Of a DNA stretch of 64,000 nt, positions 1 to 64,000 are shown piece after piece. A model generated the notes under the pieces. That model searched no databases and was not told the DNA's origin. It saw nothing but the letters and a program-made list of their open reading frames with translations. The DNA is from a virus: positions 62,001 to 126,000 of IMG/VR virus record IMGVR_UViG_3300043570_001980; one strand, 5' to 3'. Each line of letters opens with the position of its first letter. The first letter of the stretch is position 1. A program made the translations under genes and the position numbers.

Positions 1-1
1 A

Positions 2-391
2 TTTGCTGGCACTGAGTTTGCTATTATTCCTATTGCAGTGGCCAAAGCTCTAGTTGATGCAGGCAAGGTAAAACCCATTGGATTTACAGGCACACGTCGG
101 ATGGCACAATTTCCTGATGTCCCATTGTTAAACACAGTAGCGCCTGGTATCAATGTGTATGCGGCCTGGTCAATACAATTGCCGCCTGGCACAGACAAGG
201 ACATTGTTGCATGGTATCAACAGCAATTCAGCAAGGCTATTCGTTCAGCAGAATACAAAGAGTACACGGATGCCAATGTTATTTTCTATGCTGAAGATGA
301 GTTGACTCCTGTCGGGCTTCGAAAGCAAATGGACGAATTACGTGCGGCATTTATTCCTGTGTTGAGTCGAATTGATTTAAGTAAAGAATGA
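2..391 (+). CDS. TctC/Bug-family solute-binding protein, C-terminal part (5' end outside window)
   Basis: Open from the window edge, so only about 129 C-terminal residues are visible. The order FAGTEFAIIPIAVAKAL, then GKVKPIGFTGTRR, then PDVPLLNTVAPG and a segment starting LPPGTDKDIV matches the second lobe of tripartite tricarboxylate transporter receptors (TctC/Bug). These are periplasmic proteins that bind small carboxylates. Its stop codon overlaps the start of the next gene (ATGA), so it sits inside the phage-type operon rather than in a separate host segment. No membrane partners (TctA/TctB) are visible. The family call is fairly sure; the ligand and role in a virus are unknown. Confidence 0.7.
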   Translation, partial: FAGTEFAIIPIAVAKALVDAGKVKPIGFTGTRRMAQFPDVPLLNTVAPGINVYAAWSIQLPPGTDKDIVAWYQQQFSKAIRSAEYKEYTDANVIFYAEDELTPVGLRKQMDELRAAFIPVLSRIDLSKE

Positions 392-1020
392 AATACATAT
401 TCGTAGCCGGTGCTCCAGGCTCAAAATGGAGTAGCGTAGTTAAAAACATCTACTACAGCGCAGACATTGATCGTAGCGACTATAGAGATGAGTGGACTTA
501 TTATCACGACGCTGGCGATACTGGGGTTAAAGAACTAATGCATTTGGGTGCATACTTTGACCCCGGCATGATCTCTCCATTGCCCGAAGATTTAACCGCA
601 TTGAATCGAGAACAACTGGAAAAAATATTTGCAGAACCCTTTCAATTCAAAGAATCCAAAGGTACACGAATTATCAAAAGCCATGTGTTTTCCAATCATA
701 TTGAACATTTGCGAGAATTATTCCCTGAAACGCCTGTTGTAATTGTACATCGTGGCGATGATTCATGTCTGGGCTGGTGGGTCAAGTGTGGGCATTTTGA
801 CATCACTTACCCTGACTATCACGAGTATTTCAAAGACTTAAAACACATGGCTCGGATTATCAAAAGTCAAAATCGAGACATCCTGAAAGCCTGGTGGAAG
901 TACACTGGTAAAATAGTGTCAGACAATGTTCAATTGGCACAAGCACTAAACATTGAACTCCCGCCTGTGGAATATTCTCAAGACTATGCAACATCAGACG
1001 TAAGGGTAAAAGTAATATGA
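388..1020 (+). CDS. P-loop sulfotransferase-like protein
   Basis: 210 residues. It opens with a beta strand and a phosphate-binding-loop-like motif (FVAGAPGSKWSSV, residues 5-17), followed mid-protein by VVIVHRGDDSCLGWW. This layout (5' phosphosulfate loop, then a strand ending in R near a second loop) is typical of the sulfotransferase/P-loop superfamily. No canonical GxxxxGKT Walker A is present. The start overlaps the upstream stop and the stop overlaps the next start, indicating translational coupling. Substrate unknown. An adenylylsulfate-kinase-like gene lies 1.8 kb downstream, which makes a sulfo-transfer role possible but unproven. Confidence 0.45.
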   Translation: MKYIFVAGAPGSKWSSVVKNIYYSADIDRSDYRDEWTYYHDAGDTGVKELMHLGAYFDPGMISPLPEDLTALNREQLEKIFAEPFQFKESKGTRIIKSHVFSNHIEHLRELFPETPVVIVHRGDDSCLGWWVKCGHFDITYPDYHEYFKDLKHMARIIKSQNRDILKAWWKYTGKIVSDNVQLAQALNIELPPVEYSQDYATSDVRVKVI

Positions 1021-1679
1021 TAACAGAAGAATTCAAAAGCAGTTGGGATTACACAAAGAGTTATAGCACATATCATTTTGACAGCGTCAAAATAGATCGA
1101 TTCAAAGATGTAATCACCCATCTAGGACATATCGAACCCACATGGACAGCAGACATAGCAGACATTGTGGCCAACTCTAATCCAGCAACCTGGGAAACTC
1201 GCGGCTACAAAGGTGAAGGTGTTCCTCCTCCGCGTGAAGATTTGTTAGCAGAAGAATACGACATTGAACGTGTGGGTGCAGATCCCAAAATGATCATTAC
1301 TCACATTAACTGGCGTATTCCCGCTTCGTTGCAAGCAATTACCGCGGCATTTGGCCTTGATGATTGCATGGAACGCATACATGTACAACAACCTGGAGAA
1401 GTGTGGAACTTACACATAGACAAACTGCAGAAATGGTGCCCAGAAGATCCGTCAAAGATAGGACGTTATTTTGTACAATTAACAGACTGGCAACCAGGAC
1501 AGTTTTGGGAATATGGGAACTATCACTGGAATCAATGGCAGGCCGGCGATGTATCAACATTCGACTGGGTTAACATACCGCACTCCACAGCCAATGCAGG
1601 TCACCATCCTAGAGTGACATTTCAGTTGACTGGTGTTATCACAGATAAGACTCGCAATTTCTTATCCTCACTACAATGA
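1017..1679 (+). CDS. 2-oxoglutarate/Fe(II) dioxygenase-like (aspartyl-hydroxylase-like) protein
   Basis: 220 residues. The C-terminal half carries an HxD element (WNLHIDKLQKW) and, about 60 residues on, VNIPHSTANAGHHPRVTFQLTG. This is the HxD...H...R arrangement expected for a double-stranded beta-helix non-haem iron oxygenase that binds 2-oxoglutarate through the late Arg. The 44694-45233 protein ends with a closely similar pattern, so two diverged copies exist. Overlaps both neighbours by 4 bases. Target (protein residue, nucleotide or small molecule) cannot be inferred. Confidence 0.5.
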   Translation: MITEEFKSSWDYTKSYSTYHFDSVKIDRFKDVITHLGHIEPTWTADIADIVANSNPATWETRGYKGEGVPPPREDLLAEEYDIERVGADPKMIITHINWRIPASLQAITAAFGLDDCMERIHVQQPGEVWNLHIDKLQKWCPEDPSKIGRYFVQLTDWQPGQFWEYGNYHWNQWQAGDVSTFDWVNIPHSTANAGHHPRVTFQLTGVITDKTRNFLSSLQ

Positions 1680-1885
1680 GCACAGACACATCAACAAGAA
1701 GTTTAGTCAAGACAATTAGTTGGCGTATAACTGGTAGCGGTGCAACTTTTGCAATATCTTATTTGGTGCTAGGTGATTTTTCTGTTGCTGGCACAATTGC
1801 AATAACTCAAGTCACACTGAATACCATATTGTATTACGTACACGAAAGAATTTGGAACAAGATTGCATGGCAAAAACACTTTTAA
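1676..1885 (+). CDS. DUF2061-family small membrane protein
   Basis: 69 residues. The pattern RSLVKTISWRITGSGATF followed by a hydrophobic stretch and TLNTILYYVHERIWNKI matches the DUF2061 family of small proteins with two predicted membrane helices, found in bacteria and marine phages. Function of the family is not established. In other phages and bacteria it sits near sulfur-metabolism genes, which fits the adenylylsulfate-kinase-like gene nearby, but this is only association. The end overlaps the next gene by 19 bases. Confidence 0.7.
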   Translation: MSTDTSTRSLVKTISWRITGSGATFAISYLVLGDFSVAGTIAITQVTLNTILYYVHERIWNKIAWQKHF

Positions 1886-2496
1886 TATTAACAGGGCCGC
1901 AGGGATCCGGTAATCATTTATGGTCAAAAATCTTTGCACTACATCCCGATGTGTATGCCTGGCATGCCTTGTTACATGAATACTGGATAGGACATGATCA
2001 AGAACCCTTTGCTGAGTACTGGGAAGATCCTGATCGGCTAAAGGAATTCAACTGGGGCAACTGCGAGTACTTTGTGACCAGCGTAAGCACACCATACATG
2101 ATGAACGGTGAGCGCACCGTGCCCAACATTGTGCGTTTTGCTGCCACTGCCATGGGTCTGGGCATTCGTGTAAAGATTGCTATCATTGGTCGTGACCGTA
2201 ACATATTAAACTATCAAGAAACTCGTGTGCGAGGTGAACCCACATATGATATAGCACTAGCAGAATATGAAAAATTAACAACATGGAATCCTGTATTCCT
2301 AAGTTACGAGTTACTTCATCTTTATAGAGAAAATTATTTGCTTCAAATTTCAAAACAATTAGAATTCCCTATAGAGTTTGATCATCCACAATTGAAATAT
2401 GTTCTGCAGGATGATACCAACAGTAAATACTTTCAACCTGTGGAACATCATGCCACAGATGATCTAGCACAACACTCTTCAAGGAAATGGAAATGA
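1867..2496 (+). CDS. P-loop sulfotransferase/kinase-like protein
   Basis: 209 residues from ATG 1867, chosen because the protein then begins MAKTLLILTGPQGSGNHLWS, a strand plus P-loop near the N-terminus; the in-frame ATG 15 bases earlier adds nothing recognisable. GPQGSGNH lacks the Lys-Ser/Thr of Walker A and resembles the PAPS-binding loop of sulfotransferases. Later IAIIGRDRNILNYQETR resembles the second conserved block (strand, R, helix). Third residue block and substrate not identifiable. Shares general design with 388-1020 and complement(4486-5619) but not obvious sequence identity. Confidence 0.45.
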   Translation: MAKTLLILTGPQGSGNHLWSKIFALHPDVYAWHALLHEYWIGHDQEPFAEYWEDPDRLKEFNWGNCEYFVTSVSTPYMMNGERTVPNIVRFAATAMGLGIRVKIAIIGRDRNILNYQETRVRGEPTYDIALAEYEKLTTWNPVFLSYELLHLYRENYLLQISKQLEFPIEFDHPQLKYVLQDDTNSKYFQPVEHHATDDLAQHSSRKWK

Positions 2497-2515
2497 ATAT
2501 GCACGGAAAAACTTA

Positions 2516-2845
2516 ATGTTACCATATTTGCGAGAAGACATTGGTAACTTGTACAAAAAAATTATAGTAGTTGGATTATACAATTCTGCATCTTTTTCAA
2601 AAAAAGAAAGAGACTATATTTTTTCTTATGTAAGTAAAAAGAATAATTGCGATCAATGTTATATTGACCATTTACCCTTTGAATTTAACATCAACACATT
2701 TGATAGTAATATAATTAACCTAGTTGATAAATTGATTAGCGATTCGGCATATTATGACAATACCGTAGATCCACAATTGTTACTACAGATAAAATGTATT
2801 ATTGCATTTACTCATTTTGCAAATGCAATGAACAACTTAAGATAA
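2516..2845 (+). CDS. small AhpD/carboxymuconolactone-decarboxylase-like protein
   Basis: 109 residues, AT-rich. The segment FSKKERDYIFSYVSKKNNCD followed by QCYIDH contains the CxxCxxxH signature and an upstream acidic residue (KKERD) as in AhpD/CMD-domain alkylhydroperoxidases, which use the two cysteines as a redox pair. Much shorter than AhpD (about 170 residues), closer to single-domain CMD proteins. Start ATG 2516 lacks a strong ribosome site. The canonical AhpD of this genome is at 61489-61995. Assignment rests on the motif and predicted all-helical character. Confidence 0.45.
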   Translation: MLPYLREDIGNLYKKIIVVGLYNSASFSKKERDYIFSYVSKKNNCDQCYIDHLPFEFNINTFDSNIINLVDKLISDSAYYDNTVDPQLLLQIKCIIAFTHFANAMNNLR

Positions 2846-2857
2846 TAGGAAATAAAA

Positions 2858-3652
2858 ATGACACAACGTATTTTAATCATGGGCCTGCCCGGCGCAGGCA
2901 AGACTTATTTGGCTCAACACATTGTTGACCATTTGCAAGCAGATAAAAAACGTGTGGGTTGGTTAAACGCCGACGATGTGCGTAAAAAATACAATGACTG
3001 GGATTTCAGTGATGCTGGACGTATTCGTCAGAGTTTACGTATGCGTGAACTAGCAGATTCTATGACAGATGTAGATTATGTTATCTGTGATTTTGTTGCA
3101 CCATTGGTTGAAATGCGCAACAACTTTAAGGCAGACTGGACAGTTTGGGTTGACACAATCGATAAAGGTCGTTACGAAGATACAAACAAAGCCTTTATTG
3201 CTCCAGAAGTATATGACTTCCGTATTATTGAACAGCATGGCGAGAAATGGGGTGAGTTTGTAGCCGCACACATATTAGATAATAGACGTCGTCCTACATT
3301 TGATTGGCAAAAAGAAACTGTGCAAATGCTAGGCCGTTGGCAACCGTGGCATGCAGGCCATCGTGCGTTGTTCGAACGTGCTATTGCTAAAACTGGGCAA
3401 GTTGTAATTCAGATACGTGATTGTCAAGGTTGGCAAGGATCCAATCCTTTTGCTATAGAACAAGTCAAGTCATTTATTCGACGTGATTTAGATATGTTAT
3501 ATCAGGGTCAATATGAAATACAAATTGTCCCAAACATTGTAAACATTACATATGGTCGCGATGTTGGCTATAAAATTGAACAAGAGTCATTTGATTCATC
3601 AGTAACTGATATCAGCGCAACTAAAATTCGTAAGAGCATGGGACTTGAGTGA
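2858..3652 (+). CDS. adenylylsulfate-kinase-like / nucleotidyltransferase fusion
   Basis: 264 residues, two domains. Residues 1-140 look like an APS kinase or small P-loop kinase: RILIMGLPGAGKTYLA (Walker A) and GWLNADDVRKKYNDWDFS, the NADDxR...DFS block of CysC. Residues about 150-264 form a HxGH nucleotidyltransferase: MLGRWQPWHAGHRALFERA and a late SATKIRKSMG, equivalent to the ISxTxxR motif of NMN/pantetheine adenylyltransferases. A good ribosome site (AGGAAA) precedes ATG. If the kinase half makes PAPS it could feed the neighbouring sulfotransferase-like proteins. The second half resembles GRFQP-type enzymes more than ATP sulfurylase, so its substrate is open. Confidence 0.65.
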   Translation: MTQRILIMGLPGAGKTYLAQHIVDHLQADKKRVGWLNADDVRKKYNDWDFSDAGRIRQSLRMRELADSMTDVDYVICDFVAPLVEMRNNFKADWTVWVDTIDKGRYEDTNKAFIAPEVYDFRIIEQHGEKWGEFVAAHILDNRRRPTFDWQKETVQMLGRWQPWHAGHRALFERAIAKTGQVVIQIRDCQGWQGSNPFAIEQVKSFIRRDLDMLYQGQYEIQIVPNIVNITYGRDVGYKIEQESFDSSVTDISATKIRKSMGLE

Positions 3653-4494
3653 TTCTGCCTGATTTTATTTTACCTAGTAGGATAAATCAACGTTGGGAAT
3701 ACAGCGGCATTGACAGCGTTAACTCTGCGCTAGATAGAGATCATTTTACTAGATACAAATTTACAGTAGATTACAAATACAACAGTCGAGGCTTCAGAGA
3801 TTCTGAATGGCCTGTGGATCTAAAAAAGTCAATTTGGTGTATTGGTGATAGCTTTACTGTGGGCATTGGAAGTCCGTTATCTCACACTTGGCCAAATATA
3901 CTACAGTCACAGTTAAAACAACGAACTATAAATGTAAGCATGGACGGTGGTAGTAATCCATGGATTAAAAGAAAAGCATTAACAGTTATTCAAGAAATTG
4001 TTCCTGAAACGGTAATCATACATTGGAGTTATCTACATCGTAGAGAAAATAGTTATCAAACAGTATTGAATAAAAAGTGGAGAGACTTTTACAACAATGT
4101 TAAAGATTCTTCTTGGCCCGCATGTCCCAACATCAACCACATGGATACCTTACCTAAATTTATATCTGACGAATTAAAAACATGTGATCAATCTTGGACA
4201 AATGTCAGTGATGAGGATCTGAAACTGCATTTTACTAGAAGCACAGATGAGGCAGACATAGCATTGACCATTGATTGTATTAACAAGATTGAAGAAAACA
4301 AAGGCAACTGTAACATAATTCACAGCGTTATTCCTAATTTTTCTGCGCCTGGTTTTAAATCAATGTTTCGCGAGCAATTACCTGATGTACAATTTATTCC
4401 TGAATTTGAAAAATTAGATCTTGCTAGAGACGGCTATCATTATGATATCAAAACTGCCGCTGCCTTTGTGGACAAGATTACAGATTTACTTTAA
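3649..4494 (+). CDS. SGNH/GDSL-type hydrolase-like protein
   Basis: 281 residues from GTG 3649, overlapping the previous stop. WCIGDSFTVGIGSPLSHTWP is SGNH block I (catalytic Ser in GDS) and the C-terminal LARDGYHYD fits the DxxH of block V. Between them are a Gly-containing loop (SMDGGSNPW) and an HWS motif. SGNH enzymes remove or transfer acyl groups, often on polysaccharides. Similar layouts recur at 41530-42228 and 52199-52903. The 3' end converges with the minus-strand gene and overlaps it by 9 bases. No signal peptide, so it likely acts in the infected cell. Confidence 0.55.
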   Translation: MILPDFILPSRINQRWEYSGIDSVNSALDRDHFTRYKFTVDYKYNSRGFRDSEWPVDLKKSIWCIGDSFTVGIGSPLSHTWPNILQSQLKQRTINVSMDGGSNPWIKRKALTVIQEIVPETVIIHWSYLHRRENSYQTVLNKKWRDFYNNVKDSSWPACPNINHMDTLPKFISDELKTCDQSWTNVSDEDLKLHFTRSTDEADIALTIDCINKIEENKGNCNIIHSVIPNFSAPGFKSMFREQLPDVQFIPEFEKLDLARDGYHYDIKTAAAFVDKITDLL

Positions 4495-5619
4495 CAAAGC
4501 TGTGGCATGCCAGGTTTTGATTTCTTCTTTTATTGTTGATTGAATATCTTCATCAGAGTACTGAATACCCTTGCCTGTGGCTTCTGACCATTTATTGTAA
4601 ACATCAACACACTGAGAAAAATTATTAATTAATAACTTCTTTTCCAGCATTGTCTGCAGTTTTATTGGTACAGGCGTGACCAACACTTTATTTTCTACCA
4701 GTTCGTTGATGGCATTGTGTGCTTTTTGATAACCAGGCCCGTTTTTTATTAAGAAACGTTGATCAATCACGGACAAAGACTTTGGTATCTCTGTTCTTGC
4801 CAGGCTTTGTAGTTGCACATTATCAAAGTTGGATTCTTTTCCGTCATAGGTCAACTGTGGATGGTCAACAGTTGGCAGTTGTGTGCTGATTCCGCTTAGA
4901 TCGCTGATCAAGTAATGACACTTATTCCAGTCAGCAAACTCTAGTTCAAAGATGTCTTTCCAGGACCGTTTATTTGGTTGCTGGCCAAAGATAGACAGCC
5001 CAAGTATGTACTCTTCTAGTCTTGACATATCTTTGTCGTATTTAAAATACGAGTTAACGTCAAAGTGATTGTCTACCCAGGCCAGATACTCAACATACTG
5101 GTCAAGGTATTTTGTTAGTGCCAATGGATCAACGTTGATCTTATTTTTATAAATGTTAGAAAATGCATCAACTTTTTCTTGATGGCTAAACACATTTAAT
5201 TTCTTTGACTCGTTTGATATACACCAGCTCAATCCATGCTCAAACAAATTGTCTCGTTGGGCACTGATGATGTAAAAATTTTGATTTAGATATTCGTAAA
5301 AAGGAACTTGACTAGCAATAGTGTCCTGTCGTTTTTTAATATGATAATGTGCTAGTCTTGTGGTTTTATAATGTTTAACTGAGCCAAGAAGTTCTGTGAT
5401 TTCCCCCAGTGTTTGATAATACCCCCATTTTTGTCGATCTTCAAACTTGCCCAGCACTTCTTGATTAAATGTAGGGCTATAATATTTCATAATGCCGTTG
5501 GTTAATTCATGCAAATTAATCACAGGCTGATCAAATGCGTGTGCATTCATGTAAACTGTGATTAATCTTTGTAGTAGAGTACTGCCAACACGATCGGGCG
5601 TGAGAATCAAAACATTCAT
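4486..5619 (-). CDS. sulfotransferase-like P-loop protein (minus strand)
   Basis: 377 residues if translation starts at the ATG at 5619 (MNVLILTPDRVGSTLLQRLI). The longer reading frame up to 5709 would run into the endolysin gene and adds no domain. LTPDRVGSTLLQRL is a sulfotransferase-type phosphosulfate loop (P-R-V-G-S-T). FYIISAQRDNLFEHGLSW is a plausible second nucleotide-binding block (RDN...S). It is the only convincing gene on the minus strand in 64 kb and is wedged tail-to-tail with the SGNH gene and head-to-head with the lysis operon. Substrate unknown. Confidence 0.6.
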   Translation of the reverse strand: MNVLILTPDRVGSTLLQRLITVYMNAHAFDQPVINLHELTNGIMKYYSPTFNQEVLGKFEDRQKWGYYQTLGEITELLGSVKHYKTTRLAHYHIKKRQDTIASQVPFYEYLNQNFYIISAQRDNLFEHGLSWCISNESKKLNVFSHQEKVDAFSNIYKNKINVDPLALTKYLDQYVEYLAWVDNHFDVNSYFKYDKDMSRLEEYILGLSIFGQQPNKRSWKDIFELEFADWNKCHYLISDLSGISTQLPTVDHPQLTYDGKESNFDNVQLQSLARTEIPKSLSVIDQRFLIKNGPGYQKAHNAINELVENKVLVTPVPIKLQTMLEKKLLINNFSQCVDVYNKWSEATGKGIQYSDEDIQSTIKEEIKTWHATALLK

Positions 5620-5649
5620 TGTAACATACTTATAAAATTCTGGGATCCA

Positions 5650-5655
5650 TAAATA
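5650..5655 (+). promoter_or_regulatory. candidate late promoter (CATAAATAC) of lysis operon
   Basis: ATAAATA lies 22 bases before the endolysin start in the divergent gap between the minus-strand gene and the lysis cassette. It matches the core of the T4 late promoter (TATAAATA). The leader then carries ATAGGA as ribosome site. The motif is short, so position is the main support. Confidence 0.45.
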
Positions 5656-5676
5656 CTTTTCAAATAGGACAATATT

Positions 5677-6315
5677 ATGAGCTTTGACTTTGAATTTACA
5701 CAGCAACAATTAAATCAAATGGTTCCGGGTAATCCCCATATAGATCACTGGTTCGAAGCAGTGGCAGAAATACTACCCGACTACGACATCAATACTAAAT
5801 CTCGTGTGGCAATGTTTATTGCACAATGCGCACACGAATCAGGCGGGTTTCGAGCCATTAAAGAAAATTTAAATTACAAGGCAGCAAGTTTACGCAAGAT
5901 ATTCCCAAAATATTTTCCCAACGATGAAATAGCCAATCGCTATGCCAGTTTGCCCAACAAGCAAGAAGCCATTGCCAATAGAATATATGCCAGCAGAATG
6001 GGCAATGGCCCAGAAGAATCTGGAGATGGCTATCGCTATTGCGGGCGTGGACTAATTCAGTTGACCGGCAAGTCCAACTATGAAAATTTTGCCATGAGTA
6101 TTGAAACCGCAGTAGAGGATGTTCCTGAATATTTGGCAACCTTTGAAGGTGCAGTACAATCAGCCTGTTGGTTCTGGGAAACCAACAATTTAAATCAGTG
6201 GGCTGACAAAGGTGACGTGCTCACTGCTACCAAACGCATCAACGGTGGAACCATTGGTCTCGACGATCGTATCAAACACTACAATCATGCCCTGCACATA
6301 TTAGGAGAACACTAA
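5677..6315 (+). CDS. endolysin, glycoside hydrolase family 19 (chitinase-like muramidase)
   Basis: 212 residues. FIAQCAHESGGFRAIKENLN carries the catalytic Glu (HESGGF, about residue 51) of GH19 lysozymes, followed by LIQLTGKSNYENFA and VQSACWFWETNNLN, both GH19 hallmarks. It should cut the glycan strands of peptidoglycan to release progeny. No signal peptide, so it needs the holin encoded at 8206. First gene of a lysis cassette with the spanin pair immediately downstream; a late-promoter-like ATAAATA sits 22 bases upstream. Length is normal for a single-domain phage GH19 enzyme. Confidence 0.88.
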   Translation: MSFDFEFTQQQLNQMVPGNPHIDHWFEAVAEILPDYDINTKSRVAMFIAQCAHESGGFRAIKENLNYKAASLRKIFPKYFPNDEIANRYASLPNKQEAIANRIYASRMGNGPEESGDGYRYCGRGLIQLTGKSNYENFAMSIETAVEDVPEYLATFEGAVQSACWFWETNNLNQWADKGDVLTATKRINGGTIGLDDRIKHYNHALHILGEH

Positions 6316-6316
6316 A

Positions 6317-6796
6317 ATGTGGCAAATTACCTGGATACTTGGATTACTGCCAGAATGGTTTTGGCATGTAATCACTATCGGTGGTGCTGTTGCACTAGTG
6401 GTTGCTATGGCATTGAGTCGTATTCCATTTGTTAGCCAATACAACCTGCTGATTAAACTAGTCGGTATAACAGCTTTGTTACTGGGTGTATGGATGGAAG
6501 GCGGCATTGCCAACGAAGCAAAATGGCAGGCCAAAGTTGCTGACATGGAAGCAAAGTTAGAAGAAGCTAAAAAAGAATCTGTCAAAGTCAACACAGTGGT
6601 AGAAACCAAAGTTGTTACCAAGACTAAAGTTATCAAAGAAAAAGCTGATACTATAATTCAGTATGTTGACAGAGAAAAAGAGATTGTTAAATTTGATACA
6701 ACCTGTCCTATTCCCAAAGAAGCAATTGATGTACACAACGAAGCCGCACGTATGAATCAAGCCATTGAAGAAATGCGTAAAGGAGCCAAGAAATGA
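6317..6796 (+). CDS. inner-membrane spanin-like protein (i-spanin)
   Basis: 159 residues. Two hydrophobic segments (about residues 16-33 and 46-62) are followed by a long Lys/Glu-rich coiled-coil-like region (KVADMEAKLEEAKKE, then KVVTKTKVIKEKADTI). An N-terminal membrane anchor plus periplasmic coiled coil, directly after the endolysin and overlapping a lipoprotein gene, is the standard organisation of an Rz-type i-spanin, which helps fuse inner and outer membranes at lysis. Two rather than one membrane segment is slightly unusual. Assignment is by architecture and context. Confidence 0.65.
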   Translation: MWQITWILGLLPEWFWHVITIGGAVALVVAMALSRIPFVSQYNLLIKLVGITALLLGVWMEGGIANEAKWQAKVADMEAKLEEAKKESVKVNTVVETKVVTKTKVIKEKADTIIQYVDREKEIVKFDTTCPIPKEAIDVHNEAARMNQAIEEMRKGAKK

Positions 6797-7059
6797 AGTA
6801 CACTATTTTAGCATTGATGTTAGCATTAACAGCCTGCTCAACTACTGTACCAGTCAAGCCGGCATTTCCTGTGGCACCACAAATTCTACTAGAGCGTTGC
6901 CCAGACTTGATGCTGATTGATGACGGCAAAAATACCTTGCGTGAAATGTTAAAAGTAGTTATTCAAAACTATGCTACCTATTATCAATGTGCCGAAAAAA
7001 CACACGGATGGCAGGACTGGTACAAGGACCAAAAGAAAATCTACGAGGAAATTAAATGA
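6793..7059 (+). CDS. outer-membrane lipoprotein, probable o-spanin
   Basis: 88 residues. Short signal peptide with lipobox LTAC (Cys about residue 15) then a Pro-rich stretch (VPVKPAFPVAP), as in Rz1-like o-spanins, and ILLERCPDLMLIDDG. The gene overlaps the i-spanin by 4 bases. It would be lipidated at the outer membrane and pair with the i-spanin across the periplasm. Longer than lambda Rz1 but similar to T4-like o-spanins. Confidence 0.7.
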   Translation: MKYTILALMLALTACSTTVPVKPAFPVAPQILLERCPDLMLIDDGKNTLREMLKVVIQNYATYYQCAEKTHGWQDWYKDQKKIYEEIK

Positions 7060-7409
7060 AACGCATTTTGCTAGCATTGGCTGTTGTTTCATTAACTGGT
7101 TGTGGTACTATCAAAGAATATTGGCCAAGAGCGCACGATCCTGAAATGTTTGGTGCATTGGTTGACGTAGACATTGCAGTTGAACGTGTTAATTGCAACG
7201 CACCGGACTGGTCCAAAGCCATTGACTTGTCCACTCGGTTGGCACGTTTTAGTGAGTGGCGCGGTGATCCTCAAGCCACAAACCTCAAAGGGCTACAAGC
7301 GCACACAGAGCGCATGAGTCAAGGTGGCAGTCAAGTATTTTGCGATCTTGGCAAGAAAACTGCCGCACAACGTATACAAGCCGCTCGATCGGCCTGGGAA
7401 GGAAGATAA
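7056..7409 (+). CDS. second putative lipoprotein of the lysis cassette
   Basis: 117 residues. The N-terminus MKRILLALAVVSLTGCGTIK is a lipoprotein signal with lipobox LTGC. The mature part is polar with two more cysteines (NCNAPDW, QVFCDLG) and no recognised domain. Coupled to the o-spanin gene by ATGA overlap. It could be an accessory spanin component, a superinfection or lysis-timing factor, or an unrelated envelope protein. No evidence separates these. Confidence 0.6.
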   Translation: MKRILLALAVVSLTGCGTIKEYWPRAHDPEMFGALVDVDIAVERVNCNAPDWSKAIDLSTRLARFSEWRGDPQATNLKGLQAHTERMSQGGSQVFCDLGKKTAAQRIQAARSAWEGR

Positions 7410-7597
7410 TGCATACATTAGAACAAGAAATTCAGGCCATTGTTGAACAATGCCAAATGGGCAACATCTCTGAAGATGAACACAATTATCTTCTTACTGA
7501 GATACGTGACATTCGTGCCGCACAAGAGTGTGCCGGCAACGAAGAATTATTCCGCTATGTTGTTCAAGCCTGCAACATAGCAATGAAATTGATATAA
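7409..7597 (+). CDS. small conserved-looking hypothetical protein
   Basis: 62 residues from ATG 7409 (TAATG overlap with the previous stop; GGAAG ribosome site just upstream). Mostly helical and acidic (TLEQEIQAIVEQCQMGNISE). No membrane segment or known domain recognised. Location inside the lysis/envelope operon is the only hint of role. Confidence 0.55.
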   Translation: MHTLEQEIQAIVEQCQMGNISEDEHNYLLTEIRDIRAAQECAGNEELFRYVVQACNIAMKLI

Positions 7598-7607
7598 AAG
7601 GAAACAA

Positions 7608-8195
7608 ATGAAAAAACTATTAGTTATACTAGCATCACTATTGCTATCAACCCCTGTATTTGCTCAGCCATCCAAAGATGGCATTACAACTTGTACGGGT
7701 GAATACGCACTATGTGCCGCAAGTACTTGCAATCCCACTGGTCGAACAATCACTGGCAACAACGGTGTGGCTTATCCTGAAGTAGAATGCCGGTGTCCCA
7801 TTCTCAACGGCACGTCTATTGCTGATACTTCAGCTGGTAATATGAAGGGTTCATGTGCCGCAACAGATAATAATCATGTTTGGAGTTTGTTTGCACCTAA
7901 AATCTTTTATCCACAAGAGGCTAGTAACTTTAGTCCTCTACCTTGGAAACAAAAAGCTACTATACAAAAATGTGATGCTAGTTTGAATCTTGGCGCACAA
8001 AGTAGCAATTGCTTTAGTTGGAATTGTAAAAAAGGTGCTGATGGTATAGCCGTATGTTCATGTCCTACAGGTCAAGTACCACCAGCAACATCATTCTTAA
8101 CAGAAGCCGGTCAAGGCGACCCGTCAGCTTGTGCTCAGTATCCTGTGAGCTTGCCAATTAAAGCACAAGACCGAGCAGAAGCTAAAGGAAAGTAG
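7608..8195 (+). CDS. secreted Cys-rich hypothetical protein
   Basis: 195 residues with a clear Sec signal peptide (MKKLLVILASLLLSTPVFAQ; cleavage likely after VFA). The exported part holds about 12 cysteines, many in short clusters (ECRCPI, NCFSWNCKKG, VCSCPTG), suggesting disulfides in the periplasm. No family recognised. Strong ribosome site (AAAGGA). Lies between spanins and holin, so a lysis- or envelope-related job is plausible. Confidence 0.6.
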   Translation: MKKLLVILASLLLSTPVFAQPSKDGITTCTGEYALCAASTCNPTGRTITGNNGVAYPEVECRCPILNGTSIADTSAGNMKGSCAATDNNHVWSLFAPKIFYPQEASNFSPLPWKQKATIQKCDASLNLGAQSSNCFSWNCKKGADGIAVCSCPTGQVPPATSFLTEAGQGDPSACAQYPVSLPIKAQDRAEAKGK

Positions 8196-8205
8196 GAGCT
8201 AGATA

Positions 8206-8778
8206 ATGTCAAAAGAAATCAAAAGCGAAAGCGAAAAGAAAAAAGAAGATTGGATGAATTCCAAATGGCGTCCAATGATGGGTTGGAGTTACATGTTGAC
8301 ATGTATTGCAGATTTTGTCATATTTCCAGTGTTATGGAGTGTATTACAATCTATCAGCAAAGGTCAAGTTAACATTCAGTGGCAACCTATTACCTTGCAA
8401 GGCGCAGGGCTATATCACATTGCCATGGGTGCTGTTCTAGGTATTGCCGCTTATGGTCGTACACAAGAAAAGCTGGGCGGTGCAAACAATGGCGGTATTG
8501 CATTACCACCAAATGTCGGAACAACATATACGCCTCCGCCACCGCCAGGACAGTCCATGCCCGGTGCATTTGGTACACCAACAGCAACAACAGTCACACA
8601 GTCCTGGGGCACGCCCTCCATGAGCGGTGGCTTTGGTACCACAAGTCCTGGGTTTGGAGCAGTACCTCCAATGTCAGGGCCAACCATGGGGTTTGCTGGT
8701 AATTCAGCAACAGGTCAAGTAGTATCAGGGTTTGGCGGCAAAAAAGCACCACCACCACAATTTGACCCAGAAATTTAA
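8206..8778 (+). CDS. holin-like 3-TM membrane protein with Gly/Pro-rich tail
   Basis: 190 residues. The N-terminal 90 residues contain KWRPMMGWSYMLTCIADFVI, IFPVLWSVLQSI and a third hydrophobic stretch (GLYHIAMGAVLGIAAYGR). This matches the three-helix holin family (Holin_3TM/DUF3154 type). The remaining half is Gly/Pro/Thr-rich low complexity, including a PPPPPG run and the C-terminal PPPQFDPEI. It would form the membrane lesion that frees the endolysin. Placement in the lysis cassette supports this. The long disordered tail is an unusual extension. Confidence 0.7.
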   Translation: MSKEIKSESEKKKEDWMNSKWRPMMGWSYMLTCIADFVIFPVLWSVLQSISKGQVNIQWQPITLQGAGLYHIAMGAVLGIAAYGRTQEKLGGANNGGIALPPNVGTTYTPPPPPGQSMPGAFGTPTATTVTQSWGTPSMSGGFGTTSPGFGAVPPMSGPTMGFAGNSATGQVVSGFGGKKAPPPQFDPEI

Positions 8779-8790
8779 AAGGAGTATGTT

Positions 8791-8913
8791 ATGTTAGATA
8801 CATTATTATGGATAGCAGTAGGAGCATTTATTGGATGGAATTTCCCACAGCCGTTTTGGGCAAAGATTATTCAAGAAAAAATTCAAGCTATGTTAGCTAA
8901 GAAAGGAACATAA
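8791..8913 (+). CDS. 40-residue single-membrane-span protein
   Basis: Starts at ATG 8791 after ribosome site AAAGGAG. One hydrophobic span (LLWIAVGAFIGWNFPQPFW) and a basic C-terminus (MLAKKGT). It sits directly between the holin and a secreted Lys-rich protein, with a clear Shine-Dalgarno and no gap, so it is probably real. It might be an antiholin or lysis modulator, but only its location suggests so. Confidence 0.55.
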   Translation: MLDTLLWIAVGAFIGWNFPQPFWAKIIQEKIQAMLAKKGT

Positions 8914-8915
8914 AA

Positions 8916-9125
8916 ATGAAAAATGTTATATTTGTAGCAGGTCTATGTTTGGTATTATCCGGTCCATCAGTAGCTGGCGGCGAAATTAAAGAAGTTTGTA
9001 CAGACAAAAAAGACAAAGCCGGTAAAGTCATAAATGGCAAGGACGGCAAACCTGTACAAGAATGCAAGAAAATCAAAGTACACAAGAAATTTGAAGGTGA
9101 AAAAGTTCCTGATGGCAAGAAATAA
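8916..9125 (+). CDS. small exported Lys-rich protein
   Basis: 69 residues. Signal peptide MKNVIFVAGLCLVLSGPSVA with a plausible cut after SVA. The mature part is extremely Lys/Asp/Gly-rich with two Cys (EVCTDKKDKAGK, QECKKIKVHKK), likely periplasmic. No domain recognised. End of the envelope/lysis operon: a sigma70-type promoter for dnaJ begins 4 bases after its stop. Confidence 0.6.
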   Translation: MKNVIFVAGLCLVLSGPSVAGGEIKEVCTDKKDKAGKVINGKDGKPVQECKKIKVHKKFEGEKVPDGKK

Positions 9126-9128
9126 TTA

Positions 9129-9157
9129 TTGACACTCGGTTAACAATCCTGTATAAT
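9129..9157 (+). promoter_or_regulatory. sigma70-type promoter of dnaJ-like gene
   Basis: TTGACA at 9129-9134 and TATAAT at 9152-9157 with an exact 17-base spacer: a consensus host promoter. Predicted start near 9164 leaves a 13-base leader containing AGGA before ATG 9177. Confidence 0.85.
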
Positions 9158-9176
9158 TAACTGTACAGGATTTTTT

Positions 9177-9968
9177 ATGACAGATCACTATGCCACATTA
9201 GGTGTGCCCAAAACTGCTGCCGCTGATGAAATTAAAAAGGCTTATCGTAAGCTGGCCAGCCAACACCATCCAGACAAAGGTGGCGACACAAAAAAGTTCC
9301 AGGAAGTAGAAGAAGCATACAGAACACTAAGCGATCCAGAAAAGCGAGCACAATACGATACTCCACAGACTAATTTTAATTTTAGATCTGGTGGTCCGGG
9401 CGCCGGCCAGGATCCATTTGATATGGATGCTATTTTTAACATGTTTGGTGCCAGGATGAATGCTCATGCACCAAGACAGTCGTTTCAACGCATGACCTTG
9501 TGGATCAAACTAGATGATGTGGTCACAGGCGGCGCAAGAACTGTGTCAGTAACATCAAATTCAGGTACGTCAACAATTGAAATACACGTACCCGAAGGTA
9601 TTGAGGATGGTGCTAACATACGTTATCCAGGCATAGGACCCGGCAATGCTGATCTTGTTGTGCAGTTCAGAATTCACCCGCATCCAATTTGGTCTAGACA
9701 AGGCAATGATCTTTTTGCCAAGCACGATGCATCTTTTTGGGAATTAATTACAGGAACCGACACAGTGGTACACGACCTAAAAGGCAGAGCAATGACAGTG
9801 ACCATTCCCCCTATGACTAATCCAAATACCACATTGAGATTACGAGGACTGGGTCTGCGCTCAAGCAACAGACCAACTGGGGATATAATGATTAAATTAA
9901 ATGCAGTCATGCCCGACCATATTCCTGATGAAATACTAGATATTCTTAAAAATCAGTCAAATAAATAA
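9177..9968 (+). CDS. dnaJ: DnaJ/CbpA-type co-chaperone
   Basis: 263 residues. J-domain at residues 1-62 with the HPD triplet in QHHPDKGGDTKKF and the family pattern ATLGVPKTAAADEIKKAYRK. A short Gly/Phe-rich linker follows, then beta-rich substrate-binding domains (VPEGIEDGANIRYPGIG; DLFAKHDASFWELITG). The CxxCxGxG zinc repeats of classic DnaJ are absent, making it CbpA-like. It should stimulate DnaK ATPase. No DnaK is in the window, so it probably recruits the host's. Driven by its own consensus promoter and followed by clpA. Confidence 0.85.
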   Translation: MTDHYATLGVPKTAAADEIKKAYRKLASQHHPDKGGDTKKFQEVEEAYRTLSDPEKRAQYDTPQTNFNFRSGGPGAGQDPFDMDAIFNMFGARMNAHAPRQSFQRMTLWIKLDDVVTGGARTVSVTSNSGTSTIEIHVPEGIEDGANIRYPGIGPGNADLVVQFRIHPHPIWSRQGNDLFAKHDASFWELITGTDTVVHDLKGRAMTVTIPPMTNPNTTLRLRGLGLRSSNRPTGDIMIKLNAVMPDHIPDEILDILKNQSNK

Positions 9969-9982
9969 TTTAACCGTACTGC

Positions 9983-10011
9983 TTGTGTTTTTAACACATT
10001 GAGTTTATAAT
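9983..10011 (+). promoter_or_regulatory. sigma70-type promoter of clpA-like gene
   Basis: TTGTGT at 9983-9988, 17 bases, then TATAAT at 10006-10011. Predicted start near 10018; the leader contains AATAGGAAAA ahead of ATG 10044. The -35 is imperfect, the -10 is consensus. Confidence 0.6.
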
Positions 10012-10043
10012 TAAAAACTATCGAAGTACCCAATAGGAAAACT

Positions 10044-12335
10044 ATGCAAAATAATCCCGAAATTGAACAAATCATTGATGCGGCAGTTAGAATTGCCCGA
10101 GATAAAAAACACGAATATGTGTTAACTGAGCATCTATTGTTGTCGTTACTACAATACAATCCATTCAGAAATGTATTAATTAAGTTTGGTTCTGAAGTAG
10201 ACATGCTGGAAGCAGAATTAACTGCATATTTAGAAAATATGATCAATCTACGCAGTGACAAAGAAGATGTTCAACCTCGAAAAACAAATGCACTAGAACG
10301 TATTTTTAATCGTGCGTTGACACAGGTGTTGTTCACTGGTCGCCGAGTAATCACCACAATTGATCTTTATCTTGCAATCATGAGTGAGAGCAATAGTCAT
10401 GCACACTACTTCTTGCTCAAGTACGGTGTAACAAAAGCAGAGTTTGTGAAATTCTGGGAACAAAATTACAAGCACGGCGATGTTAAAATCACCAATCAAC
10501 AGGCCACAGAAATACTTGAAGAACATTGTACCAACATTACTGACCAGGCCAAAAAAGATCAACTTGAACCAGTGATTGGGCGGGAAAAAGACATTGAAGA
10601 AATGGTCACTGTGTTAGCACGTAGATTTAAAGCCAATGTGCTAATGGTAGGAGATCCCGGAGTGGGCAAAACTGCCATCATTGAAGGATTGGCACAGCGT
10701 ATTGTCAACAACACCGTTCCTAGTTTCCTTAGGGACCATGAAGTGTGGAGTTTGGAAATTGGCAGTTTACTAGCAGGTTCAAAATATCGCGGGGAGTTTG
10801 AAGAAAAACTCAAGCAGGTAATTGATGCTTTAGAAAGCAAAAAGAATTGTGTTTTGTTCATTGATGAAGCTCATACCATGCGTGGTGCAGGCAGTTCAGG
10901 ACAGAGTCAACTGGACTTTGCCAACATGATCAAGCCAGCCATTACCAAAGGTGTACTTAAAGTTGTAGCTAGTACTACCTGGGAAGAGTACTACGAAAGT
11001 TTTGAAAAGGATCGTGCATTAATGCGTAGATTCTATAGACTCAGCATTGACGAGCCAAACAAAGAAACCACAGAAAAAATTCTTATTGGACTGAGTCCGC
11101 GGCTGGAAAAGTTTCACAATGTGATGATTGATACAGATGCTATTATGTCAGCAGTTGAACTAAGTGGTCGTTATATTCATGACAAAAAGAATCCTGACAA
11201 AAGCATTGATTTAATTGATGCTGCCTGTGCCCGTGAAAGAGTCAAAGATGCAGGTACGTTAACAGTTACAAAAGAATTAATTATGCAACAGGTCAGTCGT
11301 GTTGCTGGCGTACCAATGGATCATTTGGCCAATCAACAGAGTACACGTATTATTGATCTTGAAAGTAATATCAAACAACGAGTATATGGTCAAGACCAAG
11401 TAATTGACACAGTACTAGATCGTATCTATGTAAGTTTTGCTGGCATCAATACAACAAGAAAACCCATGTCTAGTTTCTTATTCTTGGGCCCAACTGGCAC
11501 AGGTAAAACTGAATTAGCACGTATGTTAGCCGAATACCTTGATATGAAATTACTCAAGTACGACATGAGTGAGTACCAAGAAAAGCATACTGTATCAAGT
11601 TTGATTGGTGCTCCACCGGGCTATGTTGGGTTCGAAGATGGCAATCTTGGTGGCGGCAAATTAATCAGCGATCTGAGCAAGCACCCATTTTCAATATTAT
11701 TGTTTGACGAAGTAGAAAAAGCACATCCTGATGTAAGCAACATCTTTTTACAATTGCTTGATGAAGGAAAAATTACAGGTAGCAACGGAAAAACAGTTGA
11801 TTGTAAAAATACCATTGTTATCATGACCAGCAATCTTGGCAGCGCCGACAGTGAACGTAATAATATTGGCTTCGGAGACATGGCAAAAACCGGCGAAGAT
11901 GATCGTGCTCTTAAAGAATTTTTTAAACCTGAATTACGCAATCGCTTGGATGCAGTCTGTAAGTTTAGCAAGCTTGATAAGCTAGCAATTAAGAAAATTG
12001 TTATTAAATTCGTTGATGAACTAAAAACCAGTCTAGTTGATAAAAATATTAAACTAAACTTGACAGAGCCAGCAGTTGAACTGTTAGCTGACCGTGGATA
12101 TGATCCGTTGATGGGAGCTCGCCCACTGGGTAGAAAAATTGATGAGCTTATTCGTGTTCCGTTAAGTAGAAAAATTTTATTTGACCGTCTAACTGATTGC
12201 AACATAAATGTTGTTGTAAAGGATGGAGAAATTTACTTTGAAACAGACATAACCGTGCCTGTGCAAGAAACAAATCAACCTACAGTTAACAGTGATGGAT
12301 ACATTGTCCTTGACCAATTCAAACCCAGAATTTGA
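10044..12335 (+). CDS. clpA: ClpA-type AAA+ unfoldase
   Basis: 763 residues with N-domain (repeats around residues 1-140), D1 with Walker A GDPGVGKTA and Walker B VLFIDEAH, and D2 with Walker A GPTGTGKTE and Walker B LLFDEVEKAHPD. No ClpB middle coiled-coil is present between D1 motifs, so it is ClpA- rather than ClpB-like. A ClpP-docking tripeptide IGF occurs in the D2 loop (ERNNIGFGDM), where ClpA has IGL. With the ClpP at 28787 this predicts an active phage-encoded ClpAP protease. Length matches bacterial ClpA (about 758). Confidence 0.9.
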   Translation: MQNNPEIEQIIDAAVRIARDKKHEYVLTEHLLLSLLQYNPFRNVLIKFGSEVDMLEAELTAYLENMINLRSDKEDVQPRKTNALERIFNRALTQVLFTGRRVITTIDLYLAIMSESNSHAHYFLLKYGVTKAEFVKFWEQNYKHGDVKITNQQATEILEEHCTNITDQAKKDQLEPVIGREKDIEEMVTVLARRFKANVLMVGDPGVGKTAIIEGLAQRIVNNTVPSFLRDHEVWSLEIGSLLAGSKYRGEFEEKLKQVIDALESKKNCVLFIDEAHTMRGAGSSGQSQLDFANMIKPAITKGVLKVVASTTWEEYYESFEKDRALMRRFYRLSIDEPNKETTEKILIGLSPRLEKFHNVMIDTDAIMSAVELSGRYIHDKKNPDKSIDLIDAACARERVKDAGTLTVTKELIMQQVSRVAGVPMDHLANQQSTRIIDLESNIKQRVYGQDQVIDTVLDRIYVSFAGINTTRKPMSSFLFLGPTGTGKTELARMLAEYLDMKLLKYDMSEYQEKHTVSSLIGAPPGYVGFEDGNLGGGKLISDLSKHPFSILLFDEVEKAHPDVSNIFLQLLDEGKITGSNGKTVDCKNTIVIMTSNLGSADSERNNIGFGDMAKTGEDDRALKEFFKPELRNRLDAVCKFSKLDKLAIKKIVIKFVDELKTSLVDKNIKLNLTEPAVELLADRGYDPLMGARPLGRKIDELIRVPLSRKILFDRLTDCNINVVVKDGEIYFETDITVPVQETNQPTVNSDGYIVLDQFKPRI

Positions 12336-13026
12336 AGTAGTTAATTCAAGTCAGCTATACTTTGATCAATTTGAGTATAGGGCTGTGTTTTACCTTCAAG
12401 AGTTGCCTTGTCTACGAAATTTAAAAAATGATCCTGACAAAGATCGTCAGATGATTTCCTGGAATGTGGATCAGCGAAAAAAATTCAAAGATCACCTAAG
12501 ACATGTTAACTGGGGAGGAAGCTGGCACAACCAAAATAGTTCAATACCCATTGGTGATGAAGTAGAACCAAATTTATTGTTGTTTTATGATTTTTATTCT
12601 TCAGAGCCCGACGTTAAAAAACTAGTGATTCAGTCAGGTGGTTACGGGTATCTATACACTAACAATAAAAAATACATACAAGAACTGGCTAGATTACCAT
12701 TTATTAAAAATGTCTACGGGTATCAAATCAATGTAGCGTTTGCAAAAGGAACCATTAGGTTAAAAAATCCAAAGCATTCTTATCGTTTATATTTTAAAGA
12801 TAGAAAAATAACCAAACAACAAAAAAGTTATTTGGTTAATTTCTTAAAGAACCACGAAGGGCAAATAAGACTAGGACCAGCACTTAAACATTGGGTAAAA
12901 AAAGACGAGTACTGTTATTTGTACGGAAACTTTTTTGTAGAATACGATCACCAATCTTTTGTAAGTATGCTTAGTCTTGTGAGTCCAAGCACAGTTAGAA
13001 AGACTGTAACCTTAATAAAAGCATAA
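12295..13026 (+). CDS. hypothetical protein overlapping clpA end
   Basis: 243 residues from ATG 12295 (a GTG one codon earlier is also possible); overlaps clpA by 41 bases in another frame. Mixed alpha/beta, rich in aromatic and basic residues (WNVDQRKKFKDHLRHVNWGG; YLYTNNKKYIQEL). No recognised motif or membrane span. Lower GC than clpA. Unknown function; position just before virion-type genes. Confidence 0.6.
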   Translation: MDTLSLTNSNPEFEVVNSSQLYFDQFEYRAVFYLQELPCLRNLKNDPDKDRQMISWNVDQRKKFKDHLRHVNWGGSWHNQNSSIPIGDEVEPNLLLFYDFYSSEPDVKKLVIQSGGYGYLYTNNKKYIQELARLPFIKNVYGYQINVAFAKGTIRLKNPKHSYRLYFKDRKITKQQKSYLVNFLKNHEGQIRLGPALKHWVKKDEYCYLYGNFFVEYDHQSFVSMLSLVSPSTVRKTVTLIKA

Positions 13027-13029
13027 ATA
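13024..13029 (+). promoter_or_regulatory. candidate late promoter (CATAAATAT)
   Basis: ATAAATA immediately before ATG 13037, in an 11-base intergenic gap. By T4 late spacing the transcript would start 1-3 bases from the ATG, giving an effectively leaderless message; no Shine-Dalgarno is visible. Confidence 0.45.
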
Positions 13030-13036
13030 TATTACC

Positions 13037-13216
13037 ATGGCAAAAATACACGAAGAAATAGTTGTGATCAAACTTTCAAAATTGATCAAAGATGATGCAC
13101 CAAATCAAGGCACAATTGCCACGGTGGAACTGATAGAAAGTTTAGCGGCTGTGGCTGAAGAACTTGGCGGCAACGGTGTTGTTGTAGAAATTGAACAAGT
13201 TGGTCAACAGCAATGA
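13037..13216 (+). CDS. small 59-residue protein, possible virion component
   Basis: Starts at ATG 13037, reads KIHEEIVVIKLSKLIKDD and ends with Val-rich VVVEIEQVGQQQ; stop overlaps the next ATG (13213). Similar short proteins precede tail/baseplate-type genes in marine T4-like phages, by my recollection. No ribosome site is visible; a TAAATA element lies just upstream. Confidence 0.6.
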   Translation: MAKIHEEIVVIKLSKLIKDDAPNQGTIATVELIESLAAVAEELGGNGVVVEIEQVGQQQ

Positions 13217-13581
13217 AAACCACAACCCTCCAGCTATTGCCAACTACCTCATATGGCACACCCTCGGGCAACTACGATGGTAGCAGTTTAGACTGGTCTG
13301 GAGAAAAGCAACAAGCGTCTAATTATTATGGTGGCTTTGGTTCCTTGCAAACGTTGGCTTTTTATCTAAATGGGTTTGAGGGTTTAATTAAAATTGAAGC
13401 CACAGTTGACTCAGTACCAGCAACCGACGCTGACTGGTTCAAAGTATACGAATTTGATTCTTTAACTACCACAACCACTAACAATTTTAGTGTCAACGTC
13501 ACTGGAAACTTTACATGGATTAGAGCCAATGTAGAGGGATTTTCCGCTGGAACAATCACCAAGTTGATGTTAAGCTATTAA
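13213..13581 (+). CDS. probable virion structural protein (beta-rich)
   Basis: 122 residues, Thr/Ser/Tyr-rich beta-type composition: TTTLQLLPTTSYGTPSGNYD at the N-terminus, then WFKVYEFDS and VTGNFTWIRANVEGFSAGTI. This style is common in small structural proteins of marine T4-like phages. No enzymatic motif. TAATG overlap with the following gene implies co-expression. Confidence 0.55.
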   Translation: MKTTTLQLLPTTSYGTPSGNYDGSSLDWSGEKQQASNYYGGFGSLQTLAFYLNGFEGLIKIEATVDSVPATDADWFKVYEFDSLTTTTTNNFSVNVTGNFTWIRANVEGFSAGTITKLMLSY

Positions 13582-14009
13582 TGGACAATTCAACATTGAG
13601 CCTGCGAGTTTCTGCTACAGAACCCGAGCTCGACGTGTCAATTCATTTAAATGATGTCAATATTTTTCAAGGAAAACCCAGCGTTGACCCTGTAATTGTT
13701 AATCACAAATTTGTAGACACTGATCAGGCATACACATTGACTATTACAATGTCTGGAAAAACCATTGATCATACCAAGGTAGATGAATTTGGAAATATTA
13801 TAAAAGATGTGCTAGTTACAGTTACTGATTTTAAACTTGAAGACATTGACGTAAGCAAAATAGTATTTCAGCAGGCCACGTATCACCACAACTTTAATGG
13901 GACTCAAGACAACATTGTTGACTCTTTCCATGGTGCAATTGGCTGCAACGGTCAAGTGATTTTTAAATTTCAAGCACCATCGTACCTTTGGCTCTTAGAG
14001 AACATGTAG
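13581..14009 (+). CDS. probable virion structural protein
   Basis: 142 residues. Beta-sandwich-like composition: DVSIHLNDVNIFQGKPSVDP and VNHKFVDTDQAYTLTITMSG resemble carbohydrate-binding or fibre-like folds that define a ligand axis. A late HHNFNGTQDN loop follows. No identified family. Coupled to 13213-13581. Confidence 0.5.
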   Translation: MDNSTLSLRVSATEPELDVSIHLNDVNIFQGKPSVDPVIVNHKFVDTDQAYTLTITMSGKTIDHTKVDEFGNIIKDVLVTVTDFKLEDIDVSKIVFQQATYHHNFNGTQDNIVDSFHGAIGCNGQVIFKFQAPSYLWLLENM

Positions 14010-14011
14010 GC

Positions 14012-14017
14012 TAAATA
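14012..14017 (+). promoter_or_regulatory. candidate late promoter (CTAAATATA)
   Basis: TAAATA six bases before ATG 14024 in a 14-base gap. An AAGG lies between motif and ATG, so part of the conserved look may be a ribosome site rather than a promoter. Confidence 0.35.
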
Positions 14018-14023
14018 TAAGGT

Positions 14024-15016
14024 ATGAAAAAACTAGTCATTATGCCCGGTGGTTTCCACCCCTTTCACGCAGGCCATAAAGCTCTGTATGATGCGGCCCA
14101 AGCGGCTTTCCCCAGCGCCGATGTTTACATTGCTGCCACAGCAGACACCTCAACAAGACCTTTTCCTTTTGCAGTCAAGCAAAAGCTGGCAAAATTAGCT
14201 GGCATTCCTGCACACAGATTTATTCAAGTCAAAAATCCTTTCCGTGCCAATGAAATTACACAACATTACGATCCCAGCACTACACAGCTGATTTTTGTAC
14301 GTAGTGAAAAAGATCGTAACGAACAGCCCGTGCCCGGTGGTGTAAAAAAGGATGGTAGTGCTGGCTACTTACAACCATACAAGCGCACAGGCCTACAGCC
14401 AATGACTCAGCATGCTTACATAGCATATTTGCCTGTGGTACAGTTTGGTTCAGGTATGACCAGTGCCACAGAAATTCGTGCCAAATGGCCTGCAATGTCA
14501 CCTGAACAAAAAGCCACATTGGTTAACTCATTATATCCACAGACCCAGGGCAACGAAAAATTAACCAATGTAACAATTAAACTAATTGATGCAGGCATGG
14601 GCAGTGATGTGAAAGAAGCACTACAAGGTCCAGCCTTTGGTGTTGGTGCAGGCGGATTAAATGCAGGAATGCCAATGCCAAATGGTCCAGATAAAGAAGT
14701 TGATGAAGCTACTCTGGTCAATGATCCCGACGAAGGAATTCAAATTCGCCCTACTGGAGGTCTTGGTACCTGGGATGAAGGTAGTCTTAAGCAGAGTTTA
14801 GTACGACAACTGGTTGAGTTAGCAGAAATGCTCAAAGTTGGCAACTATCGCGGAGTGGAACATCTAATGTACAAAGCTGGTGCTATGCAAAGTAAAGTCC
14901 AAGCTCTGGCCCGATTAGAAGATTTTACTGACAAACAAGGAAGACGACCTGTTGCACGTGGGCGAGAAATTGACATTGGCGAAAACAATGACTACGTCAA
15001 TGAAACAAACAAGTAA
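14024..15016 (+). CDS. HxGH nucleotidyltransferase with extended C-terminal region
   Basis: 330 residues. Residues 1-165 are a nucleotidyltransferase: VIMPGGFHPFHAGHKALYDA (HxGH at 15-18), FVRSEKDRNE, and SATEIRAKWP equivalent to ISxTxxR. The C-terminal half is unlike known enzymes of this class: Gly-rich GVGAGGLNAGMPMP, then EVDEATLVNDPDEG, then a helical stretch LVRQLVELAEMLKVGNYRGV. The VKE|A (198) and VDE|A (228) peptides resemble the cleavage-type motifs in the downstream polyprotein genes, so this too may be packaged and trimmed. Substrate unknown. Confidence 0.7.
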   Translation: MKKLVIMPGGFHPFHAGHKALYDAAQAAFPSADVYIAATADTSTRPFPFAVKQKLAKLAGIPAHRFIQVKNPFRANEITQHYDPSTTQLIFVRSEKDRNEQPVPGGVKKDGSAGYLQPYKRTGLQPMTQHAYIAYLPVVQFGSGMTSATEIRAKWPAMSPEQKATLVNSLYPQTQGNEKLTNVTIKLIDAGMGSDVKEALQGPAFGVGAGGLNAGMPMPNGPDKEVDEATLVNDPDEGIQIRPTGGLGTWDEGSLKQSLVRQLVELAEMLKVGNYRGVEHLMYKAGAMQSKVQALARLEDFTDKQGRRPVARGREIDIGENNDYVNETNK

Positions 15017-15146
15017 ACGTCGCGTCTATCCGCCGAAACTACCGGTTAAAGTAGTACAGCACGGATCTCCCAATGTATTAATGACTCCACTAAGAAATTG
15101 CAGTAAGGTAATGCAGTTGGGCATTGGATTAAAAATAGCATCATAA
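15000..15146 (+). CDS. 48-residue basic hypothetical protein
   Basis: ATG 15000 (or 14988) overlapping the end of the nucleotidyltransferase gene. Basic and Pro-containing (TSKRRVYPPKLPVKVVQHGS, then PLRNCSKVMQLGIG). No motif. Real-gene status supported only by composition and fit. Confidence 0.4.
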   Translation: MKQTSKRRVYPPKLPVKVVQHGSPNVLMTPLRNCSKVMQLGIGLKIAS

Positions 15147-15185
15147 ATTTGCCAACAAAAAAATAGCCTGGGTTTTGTACGTAGT

Positions 15186-15191
15186 TAAATA
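15186..15191 (+). promoter_or_regulatory. candidate late promoter (TTAAATAGA)
   Basis: TAAATA in the 71-base gap before the glycosyltransferase gene, 27 bases from ATG 15218; a separate GAGGAAC ribosome site follows. Confidence 0.4.
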
Positions 15192-15217
15192 GAAGTACAT
15201 ATTTTTACGAGGAACAT

Positions 15218-16162
15218 ATGGCTGAACAACAAATCCAAGTCAACGTTGACTACCTGCGCACCACTAGAGTGCATATCTGTATGCCCTGCTACGGTGGCAT
15301 GTTAACTGAAAGCACATTCATGAGTTATATCAAATGGGCCAACACTTGCCGACAACTTGGCATTGAGTGGACCATGGAAACCATGACCAATGAATCATTG
15401 ATCAGCCGTGCTAGAAACACACTGGTTGCTAAATTCCTAAACAATCCAGACTCAACTCACTTGATGTTTATCGACGCTGATATTGGTTGGGAACCTTGGC
15501 ATTTATTAGTACTGCTTAATGCACAAAAAGATGTAGTCGGTGGACTATATCCAATGAAAACTCTACCAATTAAATGGGTAGTTAATGGGTTTGAAAATGC
15601 AGAAGTCAGTGAAGATGGTAATCTTCAAGAAGTTAGCAAAACAGGCACAGGCTTTATGCTAGTAAAGCGTGATGTGTTTGATAAACTCAATGTACATCAA
15701 GCAGTCAAGCCGTTTAAGAACGACATTGGATTGCCTGTAGAATTAGATCCATACATGAAAACATACTACGACACAGCAGTTCGCGAAGGTCGCTACTATT
15801 CAGAAGACTGGACATTCTGTGAAAACTGGCGCGACATTGGTGGTAAAGTCTGGGTCGACAAGCGTGTATTGCTCAAGCATACAGGCACCTATGTGTTTGA
15901 CTTTAACACACAGGACAAATTGTACGAAGACCTAAGTGTTATTGCCAAAGCCAATGCAGACGCTAAAAAACTAGCAGATGCACAGGCAGCTCTGCAACAG
16001 GTGCCTGTAACTCCTCGAGTGATTGCCAGTAATGAATCACCTGTTGCAGAAACAGCCAAACAAGGTAAAGCAGTAGCCAAGCCAGTTAAAGCAGTGGCTA
16101 AACCAGTCAAGGCAATAGAAACGCCTGCTCTAGCTAAAAAGAAAACAAAAGCATCTAAGTAA
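15218..16162 (+). CDS. glycosyltransferase-like protein (GT-A fold) with Lys/Ala/Pro tail
   Basis: 314 residues. Family pattern VHICMPCYGGMLTESTFMSY, NESLISRARNTLVAKFL, THLMFIDADIGWEP (DxD-type metal site) and KTGTGFMLVKRDVF is that of phage GT-A enzymes related to Anp1-type mannosyltransferases. The last 50 residues are a repetitive linker (AKPVKAVAKPVKAIETP) ending in basic KKKTKASK. It would transfer a sugar to DNA, virion protein or host glycan; acceptor unknown. Late-promoter-like element and good ribosome site upstream. Confidence 0.7.
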   Translation: MAEQQIQVNVDYLRTTRVHICMPCYGGMLTESTFMSYIKWANTCRQLGIEWTMETMTNESLISRARNTLVAKFLNNPDSTHLMFIDADIGWEPWHLLVLLNAQKDVVGGLYPMKTLPIKWVVNGFENAEVSEDGNLQEVSKTGTGFMLVKRDVFDKLNVHQAVKPFKNDIGLPVELDPYMKTYYDTAVREGRYYSEDWTFCENWRDIGGKVWVDKRVLLKHTGTYVFDFNTQDKLYEDLSVIAKANADAKKLADAQAALQQVPVTPRVIASNESPVAETAKQGKAVAKPVKAVAKPVKAIETPALAKKKTKASK

Positions 16163-16171
16163 TCAAAGCGG

Positions 16172-16177
16172 TAAATA
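16172..16177 (+). promoter_or_regulatory. candidate late promoter (GTAAATATA) of polyprotein locus
   Basis: TAAATA six bases before ATG 16184, no Shine-Dalgarno between them; T4-like spacing would start the transcript at the ATG. Confidence 0.45.
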
Positions 16178-16183
16178 TAGTTT

Positions 16184-18772
16184 ATGAACATTCATGAACT
16201 AGATTCCTATCGTTTAAGCAACGCAATCAAGTTTAACGACAAGTTAAACCCACGCATTTGGGGAGAGGACGAACATCTTCTCCCTGATGTTCGTGACCAC
16301 TTATTGGCAATTGCGGATGACTTTCGCGAATTCCTTGGCCTAACAGACCTTGAACTAAAAGATGTTACAATATCTGGTTCAAACGCCGCCTACACATATA
16401 CACCACACAGCGACATTGATCTACACTTGGTAGTAGATTTACCCAGGGCCGATGCCAGCGACGTTTATCGTGAGCTGTTTGATGCTAAAAAATATCAGTA
16501 CAACGATCAACACAATTTTAAAATTGGCGGTTACGATGTTGAGTTGTATGTACAGAATGCCAATCAACCGCCGGTGAGCCAAGGCGAGTATTCGGTGTTG
16601 AACAATGACTGGCTACAAGTTCCCAAACGTCAACAAGCTGTGGTTGATGACATGAGCACACGTAGCAAGTACGAAGATCTAGGACACAGAATTGAGTCAG
16701 CCATTGCTGATGGTGATAGACAGCGCATGGAGTCGCTGGCTAAAAAGATACGTGAAATGCGCACAACCGGCCTGGCAAAGACTGGAGAATTTGGTCCAGA
16801 AAATCTAGCATTTAAACTGTTGAGAGCCAGTGGCTTGATTGATCGACTGCGTGAAGCCAGACTTGCCGCAAAAGATCATGAACTAAGTTTACAAGAGCGC
16901 AAGAAAAAGAAAGTACGCTACGGATATGGTGGGTACTGGATGCCAGGATTCTCGTTTGGCGACGGCGAGGGCGGCGATGGTGGTGGTGGCGAAAGTGTAC
17001 AAGAAAACACAGAATCCCCAGACATCAATCAAGACATTAGGCAAGTACTACAACCATTCATTGATAGTTGTGTTGAGTATCTTGGAATTGAACAAGCCCC
17101 AAAAATTATATTAAAACGTGACCCAGAATGGACACGTAGAAACGGCACATTTGGTCAATTTGATCCCGAAACACGTTCAGTCACACTGGCAGTGAGTGGC
17201 CGTCATGTGCTAGATATTTTGCGTACTCTAGCACATGAGCTCACACACTCTCGTCAAAACGAACTAGCTGACATGCCCGTGGATGCAGGCGAAACAGGAT
17301 CCCCTTACGAAGACGAAGCCAATGCCAAAGCAGGCCAAATTATGCGACACTGGGTTGATCAGTATCCTGAATTCTTCAAAGATGCGCCACTAGAGGAATC
17401 TTTAAAAGATAAATTGGCTGCCGCTGCCGCTGCCGCTTGCATAGCTGGCACGCCCGGGTGTGCTACCACACAAAGCATGTCCACCGCTGATACATTGAAA
17501 GGTATTCAAACTGTTGGCCGAACTGCACAAACAGTAAAGCAAATGGGTAGCGCAGGCGCAAAAGAAGAATTAATACAACAACTAAAGAATGAACTGCGTA
17601 GACAACGTGGGCAGTTGCCAGAAACAGTCACTGACGAAGATTATGATCCCAACGGAAAACCACCCGGTCCAGAATTCAAACCCACCATGCCAGCAGGCAC
17701 AGTCAAAGTAGATGTCAGCGATGTCTACGATTGGTACAAGCTAGGACAACACATTAGTGATTTAAAAGGGCTGGGTCAGCATGACTTTGGAAGTGGTCCT
17801 CCTAGTACTATTATGGCATTTGGCAGCGAAGAAGAAGAACACAAGTATATCGACGCATTAAAGAAAACAGGATTGACCACAACTGACATTGATCCTGTTG
17901 ACCCCAATCGACCCAAAGGCATGCCTCGCCAGAAGACAGATCCTACATACAATGTCAACGAAGCATTTGATCAACCTTATCCACTACTTCGATGGGAAAA
18001 GGGTGACTTTGGTGATGTAGACGCAATCGCACGATTAGATGACGGAACTTTTCTAAGTATCATGTTCAACAAGGGATTTAGTAAAGATTCAAAAGAGGAA
18101 GCATGGAGTGTTGAGTTTTATAGAAACAACAGCCAAGAAGTCACAGGTGAAGGTGATTCTCAACGAGTATTTGCCACTGTGTTAAGTGCTATACAAACAT
18201 TTATTAAAAAGTACAAGCCTAATAGAATGACCTTTTCGGCCTCAAAAGAAGTTGAACCGGGACAAAACTCACAAAGCAGAGCCAGACTCTACGATAGTTT
18301 GGTTCAGCGTTATGCCAGAGCTTGGGGTTATAGAGCTTTCCGTGCAGATACCGGCAACAAAGTCATCTACGAACTAAGCAGAAGACAACCTGTAGTAGCA
18401 GAAGGTCCATTTGTTCAAAGAATTGTTCATCCTAATAAAATCAACATCTACGTGCGAGCAGGCAAAAAACCCAAACTGGTTGCAACCAATGTGTCTTATA
18501 ATCTATTAGACAAATACATTGACAAAGTGGTAGACAAATATCCACAGTTTAGGCCCACTGATTTTTCTTTTCAATCTGCTGATGAAAAAGTAATAGCAGA
18601 AGCCACCGGATACATTCCTGTCAACGACAAAGAAGCTCGTGATCCACGCTACAGCATGGCCATCACACAAGACATCAAGCCTGGCGAAGTGCAACGTCAA
18701 GCCAAAAAAATGGGCTGGCGCACCACTGCCGCTGGAACACCACCTACATTAAAGACATCAGGAAGAATGTAA
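16184..18772 (+). CDS. modular internal-protein-type polyprotein: nucleotidyltransferase + zinc peptidase + phage modules
   Basis: 862 residues in several modules. About 1-240: nucleotidyltransferase fold, with GSNAAYTYTPHSDIDLH giving GS and DxD (D77, D79). About 280-400: metallopeptidase-like, AHELTHSRQNEL (HExxH at 351-355) with a possible third ligand E378 in YEDEANAK. About 406-590: starts with Ala-rich KDKLAAAAAAACIAG, then unknown. About 594-740: conserved phage module (RLYDSLVQRYARAWGYRAF). 741-806 and 807-862: two short cassettes. Boundaries coincide with E274|N (VQE), E405|S (LEE), E593|A (VNE), E740|G (VAE), E806|A (IAE), all fitting prohead-protease-type sites. The N-terminus MNIHELDSYR loosely resembles the tag of the following genes. 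Inferred: packaged, cleaved, possibly injected. Confidence 0.7.
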   Translation: MNIHELDSYRLSNAIKFNDKLNPRIWGEDEHLLPDVRDHLLAIADDFREFLGLTDLELKDVTISGSNAAYTYTPHSDIDLHLVVDLPRADASDVYRELFDAKKYQYNDQHNFKIGGYDVELYVQNANQPPVSQGEYSVLNNDWLQVPKRQQAVVDDMSTRSKYEDLGHRIESAIADGDRQRMESLAKKIREMRTTGLAKTGEFGPENLAFKLLRASGLIDRLREARLAAKDHELSLQERKKKKVRYGYGGYWMPGFSFGDGEGGDGGGGESVQENTESPDINQDIRQVLQPFIDSCVEYLGIEQAPKIILKRDPEWTRRNGTFGQFDPETRSVTLAVSGRHVLDILRTLAHELTHSRQNELADMPVDAGETGSPYEDEANAKAGQIMRHWVDQYPEFFKDAPLEESLKDKLAAAAAAACIAGTPGCATTQSMSTADTLKGIQTVGRTAQTVKQMGSAGAKEELIQQLKNELRRQRGQLPETVTDEDYDPNGKPPGPEFKPTMPAGTVKVDVSDVYDWYKLGQHISDLKGLGQHDFGSGPPSTIMAFGSEEEEHKYIDALKKTGLTTTDIDPVDPNRPKGMPRQKTDPTYNVNEAFDQPYPLLRWEKGDFGDVDAIARLDDGTFLSIMFNKGFSKDSKEEAWSVEFYRNNSQEVTGEGDSQRVFATVLSAIQTFIKKYKPNRMTFSASKEVEPGQNSQSRARLYDSLVQRYARAWGYRAFRADTGNKVIYELSRRQPVVAEGPFVQRIVHPNKINIYVRAGKKPKLVATNVSYNLLDKYIDKVVDKYPQFRPTDFSFQSADEKVIAEATGYIPVNDKEARDPRYSMAITQDIKPGEVQRQAKKMGWRTTAAGTPPTLKTSGRM

Positions 18773-20220
18773 TGAGAGCAACAGAGTTTATAGTTGAAAA
18801 CGCAGATCAAGCCGCAGTCAGTGCTTTGCAAAAAAAGCATGGCTGGTCTACGGGCACAACAGTCAATGGAGATCTTTACTTTACTTGGCAAGGGCTTACT
18901 TATGTGTTTTATGGTGAGCGTATGCGTATCAACGTCCCAAACACTGACCGCTCTATATCAGTTGTGTGGGGCAAGAAACCTGATTGGCAAGGCCGAGGCA
19001 ATGATGAAATTAGTTTTGCACAAGCAGTACAACGAAAAATTCTAAAATTTGACTTGTCAATTTGGCAACAATTGGACCGTGGTCAAATCAATGATAATCA
19101 AGCCCTGCAAAAATTCAAGGCCGAAAATGAACGGCAGGCTAGAGAAGCTCTTGCACAGGATACTACGGAAGGTCGAGAAAAGTTTAACCAGGCTGTGATG
19201 AAACCCGGTTTTGAGTTCAGTCAAGAAATCAACGGTGTCACGTATGAAGTAACAAATGATGAGGGCCCGGGTCCTGTGGTCACTGTAACTGACAAGAACA
19301 AAGAAGTAATTGCTCAAGCGGCATTCTGGAAGCACAAAACTCGTCCAGGATTAGAAAGCCTAAACACTTACGTTGAGCCCGAGTGGCAAGGTCAAGGCAT
19401 TGCCGCAAACATGTATGCTGTGATGCGCATGTTGGGTGCTAACATATCACCGTCTACCATTCAAACAGATGACGGCCAGGCCATGTGGGCCAAGTGGAGT
19501 AAACAAGGTGATGCTAAACATCTAAAGAATCTAAATCCCAAAATCAAAGAGCAAACAGTAACAGAAGGCAAGTTGAGTGTGGATGTACCCAACGAAGAAT
19601 GGTTGCAGGACAAGATTGACTATGCCAAGAGCAAAGGGCGTAACAGCTACGGTGTTCCTTACATGGGCAGTACCACTGCTGGGGTTGTTGGAACTCCACC
19701 TAGAGTGCGTGTAATGCGACTAGCTTCGTTGCCTGGTATGCGCAACGAACAAATGAATGTGCGCAAAAATGATCTAAAGTGGTTAATGGATTACATGGAA
19801 CGCACAGGTAAGTTGCCGCCCATGGGCAGTAATCCCAACGAGGAATACCTGCCCTACATCATGGTGGCCTACAATGGTGAAGCCTGGGTCAACGAAGGCA
19901 ATCATCGTATCATGGCTGCCTACAGATTAAACTGGCCCGACATGCCCATTGAAATACGTTACTTTGATGGTGGTGAAAGAATTGAATCAGGGCCAATGGC
20001 TCCGGGAAAGATTGGGCTGGGTACACCAGTGGCAGAATCTCATGAACAATGTCCTGAGTGTGGCGGAGCAATGTTCAGTGAATTAATGATCAACGAAAAA
20101 CAAGATGCCTGTTACTACAAAGTTAAAAGCCGTTACAAAGTATGGCCTAGTGCTTATGCCAGTGGTGCACTGGTGCAATGTCGTAAAAAAGGTGCGGCCA
20201 ATTGGGGGAACAAAAAATGA
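18772..20220 (+). CDS. modular internal-protein-type polyprotein: GNAT-like + ParB-like modules
   Basis: 482 residues. The N-terminus MRATEFIVE|NADQ is strikingly like the T4 internal-protein tag MKTYQEFIAE|A. Modules: unknown 10-130; GNAT-like about 150-245 (YVEPEWQGQGIAANMYAVMR, acetyl-CoA loop QGQGIA); ParB/sulfiredoxin-like about 266-415 (WVNEGNHRIMAAYRLNWP); a CxxC piece (EQCPECGGAMF); and a C-terminal cassette (YYKVKSRYKVWPSAYASGAL). Junctions: E9|N, E265|G (TVTE), E422|S (PVAE), E442|K (INE); TTE133|G is weaker. Start ATG directly overlaps the previous stop. Predicted to be carried in the head; activities inferred from motifs only. Confidence 0.68.
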   Translation: MRATEFIVENADQAAVSALQKKHGWSTGTTVNGDLYFTWQGLTYVFYGERMRINVPNTDRSISVVWGKKPDWQGRGNDEISFAQAVQRKILKFDLSIWQQLDRGQINDNQALQKFKAENERQAREALAQDTTEGREKFNQAVMKPGFEFSQEINGVTYEVTNDEGPGPVVTVTDKNKEVIAQAAFWKHKTRPGLESLNTYVEPEWQGQGIAANMYAVMRMLGANISPSTIQTDDGQAMWAKWSKQGDAKHLKNLNPKIKEQTVTEGKLSVDVPNEEWLQDKIDYAKSKGRNSYGVPYMGSTTAGVVGTPPRVRVMRLASLPGMRNEQMNVRKNDLKWLMDYMERTGKLPPMGSNPNEEYLPYIMVAYNGEAWVNEGNHRIMAAYRLNWPDMPIEIRYFDGGERIESGPMAPGKIGLGTPVAESHEQCPECGGAMFSELMINEKQDACYYKVKSRYKVWPSAYASGALVQCRKKGAANWGNKK

Positions 20221-21731
20221 GATATCGTGAAATATTAGAAGCCTGCTGGAAAGGCTATCACAAAGAAGGCATGAAAACCATGTTTGGCAAACGCTATCCC
20301 AACTGCGTGAAAAATACCAACGAAGAACTAGAAGAAGATCTACGCAAATGGTTCAAAGAGAAGTGGGTGCGTTTTGGTCCAGATGGCAAGATTCGTGGAG
20401 ATTGTGCCAGGGGTGATGATAGTGAAGGCAAGCCAAAATGTTTGCCACAAAGCAAGGCACACGGTCTAGGTAAAAAGGGTCGTGCAAGTGCGGCAAGTCG
20501 TAAGCGCAGACAAGATCCCAATCCAGAGCGTAGTGGTCCAGCAATCAATGTCAACACCAAGAAAAAATCAAACGAAGGTGCAGTTGGAGTTGGTTGGTCT
20601 CACAAGCCCGAAGCAATTGACAAGATTCATTCTTGGCAAAATTCAGAGACAGGTACAGATTCAAGAATGTTTCAGGGTTACAAAATGAAGTTCACTCCCA
20701 ATGGGATGTTTATCTACAAAGGTGGCGATGTGGTACATAAGCAGCCTGGAGATTTTTCAGACCCGACCAATAAAGACATCATGGCGGCTAAGAGAAGAAT
20801 AACAATGTTGATTAATAAAACGCAAGGCGTGGCGGAAGGCTCTGAGCAACAGTACGCCGTTACCATTGACGCAATCAATCACGGTGTGTTGGCACCTGTA
20901 ACAGTTGTTGCCGGCAGTTCAGAAGAAGCAAAACAAAAGGCCATTGCTGGTGTTAAAGCATCAATGATCAAGCGTGGATATGAATTAATGGTGCGTAGTG
21001 TATCAGCCAAGCCCGAACAAGGTGTGGCGGAAAACATGGACCACAGCAAAGATGGTCGCGCTGTGGAAGAACTCAAGGCAGCATTGATAGATCGCAAACA
21101 ACGATTACAGTCTGCCAGTGATGATCAAGTGTACGATAGCATTGACAAGATCATGACACGTATTGCAAAAACTCACAGCATCAGTGGACAGAAACTGCAT
21201 GACCTGTGGGTGGACCGGTACAAACAAGTACCTGATACATGGATCATGAACGAAGATGCCAGTGGTATAGATTTTGACATGCAGTTTGACGATGACACCG
21301 GGTCGTTTGCAACAGTGACCGCTCGAGCACAAGGCCGCACACTAGGTTCGGTCAAGTTCTTTATGGACGGAGATACCTTGGAAGCAGACATGGTAGAAGT
21401 GGATGACCGGTATCGTGGACAAGGCATTGCGGCGGCCATGTATGACTATGCCAAGAGCCAAGGTTATACAATAGAAAAAAGTTCGAATCTAACACCCGAT
21501 GGTGATCACTTCTGGAACAAAAATCGCGGAGAAGAAACTGTTTGGGAACAAGGCATGGCAGAGAACTTTGCCGACGGTAAGAATCCTGGACGCAAAGGCC
21601 TAGCCAAACGTGTGGGTGTGAACTGCAAACAACCTGTTGCCAAACTGCGTAGTATTGCTGCCAATTCATCAGGCGAACGACAACGAATGGCACATTGGTG
21701 TGCCAACATGAAATCAGGAAAGAAAAAATGA
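20217..21731 (+). CDS. modular internal-protein-type polyprotein: Cys-rich + GNAT-like modules
   Basis: 504 residues. ATG 20217 (ATGA overlap) is chosen over 20202 because it gives MRYREILE|ACWKG, matching the tag of its neighbours. Modules: 9-120 Cys/Arg-rich (FGKRYPNCVKNTNEELEE; KGRASAASRKRR); 121-207; 208-272; 273-346 helical; about 347-449 GNAT-like (VDDRYRGQGIAAAMYDYAKS); 450-504 basic cassette (FADGKNPGRKGLAKRVGVNC ... RQRMAHWCANM). Junctions: E8|A, E120|G (SNE), E207|G (GVAE), E272|N (GVAE), E449|N (GMAE). The GVAEG seams are also similar at DNA level to those at 26670 and 26985. Inferred packaged polyprotein. Confidence 0.68.
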   Translation: MRYREILEACWKGYHKEGMKTMFGKRYPNCVKNTNEELEEDLRKWFKEKWVRFGPDGKIRGDCARGDDSEGKPKCLPQSKAHGLGKKGRASAASRKRRQDPNPERSGPAINVNTKKKSNEGAVGVGWSHKPEAIDKIHSWQNSETGTDSRMFQGYKMKFTPNGMFIYKGGDVVHKQPGDFSDPTNKDIMAAKRRITMLINKTQGVAEGSEQQYAVTIDAINHGVLAPVTVVAGSSEEAKQKAIAGVKASMIKRGYELMVRSVSAKPEQGVAENMDHSKDGRAVEELKAALIDRKQRLQSASDDQVYDSIDKIMTRIAKTHSISGQKLHDLWVDRYKQVPDTWIMNEDASGIDFDMQFDDDTGSFATVTARAQGRTLGSVKFFMDGDTLEADMVEVDDRYRGQGIAAAMYDYAKSQGYTIEKSSNLTPDGDHFWNKNRGEETVWEQGMAENFADGKNPGRKGLAKRVGVNCKQPVAKLRSIAANSSGERQRMAHWCANMKSGKKK

Positions 21732-22132
21732 GAAATTTTATTAATCTACTGGAAGCTATAGAAAAAGGCTGCCCGCTTGCTACACAAAGCATTGAACTAA
21801 ATTTAAAAAATCGTCAAAAAGCCATAGACGAATACCATTATGGACCTCTCAATCCCAACGAGCCCAACGATGAATATTGGGAAGAATTAGCAGACAAATG
21901 GAACACAAATGACATTAAATCAGTAAAACAAAACCGCTGTGGGAATTGTGCAGCCTTTGACATTTCTGAATCCATGCAAGATTGTATTGCAAAAGGCATT
22001 GGTGAGGAACCAGGGTCAGATCCACACGATACAATAGATGCTGGGCAACTAGGATATTGTAAGTTTTTGAAATTTAAATGTGCCGCCAAACGAACTTGCG
22101 ATGCCTGGGTAGAAGGCGGCCCTGTTACATGA
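21728..22132 (+). CDS. tagged small internal-protein candidate
   Basis: 134 residues from ATG 21728 (ATGA overlap with the previous stop), giving MRNFINLLE|AIEKGCPL, the same short N-terminal tag type. The rest is acidic with a Cys-rich C-terminal half (KQNRCGNCAAFDIS; GYCKFLKFKCAAKRTCDAW) holding seven cysteines, possibly a metal site. No internal GVAE motif, so only the N-terminal tag would be removed. Unknown activity. Confidence 0.6.
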   Translation: MRNFINLLEAIEKGCPLATQSIELNLKNRQKAIDEYHYGPLNPNEPNDEYWEELADKWNTNDIKSVKQNRCGNCAAFDISESMQDCIAKGIGEEPGSDPHDTIDAGQLGYCKFLKFKCAAKRTCDAWVEGGPVT

Positions 22133-22151
22133 AATTTGGTCGTAAAAAATA

Positions 22152-22241
22152 ATGTCAGCATCTTCAAAATCTATTTTATTAGTAGGATGCTTGTTTAGCG
22201 ATTATTGCGGATTTGGAGAGATCATTGGAAATCATAAGTAA
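22152..22241 (+). CDS. possible 29-residue peptide
   Basis: Reads MSASSKSILLVGCLFSDYCG and ends NHK. It fills most of the 143-base gap between two tagged genes but has no convincing ribosome site; may be chance. The rest of the gap shows no clear promoter. Confidence 0.2.
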   Translation: MSASSKSILLVGCLFSDYCGFGEIIGNHK

Positions 22242-22275
22242 TCAATAAAGATTGCCTTTGCAAATAGGAAAAAAA

Positions 22276-23769
22276 ATGAGATTTAACGAACTTCAAGAAA
22301 CTACCCTAGGCGGATTTAAAGTAAAACCGTTGCATATTGAGAACACCGGTGTTAGTGAAGAGCTTGAGCATAACTTTGACAAACACATAGTTGCGGTCAC
22401 TGTCAGTGATCCTCACAGTTCAGCTGTGACACAACGTCAAGAACTAAAACAACGCAAGGCCAAGGTACGTGCATTAGATCGTGAATCTGCTGTTAATACT
22501 GCTGTCAATTGGTATCGTAAACAAGGCTACAAAGTACACGATCATCACTACATTGGCACAGATAACGGTATTGCCGAAGGCTCTGTAACTAAAAAGCCGC
22601 AACCCTATAATGACCCCAATTGGTCCAAAAACTTACCTAAAGAAAAATTAGATGCATTGGCTGGACCAAGATATAAAAAAGATAAAAAAGACAAAGGTGT
22701 AGCCGAAGCAATCAAGTTAAATGCGCCACAACGCACAATACCACGTGATGAATTGCAGGGCTATGCTGACCGTATCAAGACTGGCACCAAAACCAAACGT
22801 GACAAGTTTAGCCCTATCATTCACGGCAGCAATATCAAGGCCATTACCAAAGATGATGAGAACACTGAGTGGGACTTGGATGATTTGTCCAAGCAGATTA
22901 CCACACGTCCCCGGGCCATACTTGGCACTAATGCCAAAATGGAAAAGTCTAAAACTGAAGGCGAAATCATTTATGACCTGACATTGCCTGCACTATCAGG
23001 TATTGTTGTGGATGAAGATACTGGCGACTTTGTGGAAATTACCACATGCCCGGGTGCTGGTGCTTGCCAACTATTCTGTTATGCTAGAAAAGGTGGCTAT
23101 GTTATGTTCCCTGCTAGCAGTATGAGTGCGGCGCAGGCACTAAACTTCCTGGTCAATGACCCTGAAGGTTATACTGCCAGAGTCAATCAAGAAATCAAAA
23201 CAATCAAAGCCAAAACAGACAAAGCTGGTGTACAGTTAGTTGTTCGTTGGCACGATGCTGGTGATTTCTTCTCCAAGGAGTATTTGGATCTAGCATATGG
23301 TGTTGCCCAATCCAATCCTGATGTGCAGTTTTATGCCTACACCAAGATGGGCGATGTTGCCACAGGTGCCGCACCTGCTAACTTTACCATGAACTTTTCA
23401 TCAGGCAGCAAGCGTGGTGAAGAAAAGAAAGTGGAATTCTACAAACAACAAAACCCTGGTGCCACAGTCAAGCAAGGTGTTACTGTTCCCAAGGACATGT
23501 TCTTTGATCTAATTGCACGTAAAGGCACTAGCTTGATCAAAGACGCCAAGGGTCGCACACAATTTGCCAGCCCCGAAGCACTTGACACATTTAAGCAACG
23601 TATTGCACAACAGTACAAGGTTGCTCCTGATTCAATTATTACCTACGATCAAATGCTAGCAACTCCAGTGGGCACAGAGCCCAAGTGGAATGTTATTGTA
23701 CAACCGGGTGCTGGTGACCGTGCAGCCAATCGCAAGGATGTAATTGACAGTTACTTGATGTTCCACTGA
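22276..23769 (+). CDS. tagged polyprotein ending in a Gp88-like Fe-S/radical-SAM-type domain
   Basis: 497 residues from ATG 22276, chosen because it follows an A-rich/AGGAA ribosome site and gives MRFNELQE|TTLGG. Residues 9-101 and 102-144 are two short modules ending NGIAE101|G and KGVAE144|A. Residues 145-497 match the mycobacteriophage Gene-product-88 family: ITTCPGAGACQLFCYARKGG with C258, C264, C268, then LVVRWHDAGDFFSKEYLDLA. The cysteine triplet suggests an Fe-S cluster. Function of the family is unsettled. Packaging is inferred from tag and sites. Confidence 0.68.
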   Translation: MRFNELQETTLGGFKVKPLHIENTGVSEELEHNFDKHIVAVTVSDPHSSAVTQRQELKQRKAKVRALDRESAVNTAVNWYRKQGYKVHDHHYIGTDNGIAEGSVTKKPQPYNDPNWSKNLPKEKLDALAGPRYKKDKKDKGVAEAIKLNAPQRTIPRDELQGYADRIKTGTKTKRDKFSPIIHGSNIKAITKDDENTEWDLDDLSKQITTRPRAILGTNAKMEKSKTEGEIIYDLTLPALSGIVVDEDTGDFVEITTCPGAGACQLFCYARKGGYVMFPASSMSAAQALNFLVNDPEGYTARVNQEIKTIKAKTDKAGVQLVVRWHDAGDFFSKEYLDLAYGVAQSNPDVQFYAYTKMGDVATGAAPANFTMNFSSGSKRGEEKKVEFYKQQNPGATVKQGVTVPKDMFFDLIARKGTSLIKDAKGRTQFASPEALDTFKQRIAQQYKVAPDSIITYDQMLATPVGTEPKWNVIVQPGAGDRAANRKDVIDSYLMFH

Positions 23770-23770
23770 T

Positions 23771-23971
23771 ATGCGCTACAACGAAATCAAGCCTGTTAAA
23801 ACCAAGATGAAAACCTATGTTGTAAAGATAAAATTACAGCAAACAGGCTACACCAATATCATCGACACCACAGTGATGGCTCGCACACCAGAAATGGCTC
23901 GTAGACTACTCCGACAACAATACAACAACAAGCATGTGGTTGTTGGACAGCCAAAAGAACTCAAAGTTTAG
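23771..23971 (+). CDS. small tagged protein
   Basis: 66 residues. Begins MRYNEIKPVKTKMKTYVVKI: the first six residues fit the tag of neighbouring proteins, but position 8 is Pro rather than Glu, so cleavage there is doubtful. Basic, with TPEMARRLLRQQYNNKHVVV at the C-terminus. Starts one base after the previous stop. Confidence 0.55.
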   Translation: MRYNEIKPVKTKMKTYVVKIKLQQTGYTNIIDTTVMARTPEMARRLLRQQYNNKHVVVGQPKELKV

Positions 23972-23988
23972 TTCAGTTAACGCCCAAC

Positions 23989-23994
23989 TAAATA
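23989..23994 (+). promoter_or_regulatory. candidate late promoter (CTAAATACT)
   Basis: TAAATA four bases before the GTG start at 23999 in a 27-base gap with no Shine-Dalgarno. The predicted start would fall on the GTG itself, which either means leaderless translation or that this copy is fortuitous. Confidence 0.3.
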
Positions 23995-23998
23995 CTGG

Positions 23999-24298
23999 GT
24001 GAAAAAACAATTTGTAAAAGCTTTTTTTGATTTACATTGCGACTGGCAAGGATTACCACCTTCCTATCGAATCTACGTCAACGATGAATTATTTGCTGAA
24101 CGTACATTCTATTGGGAAAATGAATACCTAAAAGAAATACTGCAAATAGAAGCACCGGCAGGAATGTACACAGTTAAGTTTGAGCCGCTAAAGCCCAACT
24201 TGGCCACGTTCCAGATGGAAAATTATGGAATTGAACACGGATCGGCTCGCTGGGTTGATCAACAAACCTTGGAGATTATATTCGATGCGACTACGTGA
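23999..24298 (+). CDS. hypothetical protein
   Basis: 99 residues from GTG 23999. Beta-rich with repeated aromatic positions: KAFFDLHCDWQGLPPSYRIY, then YVNDELFAERTFYW. It resembles small carbohydrate-binding-like structural proteins such as 13581-14009 in general layout, without clear identity. Overlaps the next gene by 14 bases. No tag. Confidence 0.5.
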   Translation: MKKQFVKAFFDLHCDWQGLPPSYRIYVNDELFAERTFYWENEYLKEILQIEAPAGMYTVKFEPLKPNLATFQMENYGIEHGSARWVDQQTLEIIFDATT

Positions 24299-24452
24299 AA
24301 TAACTGAAAGTATGGGCGGCACATGCTCAGGCGGTATTGCTACTGTGGCTCAACCAATGGGCGAAGTGATAACTAGGACTAAGAGTACTAAACCGGCTAA
24401 ATATGCTAATAGCGCACAAAAAATGGTGCCTGTAAAACCTAGGAAAAAATAA
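24285..24452 (+). CDS. small tagged protein
   Basis: 55 residues from ATG 24285: MRLREITE|SMGGTCSGGIA, an excellent copy of the locus's N-terminal tag, with GGAG upstream. The remainder is Gly/Ser then basic (TRTKSTKPAKYANSAQK, KPRKK), consistent with a DNA-associated capsid-interior peptide. The in-frame start 60 bases upstream would hide the tag inside the protein and is rejected. Confidence 0.6.
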   Translation: MRLREITESMGGTCSGGIATVAQPMGEVITRTKSTKPAKYANSAQKMVPVKPRKK

Positions 24453-24892
24453 TGTTATCGGACGATTTAAAGACCTTGCTGGCCACACAATATGCTTTGA
24501 GTATCAAAGCACAGAATTTTCACTGGAATGTGGAAGGTCCTGACTTTGCTCAATACCACGACTTCTTTGCCAACTTCTATGAAGAGGTTTACAGCGCAGT
24601 TGATCGAATCGCTGAATACATTCGCACCTTGCAAGAATACAGCCCGGGAAGTTTTGAGCGTTTTCAAGAACTGTCTATTATACAAGGACAAACAAAGATC
24701 CCACGTGCTCGATTGATGATTGAAGAATTGCTGTCAGACAACGGCGCCCTAATTGATCTGTTGAATCAGACATTTGTCAGTGCTGAACAAGAAAACAACC
24801 AGGGCATTGCCAACTTCATTGCTGAACGCTTGGACGCACAGGCCAAGCATGGCTGGATGCTGAGAAGTTTCTTAAAAGGCGACCGGGCATGA
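24452..24892 (+). CDS. dps: Dps/ferritin-like protein
   Basis: 146 residues. Typical Dps helices: SIKAQNFHWNVEGPDFAQYH (H24, H36) and YSAVDRIAEYIRTL (D51, E55) supply the inter-subunit ferroxidase residues, followed by a conserved long helix ending DAQAKHGWMLRSFLKGD. Dps dodecamers oxidise and store iron with peroxide and can coat DNA. It lies within the tagged-protein locus but lacks the tag. Linked in theme with AhpC/AhpD at 60.9-62 kb. Confidence 0.88.
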   Translation: MLSDDLKTLLATQYALSIKAQNFHWNVEGPDFAQYHDFFANFYEEVYSAVDRIAEYIRTLQEYSPGSFERFQELSIIQGQTKIPRARLMIEELLSDNGALIDLLNQTFVSAEQENNQGIANFIAERLDAQAKHGWMLRSFLKGDRA

Positions 24893-25482
24893 GCGATTTA
24901 AAAGATATTTTAGCAAAGCTAGATAAAATTGCCGAGGGAGACATTACTCCCGTGAATGTTAAATCTGGACTTAATAAACAACAAAGGCGAGTACCTGAAC
25001 TTCCTGCGCTGTTCAAGCCAAGAAGTATCAATGTATTAACCAATAAAACCGATCCTGAGCATCCTACCAAGGGATACTTTGTTGGCTCAGAAAGTGTTGA
25101 ACAAGACGAAGATCAAGAAACCATCGCCGAAGTGGTCACATCCGAAGATGTAGTCAGCACAGTGAAGAAAAAACTAGGCGATTACCTAGCTGACCTTTCA
25201 AAAGAAATCAAGTCAGACTCTGATCTCAAGGACAAGATTCCACAAGAAGTTGATCAAATTGGTTCTTCAGTTAGAACTATTACCACAGACGACGGTCAAG
25301 AAATTAAAATCCACGGCAACGAGGATGATGGTTTCAGAATTACAATTAAAAACAAACCACATAGTGCAAAGTTTGAATCACTCAAACATGCCGAGATGGC
25401 CTGCGAAATGTACTGCTCACGTCGTAGAGCACGTACTATGGAAACTTCACAGGCCACACCTGATTACCTGGATGAAGCATAA
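24889..25482 (+). CDS. conserved phage protein with cleavage-type motifs
   Basis: 197 residues. The N-terminal 16 residues end DKIAE16|GDITP, and a second motif ETIAE81|VVTSE follows, both of the locus's cleavage type. The C-terminal half contains RTITTDDGQEIKIHGNEDDG and AEMACEMYCSRRRARTM, a block I associate with marine T4-like phage proteins of unknown role. Acidic middle, basic end. Overlaps Dps and the next polyprotein gene (ATGA and TAATG). Probably capsid-internal or scaffold-related. Confidence 0.58.
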   Translation: MSDLKDILAKLDKIAEGDITPVNVKSGLNKQQRRVPELPALFKPRSINVLTNKTDPEHPTKGYFVGSESVEQDEDQETIAEVVTSEDVVSTVKKKLGDYLADLSKEIKSDSDLKDKIPQEVDQIGSSVRTITTDDGQEIKIHGNEDDGFRITIKNKPHSAKFESLKHAEMACEMYCSRRRARTMETSQATPDYLDEA

Positions 25483-27164
25483 TGAATCTCAATAACTTAT
25501 TCGAAGCTGCCAACCCGGCGCAACAAGCTGCCATTGCTATAGCAAAGAAAAAAGCTGGTGAAAAACCCAAGAACAAAGGCCTGACTGAATTTGCTCCACC
25601 CGGTGGGAACAACGGTGATTCGGGACGCTGGTACACAGATGACGAGCTGGCAGACATCATTGGTGATGATTGGTTTGAAGATTTTGATGTCAGCAACGAT
25701 GGATTTAACATTGATGCATACGGCGAAAAGGCCAAGAAGAATTTAGTGGGCTATGCCAACTCATGGTTTGATGACAAAGGTTACAATGTTAACGTAATGG
25801 GTGTAGAACATAATGATGTTGACCATGATTTAAAATGGTACATTGTTGGTAGTTTCCAGAATGATAATTTTGCAGGTAAAGATGTAGACGAAGGCTTGGG
25901 TTCCAAGTTAGCTGGATTAGGTCTTGCTGGAGCAATGGCTCTTGGCTCAGCAGGCGCCAATGCCAGAGTTACTCCTGATGGCCAAGGCGGTTTCACTGGC
26001 GGGCTAAAGCCAAGTACAACAGTGACAGCACCTGCTGATAATAAACCGGCCGCAGAAGCACCAAAAGGATTTAGCAAAGAATATCTACAAAAGGCAGCAG
26101 ACCCAAATAGATTTGGTAGATACATGATCAGTGTTGAAAAAGCACAAGAATTGCTGAAGAACATGCAAGAAGCTGTAGCGGAAGGTTCACAGCGAGTTGA
26201 TTCACTTGTGACCGACGCACTAAAAATAATGCAGGGTTCAGACGTAAATGATGCTGTACGAGCTCTAAAGACTGTGCTTGGAGATAGAGAATACAACGGC
26301 CGCCGTGGTCATTACAATTTCTATGTTCGACAACTGATGGATATGTATGGCCAGCAAGGTGTAACAGAAGCTGGTTACAGAAACTACGATGACAATCGCA
26401 CAGGTTTTGGTAAGAATTCACAAGCATATCGTGCTGATGGTGGTGCCAACGATGAAGATCACGAAAGCGATCGTCGCCGTGAACAACAAGTGCAGTCCGG
26501 TACATGGTACATTCGTCTCAATGGAAAAATCATCAAAGACAAACAAGGCAATCCTTATTCATTCCGCGGTAAGGCTGCCGCAAACAAAGCCGCACTAACA
26601 ATGCAGGCTAAACTGTTCAATCAGGGCAAAGAGTTTATGTTGACTACCAATCCCAACGATAACCCTCAAGGTGTGGCGGAAGGCTGGAAAGATGTTGTTG
26701 CAGGTAGTGCAATGGCATTAAGTTCACTAGGTGTTGGCGCTCAAACAATGCCAAGCATGAATGGTCAACAAGTAGAATTAGCAAACAAATATTTTCAGGT
26801 CTTAGTGCAACGAGCAAAAGAAGATGGTAGAGAATTAGACACAAGAACATTGAATGTGTTGAAGGCAAAGGCACAAGATGCGGCTGCACAAAAGATGCAA
26901 CAATCTAAGAAATCACAAACTAATTTTCCAAGTCAAGGCAGTGAGCGTAGAGTTTCTAAAGATATAGGTACTTTTGAATCGCAAGGCGTGGCAGAAGGCC
27001 CTGCTGTAGACGCATACATGGCAGGCAAGAGTCCGGCACTGGCTCACTTTGCTGATCAACTAGATAAGAGTACTGAAGTAAATTTTCAGAAAAACAAAGG
27101 TGTAGCGGAAGGTCAACGAAGCGGCTACGGTCGCGGCTACGCTAGTTATAAATCCAGCAAGTAA
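25482..27164 (+). CDS. modular internal-protein-type polyprotein with repeated GVAE|G seams
   Basis: 560 residues. The N-terminus MNLNNLFE|AANPAQQ fits the tag. Possible cleavage motifs: E8|A, LTE36|F, VDE137|G, AVAE234|G, GVTE296|A, GVAE400|G, GVAE505|G, GVAE543|G, giving peptides of about 17-105 residues. Two pieces begin with a charge-hydrophobic pattern like a signal peptide: 138-161 (KLAGLGLAGAMALGSAGANA) and 401-420 (WKDVVAGSAMALSSLGVGA). 297-400 contains a compact beta/alpha module (GTWYIRLNGKIIKDKQGNPY). No recognised enzyme. The repeated seams differ from anything expected in a single globular protein. Confidence 0.68.
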   Translation: MNLNNLFEAANPAQQAAIAIAKKKAGEKPKNKGLTEFAPPGGNNGDSGRWYTDDELADIIGDDWFEDFDVSNDGFNIDAYGEKAKKNLVGYANSWFDDKGYNVNVMGVEHNDVDHDLKWYIVGSFQNDNFAGKDVDEGLGSKLAGLGLAGAMALGSAGANARVTPDGQGGFTGGLKPSTTVTAPADNKPAAEAPKGFSKEYLQKAADPNRFGRYMISVEKAQELLKNMQEAVAEGSQRVDSLVTDALKIMQGSDVNDAVRALKTVLGDREYNGRRGHYNFYVRQLMDMYGQQGVTEAGYRNYDDNRTGFGKNSQAYRADGGANDEDHESDRRREQQVQSGTWYIRLNGKIIKDKQGNPYSFRGKAAANKAALTMQAKLFNQGKEFMLTTNPNDNPQGVAEGWKDVVAGSAMALSSLGVGAQTMPSMNGQQVELANKYFQVLVQRAKEDGRELDTRTLNVLKAKAQDAAAQKMQQSKKSQTNFPSQGSERRVSKDIGTFESQGVAEGPAVDAYMAGKSPALAHFADQLDKSTEVNFQKNKGVAEGQRSGYGRGYASYKSSK

Positions 27165-27168
27165 ATCA

Positions 27169-27249
27169 ATGCAAAACAACGAGTACCCAGTGTATCCTGA
27201 ACAAGAGGGCGAATGGGATCGCCCTCTCAATCCCCACAGCCCAGTATAA
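27169..27249 (+). CDS. possible 26-residue peptide
   Basis: ATG 27169, four bases after the polyprotein stop: MQNNEYPVYPEQEGEWDRPL and ends NPHSPV. The coding region contains a perfect 8-bp inverted repeat (GAGGGCGA/TCGCCCTC, 27205-27226), which could alternatively be a transcript-ending or processing hairpin. Weakly supported as a gene. Confidence 0.3.
   Translation: MQNNEYPVYPEQEGEWDRPLNPHSPV
27205..27226 (+). terminator. stem-loop downstream of polyprotein locus
   Basis: GAGGGCGA-ATGGGA-TCGCCCTC, perfect 8-bp GC-rich stem, just after the 25482-27164 gene. No U-tract follows directly (a T7 run comes about 35 bases later at 27262-27268), so it may be an RNA-processing or stability hairpin rather than a classical terminator. 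27250-27372 holds no gene that I can support. Confidence 0.35.
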
Positions 27250-27372
27250 ATTATCAACTACTTTTTTTAAGAACACACCTTAGGACCGGTACTTGTTACC
27301 GTGGTGTAGGCGGCTGCTGCCTTGGACGGCCTGATTCGCTACCAGGAATCCAAAAGTGAGCATAATTACTAT

Positions 27373-28443
27373 ATGTCAAAATACAAACTAAATTGGATAC
27401 AAAAACCACTAGTACAATTTCCAGCAAAAAATTTTCAAAATCTTGTTTGTCTTAGTCCTTTTGTGGGCATGTGCATTGATACAGATGGTGGAATAACATT
27501 ATGTGGTTGTCAAGATTGGATGCCCTCCAAGGTTGGAAATTTATTAATCAATTCACTAGACGAAATATTGTCCAATGCTGGCAGTACCAATATACGTCAA
27601 AGCATCATCAACGGAACCTACGACTTTTGCAATGAAAACACCTGTGGAGTTTTAAAAAGTGATCTACTTAATGTTAAAGAAAATGTAGGCGATGATATTA
27701 AGCCCTTGCTTCTTGATGCATCTCGTTACATTATGCCCAAAGAGATTTGGGTATCCGGCGATCGCACCTGTAATCTCAGTTGCCCAAGTTGTCGAACGGA
27801 AATTATAAAAAACAATGATGCACAGACCGAACATCTAGAACACCTAGGGCAAACGCTAAAATCAAATCTGTTTTGTACACCCACTGATCGACCAATTGTA
27901 CTACACGTGAGTACCAGTGGGGAACTGTTTGCTAGTCCAATGTTGTTGTCGTTTGTTAACACAATATCAACTGAGGATTTTCCAAACGTACAATTGGCTA
28001 TACAATCAAATGGTTTACTGGTACCAGAACGATGGCATCGACTCGAGAGCATGCAAGAAAAAGTAAAATCAATTACCATTACCACTGATGCCGCAAGGCC
28101 CGCTACATATGAAAAATTGCGTCGTGGTGGACGCTGGGACGACCTACAACATGCATTATTGTGGATCTCTGAAAAGAAAAAACAAAATGGCATGCTGTTT
28201 AAAATTCGAATGATTGTTCAAAAAGATAATTTTGAAGAAATGCTAGAATTTTACAACATGGGACAGGAACTGGGCGTAGATTTAGTCGAATATGGAAGAA
28301 TTGGAAATTGGGGTACATTTTCCAACGATGAATTTAAGTTGATTGATGTATTTAATCCCAAACACAGTCAATATCCACAAGCACAAGAAAACTTAGATCA
28401 AATAAAAAATCTTGACCGAGTAATTTTATTTGGCGGATTATAA
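27373..28443 (+). CDS. radical SAM protein with N-terminal SPASM-like Cys segment
   Basis: 356 residues from ATG 27373 (an in-frame TTG 51 bases upstream is unlikely). The N-terminal segment CIDTDGGITLCGCQDW looks like SPASM/Twitch auxiliary-cluster sequence; the radical SAM signature CxxxCxxC is in SGDRTCNLSCPSCRTE. Later IAIQSNGLLVP-type beta strands (VQLAIQSNGLL) and TITTDAARPATYEKLRRGG are typical SPASM-family core elements. The order (auxiliary Cys before the core) is reversed from most SPASM enzymes. Reaction unknown; could modify a peptide or glycan. Confidence 0.72.
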   Translation: MSKYKLNWIQKPLVQFPAKNFQNLVCLSPFVGMCIDTDGGITLCGCQDWMPSKVGNLLINSLDEILSNAGSTNIRQSIINGTYDFCNENTCGVLKSDLLNVKENVGDDIKPLLLDASRYIMPKEIWVSGDRTCNLSCPSCRTEIIKNNDAQTEHLEHLGQTLKSNLFCTPTDRPIVLHVSTSGELFASPMLLSFVNTISTEDFPNVQLAIQSNGLLVPERWHRLESMQEKVKSITITTDAARPATYEKLRRGGRWDDLQHALLWISEKKKQNGMLFKIRMIVQKDNFEEMLEFYNMGQELGVDLVEYGRIGNWGTFSNDEFKLIDVFNPKHSQYPQAQENLDQIKNLDRVILFGGL

Positions 28444-28467
28444 TTCTACCAAAACAGCCATATATTG

Positions 28468-28496
28468 TTGACCTAGGCAGGTAAACCTGTTATACT
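28468..28496 (+). promoter_or_regulatory. sigma70-type promoter of dsbA-clpP operon
   Basis: TTGACC at 28468-28473, 17-base spacer, TATACT at 28491-28496. The leader contains TAGGAGA before GTG 28517. It probably also serves clpP and the polymerase gene, which follow with 10-17 base gaps. Confidence 0.75.
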
Positions 28497-28516
28497 ATGT
28501 TTTTAGGAGAACTCTC

Positions 28517-28777
28517 GTGGACAACAAAACATTTAATGGCGATCAAAAGATTAAACTTATTCAAATTATCAATGAAGGCATGCAAGTCATGCACGAAGTT
28601 GAAACTTTAAATGGCGGCCTAAACGATACCATTAAAGCCATCGCCGAAGAACTTGAAATCAAACCAGCTGTTCTTAAAAAAGCAATCAAGATCGCACACA
28701 AAGCTGAACTAGGAAAAACACGACAGGACCACGAGCTCCTGGAAACTATTCTCGAAACTGCCGGCAAAACTCTTTAA
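28517..28777 (+). CDS. DsbA-like double-stranded DNA-binding protein (T4 late-transcription accessory type)
   Basis: 86 residues from GTG 28517 with AGGAGA upstream. All-helical: EGMQVMHEVETLNGGLNDTI then AIAEELEIKPAVLKKAIKIA and a final acidic helix. Architecture and length match T4 DsbA (89 residues), which binds DNA near late promoters. Position before clpP and polymerase in a replication-type operon fits a core T4-like gene. Sequence match recognised by pattern, not alignment. Confidence 0.6.
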   Translation: MDNKTFNGDQKIKLIQIINEGMQVMHEVETLNGGLNDTIKAIAEELEIKPAVLKKAIKIAHKAELGKTRQDHELLETILETAGKTL

Positions 28778-28786
28778 AGGTAAAAT

Positions 28787-29380
28787 ATGGCATTAGTACC
28801 AATGGTGCTGGAACAAACCAGCAAAGGTGAGCGTAGCTATGATATCTATAGCCGCTTGTTACGTGACCGTGTGATTTTACTTGAAGGTGAAGTACATGAT
28901 CAAATGGCAAATCTAATTGTTGCTCAACTACTATTTCTCGAGAGCGAAAACCCAGACAAAGATATCAGTATGTACATCAACAGCCCTGGAGGTAGTGTCA
29001 CTGCTGGTATGGCTATCTATGATACCATGCAGTTTATTAAACCCGATGTTAATACCATTGTAATGGGACAAGCATGTAGCATGGGAAGTTTGTTGGCACA
29101 ATCGGGTGCCAAAGGCAAGCGCATGATCCTGCCTAATGCACGACACATGATACACCAACCTAGTGGTGGCGCTCGTGGCATGCAAAGCGATATCGAAATT
29201 AGCTACAAAGAAATTACCTATTTGAAGAAACGTTTAACTGAAATTTATGTCAAGCACAACTCAACGGGTAAAACTTTTGAACAGCTAACTGAAGATATGG
29301 ATCGTGACAAGTTTATGTCAGCAGAGGAATCAGTTAATTACGGTCTTGCCGACAAAGTGATAACTACACGTGATATTTAA
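28787..29380 (+). CDS. clpP: ClpP serine protease
   Basis: 197 residues. Catalytic triad visible: Ser98 in [14 protein letters not shown], His123 in [14 protein letters not shown], Asp172 in [16 protein letters not shown], with the same numbering as Bacillus ClpP. The N-terminal [20 protein letters not shown] begins near the mature end of host enzymes, so it has little or no propeptide. The oligomerisation strand [16 protein letters not shown] is intact. Expected to form the tetradecamer barrel partnered by the ClpA at 10044. Target could be host regulators or phage proteins. Confidence 0.93.
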
Positions 29381-29396
29381 TGTTAAGTGGAGATAA

Positions 29397-32057
29397 ATGA
29401 GTTACATTGACGCACTATTTGATCGTGAGCACGATCGTATTCACATTGTGGGTCGTAAGAATGGACAAAGGTACTACGAAGAATACCCTGCCAACTACAT
29501 CTTTTATTATGATGACCCTAGAGGCAAGTTTCAAAGCATCTATGGCACATCTGTCAGTAGATTCTCCACACGCAACAACAAAGAGTTTCGTAAGGAACTG
29601 CGAGTACAAAGTCACAAGAACTTGTACGAAGCAGATATCAAACCTGTGTTTAGATGCCTGGAAGAAAACTACAAAGGGCAAGACGGCCCTAAACTTAATG
29701 TAGCGTTCTTTGACATTGAAGTAGACTTTGATCCTGAACGTGGCTTCAGCAGACCCGATGATCCATTCAATCCTATCACTGCTATCAGTGTTTACATGGA
29801 CTGGCTGGACCAGATGGTCACCTTGGTTGTTCCACCTAGGCACATGAGTGCAGAGACTGCAAATGAAATTGCTAGAGAATTCCCTAACTGTTTTGTGTTT
29901 GAAAAAGAAGCAGACTTGTTGGATACCTTTTTAAATCTTATTGAAGACGCAGATGTGCTGAGTGGCTGGAACTCAGAAGGCTACGACATACCATATACAA
30001 TCAACAGAACAACTCGTGTGCTCAGCAAAGATGACACCAGGAGATTCTGCTTGTGGGGGCAACTGCCCAAGAAGCGTATGTTTGAACGTTTTGGCAGTGA
30101 AAATGAGACCTTTGACTTGATTGGCCGTGTGCATCTAGACTACATGCAATTGTATCGCAAATACACATACGAAGAGCGACATTCATACAGTCTAGATGCA
30201 ATTGGTGAGTACGAAGAACTGGGATCAAAGACAGCATTTGAAGGTACCTTGGACCAGTTGTACAATCAAAACTTCAAAACATTCATTGAGTACAACAGAC
30301 AAGATACAAAACTGTTGAGTGACATTGACAAGAAACTGCGTTTCCTAGACCTAGCCAATACCTTGGCACATGAGAATACTGTGTTACTGCCAACCACCAT
30401 GGGTGCTGTGGCAGTGACAGAACAAGCAATTATTAATGAAGCCCACGAACGTGGAATGGTAGTTCCTAACCGTAAAGAAAGACTCACAGATGAAGACACG
30501 CAAGCCGCAGGTGCCTATGTTGCTTATCCCAAAAAAGGAGTCCACGAATACATTGGTAGTATCGACATCAACTCGCTCTACCCGTCAGCAATCCGTGCTC
30601 TTAACATGGGACCCGAAACCATTGTTGGTCAACTCCGACCGATAATGACAGATCATTTGATTCGAGAAAAGACCAGCAAAGGTTCCAGTTTTGCCGGTGC
30701 CTGGGAGGGCTTGTTTGCCACCATGGAATACACAGCAGTGATGGAACAGCAACGTGGCACAGAGATCACCATTGACTGGCAGTCGGGCGAGGAGACTGTG
30801 CATAGTGCCGCCGAAATATGGAAGATGATCTTTGATTCAAATCAACCCTGGATCTTGAGCGCCAATGGCACTATCTTTACCTATGCCACAGAAGGCATCA
30901 TACCAGGCTTGTTAAAACGTTGGTATGCTGAACGTAAAGAAATGCAGGCCAAACTAAAAGAATGCAAAACAAAAGAAGATGAAGAATACTGGGACAAGCG
31001 TCAGTTGGTCAAGAAGATTAACTTGAACAGCTTGTATGGTGCTATTCTTAATCCTGGTTGTAGATTCTTTGACAAACGAATTGGTCAAAGTACCACTTTG
31101 ACTGGGCGTAGCATTGCCCGGCACATGGATGCTCATGTGAACGAGTGCATACATGGCAAGTATGATCACACAGGCGAAAGCATCATTTATGGTGACACAG
31201 ACTCCTGTTACTTTAGTGCATGGAGTGCTGTCAAAGCCGAAGTAGAAGCAGGTCGCATGGAATGGTCAAAAGAAATTGCCATTGCATTGTATGACTCTAT
31301 TGCTGAACAAGTGAATCAAAGTTTCCCAGGATTTATGGAACAGGCATTTCATGTGCCAAGAGAAATGGGATCAATTATCAAGGGCGGTCGAGAAATTGTT
31401 GCCAGCAAAGGATTATTCATTACCAAGAAGCGTTATGCTGTGATGATCATTGACAAGGAAGGCAAGCGACTGGATGTGGCAGGCAAGCCAGGCAAGGTCA
31501 AGGCCATGGGCCTGGATTTGAAGCGCAGTGACACGCCCAAGGTCATTCAAGAATTTCTCAGTGACATTCTTAACGAAGTATTGATAGGTACCAAGCGTGA
31601 GATCATCATTGAAAAAATCCGAGACTTCAAGTACATATTTGCTGATCGTCCAGGTTGGGAAAAAGGTTCGCCCAAGCGTGTGAACAACTTGACCAAGTAT
31701 GCGGCAGAAGAAGCCCGCTTGGGCAAAGCCAACATGCCCGGGCATGTTAGAGCAGCCATCAACTGGAATAACATGCGTAAGATGAACGGGGACAACTATT
31801 CCATGCAAGTGGTTGACGGTATGAAAACCATTGTGTGCAAACTAAAATCAAATCCCCTGGGCTGGACATCAATTGGTTATCCCACAGACGAACTACATTT
31901 GCCACAATGGTTCAAAGACTTGCCGTTCAACGATGGCGAGATGGAGGCCACTGTTGTGGATCAAAAAATTGATAACTTGTTGGGTGTACTAGAATGGGAT
32001 CTTGCTAGTGCAACCAACACAGAAAATACATTTCAAACATTATTTGACTTCTCATGA
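29397..32057 (+). CDS. 43: family B DNA polymerase (T4 gp43 type)
   Basis: 886 residues, close to T4 gp43 (898). Exonuclease motifs: VAFFDIEVDF (Exo I, D106-E108), SGWNSEGYDIPYT (Exo II), EYNRQDTKLL (Exo III). Polymerase motifs: SIDINSLYPSAIRALNMG (A), KKINLNSLYGAILNPG (B), IIYGDTDSCYF (C). All catalytic Asp residues are present, so both proofreading and synthesis should work. Together with the clamp at 33034 it forms the replicative polymerase. No intein or split is seen. If template G is 7-deazaguanine-modified, it must copy it. Confidence 0.97.
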   Translation: MSYIDALFDREHDRIHIVGRKNGQRYYEEYPANYIFYYDDPRGKFQSIYGTSVSRFSTRNNKEFRKELRVQSHKNLYEADIKPVFRCLEENYKGQDGPKLNVAFFDIEVDFDPERGFSRPDDPFNPITAISVYMDWLDQMVTLVVPPRHMSAETANEIAREFPNCFVFEKEADLLDTFLNLIEDADVLSGWNSEGYDIPYTINRTTRVLSKDDTRRFCLWGQLPKKRMFERFGSENETFDLIGRVHLDYMQLYRKYTYEERHSYSLDAIGEYEELGSKTAFEGTLDQLYNQNFKTFIEYNRQDTKLLSDIDKKLRFLDLANTLAHENTVLLPTTMGAVAVTEQAIINEAHERGMVVPNRKERLTDEDTQAAGAYVAYPKKGVHEYIGSIDINSLYPSAIRALNMGPETIVGQLRPIMTDHLIREKTSKGSSFAGAWEGLFATMEYTAVMEQQRGTEITIDWQSGEETVHSAAEIWKMIFDSNQPWILSANGTIFTYATEGIIPGLLKRWYAERKEMQAKLKECKTKEDEEYWDKRQLVKKINLNSLYGAILNPGCRFFDKRIGQSTTLTGRSIARHMDAHVNECIHGKYDHTGESIIYGDTDSCYFSAWSAVKAEVEAGRMEWSKEIAIALYDSIAEQVNQSFPGFMEQAFHVPREMGSIIKGGREIVASKGLFITKKRYAVMIIDKEGKRLDVAGKPGKVKAMGLDLKRSDTPKVIQEFLSDILNEVLIGTKREIIIEKIRDFKYIFADRPGWEKGSPKRVNNLTKYAAEEARLGKANMPGHVRAAINWNNMRKMNGDNYSMQVVDGMKTIVCKLKSNPLGWTSIGYPTDELHLPQWFKDLPFNDGEMEATVVDQKIDNLLGVLEWDLASATNTENTFQTLFDFS

Positions 32058-32998
32058 AATTAAGTTCTCTTGTGGCATACAAAAATTTGCTAGACGATTT
32101 AACACCAATTGATGTTATTCCGCTCACGCACGAAAAACTTGGACCAGTATTACATACAGTAGCTACCCACGGAATTCAATTTAACGATTTAATTCGAGAA
32201 TTAGAGGACGACTACAAAAATATTAATTCAGCGTTTACTAAATTTGACGACACCATTGAGAAAGTCAAAGAAGAACTTGCATCAATAATTTCCAATCAGG
32301 AATCGGCGTATTTTCAAGAAAGTTATAGACTATATGATCAAGAAATGGTGCATGACTCAGCTGAATACATTTTAGATCGACGGCCTACTCTGGAACACTC
32401 AGCATTTGATTTTATCAAAGGAAGAATTGGGCTGTATGGTGACTGGCATCATGCAGGTATGATTATTCGTCCGGGTCGAGAAGATTGGATACGGCAATTG
32501 GTTGGTTGCGATCCGTTGTATCTTGTTGATGTTACCAATGAGTTGTTAGATCCTGCTGTATTAAAATTTAGTAGACAATATCAACGTCGACTACGATCGT
32601 ATGTGATCCAAGAATCATGTGAACACACTATGCTGGATAACATCCCTGACAATCAATTTGGGTTTTGTCTTGCTTATAACTTTTTTAATTTTAAACCATT
32701 TGAAGTAATCAAATGTTACCTTATTGAAATATACAAAAAACTCAAAAATGGTGGAACATTTGCTATAACATTTAACGATTGCGACCGTGCCGCAGGAGTT
32801 GAATTGACCGAGCGTAGCTTTATGTGCTACACACCCGGCGCAATGGTATTAAATCTTGCACGTTCAATAGGGTATGAAGTGAGACAAACATTTCATGTAG
32901 ATGCGGCCAGCTGTTGGGTAGAATTGCGTAAGCCGGGTACATTGTCCAGTATTAGAGGTGGACAAAGTTTGGCCGAAATCGTTGCAAAATCTAAATAA
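32054..32998 (+). CDS. class I SAM methyltransferase-like protein
   Basis: 314 residues, overlapping the polymerase stop. N-terminal 100 residues helical; the C-terminal part has a methyltransferase-like outline: PLYLVDVTNELLDPAVLKFS (motif I/II analogue), FGFCLAYNFFNFKPFEVIKC and KKLKNGGTFAITFNDCDRAA (post-motif strand and G-G turn). The Gly-rich motif I loop is degenerate, so catalytic ability is uncertain. I recall similar proteins next to polymerase in marine T4-like phages. Target unknown. Confidence 0.5.
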   Translation: MKLSSLVAYKNLLDDLTPIDVIPLTHEKLGPVLHTVATHGIQFNDLIRELEDDYKNINSAFTKFDDTIEKVKEELASIISNQESAYFQESYRLYDQEMVHDSAEYILDRRPTLEHSAFDFIKGRIGLYGDWHHAGMIIRPGREDWIRQLVGCDPLYLVDVTNELLDPAVLKFSRQYQRRLRSYVIQESCEHTMLDNIPDNQFGFCLAYNFFNFKPFEVIKCYLIEIYKKLKNGGTFAITFNDCDRAAGVELTERSFMCYTPGAMVLNLARSIGYEVRQTFHVDAASCWVELRKPGTLSSIRGGQSLAEIVAKSK

Positions 32999-33010
32999 CC
33001 CTTGTATAAT
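32982..33010 (+). promoter_or_regulatory. sigma70-type promoter of sliding clamp
   Basis: TTGCAA at 32982-32987, 17 bases, TATAAT at 33005-33010. Begins inside the end of the methyltransferase-like gene. Leader contains TTTGGAGAA before ATG 33034. Confidence 0.75.
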
Positions 33011-33033
33011 ACTTTTAACACTTTGGAGAAAAT

Positions 33034-33765
33034 ATGAAAGACCACTTACTAGACTTAGTACAACACACATTCGATCTTGGCTGTATCGACCTAATTAAGA
33101 TTACAGGAACAGAAACCGAAACTGTCATCGACGGCATGGCCGAAGATCGTTCAGTTGTAGTCCAGGCTAAATTTTTAAATCCAGTTCCTGACTTTATTGG
33201 CACATTTGGCATGCCTAATCTAAGCAAACTTAAAATTCTATTAAACTTGCAAGAGTATAAAGAAAATGCTGAGATCACTGTCAAGCGACAAGACCGCAAT
33301 GGTGAATCTGTGCCGGTGGGCTTACACTTTAAAAACAAAGTAGGCGACTTTAAAAACGACTATCGTTTTATGACCAGTGAGATAATTGCCGAAAAACTTA
33401 AAACAGTCAAGTTCAAGGGTGTGAACTGGCACATTGAATTCGAACCAACCAATGCAGGAATTCAACGTCTTAAGATGCAAAGTCAGGCCAATGCAGAAGA
33501 GCCATCGTTTCAAGCACGTACCGAAGGTACAGATCTAAAATTATATTTTGGTGATCACTCAACACATGCTGGTGAATTTGTGTTCCACTCAGGTATCAGT
33601 GGACAATTGAAACGTGCATGGTCTTGGCCCAAGTCACAGGTAATCAGTATTCTAGATCTAACTGGTGATAAAACATTTAAAATCAGCGATGACGGTGCCG
33701 CACAGATTACTGTAAACAGTGGCATTGCAGAATACAATTATATTCTTCCAGCACATAGCAAATAA
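33034..33765 (+). CDS. 45: sliding clamp, DNA polymerase processivity factor (T4 gp45 type)
   Basis: 243 residues (T4 gp45 has 228). Beta-rich repeated clamp fold with characteristic stretches: FLNPVPDFIGTFGMPNLSKL, DNRFMTSEI-equivalent NDYRFMTSEIIAEKLKTV, and the C-terminal TVNSGIAEYNYILPAHSK. It should form a trimeric ring tethering the polymerase and, in T4, activating late transcription with gp33 and gp55. Own sigma70-like promoter with GGAGAA ribosome site. Clamp-loader genes 44/62 are not in the window. Confidence 0.85.
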   Translation: MKDHLLDLVQHTFDLGCIDLIKITGTETETVIDGMAEDRSVVVQAKFLNPVPDFIGTFGMPNLSKLKILLNLQEYKENAEITVKRQDRNGESVPVGLHFKNKVGDFKNDYRFMTSEIIAEKLKTVKFKGVNWHIEFEPTNAGIQRLKMQSQANAEEPSFQARTEGTDLKLYFGDHSTHAGEFVFHSGISGQLKRAWSWPKSQVISILDLTGDKTFKISDDGAAQITVNSGIAEYNYILPAHSK

Positions 33766-33780
33766 AAGATTGTTATTCTG

Positions 33781-35346
33781 ATGGATCTTAAAGAAAATAA
33801 TAGCTCAGTCACGCAGGACAATTTAACAGCACAGCAAAGTGACTATGCTGTGTTTTTGCCTGCTATTAGTAGTTTCTATGCTTCGTATGTGGGCAGGCAA
33901 CGTACTGAACAATATATTGAACCAGCACGTATGCCCACAGCAATCCCTGACATGGAAATGCTTAATTGGCTCAGTCCACAAAAAGGGTTATTTCCATACA
34001 AGTACAGTCTTTACTCAGCGGGTCATGCCAACCTAGATCTGGCCAAGGTAGATCCAAAAGAAGACATGGTTCGAAACAGGGATCCAAACAGTCTCATGAT
34101 TTTGGACTCCGGCGGATTCCAGATAGCCAAGGGTGTATGGCCCGGTCGCTGGGCTGATCCCACAGACAAAGCCGCAGAGAAAAAACGCAGAGCAGTATTA
34201 GAATGGCAATGCGGTCTGGGCACATACGGAATGACCATGGATATTCCAACTTGGACATTCCGTGATCCAAAGGCCGCTGCCGCATGTGGTATTTTTAGCT
34301 ACGACGATGCAGTGAGTGCCACAAAGTACAACAACGAATATTGGATTAAAAATAGACACGGCAATGTCAAGATTCTAAATGTACTGCAAGGTGGTAATCA
34401 TGGAGAGGCCGACCACTGGTACAGTTTGATGAAGGATTACTGCGACCCTTCCAAATACGAACGACCATTTAACGGCTGGGGCATGGGTGGTCAGAACATG
34501 TGTGATGTTCACTTGGTTCTAAAAAGATTAATTACACTAATTCACGATGGTCTATTAGAAGAAGGCCTACATGATTGGATGCACTTTTTAGGTACAAGCA
34601 AACTTGAGTGGGCGTGTTTGCTTACTGATGTTCAACGTGCAGTTAGACGTTATCACAATCCCAAGTTCACCATCAGCTTTGACTGTGCCAGCCCTTTCCT
34701 TGCCACAGCCAATGGACAAATCTACACCAATCTACGTGTGGAAGATAGAGGCAAGTGGTCTTATCAAATGGAACCAACTGCAGATGATAAAAAATATTCT
34801 ATCGACACAAGAAGTTTTAGAGATGCAGTAATACAAGACAAAGTACACAGCTTGTTTGAAGACAGTCCAATTAGTTCAAGAATGGGCATTAAGGATGTTT
34901 GCATTTATAAACCTGGTGATCTTAATAAGATTGGCAAAGAAGGTCGCACATCATGGGATAGTTTTAGCTATGCTTTGATGATGGGGCACAATGTTTGGCA
35001 TCACATTCGAGCAGTACAGGAAGCAAATAGGCAATATGATGCAGGCTTGTTGCCCGGAATGCTTGTCCGAGAAACCTTTGATCGTGTAAAATTTAGGGAC
35101 TTAATAGATAAAATCTTTAGCCTTAAAGACAGACAAAAGAGTCTTGACTTGATTAACCAACATTCGAAGTTTTGGGATCAGATCATAGGCACTAGAGGTT
35201 TTACTGGTAAGAAAACAACCAACGCACATACACAATTTAATAACTTGTTTGAAGTTGAAAGCACCCGGTCATCAGATGAGTTTGATGAATCACTTTTAGA
35301 TCAATTGGAGAATTTAAATGCACAAGGGAAAAATTCGCATGCTTGA
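33781..35346 (+). CDS. dpdA: DpdA-type DNA 7-deazaguanine transglycosylase (TGT paralogue)
   Basis: 521 residues. Retains the hallmark of tRNA-guanine transglycosylases, MILDSGGFQIAKGVW (DSGGFQ at 109-114), with YGMTMDIPTWTF (D154) and WGMGGQNMCD equivalent to the GG(L/F) loop. It lacks an obvious C-terminal zinc CxCxxC site of tRNA enzymes, as expected for phage DpdA, which exchanges guanine in DNA for a 7-deazaguanine. FolE (45330), QueD (46791) and QueE (50048) in the same window supply the precursor. Follows the clamp with only 15 bases. Final modified base cannot be predicted without QueC and later enzymes. Confidence 0.82.
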   Translation: MDLKENNSSVTQDNLTAQQSDYAVFLPAISSFYASYVGRQRTEQYIEPARMPTAIPDMEMLNWLSPQKGLFPYKYSLYSAGHANLDLAKVDPKEDMVRNRDPNSLMILDSGGFQIAKGVWPGRWADPTDKAAEKKRRAVLEWQCGLGTYGMTMDIPTWTFRDPKAAAACGIFSYDDAVSATKYNNEYWIKNRHGNVKILNVLQGGNHGEADHWYSLMKDYCDPSKYERPFNGWGMGGQNMCDVHLVLKRLITLIHDGLLEEGLHDWMHFLGTSKLEWACLLTDVQRAVRRYHNPKFTISFDCASPFLATANGQIYTNLRVEDRGKWSYQMEPTADDKKYSIDTRSFRDAVIQDKVHSLFEDSPISSRMGIKDVCIYKPGDLNKIGKEGRTSWDSFSYALMMGHNVWHHIRAVQEANRQYDAGLLPGMLVRETFDRVKFRDLIDKIFSLKDRQKSLDLINQHSKFWDQIIGTRGFTGKKTTNAHTQFNNLFEVESTRSSDEFDESLLDQLENLNAQGKNSHA

Positions 35347-35524
35347 GGAGTCACACCGTGTGCTCCATGACAAGATTGACACATTAGAAAAGTCGGGTGT
35401 GTACACCGACGAGTTAATGCAAAATCTTAAAAAACAAAAACTAACAGTTTTAGATCAACTGTCAGCACTACGCAAACAACAATACGAATACGAACAAGAG
35501 ATTCCCTGGGATGATGAACGATGA
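35318..35524 (+). CDS. DUF465/YdcH-family small coiled-coil protein
   Basis: 68 residues from ATG 35318, overlapping dpdA by 29 bases. Core RMLEESHRVLHDKIDTLEKS and LKKQKLTVLDQLSALRKQQY matches DUF465, a short two-helix hairpin family common in Proteobacteria. Function unknown. Acidic C-terminal end. ATG of the next gene overlaps its stop. Confidence 0.7.
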   Translation: MHKGKIRMLEESHRVLHDKIDTLEKSGVYTDELMQNLKKQKLTVLDQLSALRKQQYEYEQEIPWDDER

Positions 35525-36063
35525 ATCGCGAAGGTCACAATAATATCAAGTTCTTCTTTGGCAAAGAAGTTGAACACACTCCTGCTTATGGAATGAATAC
35601 TCTTTTTGTAGTTGGATTACAATCGCCCAATGACATTAAAGAAATATTAGATGAGCAAAATAGTCACTCAGATTCTACCCAGCGTATAAAACACATTTAC
35701 TTTGGCGCAAATATGAGTTTTCCAATTCATATTGAAACCAATGATGCTGTTTTTTGGAATCCTTGGGAAAAATTAATTCAATACTTTTTAGACCTAGGTT
35801 ATTGGTGTACTCTTGACATTGACCAAAAAAATGTCGAAGGACTGTTGGAAAGCGGATTAGTTGAACATCACTTGTTCATTCCAATGATCAGTGTTAAACT
35901 ACCTTACATCCAACAACTAGGATACAATGCCACAATTAAACTAGATGATAAAGACTTTGCCGCTACCAATCCTGGCGTCTGGTGTCATAGTCTGCATGAG
36001 TTAACAAGGCGCGAAACATTCACTGACTGGACTCAGTATAAAAATGATTCAACGTTTAAATAA
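35521..36063 (+). CDS. conserved phage hypothetical protein
   Basis: 180 residues. Segments NIKFFFGKEVEHTPAYGMNT, HIYFGANMSFPIH and KLDDKDFAATNPGVWCHSLH form a pattern I recognise from T4-like phage proteins of unknown function. Predicted alpha/beta, soluble. Coupled to the upstream DUF465 gene by overlap. No catalytic motif identified. Confidence 0.6.
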   Translation: MNREGHNNIKFFFGKEVEHTPAYGMNTLFVVGLQSPNDIKEILDEQNSHSDSTQRIKHIYFGANMSFPIHIETNDAVFWNPWEKLIQYFLDLGYWCTLDIDQKNVEGLLESGLVEHHLFIPMISVKLPYIQQLGYNATIKLDDKDFAATNPGVWCHSLHELTRRETFTDWTQYKNDSTFK

Positions 36064-36073
36064 GGAAATAAAA

Positions 36074-36265
36074 ATGGCAAAACTAACTAAACTTGCAAAA
36101 GTAAATGAAAACATCAGTCTTAATCGTTATGACAACGGCTTCATGGTAGAAGTTGGTGGTCGCGATAAGAAAGAAGAATGGAAGACCGCCAAGGTTATGT
36201 GCAATACAGAAGAAGAACTTATTGCAGTGGTCAAAGAGTGGATTTCAATGGACTTAGATAATTAA
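36074..36265 (+). CDS. small conserved hypothetical protein
   Basis: 63 residues from ATG 36074, preferred over 36044 because AAGGAA lies directly upstream. Beta-type start (NRYDNGFMVEVGGRDKKEEW) and an amphipathic C-terminal helix (EEELIAVVKEWISMDLDN). No family named. Confidence 0.6.
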   Translation: MAKLTKLAKVNENISLNRYDNGFMVEVGGRDKKEEWKTAKVMCNTEEELIAVVKEWISMDLDN

Positions 36266-36275
36266 GGAGAAAAAT

Positions 36276-36971
36276 ATGTTTGGTGCAAATTATACTGATA
36301 ATGGTATTGTAAATTACCGCTCAGCAGAAGAAATCAATTCAGCAATGGGTCGTGTGTATGGACACATGAGTCTTGCTGTAATAGTATCAATGTTTGTGAG
36401 TTACTTTGTAGGATCTAGTCCAGAGTTGCTGGCATTCTTTTTTACAGGTTGGTTGAAATGGATTGTGATCTTTTCACCACTTGCGGCAATCTTTGGTGTT
36501 GCTATGGTACTAGGTAACAATCCTACTAAGAGTGTGGCACAGTTATGCTTGCATGGCTTTGCGGCCCTGATGGGCCTGAGTTTTGCAATGATCTTTGCTG
36601 TGTTCACTATGGGATCAATTGTGTCAGCATTTATGGGTGCTGCCATTCTGTTTGGGGTGATGAGTGGCTATGGCTACTTCACCAAACAAAGTCTAGATAG
36701 CATGGGCAAGTTTATGTTTGTTGGACTGATTGCTATTGTTATTGCCAGTATTGTGAATATCTTTATTGGATCAACTGTGATGCAGATGGTGATCTCCGCA
36801 CTAGCAATTATTATCTTCCTTGGATTGACTGCCTATGACACGCAAAAGATTCGTGAAGAACTCAGTACCGAAACCAGCGACGTGGCCGAAGTTCGTGGTG
36901 CGCTGACCTTGTACATGGACTTTATCAACTTGTTCTTGAACCTGTTGCAGTTGTTTGGTGATAGGAAATAA
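36276..36971 (+). CDS. Bax inhibitor-1/YccA-family membrane protein
   Basis: 231 residues with about seven hydrophobic helices. N-terminal YRSAEEINSAMGRVYGHMSL and the C-terminal IIFLGLTAYDTQKIREELST (AYDTQ(K) motif) are signatures of the BI-1/TMBIM family. Bacterial YccA of this family associates with and can inhibit the FtsH protease; others conduct Ca2+. Strong ribosome site AAGGAGA. A phage copy could restrain FtsH-type membrane proteolysis during infection, by analogy with lambda CIII; this is inference. No other membrane transporter genes nearby. Confidence 0.85.
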   Translation: MFGANYTDNGIVNYRSAEEINSAMGRVYGHMSLAVIVSMFVSYFVGSSPELLAFFFTGWLKWIVIFSPLAAIFGVAMVLGNNPTKSVAQLCLHGFAALMGLSFAMIFAVFTMGSIVSAFMGAAILFGVMSGYGYFTKQSLDSMGKFMFVGLIAIVIASIVNIFIGSTVMQMVISALAIIIFLGLTAYDTQKIREELSTETSDVAEVRGALTLYMDFINLFLNLLQLFGDRK

Positions 36972-36973
36972 TT

Positions 36974-37165
36974 GTGACTGACCTAGCAACGGCGTTAGAG
37001 TCGCATGACTGGAGTTTAGATGGTTATGCAACAAGACCGCAACTGGATCAGTTGATGAAGTCTCATGCTGATGTTGCAGAAGCAAACACACTATGGGAAC
37101 AACATTGTCCCTGGAGCAAAACCAATGGTGGCTACATTGTCTGGGCCGCTTGCATTACTAAGTAA
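36974..37165 (+). CDS. small hypothetical protein
   Basis: 63 residues from GTG 36974. Soluble, helical: LESHDWSLDGYATRPQLDQL, ending WSKTNGGYIVWAACITK. Immediately follows the BI-1 gene (2-base gap). No motif recognised. Confidence 0.5.
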   Translation: MTDLATALESHDWSLDGYATRPQLDQLMKSHADVAEANTLWEQHCPWSKTNGGYIVWAACITK

Positions 37166-37177
37166 AGGAGCCAAATC

Positions 37178-37588
37178 ATGGCAACATGGACGCTAAAAAC
37201 GCTACACAAAAAGTCTGCTGTTGAACGACAGTTCTGGTACAAAGACGGCAAAGTAATCATTCGTGAAGAAGGTTATCGTTGGGGCGAGTTCTATTGCGAA
37301 AGCGATGAACAACCTGTTATTGAGCCTGAAGATGGAGAATACAATCTAAGCGAAAGTGATTATGATTGGGAACTGTCAAGTCTTGACGATGGATGTTGGG
37401 CTGATTGGACTTTTCCTGAGGACATGACGGAAGAAGAACAAGCAGAGATTGAAACAGCATGGGATGAAGATTACTTTGATGGCATGGAAGAACTAGGTTG
37501 GTCAAACAATGACACAGATTACATCTTACAAGGACCGCTAGAGTTGACTGATGAAGAAGGCAATGTTGTATATTCAGGAGAAGAATGA
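37178..37588 (+). CDS. very acidic protein, paralogue of 37764-38243
   Basis: 136 residues, strongly acidic (Asp/Glu close to 30 percent) and Trp-rich: REEGYRWGEFYCESDEQPVI, then DYDWELSSLDDGCWADWTFP and MTEEEQAEIETAWDEDYFDG. The order (YRWG near residue 30, D-rich loop, W-x-F, T-E-E-Q-x-E-I, YxxG) is repeated in 37764-38243. The charge pattern could mimic nucleic acid, as in some anti-restriction proteins, but no fold is proven. AAGGAG ribosome site. Confidence 0.6.
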   Translation: MATWTLKTLHKKSAVERQFWYKDGKVIIREEGYRWGEFYCESDEQPVIEPEDGEYNLSESDYDWELSSLDDGCWADWTFPEDMTEEEQAEIETAWDEDYFDGMEELGWSNNDTDYILQGPLELTDEEGNVVYSGEE

Positions 37589-37767
37589 TGATGGGTAAAT
37601 TTTTAGAATGGTGTAATCGCAACAGTAAATCAATTAGCCTTACAATTGGCGGGTTGAATCTACTGTCTGGGCTAAGTGCATTGGTCACAGGTAACTATGC
37701 ACTTGCCATAGTGGGATTTACAATTGGTGGCGCTCTTATGTTTGACGCTTATCGGGGATTCAAATGA
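37585..37767 (+). CDS. small membrane protein
   Basis: 60 residues, beginning MMMGKFLEWCNRNSKS with two hydrophobic spans (LTIGGLNLLSGLSALVTG and YALAIVGFTIGGALMFDA). Encoded between the two acidic paralogues with ATGA-type overlaps on both sides. Unknown role. Confidence 0.6.
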   Translation: MMMGKFLEWCNRNSKSISLTIGGLNLLSGLSALVTGNYALAIVGFTIGGALMFDAYRGFK

Positions 37768-38243
37768 GTGTATATCTTATCAAACCCTTGGAAAAGAAAA
37801 GTGTTCAGTGGGTGGTAGAAATGTTTCGCCAAAACGACAATGATACTGTCAGTTGGTTTACCATGCGTGAAACATATCGATGGGGACAAGGATTTATTGA
37901 AGAGGATCTAGATTGCAATCTTCCCTGGAAAGAAGACGACATTGCTTATGCTCGAACCGATTGTGGTTGGGGCTGTGAGTTTGACGACAGTATAGGAATC
38001 GAATGGGAATTTAGTGATGATATCACTGAAACAGAGCAACAAGAAATCAAAGAATCCTACTACGAAGGTGGCGCCGCCTGGTTATTTGATGGCGAACACG
38101 AATGGGGTGTCGAGGATGATCAGGTTGTGATATATGCACCTTTTGAGATTAGTCTGTGTGAAGATGATGGTACAGTGATTGAAGAAAATATTAAATTAAA
38201 ACCTCGCCCCGCTGCCAGCAATAACTGGCCATTTCCAAACTAA
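37764..38243 (+). CDS. very acidic protein, paralogue of 37178-37588
   Basis: 159 residues. Shares the layout MRETYRWGQGFIEEDLDCNL, CGWGCEFDDSIGIEWEFSDD, ITETEQQEIKESYYEG with the upstream protein, indicating duplication and divergence around the intervening small membrane gene. Highly acidic until a Pro/Lys C-terminus (KLKPRPAASNNWPFPN). Function unknown; nucleic-acid mimicry is one possibility. Confidence 0.6.
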   Translation: MSVYLIKPLEKKSVQWVVEMFRQNDNDTVSWFTMRETYRWGQGFIEEDLDCNLPWKEDDIAYARTDCGWGCEFDDSIGIEWEFSDDITETEQQEIKESYYEGGAAWLFDGEHEWGVEDDQVVIYAPFEISLCEDDGTVIEENIKLKPRPAASNNWPFPN

Positions 38244-38245
38244 AA

Positions 38246-38425
38246 ATGAATCAGATATATCATATCCAATCTCTCAACGGAGATTTAATTGAGTATTTTT
38301 TTGATCCTGATTTGGTAGATAGTTGGTTCCCAGAGAATCTTGATAAAATTAATAATTTAGGCCCAGTTCTAGTTGACATTGTTGATAAAAAGCAATATAA
38401 TAGCATGAACAAGGACAATACATGA
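38246..38425 (+). CDS. small hypothetical protein (59 residues)
   Basis: Reads MNQIYHIQSLNGDLIEYFFD then LVDSWFPENLDKINNLGPVL and ends MNKDNT. Starts 3 bases after the previous stop and its stop overlaps the next ATG, consistent with the operon style. Note that a consensus promoter for the following gene (38373-38401) lies inside it. No motif recognised. Confidence 0.5.
   Translation: MNQIYHIQSLNGDLIEYFFDPDLVDSWFPENLDKINNLGPVLVDIVDKKQYNSMNKDNT
38373..38401 (+). promoter_or_regulatory. sigma70-type promoter within a small gene
   Basis: TTGACA at 38373-38378, 17 bases, TATAAT at 38396-38401: full consensus. Predicted leader includes CAAGGACAATAC before ATG 38422. Confidence 0.75.
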
Positions 38426-38718
38426 AATGGTTTTGGAGATATCTTTTTAACAAAATAGATAGAGTTGGCTCTGATTGCGAGGCTGTGCCTGCTCGTAATA
38501 TTAGCAAACACAGTCGACTAATGAATAGTACTGATGATTACCCAGACGGCGGCCTAAATATACAAGTTAAATCTGCTATTGGCGGTAAAATTGTAATCTT
38601 TAGGAACTACGATCAAAGAACAGATAGAACAAACCACACAACTTATATTATCAACAGCGATGAGAATTTTTCTGAATCACTAGGTAAAATTATAACTACT
38701 GAAAGTCTTAAATTATGA
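38422..38718 (+). CDS. hypothetical protein
   Basis: 98 residues. Starts with an aromatic-basic segment (MKWFWRYLFNKIDRVG), mid NIQVKSAIGGKIVIFRNYDQ, end SESLGKIITTESLKL. AT-rich. Preceded by AAGGA and a consensus promoter. No family recognised. Confidence 0.5.
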   Translation: MKWFWRYLFNKIDRVGSDCEAVPARNISKHSRLMNSTDDYPDGGLNIQVKSAIGGKIVIFRNYDQRTDRTNHTTYIINSDENFSESLGKIITTESLKL

Positions 38719-39164
38719 ATCAAGAGCAACGAGAAAAAATTGATAGAATTAAACAATATGCAGAACGAAAAATCTGGGTCACGTTCCGCAAAGAAGGCAT
38801 CCACAAGTATCCGGCAGCCTTGGAAGACCCGCAACTAGCAACAGGAGATGAATATGATGTTTCGTTTTTGGGCTATCCTCATCGTCATATTTTTCATTTC
38901 AGGGTTTGGATTGACGTATTCCACAATGACCGAGATGTGGAGTTTATACAATTCAAGCGTTGGCTCGAAAAATTGTATTCTAGCAACCAAGGTGTACTGT
39001 CGTTAGACTACAAGAGTTGCGAAATGATCTCAGACGATCTGTACTTGCAGATTGCCGAAAGGTATCCTGACCGTGCGGTCTGGATTGAAGTGGCCGAAGA
39101 TGGTGAGAACGGCGCTTTGATCAAGTATGAAATTTCTCGCTCAAGTTTGTCAATCAAAATTTAA
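38715..39164 (+). CDS. conserved phage protein, possibly T-fold
   Basis: 149 residues. Contains SFLGYPHRHIFHFRVWIDVF, RDVEFIQFKRWLEKL and SCEMISDDLYLQIAERYPDR followed by WIEVAEDGENGALIKYE. The HRHxF, SCE and EDGENGA elements recall the T-fold (6-pyruvoyltetrahydropterin synthase/QueF-like) architecture, but the zinc-binding set is incomplete and a clear QueD is present at 46791. I list it as a conserved T4-like phage protein with a tentative T-fold. ATGA overlap with the upstream gene. Confidence 0.45.
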   Translation: MNQEQREKIDRIKQYAERKIWVTFRKEGIHKYPAALEDPQLATGDEYDVSFLGYPHRHIFHFRVWIDVFHNDRDVEFIQFKRWLEKLYSSNQGVLSLDYKSCEMISDDLYLQIAERYPDRAVWIEVAEDGENGALIKYEISRSSLSIKI

Positions 39165-39175
39165 TAGGAAATAGT

Positions 39176-39382
39176 ATGGCCAAGCCTACATTTAAAACCA
39201 ACCCTCGTCTTAATCAAATTTTTGAAGAGCTAGAAAAATTTCTAGATTTTTGTATTAGATTTGGCTATCGTTACAACGAAACCGATTTGTATAACTGGAA
39301 GAGTTATGCATGGCAACAATACAGCAAACATGCCCAAGGCAAAAACGCCAAGGACATGTGGACTGCTGACACAAGACCTTAA
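39176..39382 (+). CDS. small conserved phage protein
   Basis: 68 residues. Helical and basic-aromatic: NQIFEELEKFLDFCIRFGYR and DLYNWKSYAWQQYSKHAQGK. Similar short proteins occur in T4-like phages by my recollection; function unknown. TAGGAAATAGT ribosome site. Confidence 0.5.
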   Translation: MAKPTFKTNPRLNQIFEELEKFLDFCIRFGYRYNETDLYNWKSYAWQQYSKHAQGKNAKDMWTADTRP

Positions 39383-39390
39383 GGGTTAAT

Positions 39391-40587
39391 ATGAGAAAAC
39401 TATTCTACATGGGCTTGGAAAGTTACGAAGCCCGTTACACACTACAACTCACTGAATGGAATCGACGTGTATTTGAACGTCGAGGCATTGATGTAGTGTA
39501 TGTTCCTGGATCCACTATAGACAATACTAAAAGTATTAGTGTAGGACAGGTTTTAGACGCACACGGGCGCAGTTACTTTGGCATGAGTCAGATGATGAAT
39601 CTTGTACAGCTGATGCGTAATGGTGAATGCTCAGGAAAAGATGTTGTGTACTTTGAAGACATGTTCCAGCCAGGCATTGAAAGCTTGCCTTATATCATGA
39701 ATCAGATTCCAACAGAACAAAGACCTCGTGTGTATGTTCGTTGTCTGGCACAGGCTATTGATCCCGACGACTTTGTACATGTATGGGGCATGAGCAAGTG
39801 GATGAGTTTGTATGAACAAATGGTCAATGAATTTGTTACAGGTGTACTGGCTACCAACGAAGAAATGGTAGCCCACATGCGTATTGCCAATTGGACTGCA
39901 CCTATCTACAATATTAGCGGTTTAGCATTTGGCAAAGAAGAAGTGTTAGAACGCATAGGTGGCACAGCAAATATCAAACCATTTGCCGATCGTAAAATGC
40001 GGGTAGGGTTTGCCGCAAGATTTGACCAAGAAAAGCAACCAGGTTTCTTTATGGACCTGGCTGAACGTGTTCAAGAAGAACAGCCTCAGATTAGCTTTGC
40101 TATCTTCTCTGGAGGTCCGTTGCGGTCAAACAATAATAATTATGTAAAACGTGCTCGCAAATTACAAGCTAGTGGATTACTTGAGATTCATGAAAACTTA
40201 ACTAAAAATGAGTATTACTCTCTTCTTAATGACACTCGTGTTCTTTTCAATTGTGCTCTTCAAGACTGGGTGTCAAACACAGTTTCAGAAGCTGACACAC
40301 TTGGCGCTAATGTGCTTTACCCTGCTTATCGTAGTTTTCCAGAAACATTTGCTAACGACCTAGACCGTCTGTACATTCCCTGGAGTGAGGATGATGTAGT
40401 TAGAAAACTTAATAATCTATTAGAAAAATCTCATCATAACATTGGTCTCATCAGTGACTGGAACAACGGAACTATTGATAGAATCTGCGATATCATGCAA
40501 GGCAAAGGAGAGCAATGGAATCGTGCAGGCAATCGATATCGAGACCATGTGGCTGGCGCAAAATATAAAGTTAGGAAAGTTGAATGA
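39391..40587 (+). CDS. glycosyltransferase (GT4/GT-B-like)
   Basis: 398 residues. GT-B outline: N-terminal KLFYMGLESYEARYTLQLTE, middle FVTGVLATNEEMVAHMRIAN, then the second Rossmann half beginning KMRVGFAARFDQEKQPGFFM, ISFAIFSGGPL and EYYSLLNDTRVLFNCALQDW followed by VSEADTLGANVLYPAY, the usual donor-binding E-x7-E-like region of retaining GT4 enzymes. Starts a run of sugar genes (epimerase next, overlapping by 4). Likely modifies a glycan; donor unknown. Confidence 0.7.
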   Translation: MRKLFYMGLESYEARYTLQLTEWNRRVFERRGIDVVYVPGSTIDNTKSISVGQVLDAHGRSYFGMSQMMNLVQLMRNGECSGKDVVYFEDMFQPGIESLPYIMNQIPTEQRPRVYVRCLAQAIDPDDFVHVWGMSKWMSLYEQMVNEFVTGVLATNEEMVAHMRIANWTAPIYNISGLAFGKEEVLERIGGTANIKPFADRKMRVGFAARFDQEKQPGFFMDLAERVQEEQPQISFAIFSGGPLRSNNNNYVKRARKLQASGLLEIHENLTKNEYYSLLNDTRVLFNCALQDWVSNTVSEADTLGANVLYPAYRSFPETFANDLDRLYIPWSEDDVVRKLNNLLEKSHHNIGLISDWNNGTIDRICDIMQGKGEQWNRAGNRYRDHVAGAKYKVRKVE

Positions 40588-41561
40588 ATGTTGACTCTTA
40601 TAAATTAGTAGTAGTTACTGGTGCTGCCGGGTATATCGGTGGACAAACAATGATTTCGTTAAAGCGGTTAGGGTACATAGTTCTTGGAGTTGATCAGAAT
40701 ACGTTGCCCAAACATTTAATGTTGGTACCAAATCAATTCCATCGAGGGGATTTTGCATCTGAGGAAATCATCAATGTCATCGAGGCCGCCAGGCCAGCCG
40801 CGGTCATTCATTGTGCAGGAACTAGTCTAGTTGGACCCAGTGTTAAGAATCCAAAAGAATACTGGAATAATAACATTGCAAAGAACATACAATTTCTGGA
40901 TAGAATTTGTAGTATTCCAGCAGAATATCGTCCCAAAATTATCTTTAGTAGTAGTGCTAGTGTTTATGGTAATCCAATTATGACTCCTTGTCACGAAGTT
41001 GATCCTTGCGAACCAATTAGTCCATATGGAGAAACAAAACGGGCTATGGAATGGATTTTAGAAGGATATAAAGTAGCTTATGGATTAGAATATGTTGCAT
41101 TCCGATATTTCAATGCCTGCGGTGCAGATAGTAAAATACAGCACGGGCAAGCACCCAATGCAACACACATTATTGCTCGTGTGTTAGAGAGTTTACGGGA
41201 TGGTCAAGAATTCACTCTCAATGGTAACAATTATCCCACTGCTGACAAAACCTGCATTAGAGATTACATTCATGTTGAGGACATTGCACATGCACACATA
41301 TTGGCAATTGATGCAGAACTTCCTAGTGGGACTTATAATCTTGGAACCAGTACAGGATCAAGTAATCAGGACATTATCAATTCAGCAGAAAAAATTACAG
41401 GATTAAAACTACAGGTAAAAATAGGTCCACAAAGAGATGGTGATCCGGAGATCCTGACTGCCAGCGCAGATAAATTTAGTTCTTTAACCAATTGGAAACA
41501 GCAGTTTTCACTAGATGATATAATTAAACATGCCTGGCTTTGGTATAATAGAAAACAGTAA
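40584..41561 (+). CDS. galE: UDP-glucose 4-epimerase-like SDR enzyme
   Basis: 325 residues. Rossmann motif VVVTGAAGYIGGQTMISLKR, catalytic FSSSASVYGNP and SPYGETKRAMEW (YxxxK), and RDYIHVEDIAHAHILAIDAE are the canonical GalE-type extended SDR motifs. NAD-dependent epimerisation of a nucleotide sugar is expected; exact sugar cannot be told. Length matches GalE (about 338). Overlaps the glycosyltransferase upstream and the SGNH-like gene downstream. Confidence 0.85.
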   Translation: MNVDSYKLVVVTGAAGYIGGQTMISLKRLGYIVLGVDQNTLPKHLMLVPNQFHRGDFASEEIINVIEAARPAAVIHCAGTSLVGPSVKNPKEYWNNNIAKNIQFLDRICSIPAEYRPKIIFSSSASVYGNPIMTPCHEVDPCEPISPYGETKRAMEWILEGYKVAYGLEYVAFRYFNACGADSKIQHGQAPNATHIIARVLESLRDGQEFTLNGNNYPTADKTCIRDYIHVEDIAHAHILAIDAELPSGTYNLGTSTGSSNQDIINSAEKITGLKLQVKIGPQRDGDPEILTASADKFSSLTNWKQQFSLDDIIKHAWLWYNRKQ

Positions 41562-42228
41562 ACTTTGGGTATTTGGACAAAGTATGTCCTTGCCTTACAA
41601 TATTGGGTCACCCGAACATGGATGGCCCAATCTTCTTAGTAAAAAGCTAAATATAGAGTACGAAAATTATGCTCAAGCAGGAGCAGATAATTTTTTCATT
41701 TATCATACGTTTTTAGAAAATCTTAACAGAATTACAGACAACGATTTGGTAATAATTGGATGGAGTCACCCATCACGAAAATCCTTTATCATTGACAATG
41801 ATAACCCAGTACACACAGAAGCTATTAAAAAAAGTTTAGTGTATACCACCAAAACAAAACAGTTATTTCGCAGTAATAACAATTTTCTTAACACACAAAA
41901 AAAGTGGTCAACATTGACTCCTACGTCAACTGGGATCAATTTTTATGATAATTGGTTTGACAATTATTATTCGTTATACGAACAAACCTGCAATTTTCTA
42001 AGTTACACCGATAGTGTAAAATTGCGGTGTCCTGGGACTTATGTTCCGTTTTATTTTAGCAAAGAAAGCACACAAGATTTAAAACTTGTTGGTGCTGGAT
42101 ATATGTTGGATTTCATTGTTGACAACAATGTTGCGATAAGTAAAAATGATTGTCACCTTAATGATTATGGTCACCAAATGTGGTCAGAGCATATTTACAA
42201 TTATATAAAAAAATCAAAAAATGCATAA
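41530..42228 (+). CDS. SGNH-like protein with altered catalytic motif
   Basis: 232 residues. WVFGQSMSLPYNIGSPEHGW corresponds to SGNH block I, with Gln replacing the Asp of GDS; AQAGADNFFIYHTFL and LVIIGWSHPSRKSF match the following blocks, and the end NDCHLNDYGHQMWSEHIYNY supplies a HLNxxGHxxW block V-type histidine. May still use Ser. Start ATG 41530 overlaps the epimerase by 32 bases. Probably glycan acyl-group chemistry, unproven. Confidence 0.5.
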   Translation: MPGFGIIENSKLWVFGQSMSLPYNIGSPEHGWPNLLSKKLNIEYENYAQAGADNFFIYHTFLENLNRITDNDLVIIGWSHPSRKSFIIDNDNPVHTEAIKKSLVYTTKTKQLFRSNNNFLNTQKKWSTLTPTSTGINFYDNWFDNYYSLYEQTCNFLSYTDSVKLRCPGTYVPFYFSKESTQDLKLVGAGYMLDFIVDNNVAISKNDCHLNDYGHQMWSEHIYNYIKKSKNA

Positions 42229-44101
42229 TGTTTACTTACTACAGCCCGCACATGGAAATGTGTTTGGCGGAACCGAAGGGTATTGGTTGCCGTATTCTGT
42301 AGGATGCCTTTGGAGTTTTGCTGTACAAAACCCGGTGATTAAAGATAACTTTGCACTTAAAGAGTTGGTCTTTAAAAGAATGTCAATTGACGAAACAATT
42401 AAAAACTTTGATAATCCATCCGTGGCAGCATTTAGTTGTTATGTCTGGAATTACGAATATTGTAAAAAACTAGCCGAGGCTATTAAAGAAAAATGGCCCA
42501 AGTGTCTTATTGTATTTGGTGGACCACAAGTTACTAAATTACCCTATGAAAAATCTTTCTTTAAGAAACATCCATATGTTGATACAATTGTCAATGGTGA
42601 AGGTGAGCCGGCATTTTTAGATATACTATTATCATTATATCATAATAAACCAATTAAAAAAGTTAGTACGTTTGCTAGAATGGCCAACTTAGAGTACCCA
42701 AGCCCATACACATCGGGTGTGTTTGATAAAATAGTCAAGGATAATCCTGAGTATTACTGGCAAGGAGTATTAGAAACCAACCGTGGATGCCCGTATTCAT
42801 GTACTTTTTGTGATTGGGGTAGCTTAACATACAGCAAGGTTCTTAAATTTGCAGAAGATCGGGTACTAGACGAGCTTACTTGGATGGCTAACAATCGTGT
42901 TGCATATTTGTTTATTGCTGATGCAAATTTTGGCATGCTCTATGAAAGAGATAAAAAGTTTGCACAACACATCCATCAATTACAAAACACAAAGGGATTT
43001 CCGCATGTTGTTATTGCCCAATGGGCTAAAAATGCAAAACAAAAAATTATAGAAATTGCAAAAATATTTTTTAGTAATGATAAAAATAGAGGATTTACTG
43101 TCAGTGTGCAAAGCATGAACGACCAAGTTCTCGATGCTATCAAAAGAAAGAATATGGAAATCAGCGATCTTAAAGAAATGCTAGAAGAATGTTTTAAAAA
43201 TGGTATTCCAGCATACACTGAAATGATCCTCGGACTACCCTATGAGACCTATGAAACTTGGAAACAAAATCATGGGCTGATACTCGAGGCCGGGCAACAC
43301 AACAGCCTGGATGTTTGGCTTGCACAATTATTAGAAAACTCAGAACTCAACAGCTATGAGCAACGGACTCTGCACCAGATTGAAAGTATTGCTGTTCCAA
43401 AGTTTGTAACTGGTGCATTAGTTAATGAGGGTGATGATATTATGGAAAAAGAAGTAGTAGTCAAAGCCACAAAGTACATGCCCCTTGAGGATTTTGTTAA
43501 GAGTTATTTGTTTAGTTATATTATAATGACTTATCACTATAGTGGCATCACGCATATTCTAAGTAGGTTCCTAAGAAAACATAAAAATATCAGTTACTAC
43601 GATTTCTATTCTCAAATTGAAAATAAAATTGTTAACGGTCCTAGTACTAGTTTACTGACTCAAGAATACTATAGAATGAAGAATTTTATTGTTTCTTTTT
43701 TAGAAAGTGGCGAAAGTATTATTCCAAACAGGGATGGGCATAGTGCGCTTTGGACCAGTATCCACATATTGTTTGATAATGTTGATTTGACGCTTGAAGA
43801 AATTTATCAAATTATTAACAACGAATTTTGCGAGTTGGATCCTGAAATTTATAAAGAAGTAATGTTGTTGCAATCTGATTATCTACATCATTATGAAGGT
43901 AGTTACCCGTATACTGTTGACTATCAATACAACATTTACGATTATGTGTTCAACAACTCTGACGAATTAAACGTTCCAAACACACTTGAAATTTCGTATC
44001 CATTTAAGCATAAAAACAAACAGGACTTCTTTGAACAATTATATTTTGGTCGACGAGCATCAGTATCAAAAAACAGAATTAACAAAATTGACAATGTTTG
44101 A
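42221..44101 (+). CDS. B12-binding-domain radical SAM protein
   Basis: 626 residues. N-terminal 140: B12-domain-like Rossmann half (FSCYVWNYEYCKKLAEAIKE, VFGGPQVTKLP, VNGEGEPAF). Radical SAM core with TNRGCPYSCTFCDWG (C190, C194, C197), FIADANFGM and YTEMILGLPYETYETW. C-terminal about 250 residues helical and unassigned. Domain order fits the BchE/P-methylase-type class that methylates or rearranges unreactive carbons. Overlaps both neighbours. Within the sugar island it may alter a sugar or lipid, which is a guess. Confidence 0.75.
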   Translation: MHNVYLLQPAHGNVFGGTEGYWLPYSVGCLWSFAVQNPVIKDNFALKELVFKRMSIDETIKNFDNPSVAAFSCYVWNYEYCKKLAEAIKEKWPKCLIVFGGPQVTKLPYEKSFFKKHPYVDTIVNGEGEPAFLDILLSLYHNKPIKKVSTFARMANLEYPSPYTSGVFDKIVKDNPEYYWQGVLETNRGCPYSCTFCDWGSLTYSKVLKFAEDRVLDELTWMANNRVAYLFIADANFGMLYERDKKFAQHIHQLQNTKGFPHVVIAQWAKNAKQKIIEIAKIFFSNDKNRGFTVSVQSMNDQVLDAIKRKNMEISDLKEMLEECFKNGIPAYTEMILGLPYETYETWKQNHGLILEAGQHNSLDVWLAQLLENSELNSYEQRTLHQIESIAVPKFVTGALVNEGDDIMEKEVVVKATKYMPLEDFVKSYLFSYIIMTYHYSGITHILSRFLRKHKNISYYDFYSQIENKIVNGPSTSLLTQEYYRMKNFIVSFLESGESIIPNRDGHSALWTSIHILFDNVDLTLEEIYQIINNEFCELDPEIYKEVMLLQSDYLHHYEGSYPYTVDYQYNIYDYVFNNSDELNVPNTLEISYPFKHKNKQDFFEQLYFGRRASVSKNRINKIDNV

Positions 44102-44690
44102 CAAAATATTAAAATTTGAACAAGCTCTAGCAGAGTTTACCGGTGCGCCATATGCAATCATGACTGATTGTTGTACGCATGCTATTGAACTGTGTTTGCG
44201 ATACGATCAAGTCAAGGAGTGCAAGTTTACTCCTTATACCTATTTGAGTATTCCAATGACCATGCACAAGTTAGGTATCAAATACGAGTACCTTGATCAT
44301 GCCTGGCAACGCTGGGTCGGCGAATACCCTTTTGTAGGCACACGCATTTGGGATTCAGCACGTAGACTCGAACAAGATATGTATCGTCCGGACACATTGA
44401 CCTGCCTGAGCTTTGGGCATGGCAAACCACTTCACATTGGTCGTGGTGGTGCTATCTTGCTGGATGATGTCGAAGCCTACAATATCATGCTGGCTCAACG
44501 CTACGACGGCAGAGACTTAGCTATCAAGCCATGGGAATCACAGCAGGTGTTCAAGGTGGGTTATCATTACAAGCCCACCATAGAAGAAGCAGAAATTGGT
44601 TTGGACCTGCTCAACGTAATCAAGGTTAATAGGCCGCAACCCGTGTATGTTGATTATCCAGACTGTAGACAAATAACCATTGAGGATTAA
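44094..44690 (+). CDS. short DegT/DnrJ/EryC1-type aminotransferase-like protein
   Basis: 198 residues from ATG 44094 (overlaps the upstream stop). FTGAPYAIMTDCCTHAIELC, TPYTYLSIPMTMHKLG, IWDSARRLEQDMY and LSFGHGKPLHIGRGGAILLD follow the PLP-enzyme order, with Lys in the FGHGK segment at the expected Schiff-base position. DegT enzymes have about 370 residues; here the C-terminal small domain is missing. Either a compact active form or a truncated remnant. Sugar aminotransferase role suggested by neighbours. Confidence 0.65.
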   Translation: MFDKILKFEQALAEFTGAPYAIMTDCCTHAIELCLRYDQVKECKFTPYTYLSIPMTMHKLGIKYEYLDHAWQRWVGEYPFVGTRIWDSARRLEQDMYRPDTLTCLSFGHGKPLHIGRGGAILLDDVEAYNIMLAQRYDGRDLAIKPWESQQVFKVGYHYKPTIEEAEIGLDLLNVIKVNRPQPVYVDYPDCRQITIED

Positions 44691-44693
44691 AAA

Positions 44694-45233
44694 ATGTTTG
44701 TACAAAAAATTAAACTAGACTATAATTTTGGTATTTTTCTAAATGCCGACTATACCACACACGAAGATACCTGTATCAAACATCAGGTGACCGAAATGGC
44801 TGACATCTATGCATCCTATGGTGGATTGCCAAAAAGTTACTGTTATGAAAATACTAAAATTAATCAACTTTGGTGGACTCCGGATCAGATAGACTTTATA
44901 GAAATTGGTCAACAGTTAGGTATGGAAATTGTCACTATGTCAAGTATTAGACAACAACCTGGCTGTATAACCACCTTGCACAAAGATACATTCTACCAAA
45001 TTAAAAAACGATTTCCTGAACGTACTGAACTAAAAGTCAGAGCCAATGTCTATTTGGAAGATTACAAATTTGGGCAAATGATTCAATACATTTCCCCGGA
45101 CAATACTTTTGAAACCAGTGTTGGTTGGAAACAGGGCGAGGGCTGGATGTGGGATAGTGATATCCAACATCTAAGCTGTAATGCAGGCATGGAAGACAAA
45201 TATACTCTCCAAATTTCAGGCTTTAGGATTTGA
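44694..45233 (+). CDS. 2OG/Fe(II) dioxygenase-like protein (paralogue-type of 1017-1679)
   Basis: 179 residues. TTLHKDTFYQIKKRFPERTE (HxD) and WMWDSDIQHLSCNAGMEDKY followed by TLQISGF: HxD...H...(x)...T-x-Q-x-S/T-G as in 1017-1679 (IPHSTANAG...VTFQLTG). The Arg expected for 2OG binding is replaced by Lys or Tyr near the end here. Ribosome site weak (AAAAA). Function unknown; two such genes suggest related substrates. Confidence 0.45.
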   Translation: MFVQKIKLDYNFGIFLNADYTTHEDTCIKHQVTEMADIYASYGGLPKSYCYENTKINQLWWTPDQIDFIEIGQQLGMEIVTMSSIRQQPGCITTLHKDTFYQIKKRFPERTELKVRANVYLEDYKFGQMIQYISPDNTFETSVGWKQGEGWMWDSDIQHLSCNAGMEDKYTLQISGFRI

Positions 45234-45261
45234 CTTTTTTAAATAAATCTGTTAAACTTAA

Positions 45262-45267
45262 TAAATA
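45262..45267 (+). promoter_or_regulatory. candidate late promoter (AATAAATAT) of folE
   Basis: ATAAATA in the 96-base gap before folE, just upstream of the hairpin at 45271-45290. Leader of about 57 bases would end in AAGGAAGG. Confidence 0.4.
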
Positions 45268-45270
45268 TTC

Positions 45271-45290
45271 TTGCTACACAAAGGTAGCAA
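45271..45290 (+). promoter_or_regulatory. 5' stem-loop ahead of folE
   Basis: TTGCTAC-ACAAAG-GTAGCAA: perfect 7-bp stem with a 6-base loop, 3 bases after a TAAATA element (45262-45267), so it would lie at or near the 5' end of the mRNA. The ahpC leader has the same geometry and nearly the same loop (ACAAAC). Confidence 0.55.
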
Positions 45291-45329
45291 ATATCAAAAT
45301 TTAAAATCCGCGTAAGGAAGGATATCAAT

Positions 45330-46013
45330 ATGTCATACAACAAAACAAAATGCGACCCTGAATTGGGTCTACTAGTACACAAACACTTGGTCAAGTGTGG
45401 TGTAGAAACTCCTACATTTCAACATGCAGTTGATCGTAAAGATAAAATTGAGTTAATCGAAAAAGACTTTAAACATATCATGGAAGTGTTGGGTTTAGAC
45501 CTTAGTGATGATAGTCTAATGGATACACCAAAGCGTGTGGCCAAGATGTATGTTAATGAAATCTTCTGGGGTCTTGACTATGAAGCGTTTCCAAAATGTA
45601 CTACAGTTGACAACAAGATGAAATACGATGAAATGGTTATTGAACGTAATGTCAACGTACAAAGCAATTGCGAACATCACTTTGTTGTGATTGATGGTGT
45701 AGCAACTGTGGGTTACATTCCCAAACAAAAAGTCTTGGGCTTATCTAAGATCAATCGTGTTGTTGAATACTTTAGCAAACGTCCACAAATTCAAGAGCGT
45801 CTGACAGAACAGGTATATCATGCTCTACAATACATTCTTGACACTGATGATATTGCGGTGGTAGTCGATGCTCAACACTATTGTGTAAAGAGTCGCGGCG
45901 TAGAGGACACAGGATCGTCAACAGTTACTAGCAAACTTGGCGGAGTATTCAAGAGTGATCCATCAGTTCGTAACGAGTTTATGAATATTGTTAATGCGTG
46001 TAAAAGAAATTAA
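45330..46013 (+). CDS. folE: GTP cyclohydrolase I
   Basis: 227 residues, first step of 7-deazaguanine (and folate) synthesis: GTP to dihydroneopterin triphosphate. SNCEHHFVVIDGVATVGYIP (C114, H117 zinc ligands), LGLSKINRVVEYFSKRPQIQ, and AQHYCVKSRGVEDTGSSTVT with the second Cys are all classic. N-terminal 45 residues are an added segment. Preceded by ribosome site AAGGAAGG, a 7-bp hairpin and a late-promoter-like element. QueD is the second gene downstream. Expected decamer in the cytoplasm. Confidence 0.93.
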   Translation: MSYNKTKCDPELGLLVHKHLVKCGVETPTFQHAVDRKDKIELIEKDFKHIMEVLGLDLSDDSLMDTPKRVAKMYVNEIFWGLDYEAFPKCTTVDNKMKYDEMVIERNVNVQSNCEHHFVVIDGVATVGYIPKQKVLGLSKINRVVEYFSKRPQIQERLTEQVYHALQYILDTDDIAVVVDAQHYCVKSRGVEDTGSSTVTSKLGGVFKSDPSVRNEFMNIVNACKRN

Positions 46014-46016
46014 TAT

Positions 46017-46709
46017 ATGAATAACGTAAACGAATACAATGTATCCAAATTTAAAGAAGAGTTTCTGAATACAGATTTATACCGGACTCTCGAAAAAGAC
46101 TTTGACCATTTAGTCTGGACCAAACACTGGCCGTATCAAAAACATGCAAGTACTCCTAGACAAATGTGGGGAGATCGGCTACGAGAGACTTATTTTTCTC
46201 TAACACCTTTTTATTATCTAAAACCATTGTTGGAAAAATCTCCGGACACAATATATGATATAGGATGTGGCTGGAATATTTTTAAAAAATATATACCTAA
46301 TATTGTTGGTGTAGATTTCAATGATGACTATCGAGACATTGATGATCAATTTGATGATGAATATGTTAAAAATCATCAACAATATTTTGAATCAGTATTT
46401 TCAATTTGTGCCTTGCATTTTTGTTCATTAACTAAATTTGAGAATCAAATACAACAATTTGTTTCAATGATCAAACCTGGCGGGCGAGGATATCTGGCAT
46501 TAAATTTTCAAAGATTCACTGACTTTACAAGTGAAACTGATTTAATTAAACTTTTTAACACAGCAAAGCCCAACGGTGCAATGTACAATCAGTTTATCCG
46601 TGATGCGTTATCAAATATAGATTGTAATTATTTGATTGTGGACGTTGACATTAGCACTCACAATGAACAAATGGACGGAAATATTCGTATTGTGGTAGAA
46701 GCCAAGTAG
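46017..46709 (+). CDS. class I SAM methyltransferase-like protein
   Basis: 230 residues. TIYDIGCGWNIFKKYIPNIV gives motif I (DIGCG) then VGVDFNDD (motif II Asp); SVFSICALHFCSLTKFENQI and FVSMIKPGGRGYLALNF provide motif IV and the post-motif K-P-G-G turn. Low GC, like several genes here. Acceptor unknown. Sits between folE and queD but no obvious role in that pathway. Confidence 0.65.
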   Translation: MNNVNEYNVSKFKEEFLNTDLYRTLEKDFDHLVWTKHWPYQKHASTPRQMWGDRLRETYFSLTPFYYLKPLLEKSPDTIYDIGCGWNIFKKYIPNIVGVDFNDDYRDIDDQFDDEYVKNHQQYFESVFSICALHFCSLTKFENQIQQFVSMIKPGGRGYLALNFQRFTDFTSETDLIKLFNTAKPNGAMYNQFIRDALSNIDCNYLIVDVDISTHNEQMDGNIRIVVEAK

Positions 46710-46743
46710 TCAAGCTTCAGCGGTCTTTAGAGCATCATCCCGC

Positions 46744-46772
46744 TATACAAATTCTGCTGTCTATGCTATAAT
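46744..46772 (+). promoter_or_regulatory. possible promoter of queD
   Basis: TATAAT at 46767-46772 in the 81-base gap before queD; the -35 at 17 bases (TATACA, 46744-46749) is poor. Leader ends ATAGGAGAAAAGC. An inverted CTATG/CATAG pair flanks the -10. Confidence 0.4.
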
Positions 46773-46790
46773 TTAACATAGGAGAAAAGC

Positions 46791-47324
46791 ATGTCAGACA
46801 ATTTTAACGCAGTAGTCGAGCAAAAGTATCGTCCGGTGACCTACAAGTTTACCAGTACCAAAGAGTACATTGATGCATTTCCGTGTGCCTACCGACAGTG
46901 GAGAGCCGACAGTCATTGTAACTTGAATCATGGTTACTCGTTTAGTATGAAGTTTTACTTTGGTACCAACCACCTTGACGTCCGCAACTGGGCCGCTGAC
47001 TATGGTGGTCTCAAAGAACTTAAAAAGATTTTAGAAGATCAATTTGATCACACAACCTTGGTCAGTGCCGATGATCCGGAACTAGAATTCTACAAAGAAA
47101 TGGAACGTCGTAAACTGGCCAAGCTCACAATCTTGCCCCGAGTTGGATGTGAATCACTTGCAGACATGCTGTACAAGTATGTGAACGGTGTTTACATTCC
47201 TGACTTTTGGGGAGAGTACGAAGCAAGTCGTTTATGGTGCTACCGAGTGGAAGTGCGTGAAACACAAGCAAACATGGCTTTTAGAGAAGGCCATAGAGAA
47301 TGGAACGAGGATTTATTTGAATGA
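46791..47324 (+). CDS. queD: 6-carboxytetrahydropterin synthase-like (QueD)
   Basis: 177 residues. The phage-type QueD pattern is clear: AYRQWRADSHCNLNHGYSFS (His-x-Cys...HGY metal site), NWAADYGGLKELKKILEDQF followed by DHTTLVSADDPELEF, and a late CYRVEVRETQANMA with the Glu-containing active-site strand. Converts dihydroneopterin triphosphate to CPH4 before QueE. AGGAGAAAA ribosome site and a TATAAT box 18 bases upstream. Overlaps the next gene. Confidence 0.82.
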   Translation: MSDNFNAVVEQKYRPVTYKFTSTKEYIDAFPCAYRQWRADSHCNLNHGYSFSMKFYFGTNHLDVRNWAADYGGLKELKKILEDQFDHTTLVSADDPELEFYKEMERRKLAKLTILPRVGCESLADMLYKYVNGVYIPDFWGEYEASRLWCYRVEVRETQANMAFREGHREWNEDLFE

Positions 47325-48163
47325 AATTAATTGAAATACCAGCTTTAATTTTAGAGCCAAAATATGATGTGGCTGTATTATTACCCACACGAGGACGCAC
47401 AACTGCATTGCTCGATAGTCTAAACAGCCTGATTGACCACGCCGATGATGTAAAATCAATACAAATTTTACTGGGCATGGATGATGATGACACAGAGTCT
47501 ATTGAGTGGGCGGCAAAAAATATTTTTAAAGATTTTGACAGTCGAGGTATTTCAACGTCAATATTGGAATTTAAACCGGTTGGCTACACTCGCTTGAATG
47601 AATATGTAACAGCACTGGCTAAAAAAAGCAATGCACGTTGGTTAATGTTCTGGAACGACGATGCACTCATGCAAACACAGGGCTGGGACAGTCGAATAAA
47701 AGAGCACACCGGTAAGTTTCGTGTGTTGAGAATGCCCACACACAATGAACACCCTTATGCTGTATTTCCAATTGTGCCAAGAGATTGGTTAATGTTATTT
47801 GATTATCTAAGCGCACATCAACTTTCCGACGCATGGATTAGTCAGATTGCCTATATATTGAATATCATGGAAACTATTTCCGTTGATGTACTACACGATC
47901 GACACGACCTAACCGGTAATAATAACGACGAAACTTTTCAGAATAGAATTATGTACGAGGGTCGGCCTGAAGATCCTAGAGACTTTAATCACTTTGACCA
48001 TCGACGTCAACGCTTTTTAGATGCTAGTCGAATTGCTTGGTTTATGCATGCTCGAGGTGAAGATGTTAGTTGGTTTATGAATGTACTGGCAAACAAACAA
48101 GACCCGTGGGTTAGAATGCTTGATGAGTTTGACCCAAATAAACAAATGGCAAAATTTAATTAA
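47321..48163 (+). CDS. glycosyltransferase family 2-like protein
   Basis: 280 residues. YDVAVLLPTRGRTTALLDSL is the GT-A entry strand (LPTRGR), ILLGMDDDDTESI and RWLMFWNDDALMQTQGWDSR supply acidic nucleotide-sugar sites. Downstream MYEGRPEDPRDFNHFDHRRQ could hold acceptor residues. Overlaps queD by 4. Likely retains inverting GT2 chemistry; acceptor unknown. Confidence 0.65.
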   Translation: MKLIEIPALILEPKYDVAVLLPTRGRTTALLDSLNSLIDHADDVKSIQILLGMDDDDTESIEWAAKNIFKDFDSRGISTSILEFKPVGYTRLNEYVTALAKKSNARWLMFWNDDALMQTQGWDSRIKEHTGKFRVLRMPTHNEHPYAVFPIVPRDWLMLFDYLSAHQLSDAWISQIAYILNIMETISVDVLHDRHDLTGNNNDETFQNRIMYEGRPEDPRDFNHFDHRRQRFLDASRIAWFMHARGEDVSWFMNVLANKQDPWVRMLDEFDPNKQMAKFN

Positions 48164-48165
48164 TT

Positions 48166-48936
48166 ATGGACTTACAAAAAAGAATTCTTGACTACTGGAA
48201 CACACAACCATGTAATGTTGGGCACAGTAGTGCTACCATTGGCTCTGAACAGTACTTTGACGAAGTAACAAGCAAACGATATCGTGCTGAACCACACATC
48301 CTTGATTTTGCTGGATTTCACAGTTGGCGAGGTAAACGTGTATTAGAAATTGGATGTGGTATTGGCACGGATGCTGAACAGTTTGCTCGTCACGGTGCCG
48401 AATACGTGGGCATTGATTTGTCAGATGCCAGTTTAGATTTGTGCAAGCAAAGATTCAATGTCTATGACCTCGAAGGTGAGTTTTACAATATTGACATCAC
48501 TGACCGCAAAGTGTTAGACTTAGGACAATTTGATTTGGTCTACAGCTACGGAGTCCTGCATCATTACCCAGGCATGCAAGATCATATTAAAACTGTTGCC
48601 AGTTTGTTAACACCCGACGGCGAGTTTAGATTTATGGTCTATGCCAAAAACTCCTGGAAGTATGCTATGATTCGAAAAGGTCTAGATCAATTTGAAGCTC
48701 AGGCAAATTGTCCTTATGCAGAAGCATATACTTCAGAAGAAATACACGAGTTGCTAAAAGAAGATTTCGATGTGTTACGCTTACGACAAAGTCATTGCTT
48801 TATGTATAATGTAGAAAAATACAAGCAGGGTATTTTTGAACTTGAGCCGTGGTTTGAAGCAATGCCCGAATTAATGAGAGAAGCAGTTAAAGAATATTTA
48901 GGCTGGCATCTTTTGGTAAAAGCAAAGAAGTTATGA
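48166..48936 (+). CDS. class I SAM-dependent methyltransferase
   Basis: 256 residues. RVLEIGCGIGTDAEQFARHG (motif I), YVGIDLSDASLDLCKQRF (motif II), FDLVYSYGVLHHYPGMQDHI (motif IV) and LLTPDGEFRFMVYAKNSWKY are a complete UbiE/BioC-type methyltransferase core. Small-molecule or glycan O/N/C-methylation is likely given the sugar genes around. Overlaps the MazG-like gene by 4 bases. Confidence 0.8.
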   Translation: MDLQKRILDYWNTQPCNVGHSSATIGSEQYFDEVTSKRYRAEPHILDFAGFHSWRGKRVLEIGCGIGTDAEQFARHGAEYVGIDLSDASLDLCKQRFNVYDLEGEFYNIDITDRKVLDLGQFDLVYSYGVLHHYPGMQDHIKTVASLLTPDGEFRFMVYAKNSWKYAMIRKGLDQFEAQANCPYAEAYTSEEIHELLKEDFDVLRLRQSHCFMYNVEKYKQGIFELEPWFEAMPELMREAVKEYLGWHLLVKAKKL

Positions 48937-49211
48937 ACTCAAAAATAAACGAAGTGATGGATATCCTCCAGGAAGAGTGTGCTGAGGTTATACAAATTGT
49001 AAGCAAGATACGTAGATTTGGCATAGATGAAATTCATCTGAAACGTGGAATGTCCAATAGAGAAATGTTGTGCGAAGAAGTAGGCGATGTACTGTGCATG
49101 GTTGAATTGCTTAGAGAACTTAAAATTATTGATGATGCTAGTATACAAGCCGCTGTTCAAAATAAAAGAAAAAAGTTACAGCAGTGGTCAACCATATATG
49201 AAAGCCAGTGA
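48933..49211 (+). CDS. MazG-like nucleotide pyrophosphohydrolase
   Basis: 92 residues. ILQEECAEVIQIVSKIRRFG (EExxE) and MLCEEVGDVLCMVELLRELK (ExxD) supply the metal-binding motifs of single-domain MazG/all-alpha NTP pyrophosphatases. It may cleanse nucleotide pools or lower (p)ppGpp, as proposed for phage MazG. A second MazG-like gene is at 54334. Confidence 0.75.
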   Translation: MNSKINEVMDILQEECAEVIQIVSKIRRFGIDEIHLKRGMSNREMLCEEVGDVLCMVELLRELKIIDDASIQAAVQNKRKKLQQWSTIYESQ

Positions 49212-50046
49212 CATCAAATGGCTTCATGTTGAAGCTAGTTCAAAATGCAATGCTTGGTGTCCGGCTTGTCCCAGAAACAACAATGGATATGGATTGAAGC
49301 CAGGACTGGTTGAACAAGATCTTGAAACTGATCGGTTAGCTGATATTCTAAATCAACTGCCAATGTTGGACGGCATACAATTTTGCGGAAACTACGGTGA
49401 TCCAGTGATAGCTCACAATTTTATTGAATTGATTAAACTTGCTAAACGTCACACTCAAAAAATACAAATACATACCAACGGTAGCTTAAGAACTACTGCA
49501 TGGTGGAAAGATTTAGCAAATTTATTAACTGACATCAATCATGACGTTTGGTTTGGTATAGATGGGCTAAAAGGTGTACACGAAATATATCGGCAAGGCA
49601 CAGACTATAACAAAGTAATTGAAAATGCCAAGGCATTTATATCAGCTGGTGGAACAGCAACATGGCAATTTATACCATATGCACACAACGAACATCAGGT
49701 TAAAGATTGTATACGCACTAGCCAAAAACTAGGATTTAAACATTTTAAATTGGTTAAATTATATCGCAATCGTCAATTGGCCAAAAATTATAGAACTGGA
49801 GAGGAATTTGATCTTTTACCACCGGTGGAATTTCAACATCTGATACGTATGCCAAAAATATCAACTGTGGTTGATCCAAAAAATTGTATACATTTATTGC
49901 CGCCTTCGATGTATCTAGCCGCATCAGGAAAACTGAGTACATGTTGTTTTTTTGCTCCAGTAGAAAAATTTGACAGCATTGACGAATTACTGTATAATAA
50001 ACTAGATCTAACACACAATCAGTGTTTGATATCATGTGGAACATAA
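49198..50046 (+). CDS. radical SAM protein
   Basis: 282 residues from ATG 49198 (overlaps MazG by 14 bases; the earlier in-frame ATG at 49087 lies inside that gene). EASSKCNAWCPACPRNN provides CxxxCxxC; GIQFCGNYGDPVIAHNFIEL and IQIHTNGSLRTTAWW are typical core strands; C-terminal AASGKLSTCCFFAPVEKFDS and HNQCLISCGT add cysteines fitting a SPASM-type auxiliary site. Substrate unknown. Precedes queE by 1 base. Confidence 0.75.
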   Translation: MKASDIKWLHVEASSKCNAWCPACPRNNNGYGLKPGLVEQDLETDRLADILNQLPMLDGIQFCGNYGDPVIAHNFIELIKLAKRHTQKIQIHTNGSLRTTAWWKDLANLLTDINHDVWFGIDGLKGVHEIYRQGTDYNKVIENAKAFISAGGTATWQFIPYAHNEHQVKDCIRTSQKLGFKHFKLVKLYRNRQLAKNYRTGEEFDLLPPVEFQHLIRMPKISTVVDPKNCIHLLPPSMYLAASGKLSTCCFFAPVEKFDSIDELLYNKLDLTHNQCLISCGT

Positions 50047-50047
50047 T

Positions 50048-50929
50048 ATGAAAATAAAAGTAAGCGAACTGTTTTACTCCGCACAAGGTGAAGGACGCTT
50101 TGTTGGTGTACCCAGTGTTTTTTTACGCACATTTGGCTGTAACTTTAAATGTGCAGGATTTGGTATGCCCCCAGGGGAAGTGAGTCATGAAGCCACTGAC
50201 ATTGCGGCAACTCACAAATTGATCCAGCCTTTTAAAAAGTTTGAAGACTTGCCATTGGTCAATACCGGCTGTGACAGTTATGCCAGCTGGCATCCGGACT
50301 TTAAAGACCTAAGTCCAACTATTGATAACAATAAGCTGGTAGATCAAATGTTGGCATTGACACCCAATCACAAATGGGTACAAGACAATGGTAATGATGT
50401 ACATTTGGTTATCACAGGTGGTGAGCCGTTGTTGGGATGGCAACGTGCATATGAAGAATTAATTAGTAACCCAAACATGGGAGATTTGCGTAACATTACA
50501 TTTGAAACCAATGGTACTCAAAAATTGCAACCCAGTTTTAAAGATTTCATGCACGAATGGCAACGAGCTCCATTGGGCGGCAAGAAAGATCGCGAAATTA
50601 CATTTTCAGTCAGTGCCAAGCTCAGTGCCAGCGGTGAGAGTTGGGAGGAAGCAATCTGTCCTGACATTGTTGCCAGCTATCAAGCACTAGGCACAGTATA
50701 TCTCAAATTTGTTGTTGAAACCAACGAACATTTTGCAGAAGTAGAACGTGCAGTTAAAGAATTTAGAGCAGGTGGATTTACCGGTGTTGTTTACGTTATG
50801 CCACAGGGTGGTGTGGTTACTCCTTATGCGCAGAATCGTGTTCGTGTGGCAGACTGGGCATGCAGTCGTGGTTATTACTACAGTCCAAGACTACACGTTG
50901 ACCTATGGGGCAACGGATGGGGGAAATAA
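50048..50929 (+). CDS. queE: 7-carboxy-7-deazaguanine synthase (QueE), phage type
   Basis: 293 residues from ATG 50048. ELFYSAQGEGRFVGVPSVFL and FLRTFGCNFKCAGFGM are typical QueE, as are VITGGEPLLGWQ and FETNGTQKL. The cluster motif is odd: C31 and C35 are in place but the third Cys (C75 in NTGCDSYASWH, equivalent to the CDTxYS of bacterial QueE) is 39 residues later because of an insert. Radical SAM ring contraction of CPH4 to CDG. With FolE, QueD and DpdA this indicates 7-deazaguanine DNA modification. Confidence 0.88.
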   Translation: MKIKVSELFYSAQGEGRFVGVPSVFLRTFGCNFKCAGFGMPPGEVSHEATDIAATHKLIQPFKKFEDLPLVNTGCDSYASWHPDFKDLSPTIDNNKLVDQMLALTPNHKWVQDNGNDVHLVITGGEPLLGWQRAYEELISNPNMGDLRNITFETNGTQKLQPSFKDFMHEWQRAPLGGKKDREITFSVSAKLSASGESWEEAICPDIVASYQALGTVYLKFVVETNEHFAEVERAVKEFRAGGFTGVVYVMPQGGVVTPYAQNRVRVADWACSRGYYYSPRLHVDLWGNGWGK

Positions 50930-50930
50930 A

Positions 50931-51194
50931 ATGAATTTTGTTTTAAATTACATTAAGTCTCATGTGCCACAAATGGAAATGATTGGGGTTATCATGCGTA
51001 TCATTAGTTTTAGTTTGGTGTCATGGTTAGGCCCGGCTAGTCCGTTTATGTTTGTATGGGTATTCAATACTTTAGATGCTATTCTATTAACATATTGTGC
51101 TAGACTAAAGAGAGATCCAGCATACACGCTGTTAAATGCTTTCTGGATCCTAGTTGGGATCATTGGGATTGCTAGAGCAGGAGGGTGGGCATAA
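50931..51194 (+). CDS. small membrane protein
   Basis: 87 residues from ATG 50931, one base after queE. Three hydrophobic stretches: IGVIMRIISFSLVSWLG, PFMFVWVFNTLDAILLTYC, NAFWILVGIIGIARAGG. No charged catalytic residues. Similar to small phage membrane proteins of unknown role. The longer upstream frame lies inside queE and is rejected. Confidence 0.6.
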   Translation: MNFVLNYIKSHVPQMEMIGVIMRIISFSLVSWLGPASPFMFVWVFNTLDAILLTYCARLKRDPAYTLLNAFWILVGIIGIARAGGWA

Positions 51195-51569
51195 ATGAAA
51201 CTGTTTGACAAGTTCTTTAAGAAAAAAACAAAACAACCCGAGCAACCAAAAGAAGCAAAGGCTCCTAAGAAAACAGAAAAAGAGTTAGCTACTGAACGTG
51301 GAGAGCCTTATGTGGCAATACTAGGTTTAGAAATTGATGCCAATAATATGCATCAAGGTGCATTTGACCTTGACTGGAATGAAAAATTTGTAGCCAATCT
51401 GCTACGTGCAGGATATGCGGGAAAAACAGATGCTGACATAGTCGACCAATGGTTCCAAAATGTCTGCAGACATGTGGTGATGGAAACATGGGAACAAGAG
51501 CAGGCAATGAATCCCAATACATACACCAGAGAACGAGACCTAGGCGGCGGAAGAAAAGAAATTTCATGA
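51195..51569 (+). CDS. hypothetical protein with basic N-terminal region
   Basis: 124 residues. The N-terminus is Lys/Pro/Glu-rich and disordered (FDKFFKKKTKQPEQPKEAKA). The remainder is mixed: PYVAILGLEIDANNMHQGAF and WFQNVCRHVVMETWEQEQAM. Family unknown to me, but similar small proteins occur in T4-like phages. Overlaps the next gene by 4. Confidence 0.5.
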   Translation: MKLFDKFFKKKTKQPEQPKEAKAPKKTEKELATERGEPYVAILGLEIDANNMHQGAFDLDWNEKFVANLLRAGYAGKTDADIVDQWFQNVCRHVVMETWEQEQAMNPNTYTRERDLGGGRKEIS

Positions 51570-52051
51570 TTTTCAATCACATTAAACAACTCAAAGCAGA
51601 CGGTAAAAAAATTGGCATCACGTTCTCGACCTTTGACATGCTACACGCAGGGCATATTGCCATGCTCAGTGAAGCAAAGAATCACTGCGATTACTTGATA
51701 TGCGGACTACAAACAGACCCTACCATTGATCGTCCTGATACTAAAAATCATCCTGTGCAAAGTATTGTTGAGAGACAAATACAGTTGGCAGCCTGCCGCT
51801 ATGTAGACGAAGTTGTGGTGTACCAAACCGAGCAAGATCTAATTGACCTGTTGTTGATCCTGCCACTGGATGTGCGTATCTTGGGTGTAGAATATGCTGA
51901 GAAAGAGTTCTCAGGACAAGGCGAATGCTATGACAGAGGCATTGAAATTGTGTTTAACAAACGTGATCATAGTTTCAGTAGTTCGAGTTTAAGGAAGCGG
52001 GTAGTTCACGCAGAAACATTTAAGGTATTAAAAGATGGAAATCCAACCTAA
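51566..52051 (+). CDS. glycerol-3-phosphate cytidylyltransferase-like protein
   Basis: 161 residues from ATG 51566. ITFSTFDMLHAGHIAMLSEA is the HxGH-type motif of TagD/cytidylyltransferases, LICGLQTDPTIDRPDTKNHP and VERQIQLAACRYVDEVVVY follow in order, and SFSSSSLRKRV corresponds to RTxGISTT. Makes CDP-activated alcohols for surface polymers in bacteria. Located in the sugar island; substrate unconfirmed. Confidence 0.75.
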   Translation: MIFNHIKQLKADGKKIGITFSTFDMLHAGHIAMLSEAKNHCDYLICGLQTDPTIDRPDTKNHPVQSIVERQIQLAACRYVDEVVVYQTEQDLIDLLLILPLDVRILGVEYAEKEFSGQGECYDRGIEIVFNKRDHSFSSSSLRKRVVHAETFKVLKDGNPT

Positions 52052-52202
52052 AGACACAAGCAAGGGACATTTTTATGTTAGCCTTGTCAAAAGTGTGTTA
52101 CGCATTACAGCAGGTGGTGCGTTAATTTCCGGCTTTATAGTACATGCTGGTGTATTGTTAATTGTAGCCGAAGTGCTTGGCATTGTTGAGGAACTGGTGT
52201 GA
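52035..52202 (+). CDS. 55-residue membrane protein
   Basis: ATG 52035 to 52202, MEIQPKDTSKGHFYVSLVKS followed by a hydrophobic span (GGALISGFIVHAGVLLIVAE). Overlaps genes on both sides by a few bases, as is usual here, and fills the gap exactly. Similar TM peptides occur in T4-like phages; role unknown. Confidence 0.55.
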   Translation: MEIQPKDTSKGHFYVSLVKSVLRITAGGALISGFIVHAGVLLIVAEVLGIVEELV

Positions 52203-52903
52203 TTTTATATGTAAACGGCGATAGTCACACAGCTGGTGCAGAAATTGTCACACCATATGCATTTGCAGAGGATGACCAACGCTATGTCTACATGGGTCGT
52301 AGACCACATCCTGAAAATATTATTGCCACGTGGGGCAAAACATTAGCTGATGCAATCAAAGCGGGTTTTTGGTACGATGCTGAGTCTGCTAGTTCAAATG
52401 CACGTATTATTAGAACCACAGAAAAATACCTAACAGAGCATGCCAGTAATCTGTACGAAACATTGATGATTATTCAATGGAGTACCTGGGAACGAGAAGA
52501 ATGGTTACACAACGGTGTTTATTATCAAGTGAACGCCAGTGGAATTGACGACGTTCCACAAGAGCTACAAGAAAAATACAGAAATTATATTATTGGAATC
52601 GATTGGCAATTAAAAACCGAACAAGCACACAACGATATATGGCAACTGCATTGCCGACTCAATGATCTAAATGTCAAGCATGTGTTTTTTAATGGTAACT
52701 CAGATTTTTCTAAAATTACTGATCAACGCAGTTGGGGAGTAAGTTACATGGATCCTTACAAACCAAAATCTACATTTTCGGATACACTTACACAACGTGG
52801 GTTTGATACAGTAGCACCCAGTTCTTATCATTTTGGTAAACCTGCCCATAGCTTTTGGAGCAATCATATGCTACAATATGTTATCAGTAACCATTTGATT
52901 TGA
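52199..52903 (+). CDS. SGNH-like hydrolase-type protein
   Basis: 234 residues from GTG 52199. ILYVNGDSHTAGAEIVTPYA is SGNH block I with the GDS Ser; SASSNARIIRTTEKYL fits the Asn-bearing block III region; LMIIQWSTWEREEWL matches the third strand. The C-terminal VAPSSYHFGKPAHSFWSNHM provides a His in block V position. A third SGNH-like protein after 3649 and 41530. Possible acyl-modification enzyme. Confidence 0.55.
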   Translation: MILYVNGDSHTAGAEIVTPYAFAEDDQRYVYMGRRPHPENIIATWGKTLADAIKAGFWYDAESASSNARIIRTTEKYLTEHASNLYETLMIIQWSTWEREEWLHNGVYYQVNASGIDDVPQELQEKYRNYIIGIDWQLKTEQAHNDIWQLHCRLNDLNVKHVFFNGNSDFSKITDQRSWGVSYMDPYKPKSTFSDTLTQRGFDTVAPSSYHFGKPAHSFWSNHMLQYVISNHLI

Positions 52904-52909
52904 GGCAAA

Positions 52910-53917
52910 ATGCAATATCTTTTAATCGATACTTCTAACATGTTTTTTCGTGCTAGACATGTGGCCTACAGGGCAGAAGATGCTTGGGAAAAAATTGGAT
53001 ACGCATTACACATTACACTGGCTTCAATTAACAAAGTAGCACGACAATTTAATGCAGACCATGTGGTATTTGCACTCGAAGGTCGTAGCTGGCGTAAGGA
53101 TTTTTACAAGCCCTACAAAGCAAACCGTGCAGAATCACGTGCGGCCATGTCAGAAAAAGAGCAAGAAGAAGACAAATTGTTCTGGGAAACTTATGATAAT
53201 CTGACTAAATATTTGCTAGAGCAAACAAACTGTTCAGTAATCCGACACCCTAATGCAGAAGCAGATGATGTAATTGCACGTTGGACTGCTCTGCACCCAC
53301 AAGACAATCATATTATCATTTCAAGCGACACAGATTTTGTGCAGTTACTGGCGGACAATGTGCAACAGTACAATGGCATAACTGATGAACTTCTTACAAT
53401 TAATGGTATCTTTGATGCCAAGGGTAAACCTGTAATTGATAAGAAAACAAAAGAACCTAAAACTATTCCAAATCCAAAGTGGCTTCTATTTGAAAAATGC
53501 ATGCGTGGTGACACATCCGATAATGTTTTTAGTGCCTTCCCGGGTGTACGCCTTAAAGGAACTAAAAACAAAATTGGCTTGCAAGAAGCATTTGACGACA
53601 TGAATAAAAAAGGATATGCTTGGAACAATCTCATGCTTCAGCGTTGGACCGACCACAACGGTCTAGAACATCGTGTGTTAGATGACTACGAACGCAATCG
53701 ACATTTAATTGATCTTGGTGAACAACCAGAAGAAATTAAACAACAAGTCGATCAAGCAATATGTGAACAGATTAGTCATCGAGACATTGGACAAGTTGGT
53801 GTCAGATTTATGAAGTTTTGTGGCAAGTACGAGCTTAGTCGTATCAGCGAAAATCCCGAACAGTTTGCTCGCTGGCTAAACGCAACATATCAAGGAGTAT
53901 TAAATGATCATAGCTAA
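52910..53917 (+). CDS. rnh: 5'-3' exonuclease/RNase H (T4 rnh type)
   Basis: 335 residues, the FEN-family nuclease that removes RNA primers at the fork. LLIDTSNMFFRARHVAYRAE (first Asp), HVVFALEGRSWRKDFYKPYK, RHPNAEADDVIARWTA and IISSDTDFVQLLADN carry the metal-binding acidic residues; CMRGDTSDNVFSAFPGV is the H3TH-associated motif. Slightly longer than T4 RNase H (305). Confidence 0.9.
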   Translation: MQYLLIDTSNMFFRARHVAYRAEDAWEKIGYALHITLASINKVARQFNADHVVFALEGRSWRKDFYKPYKANRAESRAAMSEKEQEEDKLFWETYDNLTKYLLEQTNCSVIRHPNAEADDVIARWTALHPQDNHIIISSDTDFVQLLADNVQQYNGITDELLTINGIFDAKGKPVIDKKTKEPKTIPNPKWLLFEKCMRGDTSDNVFSAFPGVRLKGTKNKIGLQEAFDDMNKKGYAWNNLMLQRWTDHNGLEHRVLDDYERNRHLIDLGEQPEEIKQQVDQAICEQISHRDIGQVGVRFMKFCGKYELSRISENPEQFARWLNATYQGVLNDHS

Positions 53918-54353
53918 AGCAGTTATTCCAAATCAATATTGGATCTTGAAAGAAAACGATCGTAAGATTGGTAACATTGAATCTGGACCTGACGGATTTT
54001 CTGTTAAAATAAAAGATCTAACCACGTGTTTTAAAACACTGAGTATGGTGCAACAACGTATTGGCATTGACTTTGAACCTATTAAACAAAGATCTGTACC
54101 TGAACCTAACCAAGTACACGGATATCCAACCACAGACCATCCATATAATCCAATTTTTGATGTTAAACGTCAACTGCCTATTTGGACGCAGGAAGAAAAA
54201 TCCAAGTCGTGGTTTGCCGCAGGATGGTATCGATTAAAGACCGGACGAGTCTGGAATGTTGTACAATGTCCAAAACTTATTACACTTCAGCGTTATCCAT
54301 ACACTGGACCATTTTATACCGAGGAAGAAGCCTGTGACAAATCCGTTTCGTGA
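53904..54353 (+). CDS. conserved phage hypothetical protein
   Basis: 149 residues, downstream of rnh with a 14-base overlap and AAGGAG-type ribosome site. Beta-type start (NQYWILKENDRKIGNIESGP; FSVKIKDLTTCFKTLSMVQQ) and Trp-rich LPIWTQEEKSKSWFAAGWYR. I recall such proteins near rnh in marine T4-like phages. Function unknown. Confidence 0.6.
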   Translation: MIIAKAVIPNQYWILKENDRKIGNIESGPDGFSVKIKDLTTCFKTLSMVQQRIGIDFEPIKQRSVPEPNQVHGYPTTDHPYNPIFDVKRQLPIWTQEEKSKSWFAAGWYRLKTGRVWNVVQCPKLITLQRYPYTGPFYTEEEACDKSVS

Positions 54354-54705
54354 TCAAGAAAAATTTATGAGAGCCTGCGACCAAACAGTGGGTGAATTCA
54401 ATGGTACACAATATGATATGTATTGTGCGTTAATCGAAGAAGAGTTTAAAGAACTTCAACAAGCATTAGCCGATAACAATGATGTGGAGTGCTTGGATGC
54501 ACTGATCGACATCTTGGTTGTGACTATCGGTGCCATACAGTCAGCTGGGTTTGACGGTGAAGGTGCGTGGAAAGAAGTCATGAGTACAAACTTTGCCAAA
54601 ATCGACAAGTTAACTGGCAAGGTGCGTAAACGTGAAGATGGTAAGGTATTAAAGCCAGTGGGGTGGACCCCTCCTAATCTAGCACCTTATCTAAAAAGAA
54701 CATAA
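54334..54705 (+). CDS. MazG/HisE-like nucleotide pyrophosphohydrolase
   Basis: 123 residues from GTG 54334; the in-frame ATG at 54256 lies deep in the previous gene. MRACDQTVGEFNGTQYDMYC, ALIEEEFKELQQALADNNDV (EExxEL) and DALIDILVVTIGAIQSAGFD (ExxD-like) fit the all-alpha NTP pyrophosphatase fold; AWKEVMSTNFAKIDKLTGKV is a typical C-terminal motif in phage members. Second such enzyme in the window. Confidence 0.75.
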   Translation: MTNPFRDQEKFMRACDQTVGEFNGTQYDMYCALIEEEFKELQQALADNNDVECLDALIDILVVTIGAIQSAGFDGEGAWKEVMSTNFAKIDKLTGKVRKREDGKVLKPVGWTPPNLAPYLKRT

Positions 54706-54911
54706 TGTTACACATTAACAAATTCATCGATCGAGTCAAAGCGGCAGAAAGCAGAAGTCAACGTGACTTGATCATGACCATCAACGAAGCCAGGGACTTG
54801 CACGGGGATATTACAAAATTACTTTTAAGTCTTCAAGTACTACGTGAACAGTCTACTGCAACCCCTGTGGAACCCGTAACCAGCATTGAGGTTGTCGGCG
54901 GCTCATTCTAA
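54705..54911 (+). CDS. small hypothetical protein
   Basis: 68 residues. Helical: HINKFIDRVKAAESRSQRDL and DLHGDITKLLLSLQVLREQS; ends TSIEVVGGSF. TAATG overlap with the upstream gene. After its stop comes a direct repeat of AAAACTACCTA (two copies, 54909-54931). Confidence 0.55.
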   Translation: MLHINKFIDRVKAAESRSQRDLIMTINEARDLHGDITKLLLSLQVLREQSTATPVEPVTSIEVVGGSF

Positions 54912-54940
54912 AACTACCTAAAACTACCTACATAACGGGA

Positions 54941-54946
54941 TAAATA
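54941..54946 (+). promoter_or_regulatory. candidate late promoter (ATAAATAAA)
   Basis: TAAATA 17 bases before ATG 54964, next to a TAGGAG ribosome site and just after two copies of AAAACTACCTA. Confidence 0.4.
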
Positions 54947-54963
54947 AAAGTAGGAGTTTAACA

Positions 54964-55266
54964 ATGAGCAGACCAAAACCTAAAGTTCTAGTAGAACTAA
55001 CCAACAAAGTCAATTACAAGACCGAACAGGTACTTGCGGCTGAAGGGATATGGGCTGTGTTTTTTGACGGGCTACCTATCAACCTCAAAACATCAAATAT
55101 GCTAATTCAATATCCTGGCCCCAAGTACAAGAAGGTTAGTTTTTCCAACAGCGGCCATGCAATTAATCTAGCAAAAAAACTTAACACACAATTCAAGACT
55201 GACAAATTCTCAGTGGTGTTATTAAAGCAAGGTCCCCAGATTTTTCCAGATGGTAAACAAAAATGA
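54964..55266 (+). CDS. hypothetical protein
   Basis: 100 residues. Basic, beta/alpha: SRPKPKVLVELTNKVNYKTE, GPKYKKVSFSNSGHAINLAK, ending FSVVLLKQGPQIFPDGKQK. No motif. Overlaps the next gene by 17 bases. Confidence 0.5.
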   Translation: MSRPKPKVLVELTNKVNYKTEQVLAAEGIWAVFFDGLPINLKTSNMLIQYPGPKYKKVSFSNSGHAINLAKKLNTQFKTDKFSVVLLKQGPQIFPDGKQK

Positions 55267-55606
55267 ACTAACACAAACGTTAGTTGAATTATTACCCAAT
55301 TCATTATCTGTAACCACAGAAAAAGCACTCAAGACTTGGTACTGTAATATTCGATCCAATGGTGGGTTACGACTTACTGATTACGGCTACAAAGCTTTTC
55401 AATTCTTAGAGATTGAAAGTTGGAATGTGCCGATTGAGTTTAAAAATCTCAATAAGAAAGGTCTATTGGCACTAGACCGTAAACTGACCTTTCCTTATTA
55501 TATTGATTCAAAAAATAAACAGCTAGTTATGTTTTCTAGTAAGGAAGCAATGTTGGCAACTTTATACGGGGATTTACAAAAGTTTCTCGACAGTTATTCC
55601 GGGTAA
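55250..55606 (+). CDS. conserved hypothetical protein
   Basis: 118 residues. Contains LKTWYCNIRSNGGLRLTDYG and LKKKGLLALDRKLT-like stretch (NLNKKGLLALDRKLTFPYYI) with FSSKEAMLATLYGDLQKFLD. I associate this pattern with small marine T4-like phage proteins; role unknown. A strong double terminator follows. Confidence 0.55.
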   Translation: MVNKNELTQTLVELLPNSLSVTTEKALKTWYCNIRSNGGLRLTDYGYKAFQFLEIESWNVPIEFKNLNKKGLLALDRKLTFPYYIDSKNKQLVMFSSKEAMLATLYGDLQKFLDSYSG

Positions 55607-55639
55607 CTATAATCCACTATAATATTATCAGATATTATT

Positions 55640-55651
55640 GATAATATTATC
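55640..55651. repeat. palindromic AT-rich element
   Basis: GATAATATTATC is a perfect palindrome inside a 70-base AT-rich gap that also repeats ATATTAT and ATTATC several times between the gene end at 55606 and the terminators. It could be a protein-binding site or part of the termination region. Confidence 0.35.
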
Positions 55652-55661
55652 GGATTATCAA

Positions 55662-55699
55662 GGTAATACTTGAGTATTATCTTATTTTGTTGTTTTTTT
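55662..55699 (+). terminator. rho-independent terminator
   Basis: GGTAATAC-TTGA-GTATTATC (8-bp stem with one wobble, 55662-55681) followed by TTATTTTGTTGTTTTTTT. Ends the operon that finishes at 55606. Confidence 0.6.
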
Positions 55700-55700
55700 A

Positions 55701-55721
55701 CCACAATTTTGTGGCTTTTTT
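55701..55721 (+). terminator. second rho-independent terminator
   Basis: CCACAA-TT-TTGTGG stem (55701-55714) then CTTTTTT. Tandem with the preceding hairpin; ACCACA repeats again right after. Confidence 0.6.
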
Positions 55722-55738
55722 ACCACAGTTGTGTTTGG

Positions 55739-55767
55739 TTGACTGGAAATGCCCATTTTGCTATAAT
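55739..55767 (+). promoter_or_regulatory. sigma70-type promoter of GIY-YIG gene
   Basis: TTGACT at 55739-55744, 17-base spacer, TATAAT at 55762-55767. The predicted start (about 55774) coincides with the ATG of the next gene, suggesting a leaderless mRNA. Confidence 0.8.
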
Positions 55768-55773
55768 ATATAC

Positions 55774-56115
55774 ATGAACACAAAAACAGTAACCCGTAAA
55801 AAGCGTACAGACCGCACTCACATCATTTATATGATCGAAAGCGGTACAGACTTCTACATTGGTGTCACAGCCAAGACCATGAGCACCGTTAAAAAGAGTG
55901 TGTTGGTTCGTTGCAACAAACACATTTATCGTATGCGTTCTGAAGACAAGTCATGGATGCTGTACGAGACCATGCGTGAGCGTGGTACTGACTCATTCAC
56001 TGTTCGTGTGATGGCTGTGGTGCGTGGCAAAACAGAAGCTCACAATTTTGAGCGTGACATGATCCGTAGCATGAAGCCCAACTTAAATACTGATGTTCGT
56101 GGAGTTAACTTTTAA
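55774..56115 (+). CDS. GIY-YIG nuclease-like protein
   Basis: 113 residues from ATG 55774. HIIYMIESGTDFYIGVTAKT is the GIY-YIG strand pair (IYMI ... YIGVT), with R in VRCNKHIYRMRSEDKSW and E in KTEAHNFERDMIRSMKPNLN as the later catalytic positions. Small freestanding member, perhaps a homing-type or Slx1-like nuclease. A consensus promoter ends 6 bases before the ATG and no ribosome site is present, so the mRNA is probably leaderless. Confidence 0.7.
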   Translation: MNTKTVTRKKRTDRTHIIYMIESGTDFYIGVTAKTMSTVKKSVLVRCNKHIYRMRSEDKSWMLYETMRERGTDSFTVRVMAVVRGKTEAHNFERDMIRSMKPNLNTDVRGVNF

Positions 56116-56124
56116 TGGTGCAGT

Positions 56125-56277
56125 ATGAAAATCAAACAATCCAAACCTAGAAACTTTGTTGCCAAAGATTTGCGCACACCAAAATATCGCATGCGCAAAG
56201 AAGAATTAAAAACGGCATACCAACGACATGAAAAACATCAAACACGTTGTTGTCTTGTTGACTTTAAAATTGCATAA
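56125..56277 (+). CDS. 50-residue Arg/Lys-rich phage protein
   Basis: ATG 56125, MKIKQSKPRNFVAKDLRTPK then YRMRKEELKTAYQRHEKHQ. This is a recurrent very basic small protein type in phages (DUF7230-like, by pattern), possibly nucleic-acid-binding. Its stop lies inside the promoter of the next gene. Confidence 0.55.
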   Translation: MKIKQSKPRNFVAKDLRTPKYRMRKEELKTAYQRHEKHQTRCCLVDFKIA

Positions 56278-56286
56278 GTGTATAAT
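56258..56286 (+). promoter_or_regulatory. sigma70-type promoter
   Basis: TTGACT at 56258-56263, 17 bases, TATAAT at 56281-56286, overlapping the end of the small basic gene. The leader to ATG 56312 contains CCAGGAGTA. Confidence 0.75.
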
Positions 56287-56311
56287 CAGTATCTAACCAG
56301 GAGTATATCAT

Positions 56312-56857
56312 ATGATCACAATGAAAGAATGGATGGAACTAGTTGACTATAAAATCACCGAAGGTGGTGATTTTGGCTGGGACTGTTACGGATCAAATAG
56401 TTACCAGCTAAGTAGCTGGAACGGTGTTCACGACCAGGGTGGGTGGAGTTTCAATATTGTATTCAGTACCAAGAGTCAAAAGGTCTACGAAGTAGCAGTC
56501 TGCGACTACACCAACAATCGTGCATATCGCATGATCAATCCCGACTATGTTAAAAAGTACAACAAAGAAGCCAAGACTCGCGGCGAAATGCTGAACCAAG
56601 CCTGGGACGATGTTGACTATGTGGATCTAGAAGTGGACGACGACTTTATCCAAAAATGTCTTGCTATCAAAGCCGGAGAAGTGTATGATACCCGTGTGAG
56701 TGTGCCTATTGATCTGTCAGATGATGGCATGTTTACACTGATGAAAATGGCACACGAACGCGACATTACATTTAATCAAATGGTCGAACAAGTCCTACGA
56801 GAACAATTGGGTCTGCTGGGTATGGATTCAGTTGTTGACAACAAAAACAAATTCTAA
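56312..56857 (+). CDS. conserved hypothetical protein
   Basis: 181 residues. N-terminal module DYKITEGGDFGWDCYGSNSY, YEVAVCDYTNNRAYRMINPD; C-terminal helical region ISDDGMFTLMKMAHERDITF-like sequence (DLSDDGMFTLMKMAHERDIT) and FNQMVEQVLREQLG, reminiscent of a ribbon-helix-helix tail. Common in T4-like phages by my recollection. Its end overlaps the tRNA promoter. Confidence 0.55.
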   Translation: MITMKEWMELVDYKITEGGDFGWDCYGSNSYQLSSWNGVHDQGGWSFNIVFSTKSQKVYEVAVCDYTNNRAYRMINPDYVKKYNKEAKTRGEMLNQAWDDVDYVDLEVDDDFIQKCLAIKAGEVYDTRVSVPIDLSDDGMFTLMKMAHERDITFNQMVEQVLREQLGLLGMDSVVDNKNKF

Positions 56858-56863
56858 TATAAT
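56835..56863 (+). promoter_or_regulatory. sigma70 consensus promoter of tRNA cluster
   Basis: TTGACA at 56835-56840 and TATAAT at 56858-56863 with a 17-base spacer; overlaps the 3' end of the previous gene. Start would be about 4 bases ahead of the first tRNA. Confidence 0.85.
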
Positions 56864-56873
56864 TACGTTTATA

Positions 56874-56951
56874 GGGCCGTTAGCTCATGTTGGTTAGAGC
56901 AGTGGACTCATAATCCATTGGTGCTGTGTTCGACTCACAGACGGCCCACCA
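56874..56951 (+). tRNA. tRNA with CAT anticodon (Met or Ile-CAU)
   Basis: Acceptor GGGCCGT pairs with ACGGCCC before encoded ACCA; anticodon loop CTCATAA; T-arm CTGTG-TTCGACT-CACAG. The anticodon CAT alone cannot separate elongator Met from lysidine-modified Ile. Confidence 0.9.
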
Positions 56952-56958
56952 GACAATT

Positions 56959-57045
56959 GCGACTGTGGTGAAATAGGTAGACACAAGAGACTTAAAATCT
57001 CTCGCTCGCAAGGGCATGCCGGTTCGATTCCGGCCAGTCGCACCA
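56959..57045 (+). tRNA. tRNA-Leu (TAA anticodon)
   Basis: Acceptor GCGACTG pairs with CAGTCGC then ACCA; anticodon loop ACTTAAAAT with TAA; long variable arm (CTCGCTCGCAAGGGC region) typical of class II tRNA-Leu; T-arm GCCGG-TTCGATT-CCGGC. Confidence 0.9.
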
Positions 57046-57050
57046 ACAAC

Positions 57051-57125
57051 CTGGCCTTAGTTCAATGGACAGAACAGTAGCCTTCTAAGCTATCAATACA
57101 GGTTCGATTCCTGTAGGCCGGACCA
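57051..57125 (+). tRNA. tRNA-Arg (TCT anticodon)
   Basis: Acceptor CTGGCCT pairs with AGGCCGG (one wobble) then ACCA; anticodon loop CTTCTAA with TCT, reading AGA/AGG; T-arm ACAGG-TTCGATT-CCTGT. Confidence 0.9.
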
Positions 57126-57140
57126 TAACAAGGATTTACA

Positions 57141-57386
57141 ATGACTAATTCGCAGAAATCAAAAGTAGAGTTTGCACCTGGTGCATTTGATGATTTTGAT
57201 GGAACACAAGAAGAACTTGATGCTTTGCAGAAAGAGCTTGTTGAAATGTTTTCTAATCTAACACCAGAAGAATTAGCAGAACAAAGTCGAGCTGTGGACT
57301 TTGAAGAACTCATGGAAGAAGATCCTGCGCTGGCAGAAAAACTGTTTAACAGTTTTAACGACGAGCCCACAAGAAAACTGCAATGA
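57141..57386 (+). CDS. acidic small hypothetical protein
   Basis: 81 residues, strongly acidic: APGAFDDFDGTQEELDALQK, LTPEELAEQSRAVDFEELME, ending FNDEPTRKLQ. Helical. Starts 15 bases after the tRNA-Arg, with AAGGA upstream, so it may share the tRNA transcript. Confidence 0.55.
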   Translation: MTNSQKSKVEFAPGAFDDFDGTQEELDALQKELVEMFSNLTPEELAEQSRAVDFEELMEEDPALAEKLFNSFNDEPTRKLQ

Positions 57387-57934
57387 CCAAGATAAACAGC
57401 AGTCCTGAGCGTAATACCTTCCAAGTAGAAGGTGCTATCAAGCGGGCAGAAGAAGCAGGCCAAGAGCCTGACCAAGACTATATTGACATGTGGGAACAGA
57501 TCAAGATTGACGATGCTAACAAGATCCACGATCCTGAGTGGCAAAAAGACAATATGGAGTACGATCTACGCAGTACTTTATGGATCTGTGACAAAGTAAA
57601 AGCCAGCGACAATTATGCACAGAACTTGTATGCGGCCATGTGTAACATGCAGTTTCAAAAATTAGAAACTTGGCCTATCTTAAAGAATCAGCGGTGGAGT
57701 TGTAGTTGGCGTCATAGTGGTGGTATCATTGCAGACATGCAAGAAAAAGGCGACTACATTGATTGGTACTGTAGCGGCATTGGTAACAAAGAAAACGGTT
57801 TTGGATTAGATGGGTACGAACCCACATTGGATTCTGATGGCAGAGACTACGTTGCCGAAGGTGTAGTCACAGAAGAGATCCGAGAAGATCTACGTAAACT
57901 TGGATGGACGCCAATTGAATGGGAAGATGATTAA
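57383..57934 (+). CDS. conserved hypothetical protein
   Basis: 183 residues. IKIDDANKIHDPEWQKDNME, LRSTLWICDKVKASDNYAQN and CSWRHSGGIIADMQEKGDYI, then WYCSGIGN. Trp-rich, single domain in appearance. I recall similar proteins from T4-like phages; role unknown. The DYVAEGVV segment resembles the polyprotein seam but is probably coincidental. Confidence 0.55.
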   Translation: MTKINSSPERNTFQVEGAIKRAEEAGQEPDQDYIDMWEQIKIDDANKIHDPEWQKDNMEYDLRSTLWICDKVKASDNYAQNLYAAMCNMQFQKLETWPILKNQRWSCSWRHSGGIIADMQEKGDYIDWYCSGIGNKENGFGLDGYEPTLDSDGRDYVAEGVVTEEIREDLRKLGWTPIEWEDD

Positions 57935-58145
57935 CAGTTTATCAGGGTGGTATGTGGCCAGTATTACGCCTCCTGTAAACGGTCGCGTTTCTAAACATGT
58001 ATATGTGGGGTGGACACCTTGCATAGATTGGTGCAAAGAGCAATTTGGAAATAATGCAATAGATGGTTGGAGATTCATCGGAGAAGGTGTATTTGAATTT
58101 AGAGATGAAAAAATGTTAACATTGTTCTTACTGAGGTGGGCATGA
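57927..58145 (+). CDS. small hypothetical protein
   Basis: 72 residues from ATG 57927 overlapping the previous stop. WYVASITPPVNGRVSKHVYV, CIDWCKEQFGNNAIDGWRFI, ends MLTLFLLRWA. No domain recognised. Confidence 0.45.
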   Translation: MINSLSGWYVASITPPVNGRVSKHVYVGWTPCIDWCKEQFGNNAIDGWRFIGEGVFEFRDEKMLTLFLLRWA

Positions 58146-58360
58146 TCGAAGTAACTCTCGAAGGACACAACCCAACTCGTGTTATGGAAATAGTACAAGA
58201 GTTGAGAGACAGCGGTCTTCAACAAGGCTCCGACTTTGACTTTCAATATCATCCTCCCAAGTTTGATGCAATAAATGGTCACGAAATGAAACCTAAATAT
58301 ACAATTTTTTTCTTTTACAACAATGCAACTGCCAGTTGGTTTGCATTAAAACACAAGTGA
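58142..58360 (+). CDS. small hypothetical protein
   Basis: 72 residues from ATG 58142 (ATGA overlap). IEVTLEGHNPTRVMEIVQEL then RDSGLQQGSDFDFQYHPPKF. Alpha/beta, may be a small ferredoxin-like fold. Unknown function. Confidence 0.45.
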   Translation: MIEVTLEGHNPTRVMEIVQELRDSGLQQGSDFDFQYHPPKFDAINGHEMKPKYTIFFFYNNATASWFALKHK

Positions 58361-58367
58361 GGTAATT

Positions 58368-58724
58368 ATGGATTGGTCTAAACAAGAAATGGTACGACTG
58401 CTTAAAAGTGCTCCTGGCACACAGTACCAAGAAGCAGATGACACGCAGAAAATGGTCATTAGAGATTGGGTGCGTAGTTTGCTACAAGCAGGTTCTGTCA
58501 GCCTTGAGTTTGTCAAGGCTGATGGTACAATTCGACAAATGAAATGTACTCTTAATCACGACTTGATCAAATGGGAAACTGTTACAGAATCGGCACTCCC
58601 CAAGAAAGAACGCAAAGAACCCACAGAGGATGTTGTGCGGGTGTATGACTTGGAAAAACAAGAATGGCGTAGTTTTAGATTTGACCGACTGCATAAAATT
58701 ACAACCGAGTTATCTTTTACCTAA
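58368..58724 (+). CDS. DUF2693/WYL_2-like phage protein
   Basis: 118 residues. VSLEFVKADGTIRQMKCTLN and VVRVYDLEKQEWRSFRFDRL match DUF2693-type proteins of T4-like phages (SH3-like fold). N-terminal helical part RLLKSAPGTQYQEADDTQKM. Role unknown. Precedes the groES promoter region. Confidence 0.65.
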   Translation: MDWSKQEMVRLLKSAPGTQYQEADDTQKMVIRDWVRSLLQAGSVSLEFVKADGTIRQMKCTLNHDLIKWETVTESALPKKERKEPTEDVVRVYDLEKQEWRSFRFDRLHKITTELSFT

Positions 58725-58728
58725 TTGG

Positions 58729-58757
58729 TTGCAAATATTTTTTGTATAGTATAAAAT
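58729..58757 (+). promoter_or_regulatory. possible sigma70 promoter of groES-groEL
   Basis: TTGCAA at 58729-58734, 17 bases, TAAAAT at 58752-58757. It lies upstream of a late-type ATAAATA (58767-58772) in the same 110-base gap, suggesting two start sites for the chaperonin operon. Confidence 0.5.
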
Positions 58758-58766
58758 AACGAATTA

Positions 58767-58772
58767 TAAATA
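58767..58772 (+). promoter_or_regulatory. candidate late promoter (TATAAATATT) of groES-groEL
   Basis: ATTATAAATATT is the closest match to the T4 late consensus TATAAATA in the window. The transcript would begin near 58778 and carry the inverted repeat at 58788-58804. Confidence 0.5.
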
Positions 58773-58787
58773 TTGATTCGTGATGCC

Positions 58788-58804
58788 ATTCATGGGTCAT
58801 GAAT
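58788..58804 (+). promoter_or_regulatory. stem-loop in groES leader
   Basis: ATTCATG-GGT-CATGAAT, perfect 7-bp inverted repeat between the promoters and the AAAGGAGAAA ribosome site. Could stabilise the 5' end or bind a regulator. Confidence 0.45.
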
Positions 58805-58834
58805 AAAATCTTGCTTAATTTAAAGGAGAAAAAT

Positions 58835-60753
<1,919 letters not shown>

Positions 60754-60758
60754 TCTAA

Positions 60759-60784
60759 AAGCCCGGACATTGTCCGGGCTTTTT
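60759..60784 (+). terminator. rho-independent terminator of groES-groEL
   Basis: AAGCCCGGACA-T-TGTCCGGGCTT stem (about 10 GC-rich base pairs) with 3' T-run, starting 6 bases after the groEL stop. Also separates the chaperonin operon from the ahpC promoter. Confidence 0.92.
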
Positions 60785-60851
60785 AACAAGAGTTATTGAT
60801 TTTTTCTATTGTCGTTATTAAAACAATTTCAAGAAAAATCCATAAATCTGC

Positions 60852-60880
60852 TTGATTATATAGATATATAATATTATAAT
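60852..60880 (+). promoter_or_regulatory. sigma70-type promoter of ahpC
   Basis: TTGATT at 60852-60857, 17 bases, TATAAT at 60875-60880 (another TATAAT overlaps at 60867-60872). The start would fall on the hairpin at 60885-60904. Confidence 0.7.
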
Positions 60881-60884
60881 AAAC

Positions 60885-60904
60885 ACTCAGTACAAACACT
60901 GAGT
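60885..60904 (+). promoter_or_regulatory. 5' stem-loop ahead of ahpC
   Basis: ACTCAGT-ACAAAC-ACTGAGT, perfect 7-bp stem, 6-base loop, located at the predicted transcription start; loop differs by one base from that before folE. The ribosome site AAAGGAAAA follows 10 bases later. Confidence 0.6.
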
Positions 60905-60928
60905 AACATTTTAACAAAGGAAAATAAC

Positions 60929-61489
60929 ATGAAAACAGTTGGCGATAAATTAACCCCATTTGCAGTAACAGGTGTCAAGCCAGGACAACCAGAAGATGCC
61001 TTCTATACAATTACAGAAAAATCATTTGAAGGCAAGTGGAAAGTAATTGTTTACTATCCAAAGGACTTTACATTTGTATGCCCTACAGAAATTGTAGCAT
61101 ATGACAAATTAGCAGGTGACTTTGCCGAGCGTGATGCAGTTTTACTCACAGGCTCGACAGACAACGAGTTCTGTAAGGTAGCATGGCAAAAGTCACACGA
61201 TGACTTGCGCAAGATTATACATCACCAGTTTGCTGATACTGCTCGTCACCAACCTGGCGAAGAACGTGGCGGTGTAAGTCTTATTGAGCAGTTGGGCGTG
61301 TTCTATGCTCCAGCAGGTGCCGCACTTCGTGCCACATTCATCGTTGACCCAGACAACGTTATCCAGCACGTTACTGTGAACAACTTGAATGTTGGTCGTA
61401 GCCCAGAAGAAACTCTGCGTGTGTTGGATGCGTTACAGACTGGCGAACTATGTGCCTGTAACCGTACCGTTGGCGGCGAGACACTATAA
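60929..61489 (+). CDS. ahpC: peroxiredoxin AhpC (mycobacterial-type, three cysteines)
   Basis: 186 residues. Peroxidatic Cys51 in DFTFVCPTEIVAYDKLAGD and resolving Cys175/Cys177 in TGELCACNRTVGGETL match the three-Cys AhpC of actinobacteria, which is recycled by AhpD rather than AhpF. DPDNVIQHVTVNNLNVGRSP is conserved. Reduces H2O2 and organic peroxides. ahpD follows with a stop/start overlap. Own sigma70-type promoter plus 5' hairpin. Confidence 0.95.
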   Translation: MKTVGDKLTPFAVTGVKPGQPEDAFYTITEKSFEGKWKVIVYYPKDFTFVCPTEIVAYDKLAGDFAERDAVLLTGSTDNEFCKVAWQKSHDDLRKIIHHQFADTARHQPGEERGGVSLIEQLGVFYAPAGAALRATFIVDPDNVIQHVTVNNLNVGRSPEETLRVLDALQTGELCACNRTVGGETL

Positions 61490-61995
61490 TGGCATTTATT
61501 GACGCAATTAAAACTGCGTTGCCAGACTACGCCAAGGACACCAAGTTAAACCTTGATGCTGTTCTTGTGCGTAGCACATTGGATGCTGATGTGGCCATGG
61601 GTTGTGCTGTGGCCGCACTCGCCGCAACTGGTAACGGAAAGGTATTAGCTGTTATGTTAGCGGATCAACCAGTACATGCTGAATCAGCAATGACCGCCGC
61701 TTCAATTATGGCACAGAACAATGTATGGTATCCCTACGTTGAGATGGCTGACGATCCTGCTCTTAAAGGATTGCCAGCACAGTTACGCATGAATGCCATT
61801 GCCAGTCACGGTGGAACTACCAAGTCAAACTTTGAGGCATTTAGTTTAGCCGCAAGTATTGTGGGCAAGTGCCACTTCTGTGTGAAAGCGCACTACGAAA
61901 CACTCAAGCAAGAAGGATACACAGTAGAGCAATTACGTGATATTGGCCGTATTGCCAGTGTTATGAATTCGGTGGCCAAAGTTCTGAACAGCTAA
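61489..61995 (+). CDS. ahpD: alkylhydroperoxidase AhpD
   Basis: 168 residues. SIVGKCHFCVKAHYETLKQE gives C128, C131, H135 and NFEAFSLAAS the upstream Glu116, the proton-relay set of AhpD. DYAKDTKLNLDAVLVRSTLD at the N-terminus is typical. Acts as adaptor reducing AhpC with lipoamide-linked electrons. Overlapping TAATG with ahpC and the next gene. Confidence 0.95.
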   Translation: MAFIDAIKTALPDYAKDTKLNLDAVLVRSTLDADVAMGCAVAALAATGNGKVLAVMLADQPVHAESAMTAASIMAQNNVWYPYVEMADDPALKGLPAQLRMNAIASHGGTTKSNFEAFSLAASIVGKCHFCVKAHYETLKQEGYTVEQLRDIGRIASVMNSVAKVLNS

Positions 61996-63083
61996 TGCAC
62001 AAAAAACATCAAGTCATCAGATGTGAAGCATATATCTTTCAAGGAGATACTTTTTCCGTTGAACAGGCTGAAAATTTTCTTAAAGAGTACGACACAGACT
62101 GTGATACTATTTTAGCTAGTGTGTGGGAAGTACCTTATTATAAAATGTCTACTAACTGGAGACAAGGGTATAAAAACCTAGTACAAACAGCAAAAAGAAA
62201 ATTAAAAGGAAGAATTTTTGTTATACTTGATTCCTGGTATCAACCATATTACCAAGACTTGTTAGATCCAGCTGTTGATGATGTTTTGTTAATTGATTAT
62301 TTCTTGGTTAGAATCTATAACGAAGTTGTAGTTAAAAAACTATGCGATTTTAAAAAAATACCCGATGTAAAAAATCCATTTTTATTCTTAACTGGCAAAC
62401 CATCTAAACTCAACAGAACTCGATTGTTATATAAGTTACAACAGAAGAATTTGTTAGAAAACAGCATATGGTCGTTTTATCCAATTAAAGATAAAATTAA
62501 TCAAGAACATTCAACTGTGCCTGAAATAACAGTTGACGAATACATTGATTTTACAAACAAATATCAACGTCAACCAGATAGTGTTAAATTTAAACCGTCT
62601 GGCCACTCTTATTTTTTTCTTCCGGTACCTTACGACGTTAAACTTTATGATAGTACAGGTTTTTCAATTGTACCCGAAACTATATTTAATAATACAAATT
62701 CGTTTGATACTGTTTTTTTCACAGAAAAAACCTGGATTCCAATATTAAATAATCATGCTTTTATAATTGCTGGAATTCCTGGTGTACTCAAACAACTATC
62801 AACTATGGGGTTCAAAACCTTTGAAGAATATTTGCCAGTTAAATATGACAACATACTTAACCACGAACAACGATTAAATGCAATTGTTGAAAACGTGGAA
62901 TTTTTAGTTAATAACATCGATGCCCTAGAGAATGATTTAATTAACGATATCAAACACAATCATCAAAATTTAATAAAATTAGCTTGCAATAATGTTGATA
63001 ATATTCTCAATCTTGCCAAACAGCATCAATGGCAAATTAAACAGTTTGACGACCTAGTTAACACCGCTGATAAAATTCTATAA
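61995..63083 (+). CDS. glycosyltransferase-like/conserved hypothetical protein
   Basis: 362 residues, low GC. The C-terminal part contains NSFDTVFFTEKTWIPILNNH and FIIAGIPGVLKQLSTMGFKT, a SEKTWxPxxxxHPFI-type block shared with fucosyltransferase-like or exostosin-like phage proteins, in which it binds the sugar nucleotide. N-terminal half (ILASVWEVPYYKMSTNWRQG; FVILDSWYQPYYQ) is unassigned. Likely glycosyltransferase but uncertain. TAATG overlap with ahpD though AT content differs, suggesting a separate origin. Confidence 0.5.
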   Translation: MHKKHQVIRCEAYIFQGDTFSVEQAENFLKEYDTDCDTILASVWEVPYYKMSTNWRQGYKNLVQTAKRKLKGRIFVILDSWYQPYYQDLLDPAVDDVLLIDYFLVRIYNEVVVKKLCDFKKIPDVKNPFLFLTGKPSKLNRTRLLYKLQQKNLLENSIWSFYPIKDKINQEHSTVPEITVDEYIDFTNKYQRQPDSVKFKPSGHSYFFLPVPYDVKLYDSTGFSIVPETIFNNTNSFDTVFFTEKTWIPILNNHAFIIAGIPGVLKQLSTMGFKTFEEYLPVKYDNILNHEQRLNAIVENVEFLVNNIDALENDLINDIKHNHQNLIKLACNNVDNILNLAKQHQWQIKQFDDLVNTADKIL

Positions 63084-63114
63084 CAATTACAGATTATGGA
63101 TATATAATAGTACT

Positions 63115-63219
63115 ATGAACTATCAATCATTGTCCATGTACACCAAGTGTGACGCACGAGATTTCGTGAGTTACAACTATGAGCACATGTGCAATGCGGG
63201 TCTTGGGAAATCTAGATAA
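63115..63219 (+). CDS. possible 34-residue leader peptide
   Basis: ATG 63115 sits 7 bases after a TATAAT, so translation would be leaderless. Reads MNYQSLSMYTKCDARDFVSY and ends GLGKSR. The frame covers the 5' half of the anti-terminator, so ribosome passage could influence the downstream terminator. May be coincidental. Confidence 0.25.
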   Translation: MNYQSLSMYTKCDARDFVSYNYEHMCNAGLGKSR

Positions 63220-63241
63220 CTAGAAAGTACTGCTAATAAAG

Positions 63242-63269
63242 ACCCGCCAACTAGGCGGGTTTTCTTTTT
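63242..63269 (+). terminator. rho-independent terminator
   Basis: ACCCGCC-AACTA-GGCGGGT followed by TTTCTTTTT. Its left arm can alternatively pair with 63196-63204. Confidence 0.85.
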
Positions 63270-63367
63270 GTAGGTAGACCAGAATTGACAGATCTAGTAC
63301 AATAGAAACATGAAGGAAGCAATTCCGGGCAACAACAGAGTGTTGTAAAAATACAACAAACAAGTAG

Positions 63368-63396
63368 TTGACAAAAATTGCAAAGTATCATATAAT
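63368..63396 (+). promoter_or_regulatory. sigma70 consensus promoter of structured RNA/tRNA array
   Basis: TTGACA at 63368-63373 and TATAAT at 63391-63396, 17-base spacer. Predicted start near 63403, right before a GAAA-tetraloop hairpin. Confidence 0.88.
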
Positions 63397-63402
63397 TGAT
63401 GC

Positions 63403-63663
63403 ATACGTTGAGAAATCAACAATGTTCTTTAACAATGTTAGAGTTTTTGTATAGTAGCCCGCAAGGGTTGCTATATTAAAATGTATTAAAGGTTACCTAC
63501 ACCGTTAGGGATCTACAGCGAGGACAGTGGGGCCGCCCACGCTCAAACTAGGTCTATGAAACCGGGCAGAAATGTCCAGAAAAGCGGCGGAGCATGTAGG
63601 CAGTAATGACCGTGCAGGCCTATACAAGACGGTTGTATAGGTAGACATAGATGCACAATGGTT
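63403..63663 (+). ncRNA. structured non-coding RNA leading the tRNA array
   Basis: About 260 bases without a credible gene but full of helices: GTTGA-GAAA-TCAAC (63407-63420); an 11-bp stem closed by GCAA (63450-63475); a closing helix CCTACA (63496-63501)/TGTAGG (63595-63600) around GTGGG-GCCG-CCCAC and GGACA/TGTCC; GTGCA/TGCAC (63612-63616/63652-63656) around CCTATACAA-GACGG-TTGTATAGG (63619-63641). It starts at a consensus promoter and ends just ahead of tRNA-Ser. I considered RNase P RNA and giant phage RNAs such as GOLLD, but no diagnostic conserved core could be confirmed. Confidence 0.5.
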
Positions 63664-63693
63664 CCTTTAGTATTTTTTAATATAGTAAATTTT

Positions 63694-63783
63694 GGAGCGG
63701 TGGCCGAACGGTAAGGCAGCGGATTGCTAATCCGTACAACGTGTTAAAGCGTTGACTGGGTTCGACTCCCAGTCGCTCCGCCA
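63694..63783 (+). tRNA. tRNA-Ser (GCT anticodon)
   Basis: Acceptor GGAGCGG pairs with TCGCTCC (G-T at the base) then GCCA; anticodon loop TTGCTAA; long variable arm (ACAACGTGTTAAAGCGTT) as in class II tRNAs; T-arm CTGGG-TTCGACT-CCCAG. Reads AGC/AGT. Confidence 0.92.
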
Positions 63784-63789
63784 AGTTTT

Positions 63790-63854
63790 GAGAGTCACAT
63801 CGCCTGGATACTTCCTTTGGTAACAAAGCACTAGGTCCTGCAACCGTGGCTCTC
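63790..63854 (+). ncRNA. 65-base structured element between tRNAs
   Basis: GAGAGTCAC/GTGGCTCTC form a 9-bp outer helix (one G-T). Inside is CTTTG-GTAA-CAAAG, a 5-bp stem with a GNRA-type loop, flanked by CCTG/TAGG. Size and outer helix resemble a tRNA but there is no 7-base anticodon loop, no TTCRA T-loop and no CCA. Possibly a tRNA remnant or a separate small RNA. Confidence 0.35.
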
Positions 63855-63862
63855 CCTTATTT

Positions 63863-63937
63863 GCTCGATTCGTCTATCGGTTAGGACATGCGGTTTTCAT
63901 CCGCATAAGAGCGGTTCGACTCCGCTATCGAGTACCA
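63863..63937 (+). tRNA. tRNA-Glu (TTC anticodon)
   Basis: Acceptor GCTCGAT pairs with ATCGAGT (first pair G-T) then ACCA; anticodon arm TGCGG-TTTTCAT-CCGCA with TTC; T-arm GCGG-TTCGACT-CCGC. Confidence 0.88.
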
Positions 63938-63942
63938 GACAT

Positions 63943-64000
63943 GGAGATGTGGCCGAGTGGCTGAAGGCGGCAGACTGTAAATCTGTTCTGTAAAAAGCGC
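63943..64000 (+). tRNA. tRNA-Tyr (GTA anticodon), cut by window end
   Basis: 5' acceptor GGAGATG, D-arm GCCGAGTGGCTGAAGGC, anticodon loop CTGTAAA (GTA) within GCAGA/TCTGT, start of a long variable arm (TCTGTAAAAAGCGC). The 3' part lies beyond base 64000. Confidence 0.85.

Follow-up and report, generated by a model that had tools for sequence, protein, structure and literature searches.

The six ORFs A to F of the window, a 64,000-nt stretch from the 342-kb genome of a T4-like phage, probably encode capsid-targeted cargo polyproteins, from which the prohead protease releases individual proteins that travel with the DNA. The precursors appear to be strings of small folded modules joined by seams of the type [VIL]xE/[GNAS] (the slash marks the presumed cleavage position). 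Those of ORFs B to F would be directed by a leader resembling the T4 capsid-targeting sequence (CTS), while ORF A opens straight with a nucleotidyltransferase module. The precursors would enter the prohead core, where a prohead protease of the S77 family (gp21-type) would cut leaders and seams alike, each time behind the Glu. The presumed products are a nucleotidyltransferase, a zincin, two GNATs, a domain of the ParB/sulfiredoxin (Srx) fold, GP88 and small basic or Cys-rich modules. Such mini-proteins would remain in the head with the DNA, exit via the portal and may become active at an early stage of infection of the new host.

All features listed here with window coordinates lie on the + strand. 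The cluster comprises ORF A (16184..18772; 862 aa, CTS-like start absent), ORF B (18772..20220; 482 aa), ORF C (20217..21731), ORF D (21728..22132), ORF E (22276..23769) and ORF F (25482..27164), the ATG codons at 20217, 21728 and 22276 being the better starts for C, D and E, respectively. The modules named in the initial annotation were all found within ORFs A to E (16184–23769). Directly upstream of the cluster a cytidylyltransferase/NMNAT-like gene was detected (14024..15016), and this enzyme class occurs in cyanophage virions (PMC10665884). About 13 nt upstream of ORF A lies the string CGGTAAATATAG (16169..16180), a putative late promoter, which is also located upstream of the portal gene of the same genome. 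TAAATA-type sites were found ahead of ORFs 35 times in sense versus 11 times in antisense orientation. The looser TAAATA site was enriched, whereas the strict T4 late promoter TATAAATA showed no enrichment at the cluster.

The first module of ORF A (residues 1-240; 16184..16903) belongs to the Polbeta-type nucleotidyltransferase (NTase) fold family. PF01909 matched 29/30 of its relatives with a best E-value of 1.3e-5, while the copy in the window remained slightly under the Pfam cut-off (E=0.00099). The module contains the G[GS] motif and the three carboxylates of the Polbeta superfamily, and G65, D77, D79 and E120 are invariant in the alignment of relatives (57/57). It is followed by a Lys/Gly-rich linker (16904..17005) closing with the seam SVQE/N; the motif at this NTase-HExxH junction is kept in 23/24 non-redundant junctions.

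The second module (A275-405; 17006..17398) is a predicted zincin metallopeptidase. Its AlphaFold model (pLDDT 87, pTM 0.82) places the HExxH motif and a third ligand in a zincin fold, and nearly all of the top 18 Foldseek matches were zincins or zincin-containing proteins, including abylysin, jannalysin, IrrE/PprI, Wss1 and selecase (best E=2.6e-3, probabilities up to 1.00). H351, E352, H355 and E376 are present in 56/56 sequences of the module. A sequence search of the PDB with this module yielded nothing useful. Downstream, modules 2b and 2c (17399..17962) close with the seam NVNE/A, and module 3 (17963..18403), which is similar to DUF6934/phrog_16075 and is found elsewhere right after leaders such as MRATEFITE/, closes with VVAE/G. 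Modules 4 and 5 (18404..18769) are separated by the seam VIAE/A.

ORF B starts with the CTS-like leader MRATEFIVE/N (18772..18798) and encodes a GNAT module (B133-265; 19168..19566). The second GNAT region is located in ORF C (21033..21563; core approximately 21249-21563, C~345-449), flanked by the seams VAE/N and MAE/N. Pfam GNAT families matched 26/26 aligned members, the C module exceeded the PF00583 cut-off, and the family profile contains the acetyl-CoA loop Q/R-x-x-G-x-A. Searched against the PDB, this profile matched mostly GNATs (best hit RibT, 2e-4).

The GNAT module of ORF B is followed by the ParB/Srx-fold module (B266-422; 19567..20037) between the seams VTE/G and VAE/S. Its AlphaFold model (pLDDT 91) retrieved sulfiredoxins (probabilities up to 1.00), Noc, ParB, SbnI and free serine kinase in Foldseek with a best E-value of 9.7e-3, while a PDB sequence search with the module gave nothing useful. 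The motif E375-G-N-H-R379 is invariant (14/14). Since the Pfam family ParB_N (PF02195) did not match the module, its assignment to ParB is limited to the fold. Sulfiredoxins require the catalytic Cys of a GCHR motif, which is replaced by Asn in all 14 sequences (GNHR), and a sulfiredoxin chemistry was therefore rejected. ORF B ends with a Cys/Lys-rich module (20038..20217) common to cyanophage virion proteins. In ORF C the leader MRYREILE/A (20217-20240) precedes the small basic modules CWKGY and KW (20241..20576), and a terminal module (NFADGK...MAHWCANMK; 21564..21728) follows the GNAT region.

In ORF D the leader MRNFINLLE/A is followed by a Cys-rich module in which seven Cys are conserved; its interpretation as a high-potential iron-sulfur protein was discarded, as the resemblance is confined to the motif and Pfam gave no match. 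In ORF E the leader MRFNELQE/T and the seams IAE/G and VAE/A precede a GP88 domain (E145-497; 22708..23766) containing the sequence RWHDAGDFFS. PF17338 matched it with E=2e-32 (113.4 bits versus a gathering score of 24.4), and the three cysteines C258, C264 and C268, putatively involved in Fe-S binding, are invariant (30/30). The PDB search with this module revealed no relative. ORF F carries the leader MNLNNLFE/A and five clear seams (VAE/G four times, VTE/A), and the Pfam profile search recognised no enzyme in it.

The initial annotation had predicted a GS...DxD nucleotidyltransferase, an HExxH peptidase, two GNAT-like acetyltransferases and a Gp88-type domain, all of which were recovered, whereas of its ParB/sulfiredoxin-like domain the fold is upheld by AlphaFold and Foldseek and neither the sulfiredoxin cysteine nor a ParB_N match was found. 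It had named as refuting a structure prediction without such folds or the loss of catalytic residues across homologues. As the modules represent genuine folds whose catalytic or signature residues are conserved, neither was the case.

The seam motif was present at 72% of 249 inter-module junctions versus 6.6% of in-module windows. Among 165 non-redundant junctions [VIL]xE/[GNAS] occurred in 99, compared with 18.7 in composition-preserving shuffles, and control motifs with Glu changed to Asp ([VIL]xD), with shifted spacing or shortened showed no excess. The string GVAE[GNSA] occurs six times in the 3,039 aa of A to F versus once in the remaining 100,108 aa (P=4e-9), and 44% of homology boundaries lie within 12 aa of a seam versus 16% at random positions (P=2e-4). 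VNEG at B375 fits the seam motif as well; it is part of the EGNHR fold motif and was thus left out of the seam count. A leader of about nine residues ending in L/I/V-x-E opens B to F, and its consensus MRAxEFIxE/ was found at 203 distinct starts at related loci versus 0.6 expected from shuffling.

One might regard the seams as flexible recombination linkers within fused multi-domain proteins that escape both cutting and packaging, since the junctions are rich in Gly, Lys and Glu and the modules are shuffled exactly there, with about 100 architectures among relatives. This seems very improbable: the shuffles and the Glu-to-Asp and spacing controls rule out a by-product of linker composition, and leader and seam are interchangeable, the same module following in identical register either a leader (MRAQEFITE/GKLSVDVP) or an internal seam (KKGVAE/GKLSVDVP). 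Moreover, proteins homologous to the NTase module or built from sister modules are contained in virions. The missing leader of ORF A and the approximately one quarter of junctions without the motif, chiefly ahead of basic and 2c modules, speak against cleavable cargo. So does the NTase module, which among relatives is nearly always N-terminal and lacks the motif before it.

The presumed protease is encoded in the same genome (PF03420, gp21 family, S77; 6.4e-25), as is the Gp23 capsid protein, and PF03420 was detected in 19/23 related virus records. The seam resembles the cleavage motif of T4 gp21, whose specificity is L/I-X-E (PMC9026906); owing to this agreement it was counted in favour of cutting by the prohead protease. 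Alternatively, the ORFs may encode polyvalent proteins sensu Iyer et al. 2017, delivered with the DNA and either self-released by the HExxH module or left uncut, with no part for the prohead protease. The enzyme types (MPTase, GNAT, Polbeta NTase, ParB) match, the HExxH module has intact residues and 2/40 of its relatives weakly match MPTase-PolyVal. Such a scenario nevertheless seems unlikely given that HExxH is confined to ORF A while B, C, D, E and F share the same seams, and that the gp21-like seam has its register in common with the N-terminal leader.

Packaging of the modules in the heads of this uncultured phage is suggested indirectly by cyanophage virions. By mass spectrometry, the virions of S-CREM2 were found to contain ORF154, ORF156 and ORF160 (PMC10665884). 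ORF156 is a homologue of the NTase module of ORF A (E=1e-33), ORF160 is a homologue of the terminal basic module of ORF B and has similar seams, and the cytidylyltransferase reported from these virions begins with MKNFSSFLTE/A. The S-SCSM1 protein QFG06285, annotated as virion protein, is built from the same small modules, and MS detected 45 proteins of S-SCSM1 in virions. The cargo interpretation is weakened by the modest S-CREM2 detections (6 peptides, 15% coverage; PMC10665884) and by the caution of the S-SCSM1 authors that non-structural proteins may be carry-over. Homologues of the HExxH, GNAT, ParB or GP88 modules were not among these virion detections.

As a further alternative, the ORFs may encode head-core or scaffold proteins active only in the producing cell, in assembly or DNA condensation, with enzyme folds that serve assembly instead of being effectors. 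The small modules are basic as in the T4 internal proteins, of which IPIII influences head assembly, and the late-promoter-like site may be common to the cluster and the portal gene. Still, we consider this explanation quite unlikely, as invariant catalytic residues in unrelated folds and the strong turnover of module sets between close relatives accord better with effectors than with core components of assembly. The initial annotation had proposed a pre-loaded set of enzymes acting at the first moment of infection. Cargo of the head is in line with the T4-like leaders, the gp21-like sites and the virion homologues, whereas injection, early action and effects on host defences or RNA polymerase are conceivable by analogy to T4 IPI and Alt.

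Extending this to T4-like jumbo phages in general, we lean slightly towards the view that a leader of about nine residues (MRAxEFIxE/) or an internal [VIL]xE/ seam is a general capsid-cargo code, which tags proteins or modules of any kind to be packaged and set free by the prohead protease and by which lineages exchange a swappable enzyme library including superoxide dismutase, ADP-ribosyltransferase, NUDIX hydrolases and cell-wall hydrolases. If so, phage heads would carry multi-enzyme kits made from polyproteins, comparable to some eukaryotic viruses, and a short sequence code would predict packaged proteins of uncultured phages. Many "hypothetical" genes of jumbo phages and cyanophages could then be tested for roles in early takeover and counter-defence, and the leaders would form a natural collection with which proteins could be loaded into T4-like capsids.

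The T4 internal proteins IPI-III and Alt have an N-terminal leader of about 10 residues, are cleaved by gp21 after Glu and leave the head together with the DNA as basic or enzymatic cargo (PMC9026906, PMC5694885). Leaders with an L/I/V-x-E site on B to F and a gp21-family protease are likewise encoded here. However, the T4 proteins are single cargo proteins per gene processed at the end, whereas several enzyme modules per gene, internal sites and modules swapping between leader and internal positions are found here. Head proteins of the giant phages phiKZ and SPN3US, the ejection proteins, are also substrates of a gp21-related protease that cleaves behind Glu; they differ in the motif (A-X-E or S-X-E) and in the removal of propeptides, and mosaics of enzyme modules have not been described for them. 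The cyanophage virion proteins (S-CREM2 ORF154/156/160, S-SCSM1 QFG06285) share homologous NTase and small basic modules, but are mostly composed of a single module or of small modules, and the consulted passages of the papers do not mention seams or leaders. Polyvalent proteins combine several enzymes and presumably accompany the DNA on delivery, their processing being ascribed to a built-in metallopeptidase (Iyer et al. 2017, PMC5512222). They resemble ORFs A (NTase and zincin) and B (GNAT and ParB/Srx) in combining unrelated enzyme domains in one polypeptide, whereas the seams described here fit the prohead protease, and T4-type leaders are attached to the modules. Modular cargo processed by the prohead protease looks like a new variant beside the T4 internal proteins and Alt and the polyvalent proteins.

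ORFs A to E (16184-23769), whose coordinates agree exactly with those of the initial annotation, group with ORF F (25482-27164); all read as strings of modules joined by short seams of the type [VIL]xE|[GNAS], the bar marking the predicted cut point. Genes for a T4-type capsid protein (PF07068, 1.8e-99) and for a gp21-type prohead protease of the Peptidase_S77 family (PF03420) are present in the virus record of 341,990 bases, of which the window represents bases 62001-126000. T4 gp21 cleaves after L/I-X-E (PMC9026906). No enzyme was recognised in ORF F, which has five or more seams and whose modules are also shuffled in relatives. A (C/G)GTAAATA-type late-promoter-like site precedes ORF A, the portal gene, the superoxide dismutase gene and several tail genes. 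A small leaderless ORF inside the cassette (24452-24892) appears Dps/ferritin-like by eye, and a Radical SAM/SPASM protein is encoded immediately downstream (27322-28443).

The survey of 435 homologous ORFs, drawn from cyanophage records as well as IMG/VR contigs, revealed about 100 module orders or combinations. The motif [VILM]xE[GNASTKR] was found in 72% of 249 junctions compared to 6.6% of in-module windows, while the stricter [VIL]xE[GNAS] occurred in 99 of 165 non-redundant junctions and in 18.7 (maximum 36) after shuffling. In the same 165 junctions, replacing Glu by Asp yielded 4 observed versus 12 expected, and spacing controls with one residue more or fewer yielded 17 versus 18 and 12 versus 19, respectively. 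The linkers between the nucleotidyltransferase and HExxH modules vary in sequence, yet the motif is kept in 23 of 24 distinct linkers. Furthermore, 44% of the homology boundaries on ORFs A to F lie within 12 aa of a seam versus 16% of random positions (P=2e-4). GVAE[GNSA] occurs six times in ORFs A to F and once in the remaining proteome. The latter (EQGVAEGT) lies in an 820-aa ORF (record positions 270618-273080) weakly matching phrog_13484, a virion structural protein family.

Each of ORFs B to F opens with a short leader that has [LIV]xE| at its end and resembles the T4 capsid-targeting sequence; ORF A has none. In ORF D (21728-22132) the leader MRNFINLLE|A precedes a module that contains seven conserved Cys and matches no Pfam family. 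The pattern M[RK]xx(x)[DEQN][FILWY][VILM]xE| (consensus MRAxEFIxE) fits 203 distinct protein starts in these loci versus 0.6 expected, the pattern having been picked after examples were seen and the relatives being non-independent (218 ORFs form 120 groups). One and the same module may follow a leader or a seam in identical register: MRAQEFITE|GKLSVDVP and KKGVAE|GKLSVDVP (ParB/sulfiredoxin-like module), MRAQEFVNE|NFADGK and YNVDE|NFADGK, MRATEFITE|AFDKPY and TYNVNE|AFDQPY. We regard this interchange as the strongest single observation.

The enzyme-like modules initially proposed between the seams were corroborated. The GS...DxD nucleotidyltransferase (A1-240) has three invariant carboxylates (57/57), and 29 of 30 relatives match PF01909. 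In the HExxH module (A275-405; AlphaFold pLDDT 87) the motif and E376 are invariant (56/56), and zincins are the top Foldseek matches (E near 0.003, probability up to 1.00). Pfam GNAT families match 26/26 aligned relatives of the two GNAT modules in ORFs B and C, and the Gp88-type domain (E145-497; GP88, E=2e-32) retains three invariant Cys in 30/30. For the ParB/sulfiredoxin-like domain (B266-422) the fold was upheld by a confident model (pLDDT 91) neighbouring sulfiredoxins, Noc/ParB, SbnI and free serine kinase; its sequence does not match ParB_N, and in the invariant EGNHR (14/14) Asn occupies the position of the sulfiredoxin Cys. The Foldseek matches are of weak E-value (0.003-0.01), and the assignment relies on their agreement with the motif conservation. 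In Flavobacterium phage immuto a comparable string of 908 aa (positions 2276-4999 of the extracted locus) apparently unites two HExxH motifs with an NTase-like GS...DxD region and a NadR-like one.

Among 94 representative leader-bearing proteins, Pfam detected GP88 (7), GNATs (about 5), chitinase/endolysin (3), NUDIX, M23 and M48 peptidases, an amidoligase and an ADP-ribosyltransferase (9.5e-13); the chitinase matches among MRAxEFIxE|-type starts in related loci include a class I chitinase/endolysin. The Fe/Mn superoxide dismutase of this genome (record positions 40944-41492; PF02777, 2.2e-22), with a TAAATA site immediately upstream, carries the capsid-targeting-like leader MELRDHINLVE|A, which diverges in the 12 relatives read, yet retains the ending L[VIL]E|.

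According to tblastn, the nucleotidyltransferase of ORF A and the terminal module of ORF B correspond to ORF156 (126012-126725) and ORF160 (128342-129235) of cyanophage S-CREM2. Both are listed in its virion proteome together with ORF155 and ORF154 (PMC10665884, Table 3), the latter a cytidylyltransferase starting with MKNFSSFLTE|A. The cytidylyltransferase T4-GC190 is also present in the S-SM1 virion (PMC3037559). S-SCSM1 QFG06285, combining the small KW, basic and CWKGY modules, is annotated as "virion protein", which we take to reflect the MS detection of 45 proteins reported for this phage (PMC9602691). The homologues named as virion proteins in these sources represent the nucleotidyltransferase and small basic modules, not the HExxH, GNAT, ParB or GP88 modules.

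We infer that cutting and packaging take place in this phage. The module-string genes would be expressed late, the leader would take the precursor into the prohead core, the S77 protease would cut it, and the products would stay with the DNA and exit via the portal. The nucleotidyltransferase module of leaderless ORF A may itself be targeted, or ORF A may enter by another route. Injection of pre-loaded enzymes and their targets are suggested by likeness to T4 IPI and Alt. Two roles are conceivable for the HExxH module, that of an effector and that of an aid in processing the string. In polyvalent proteins, processing was proposed to be carried out by an embedded metallopeptidase (PMC5512222).

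Since the open-licence literature searched yielded no account of polyproteins that combine several enzymes with seams for the prohead protease, the system appears to be a variant, not previously described, of a known sort, its nearest concepts being the T4 internal proteins and Alt together with the polyvalent proteins (PMC5512222).
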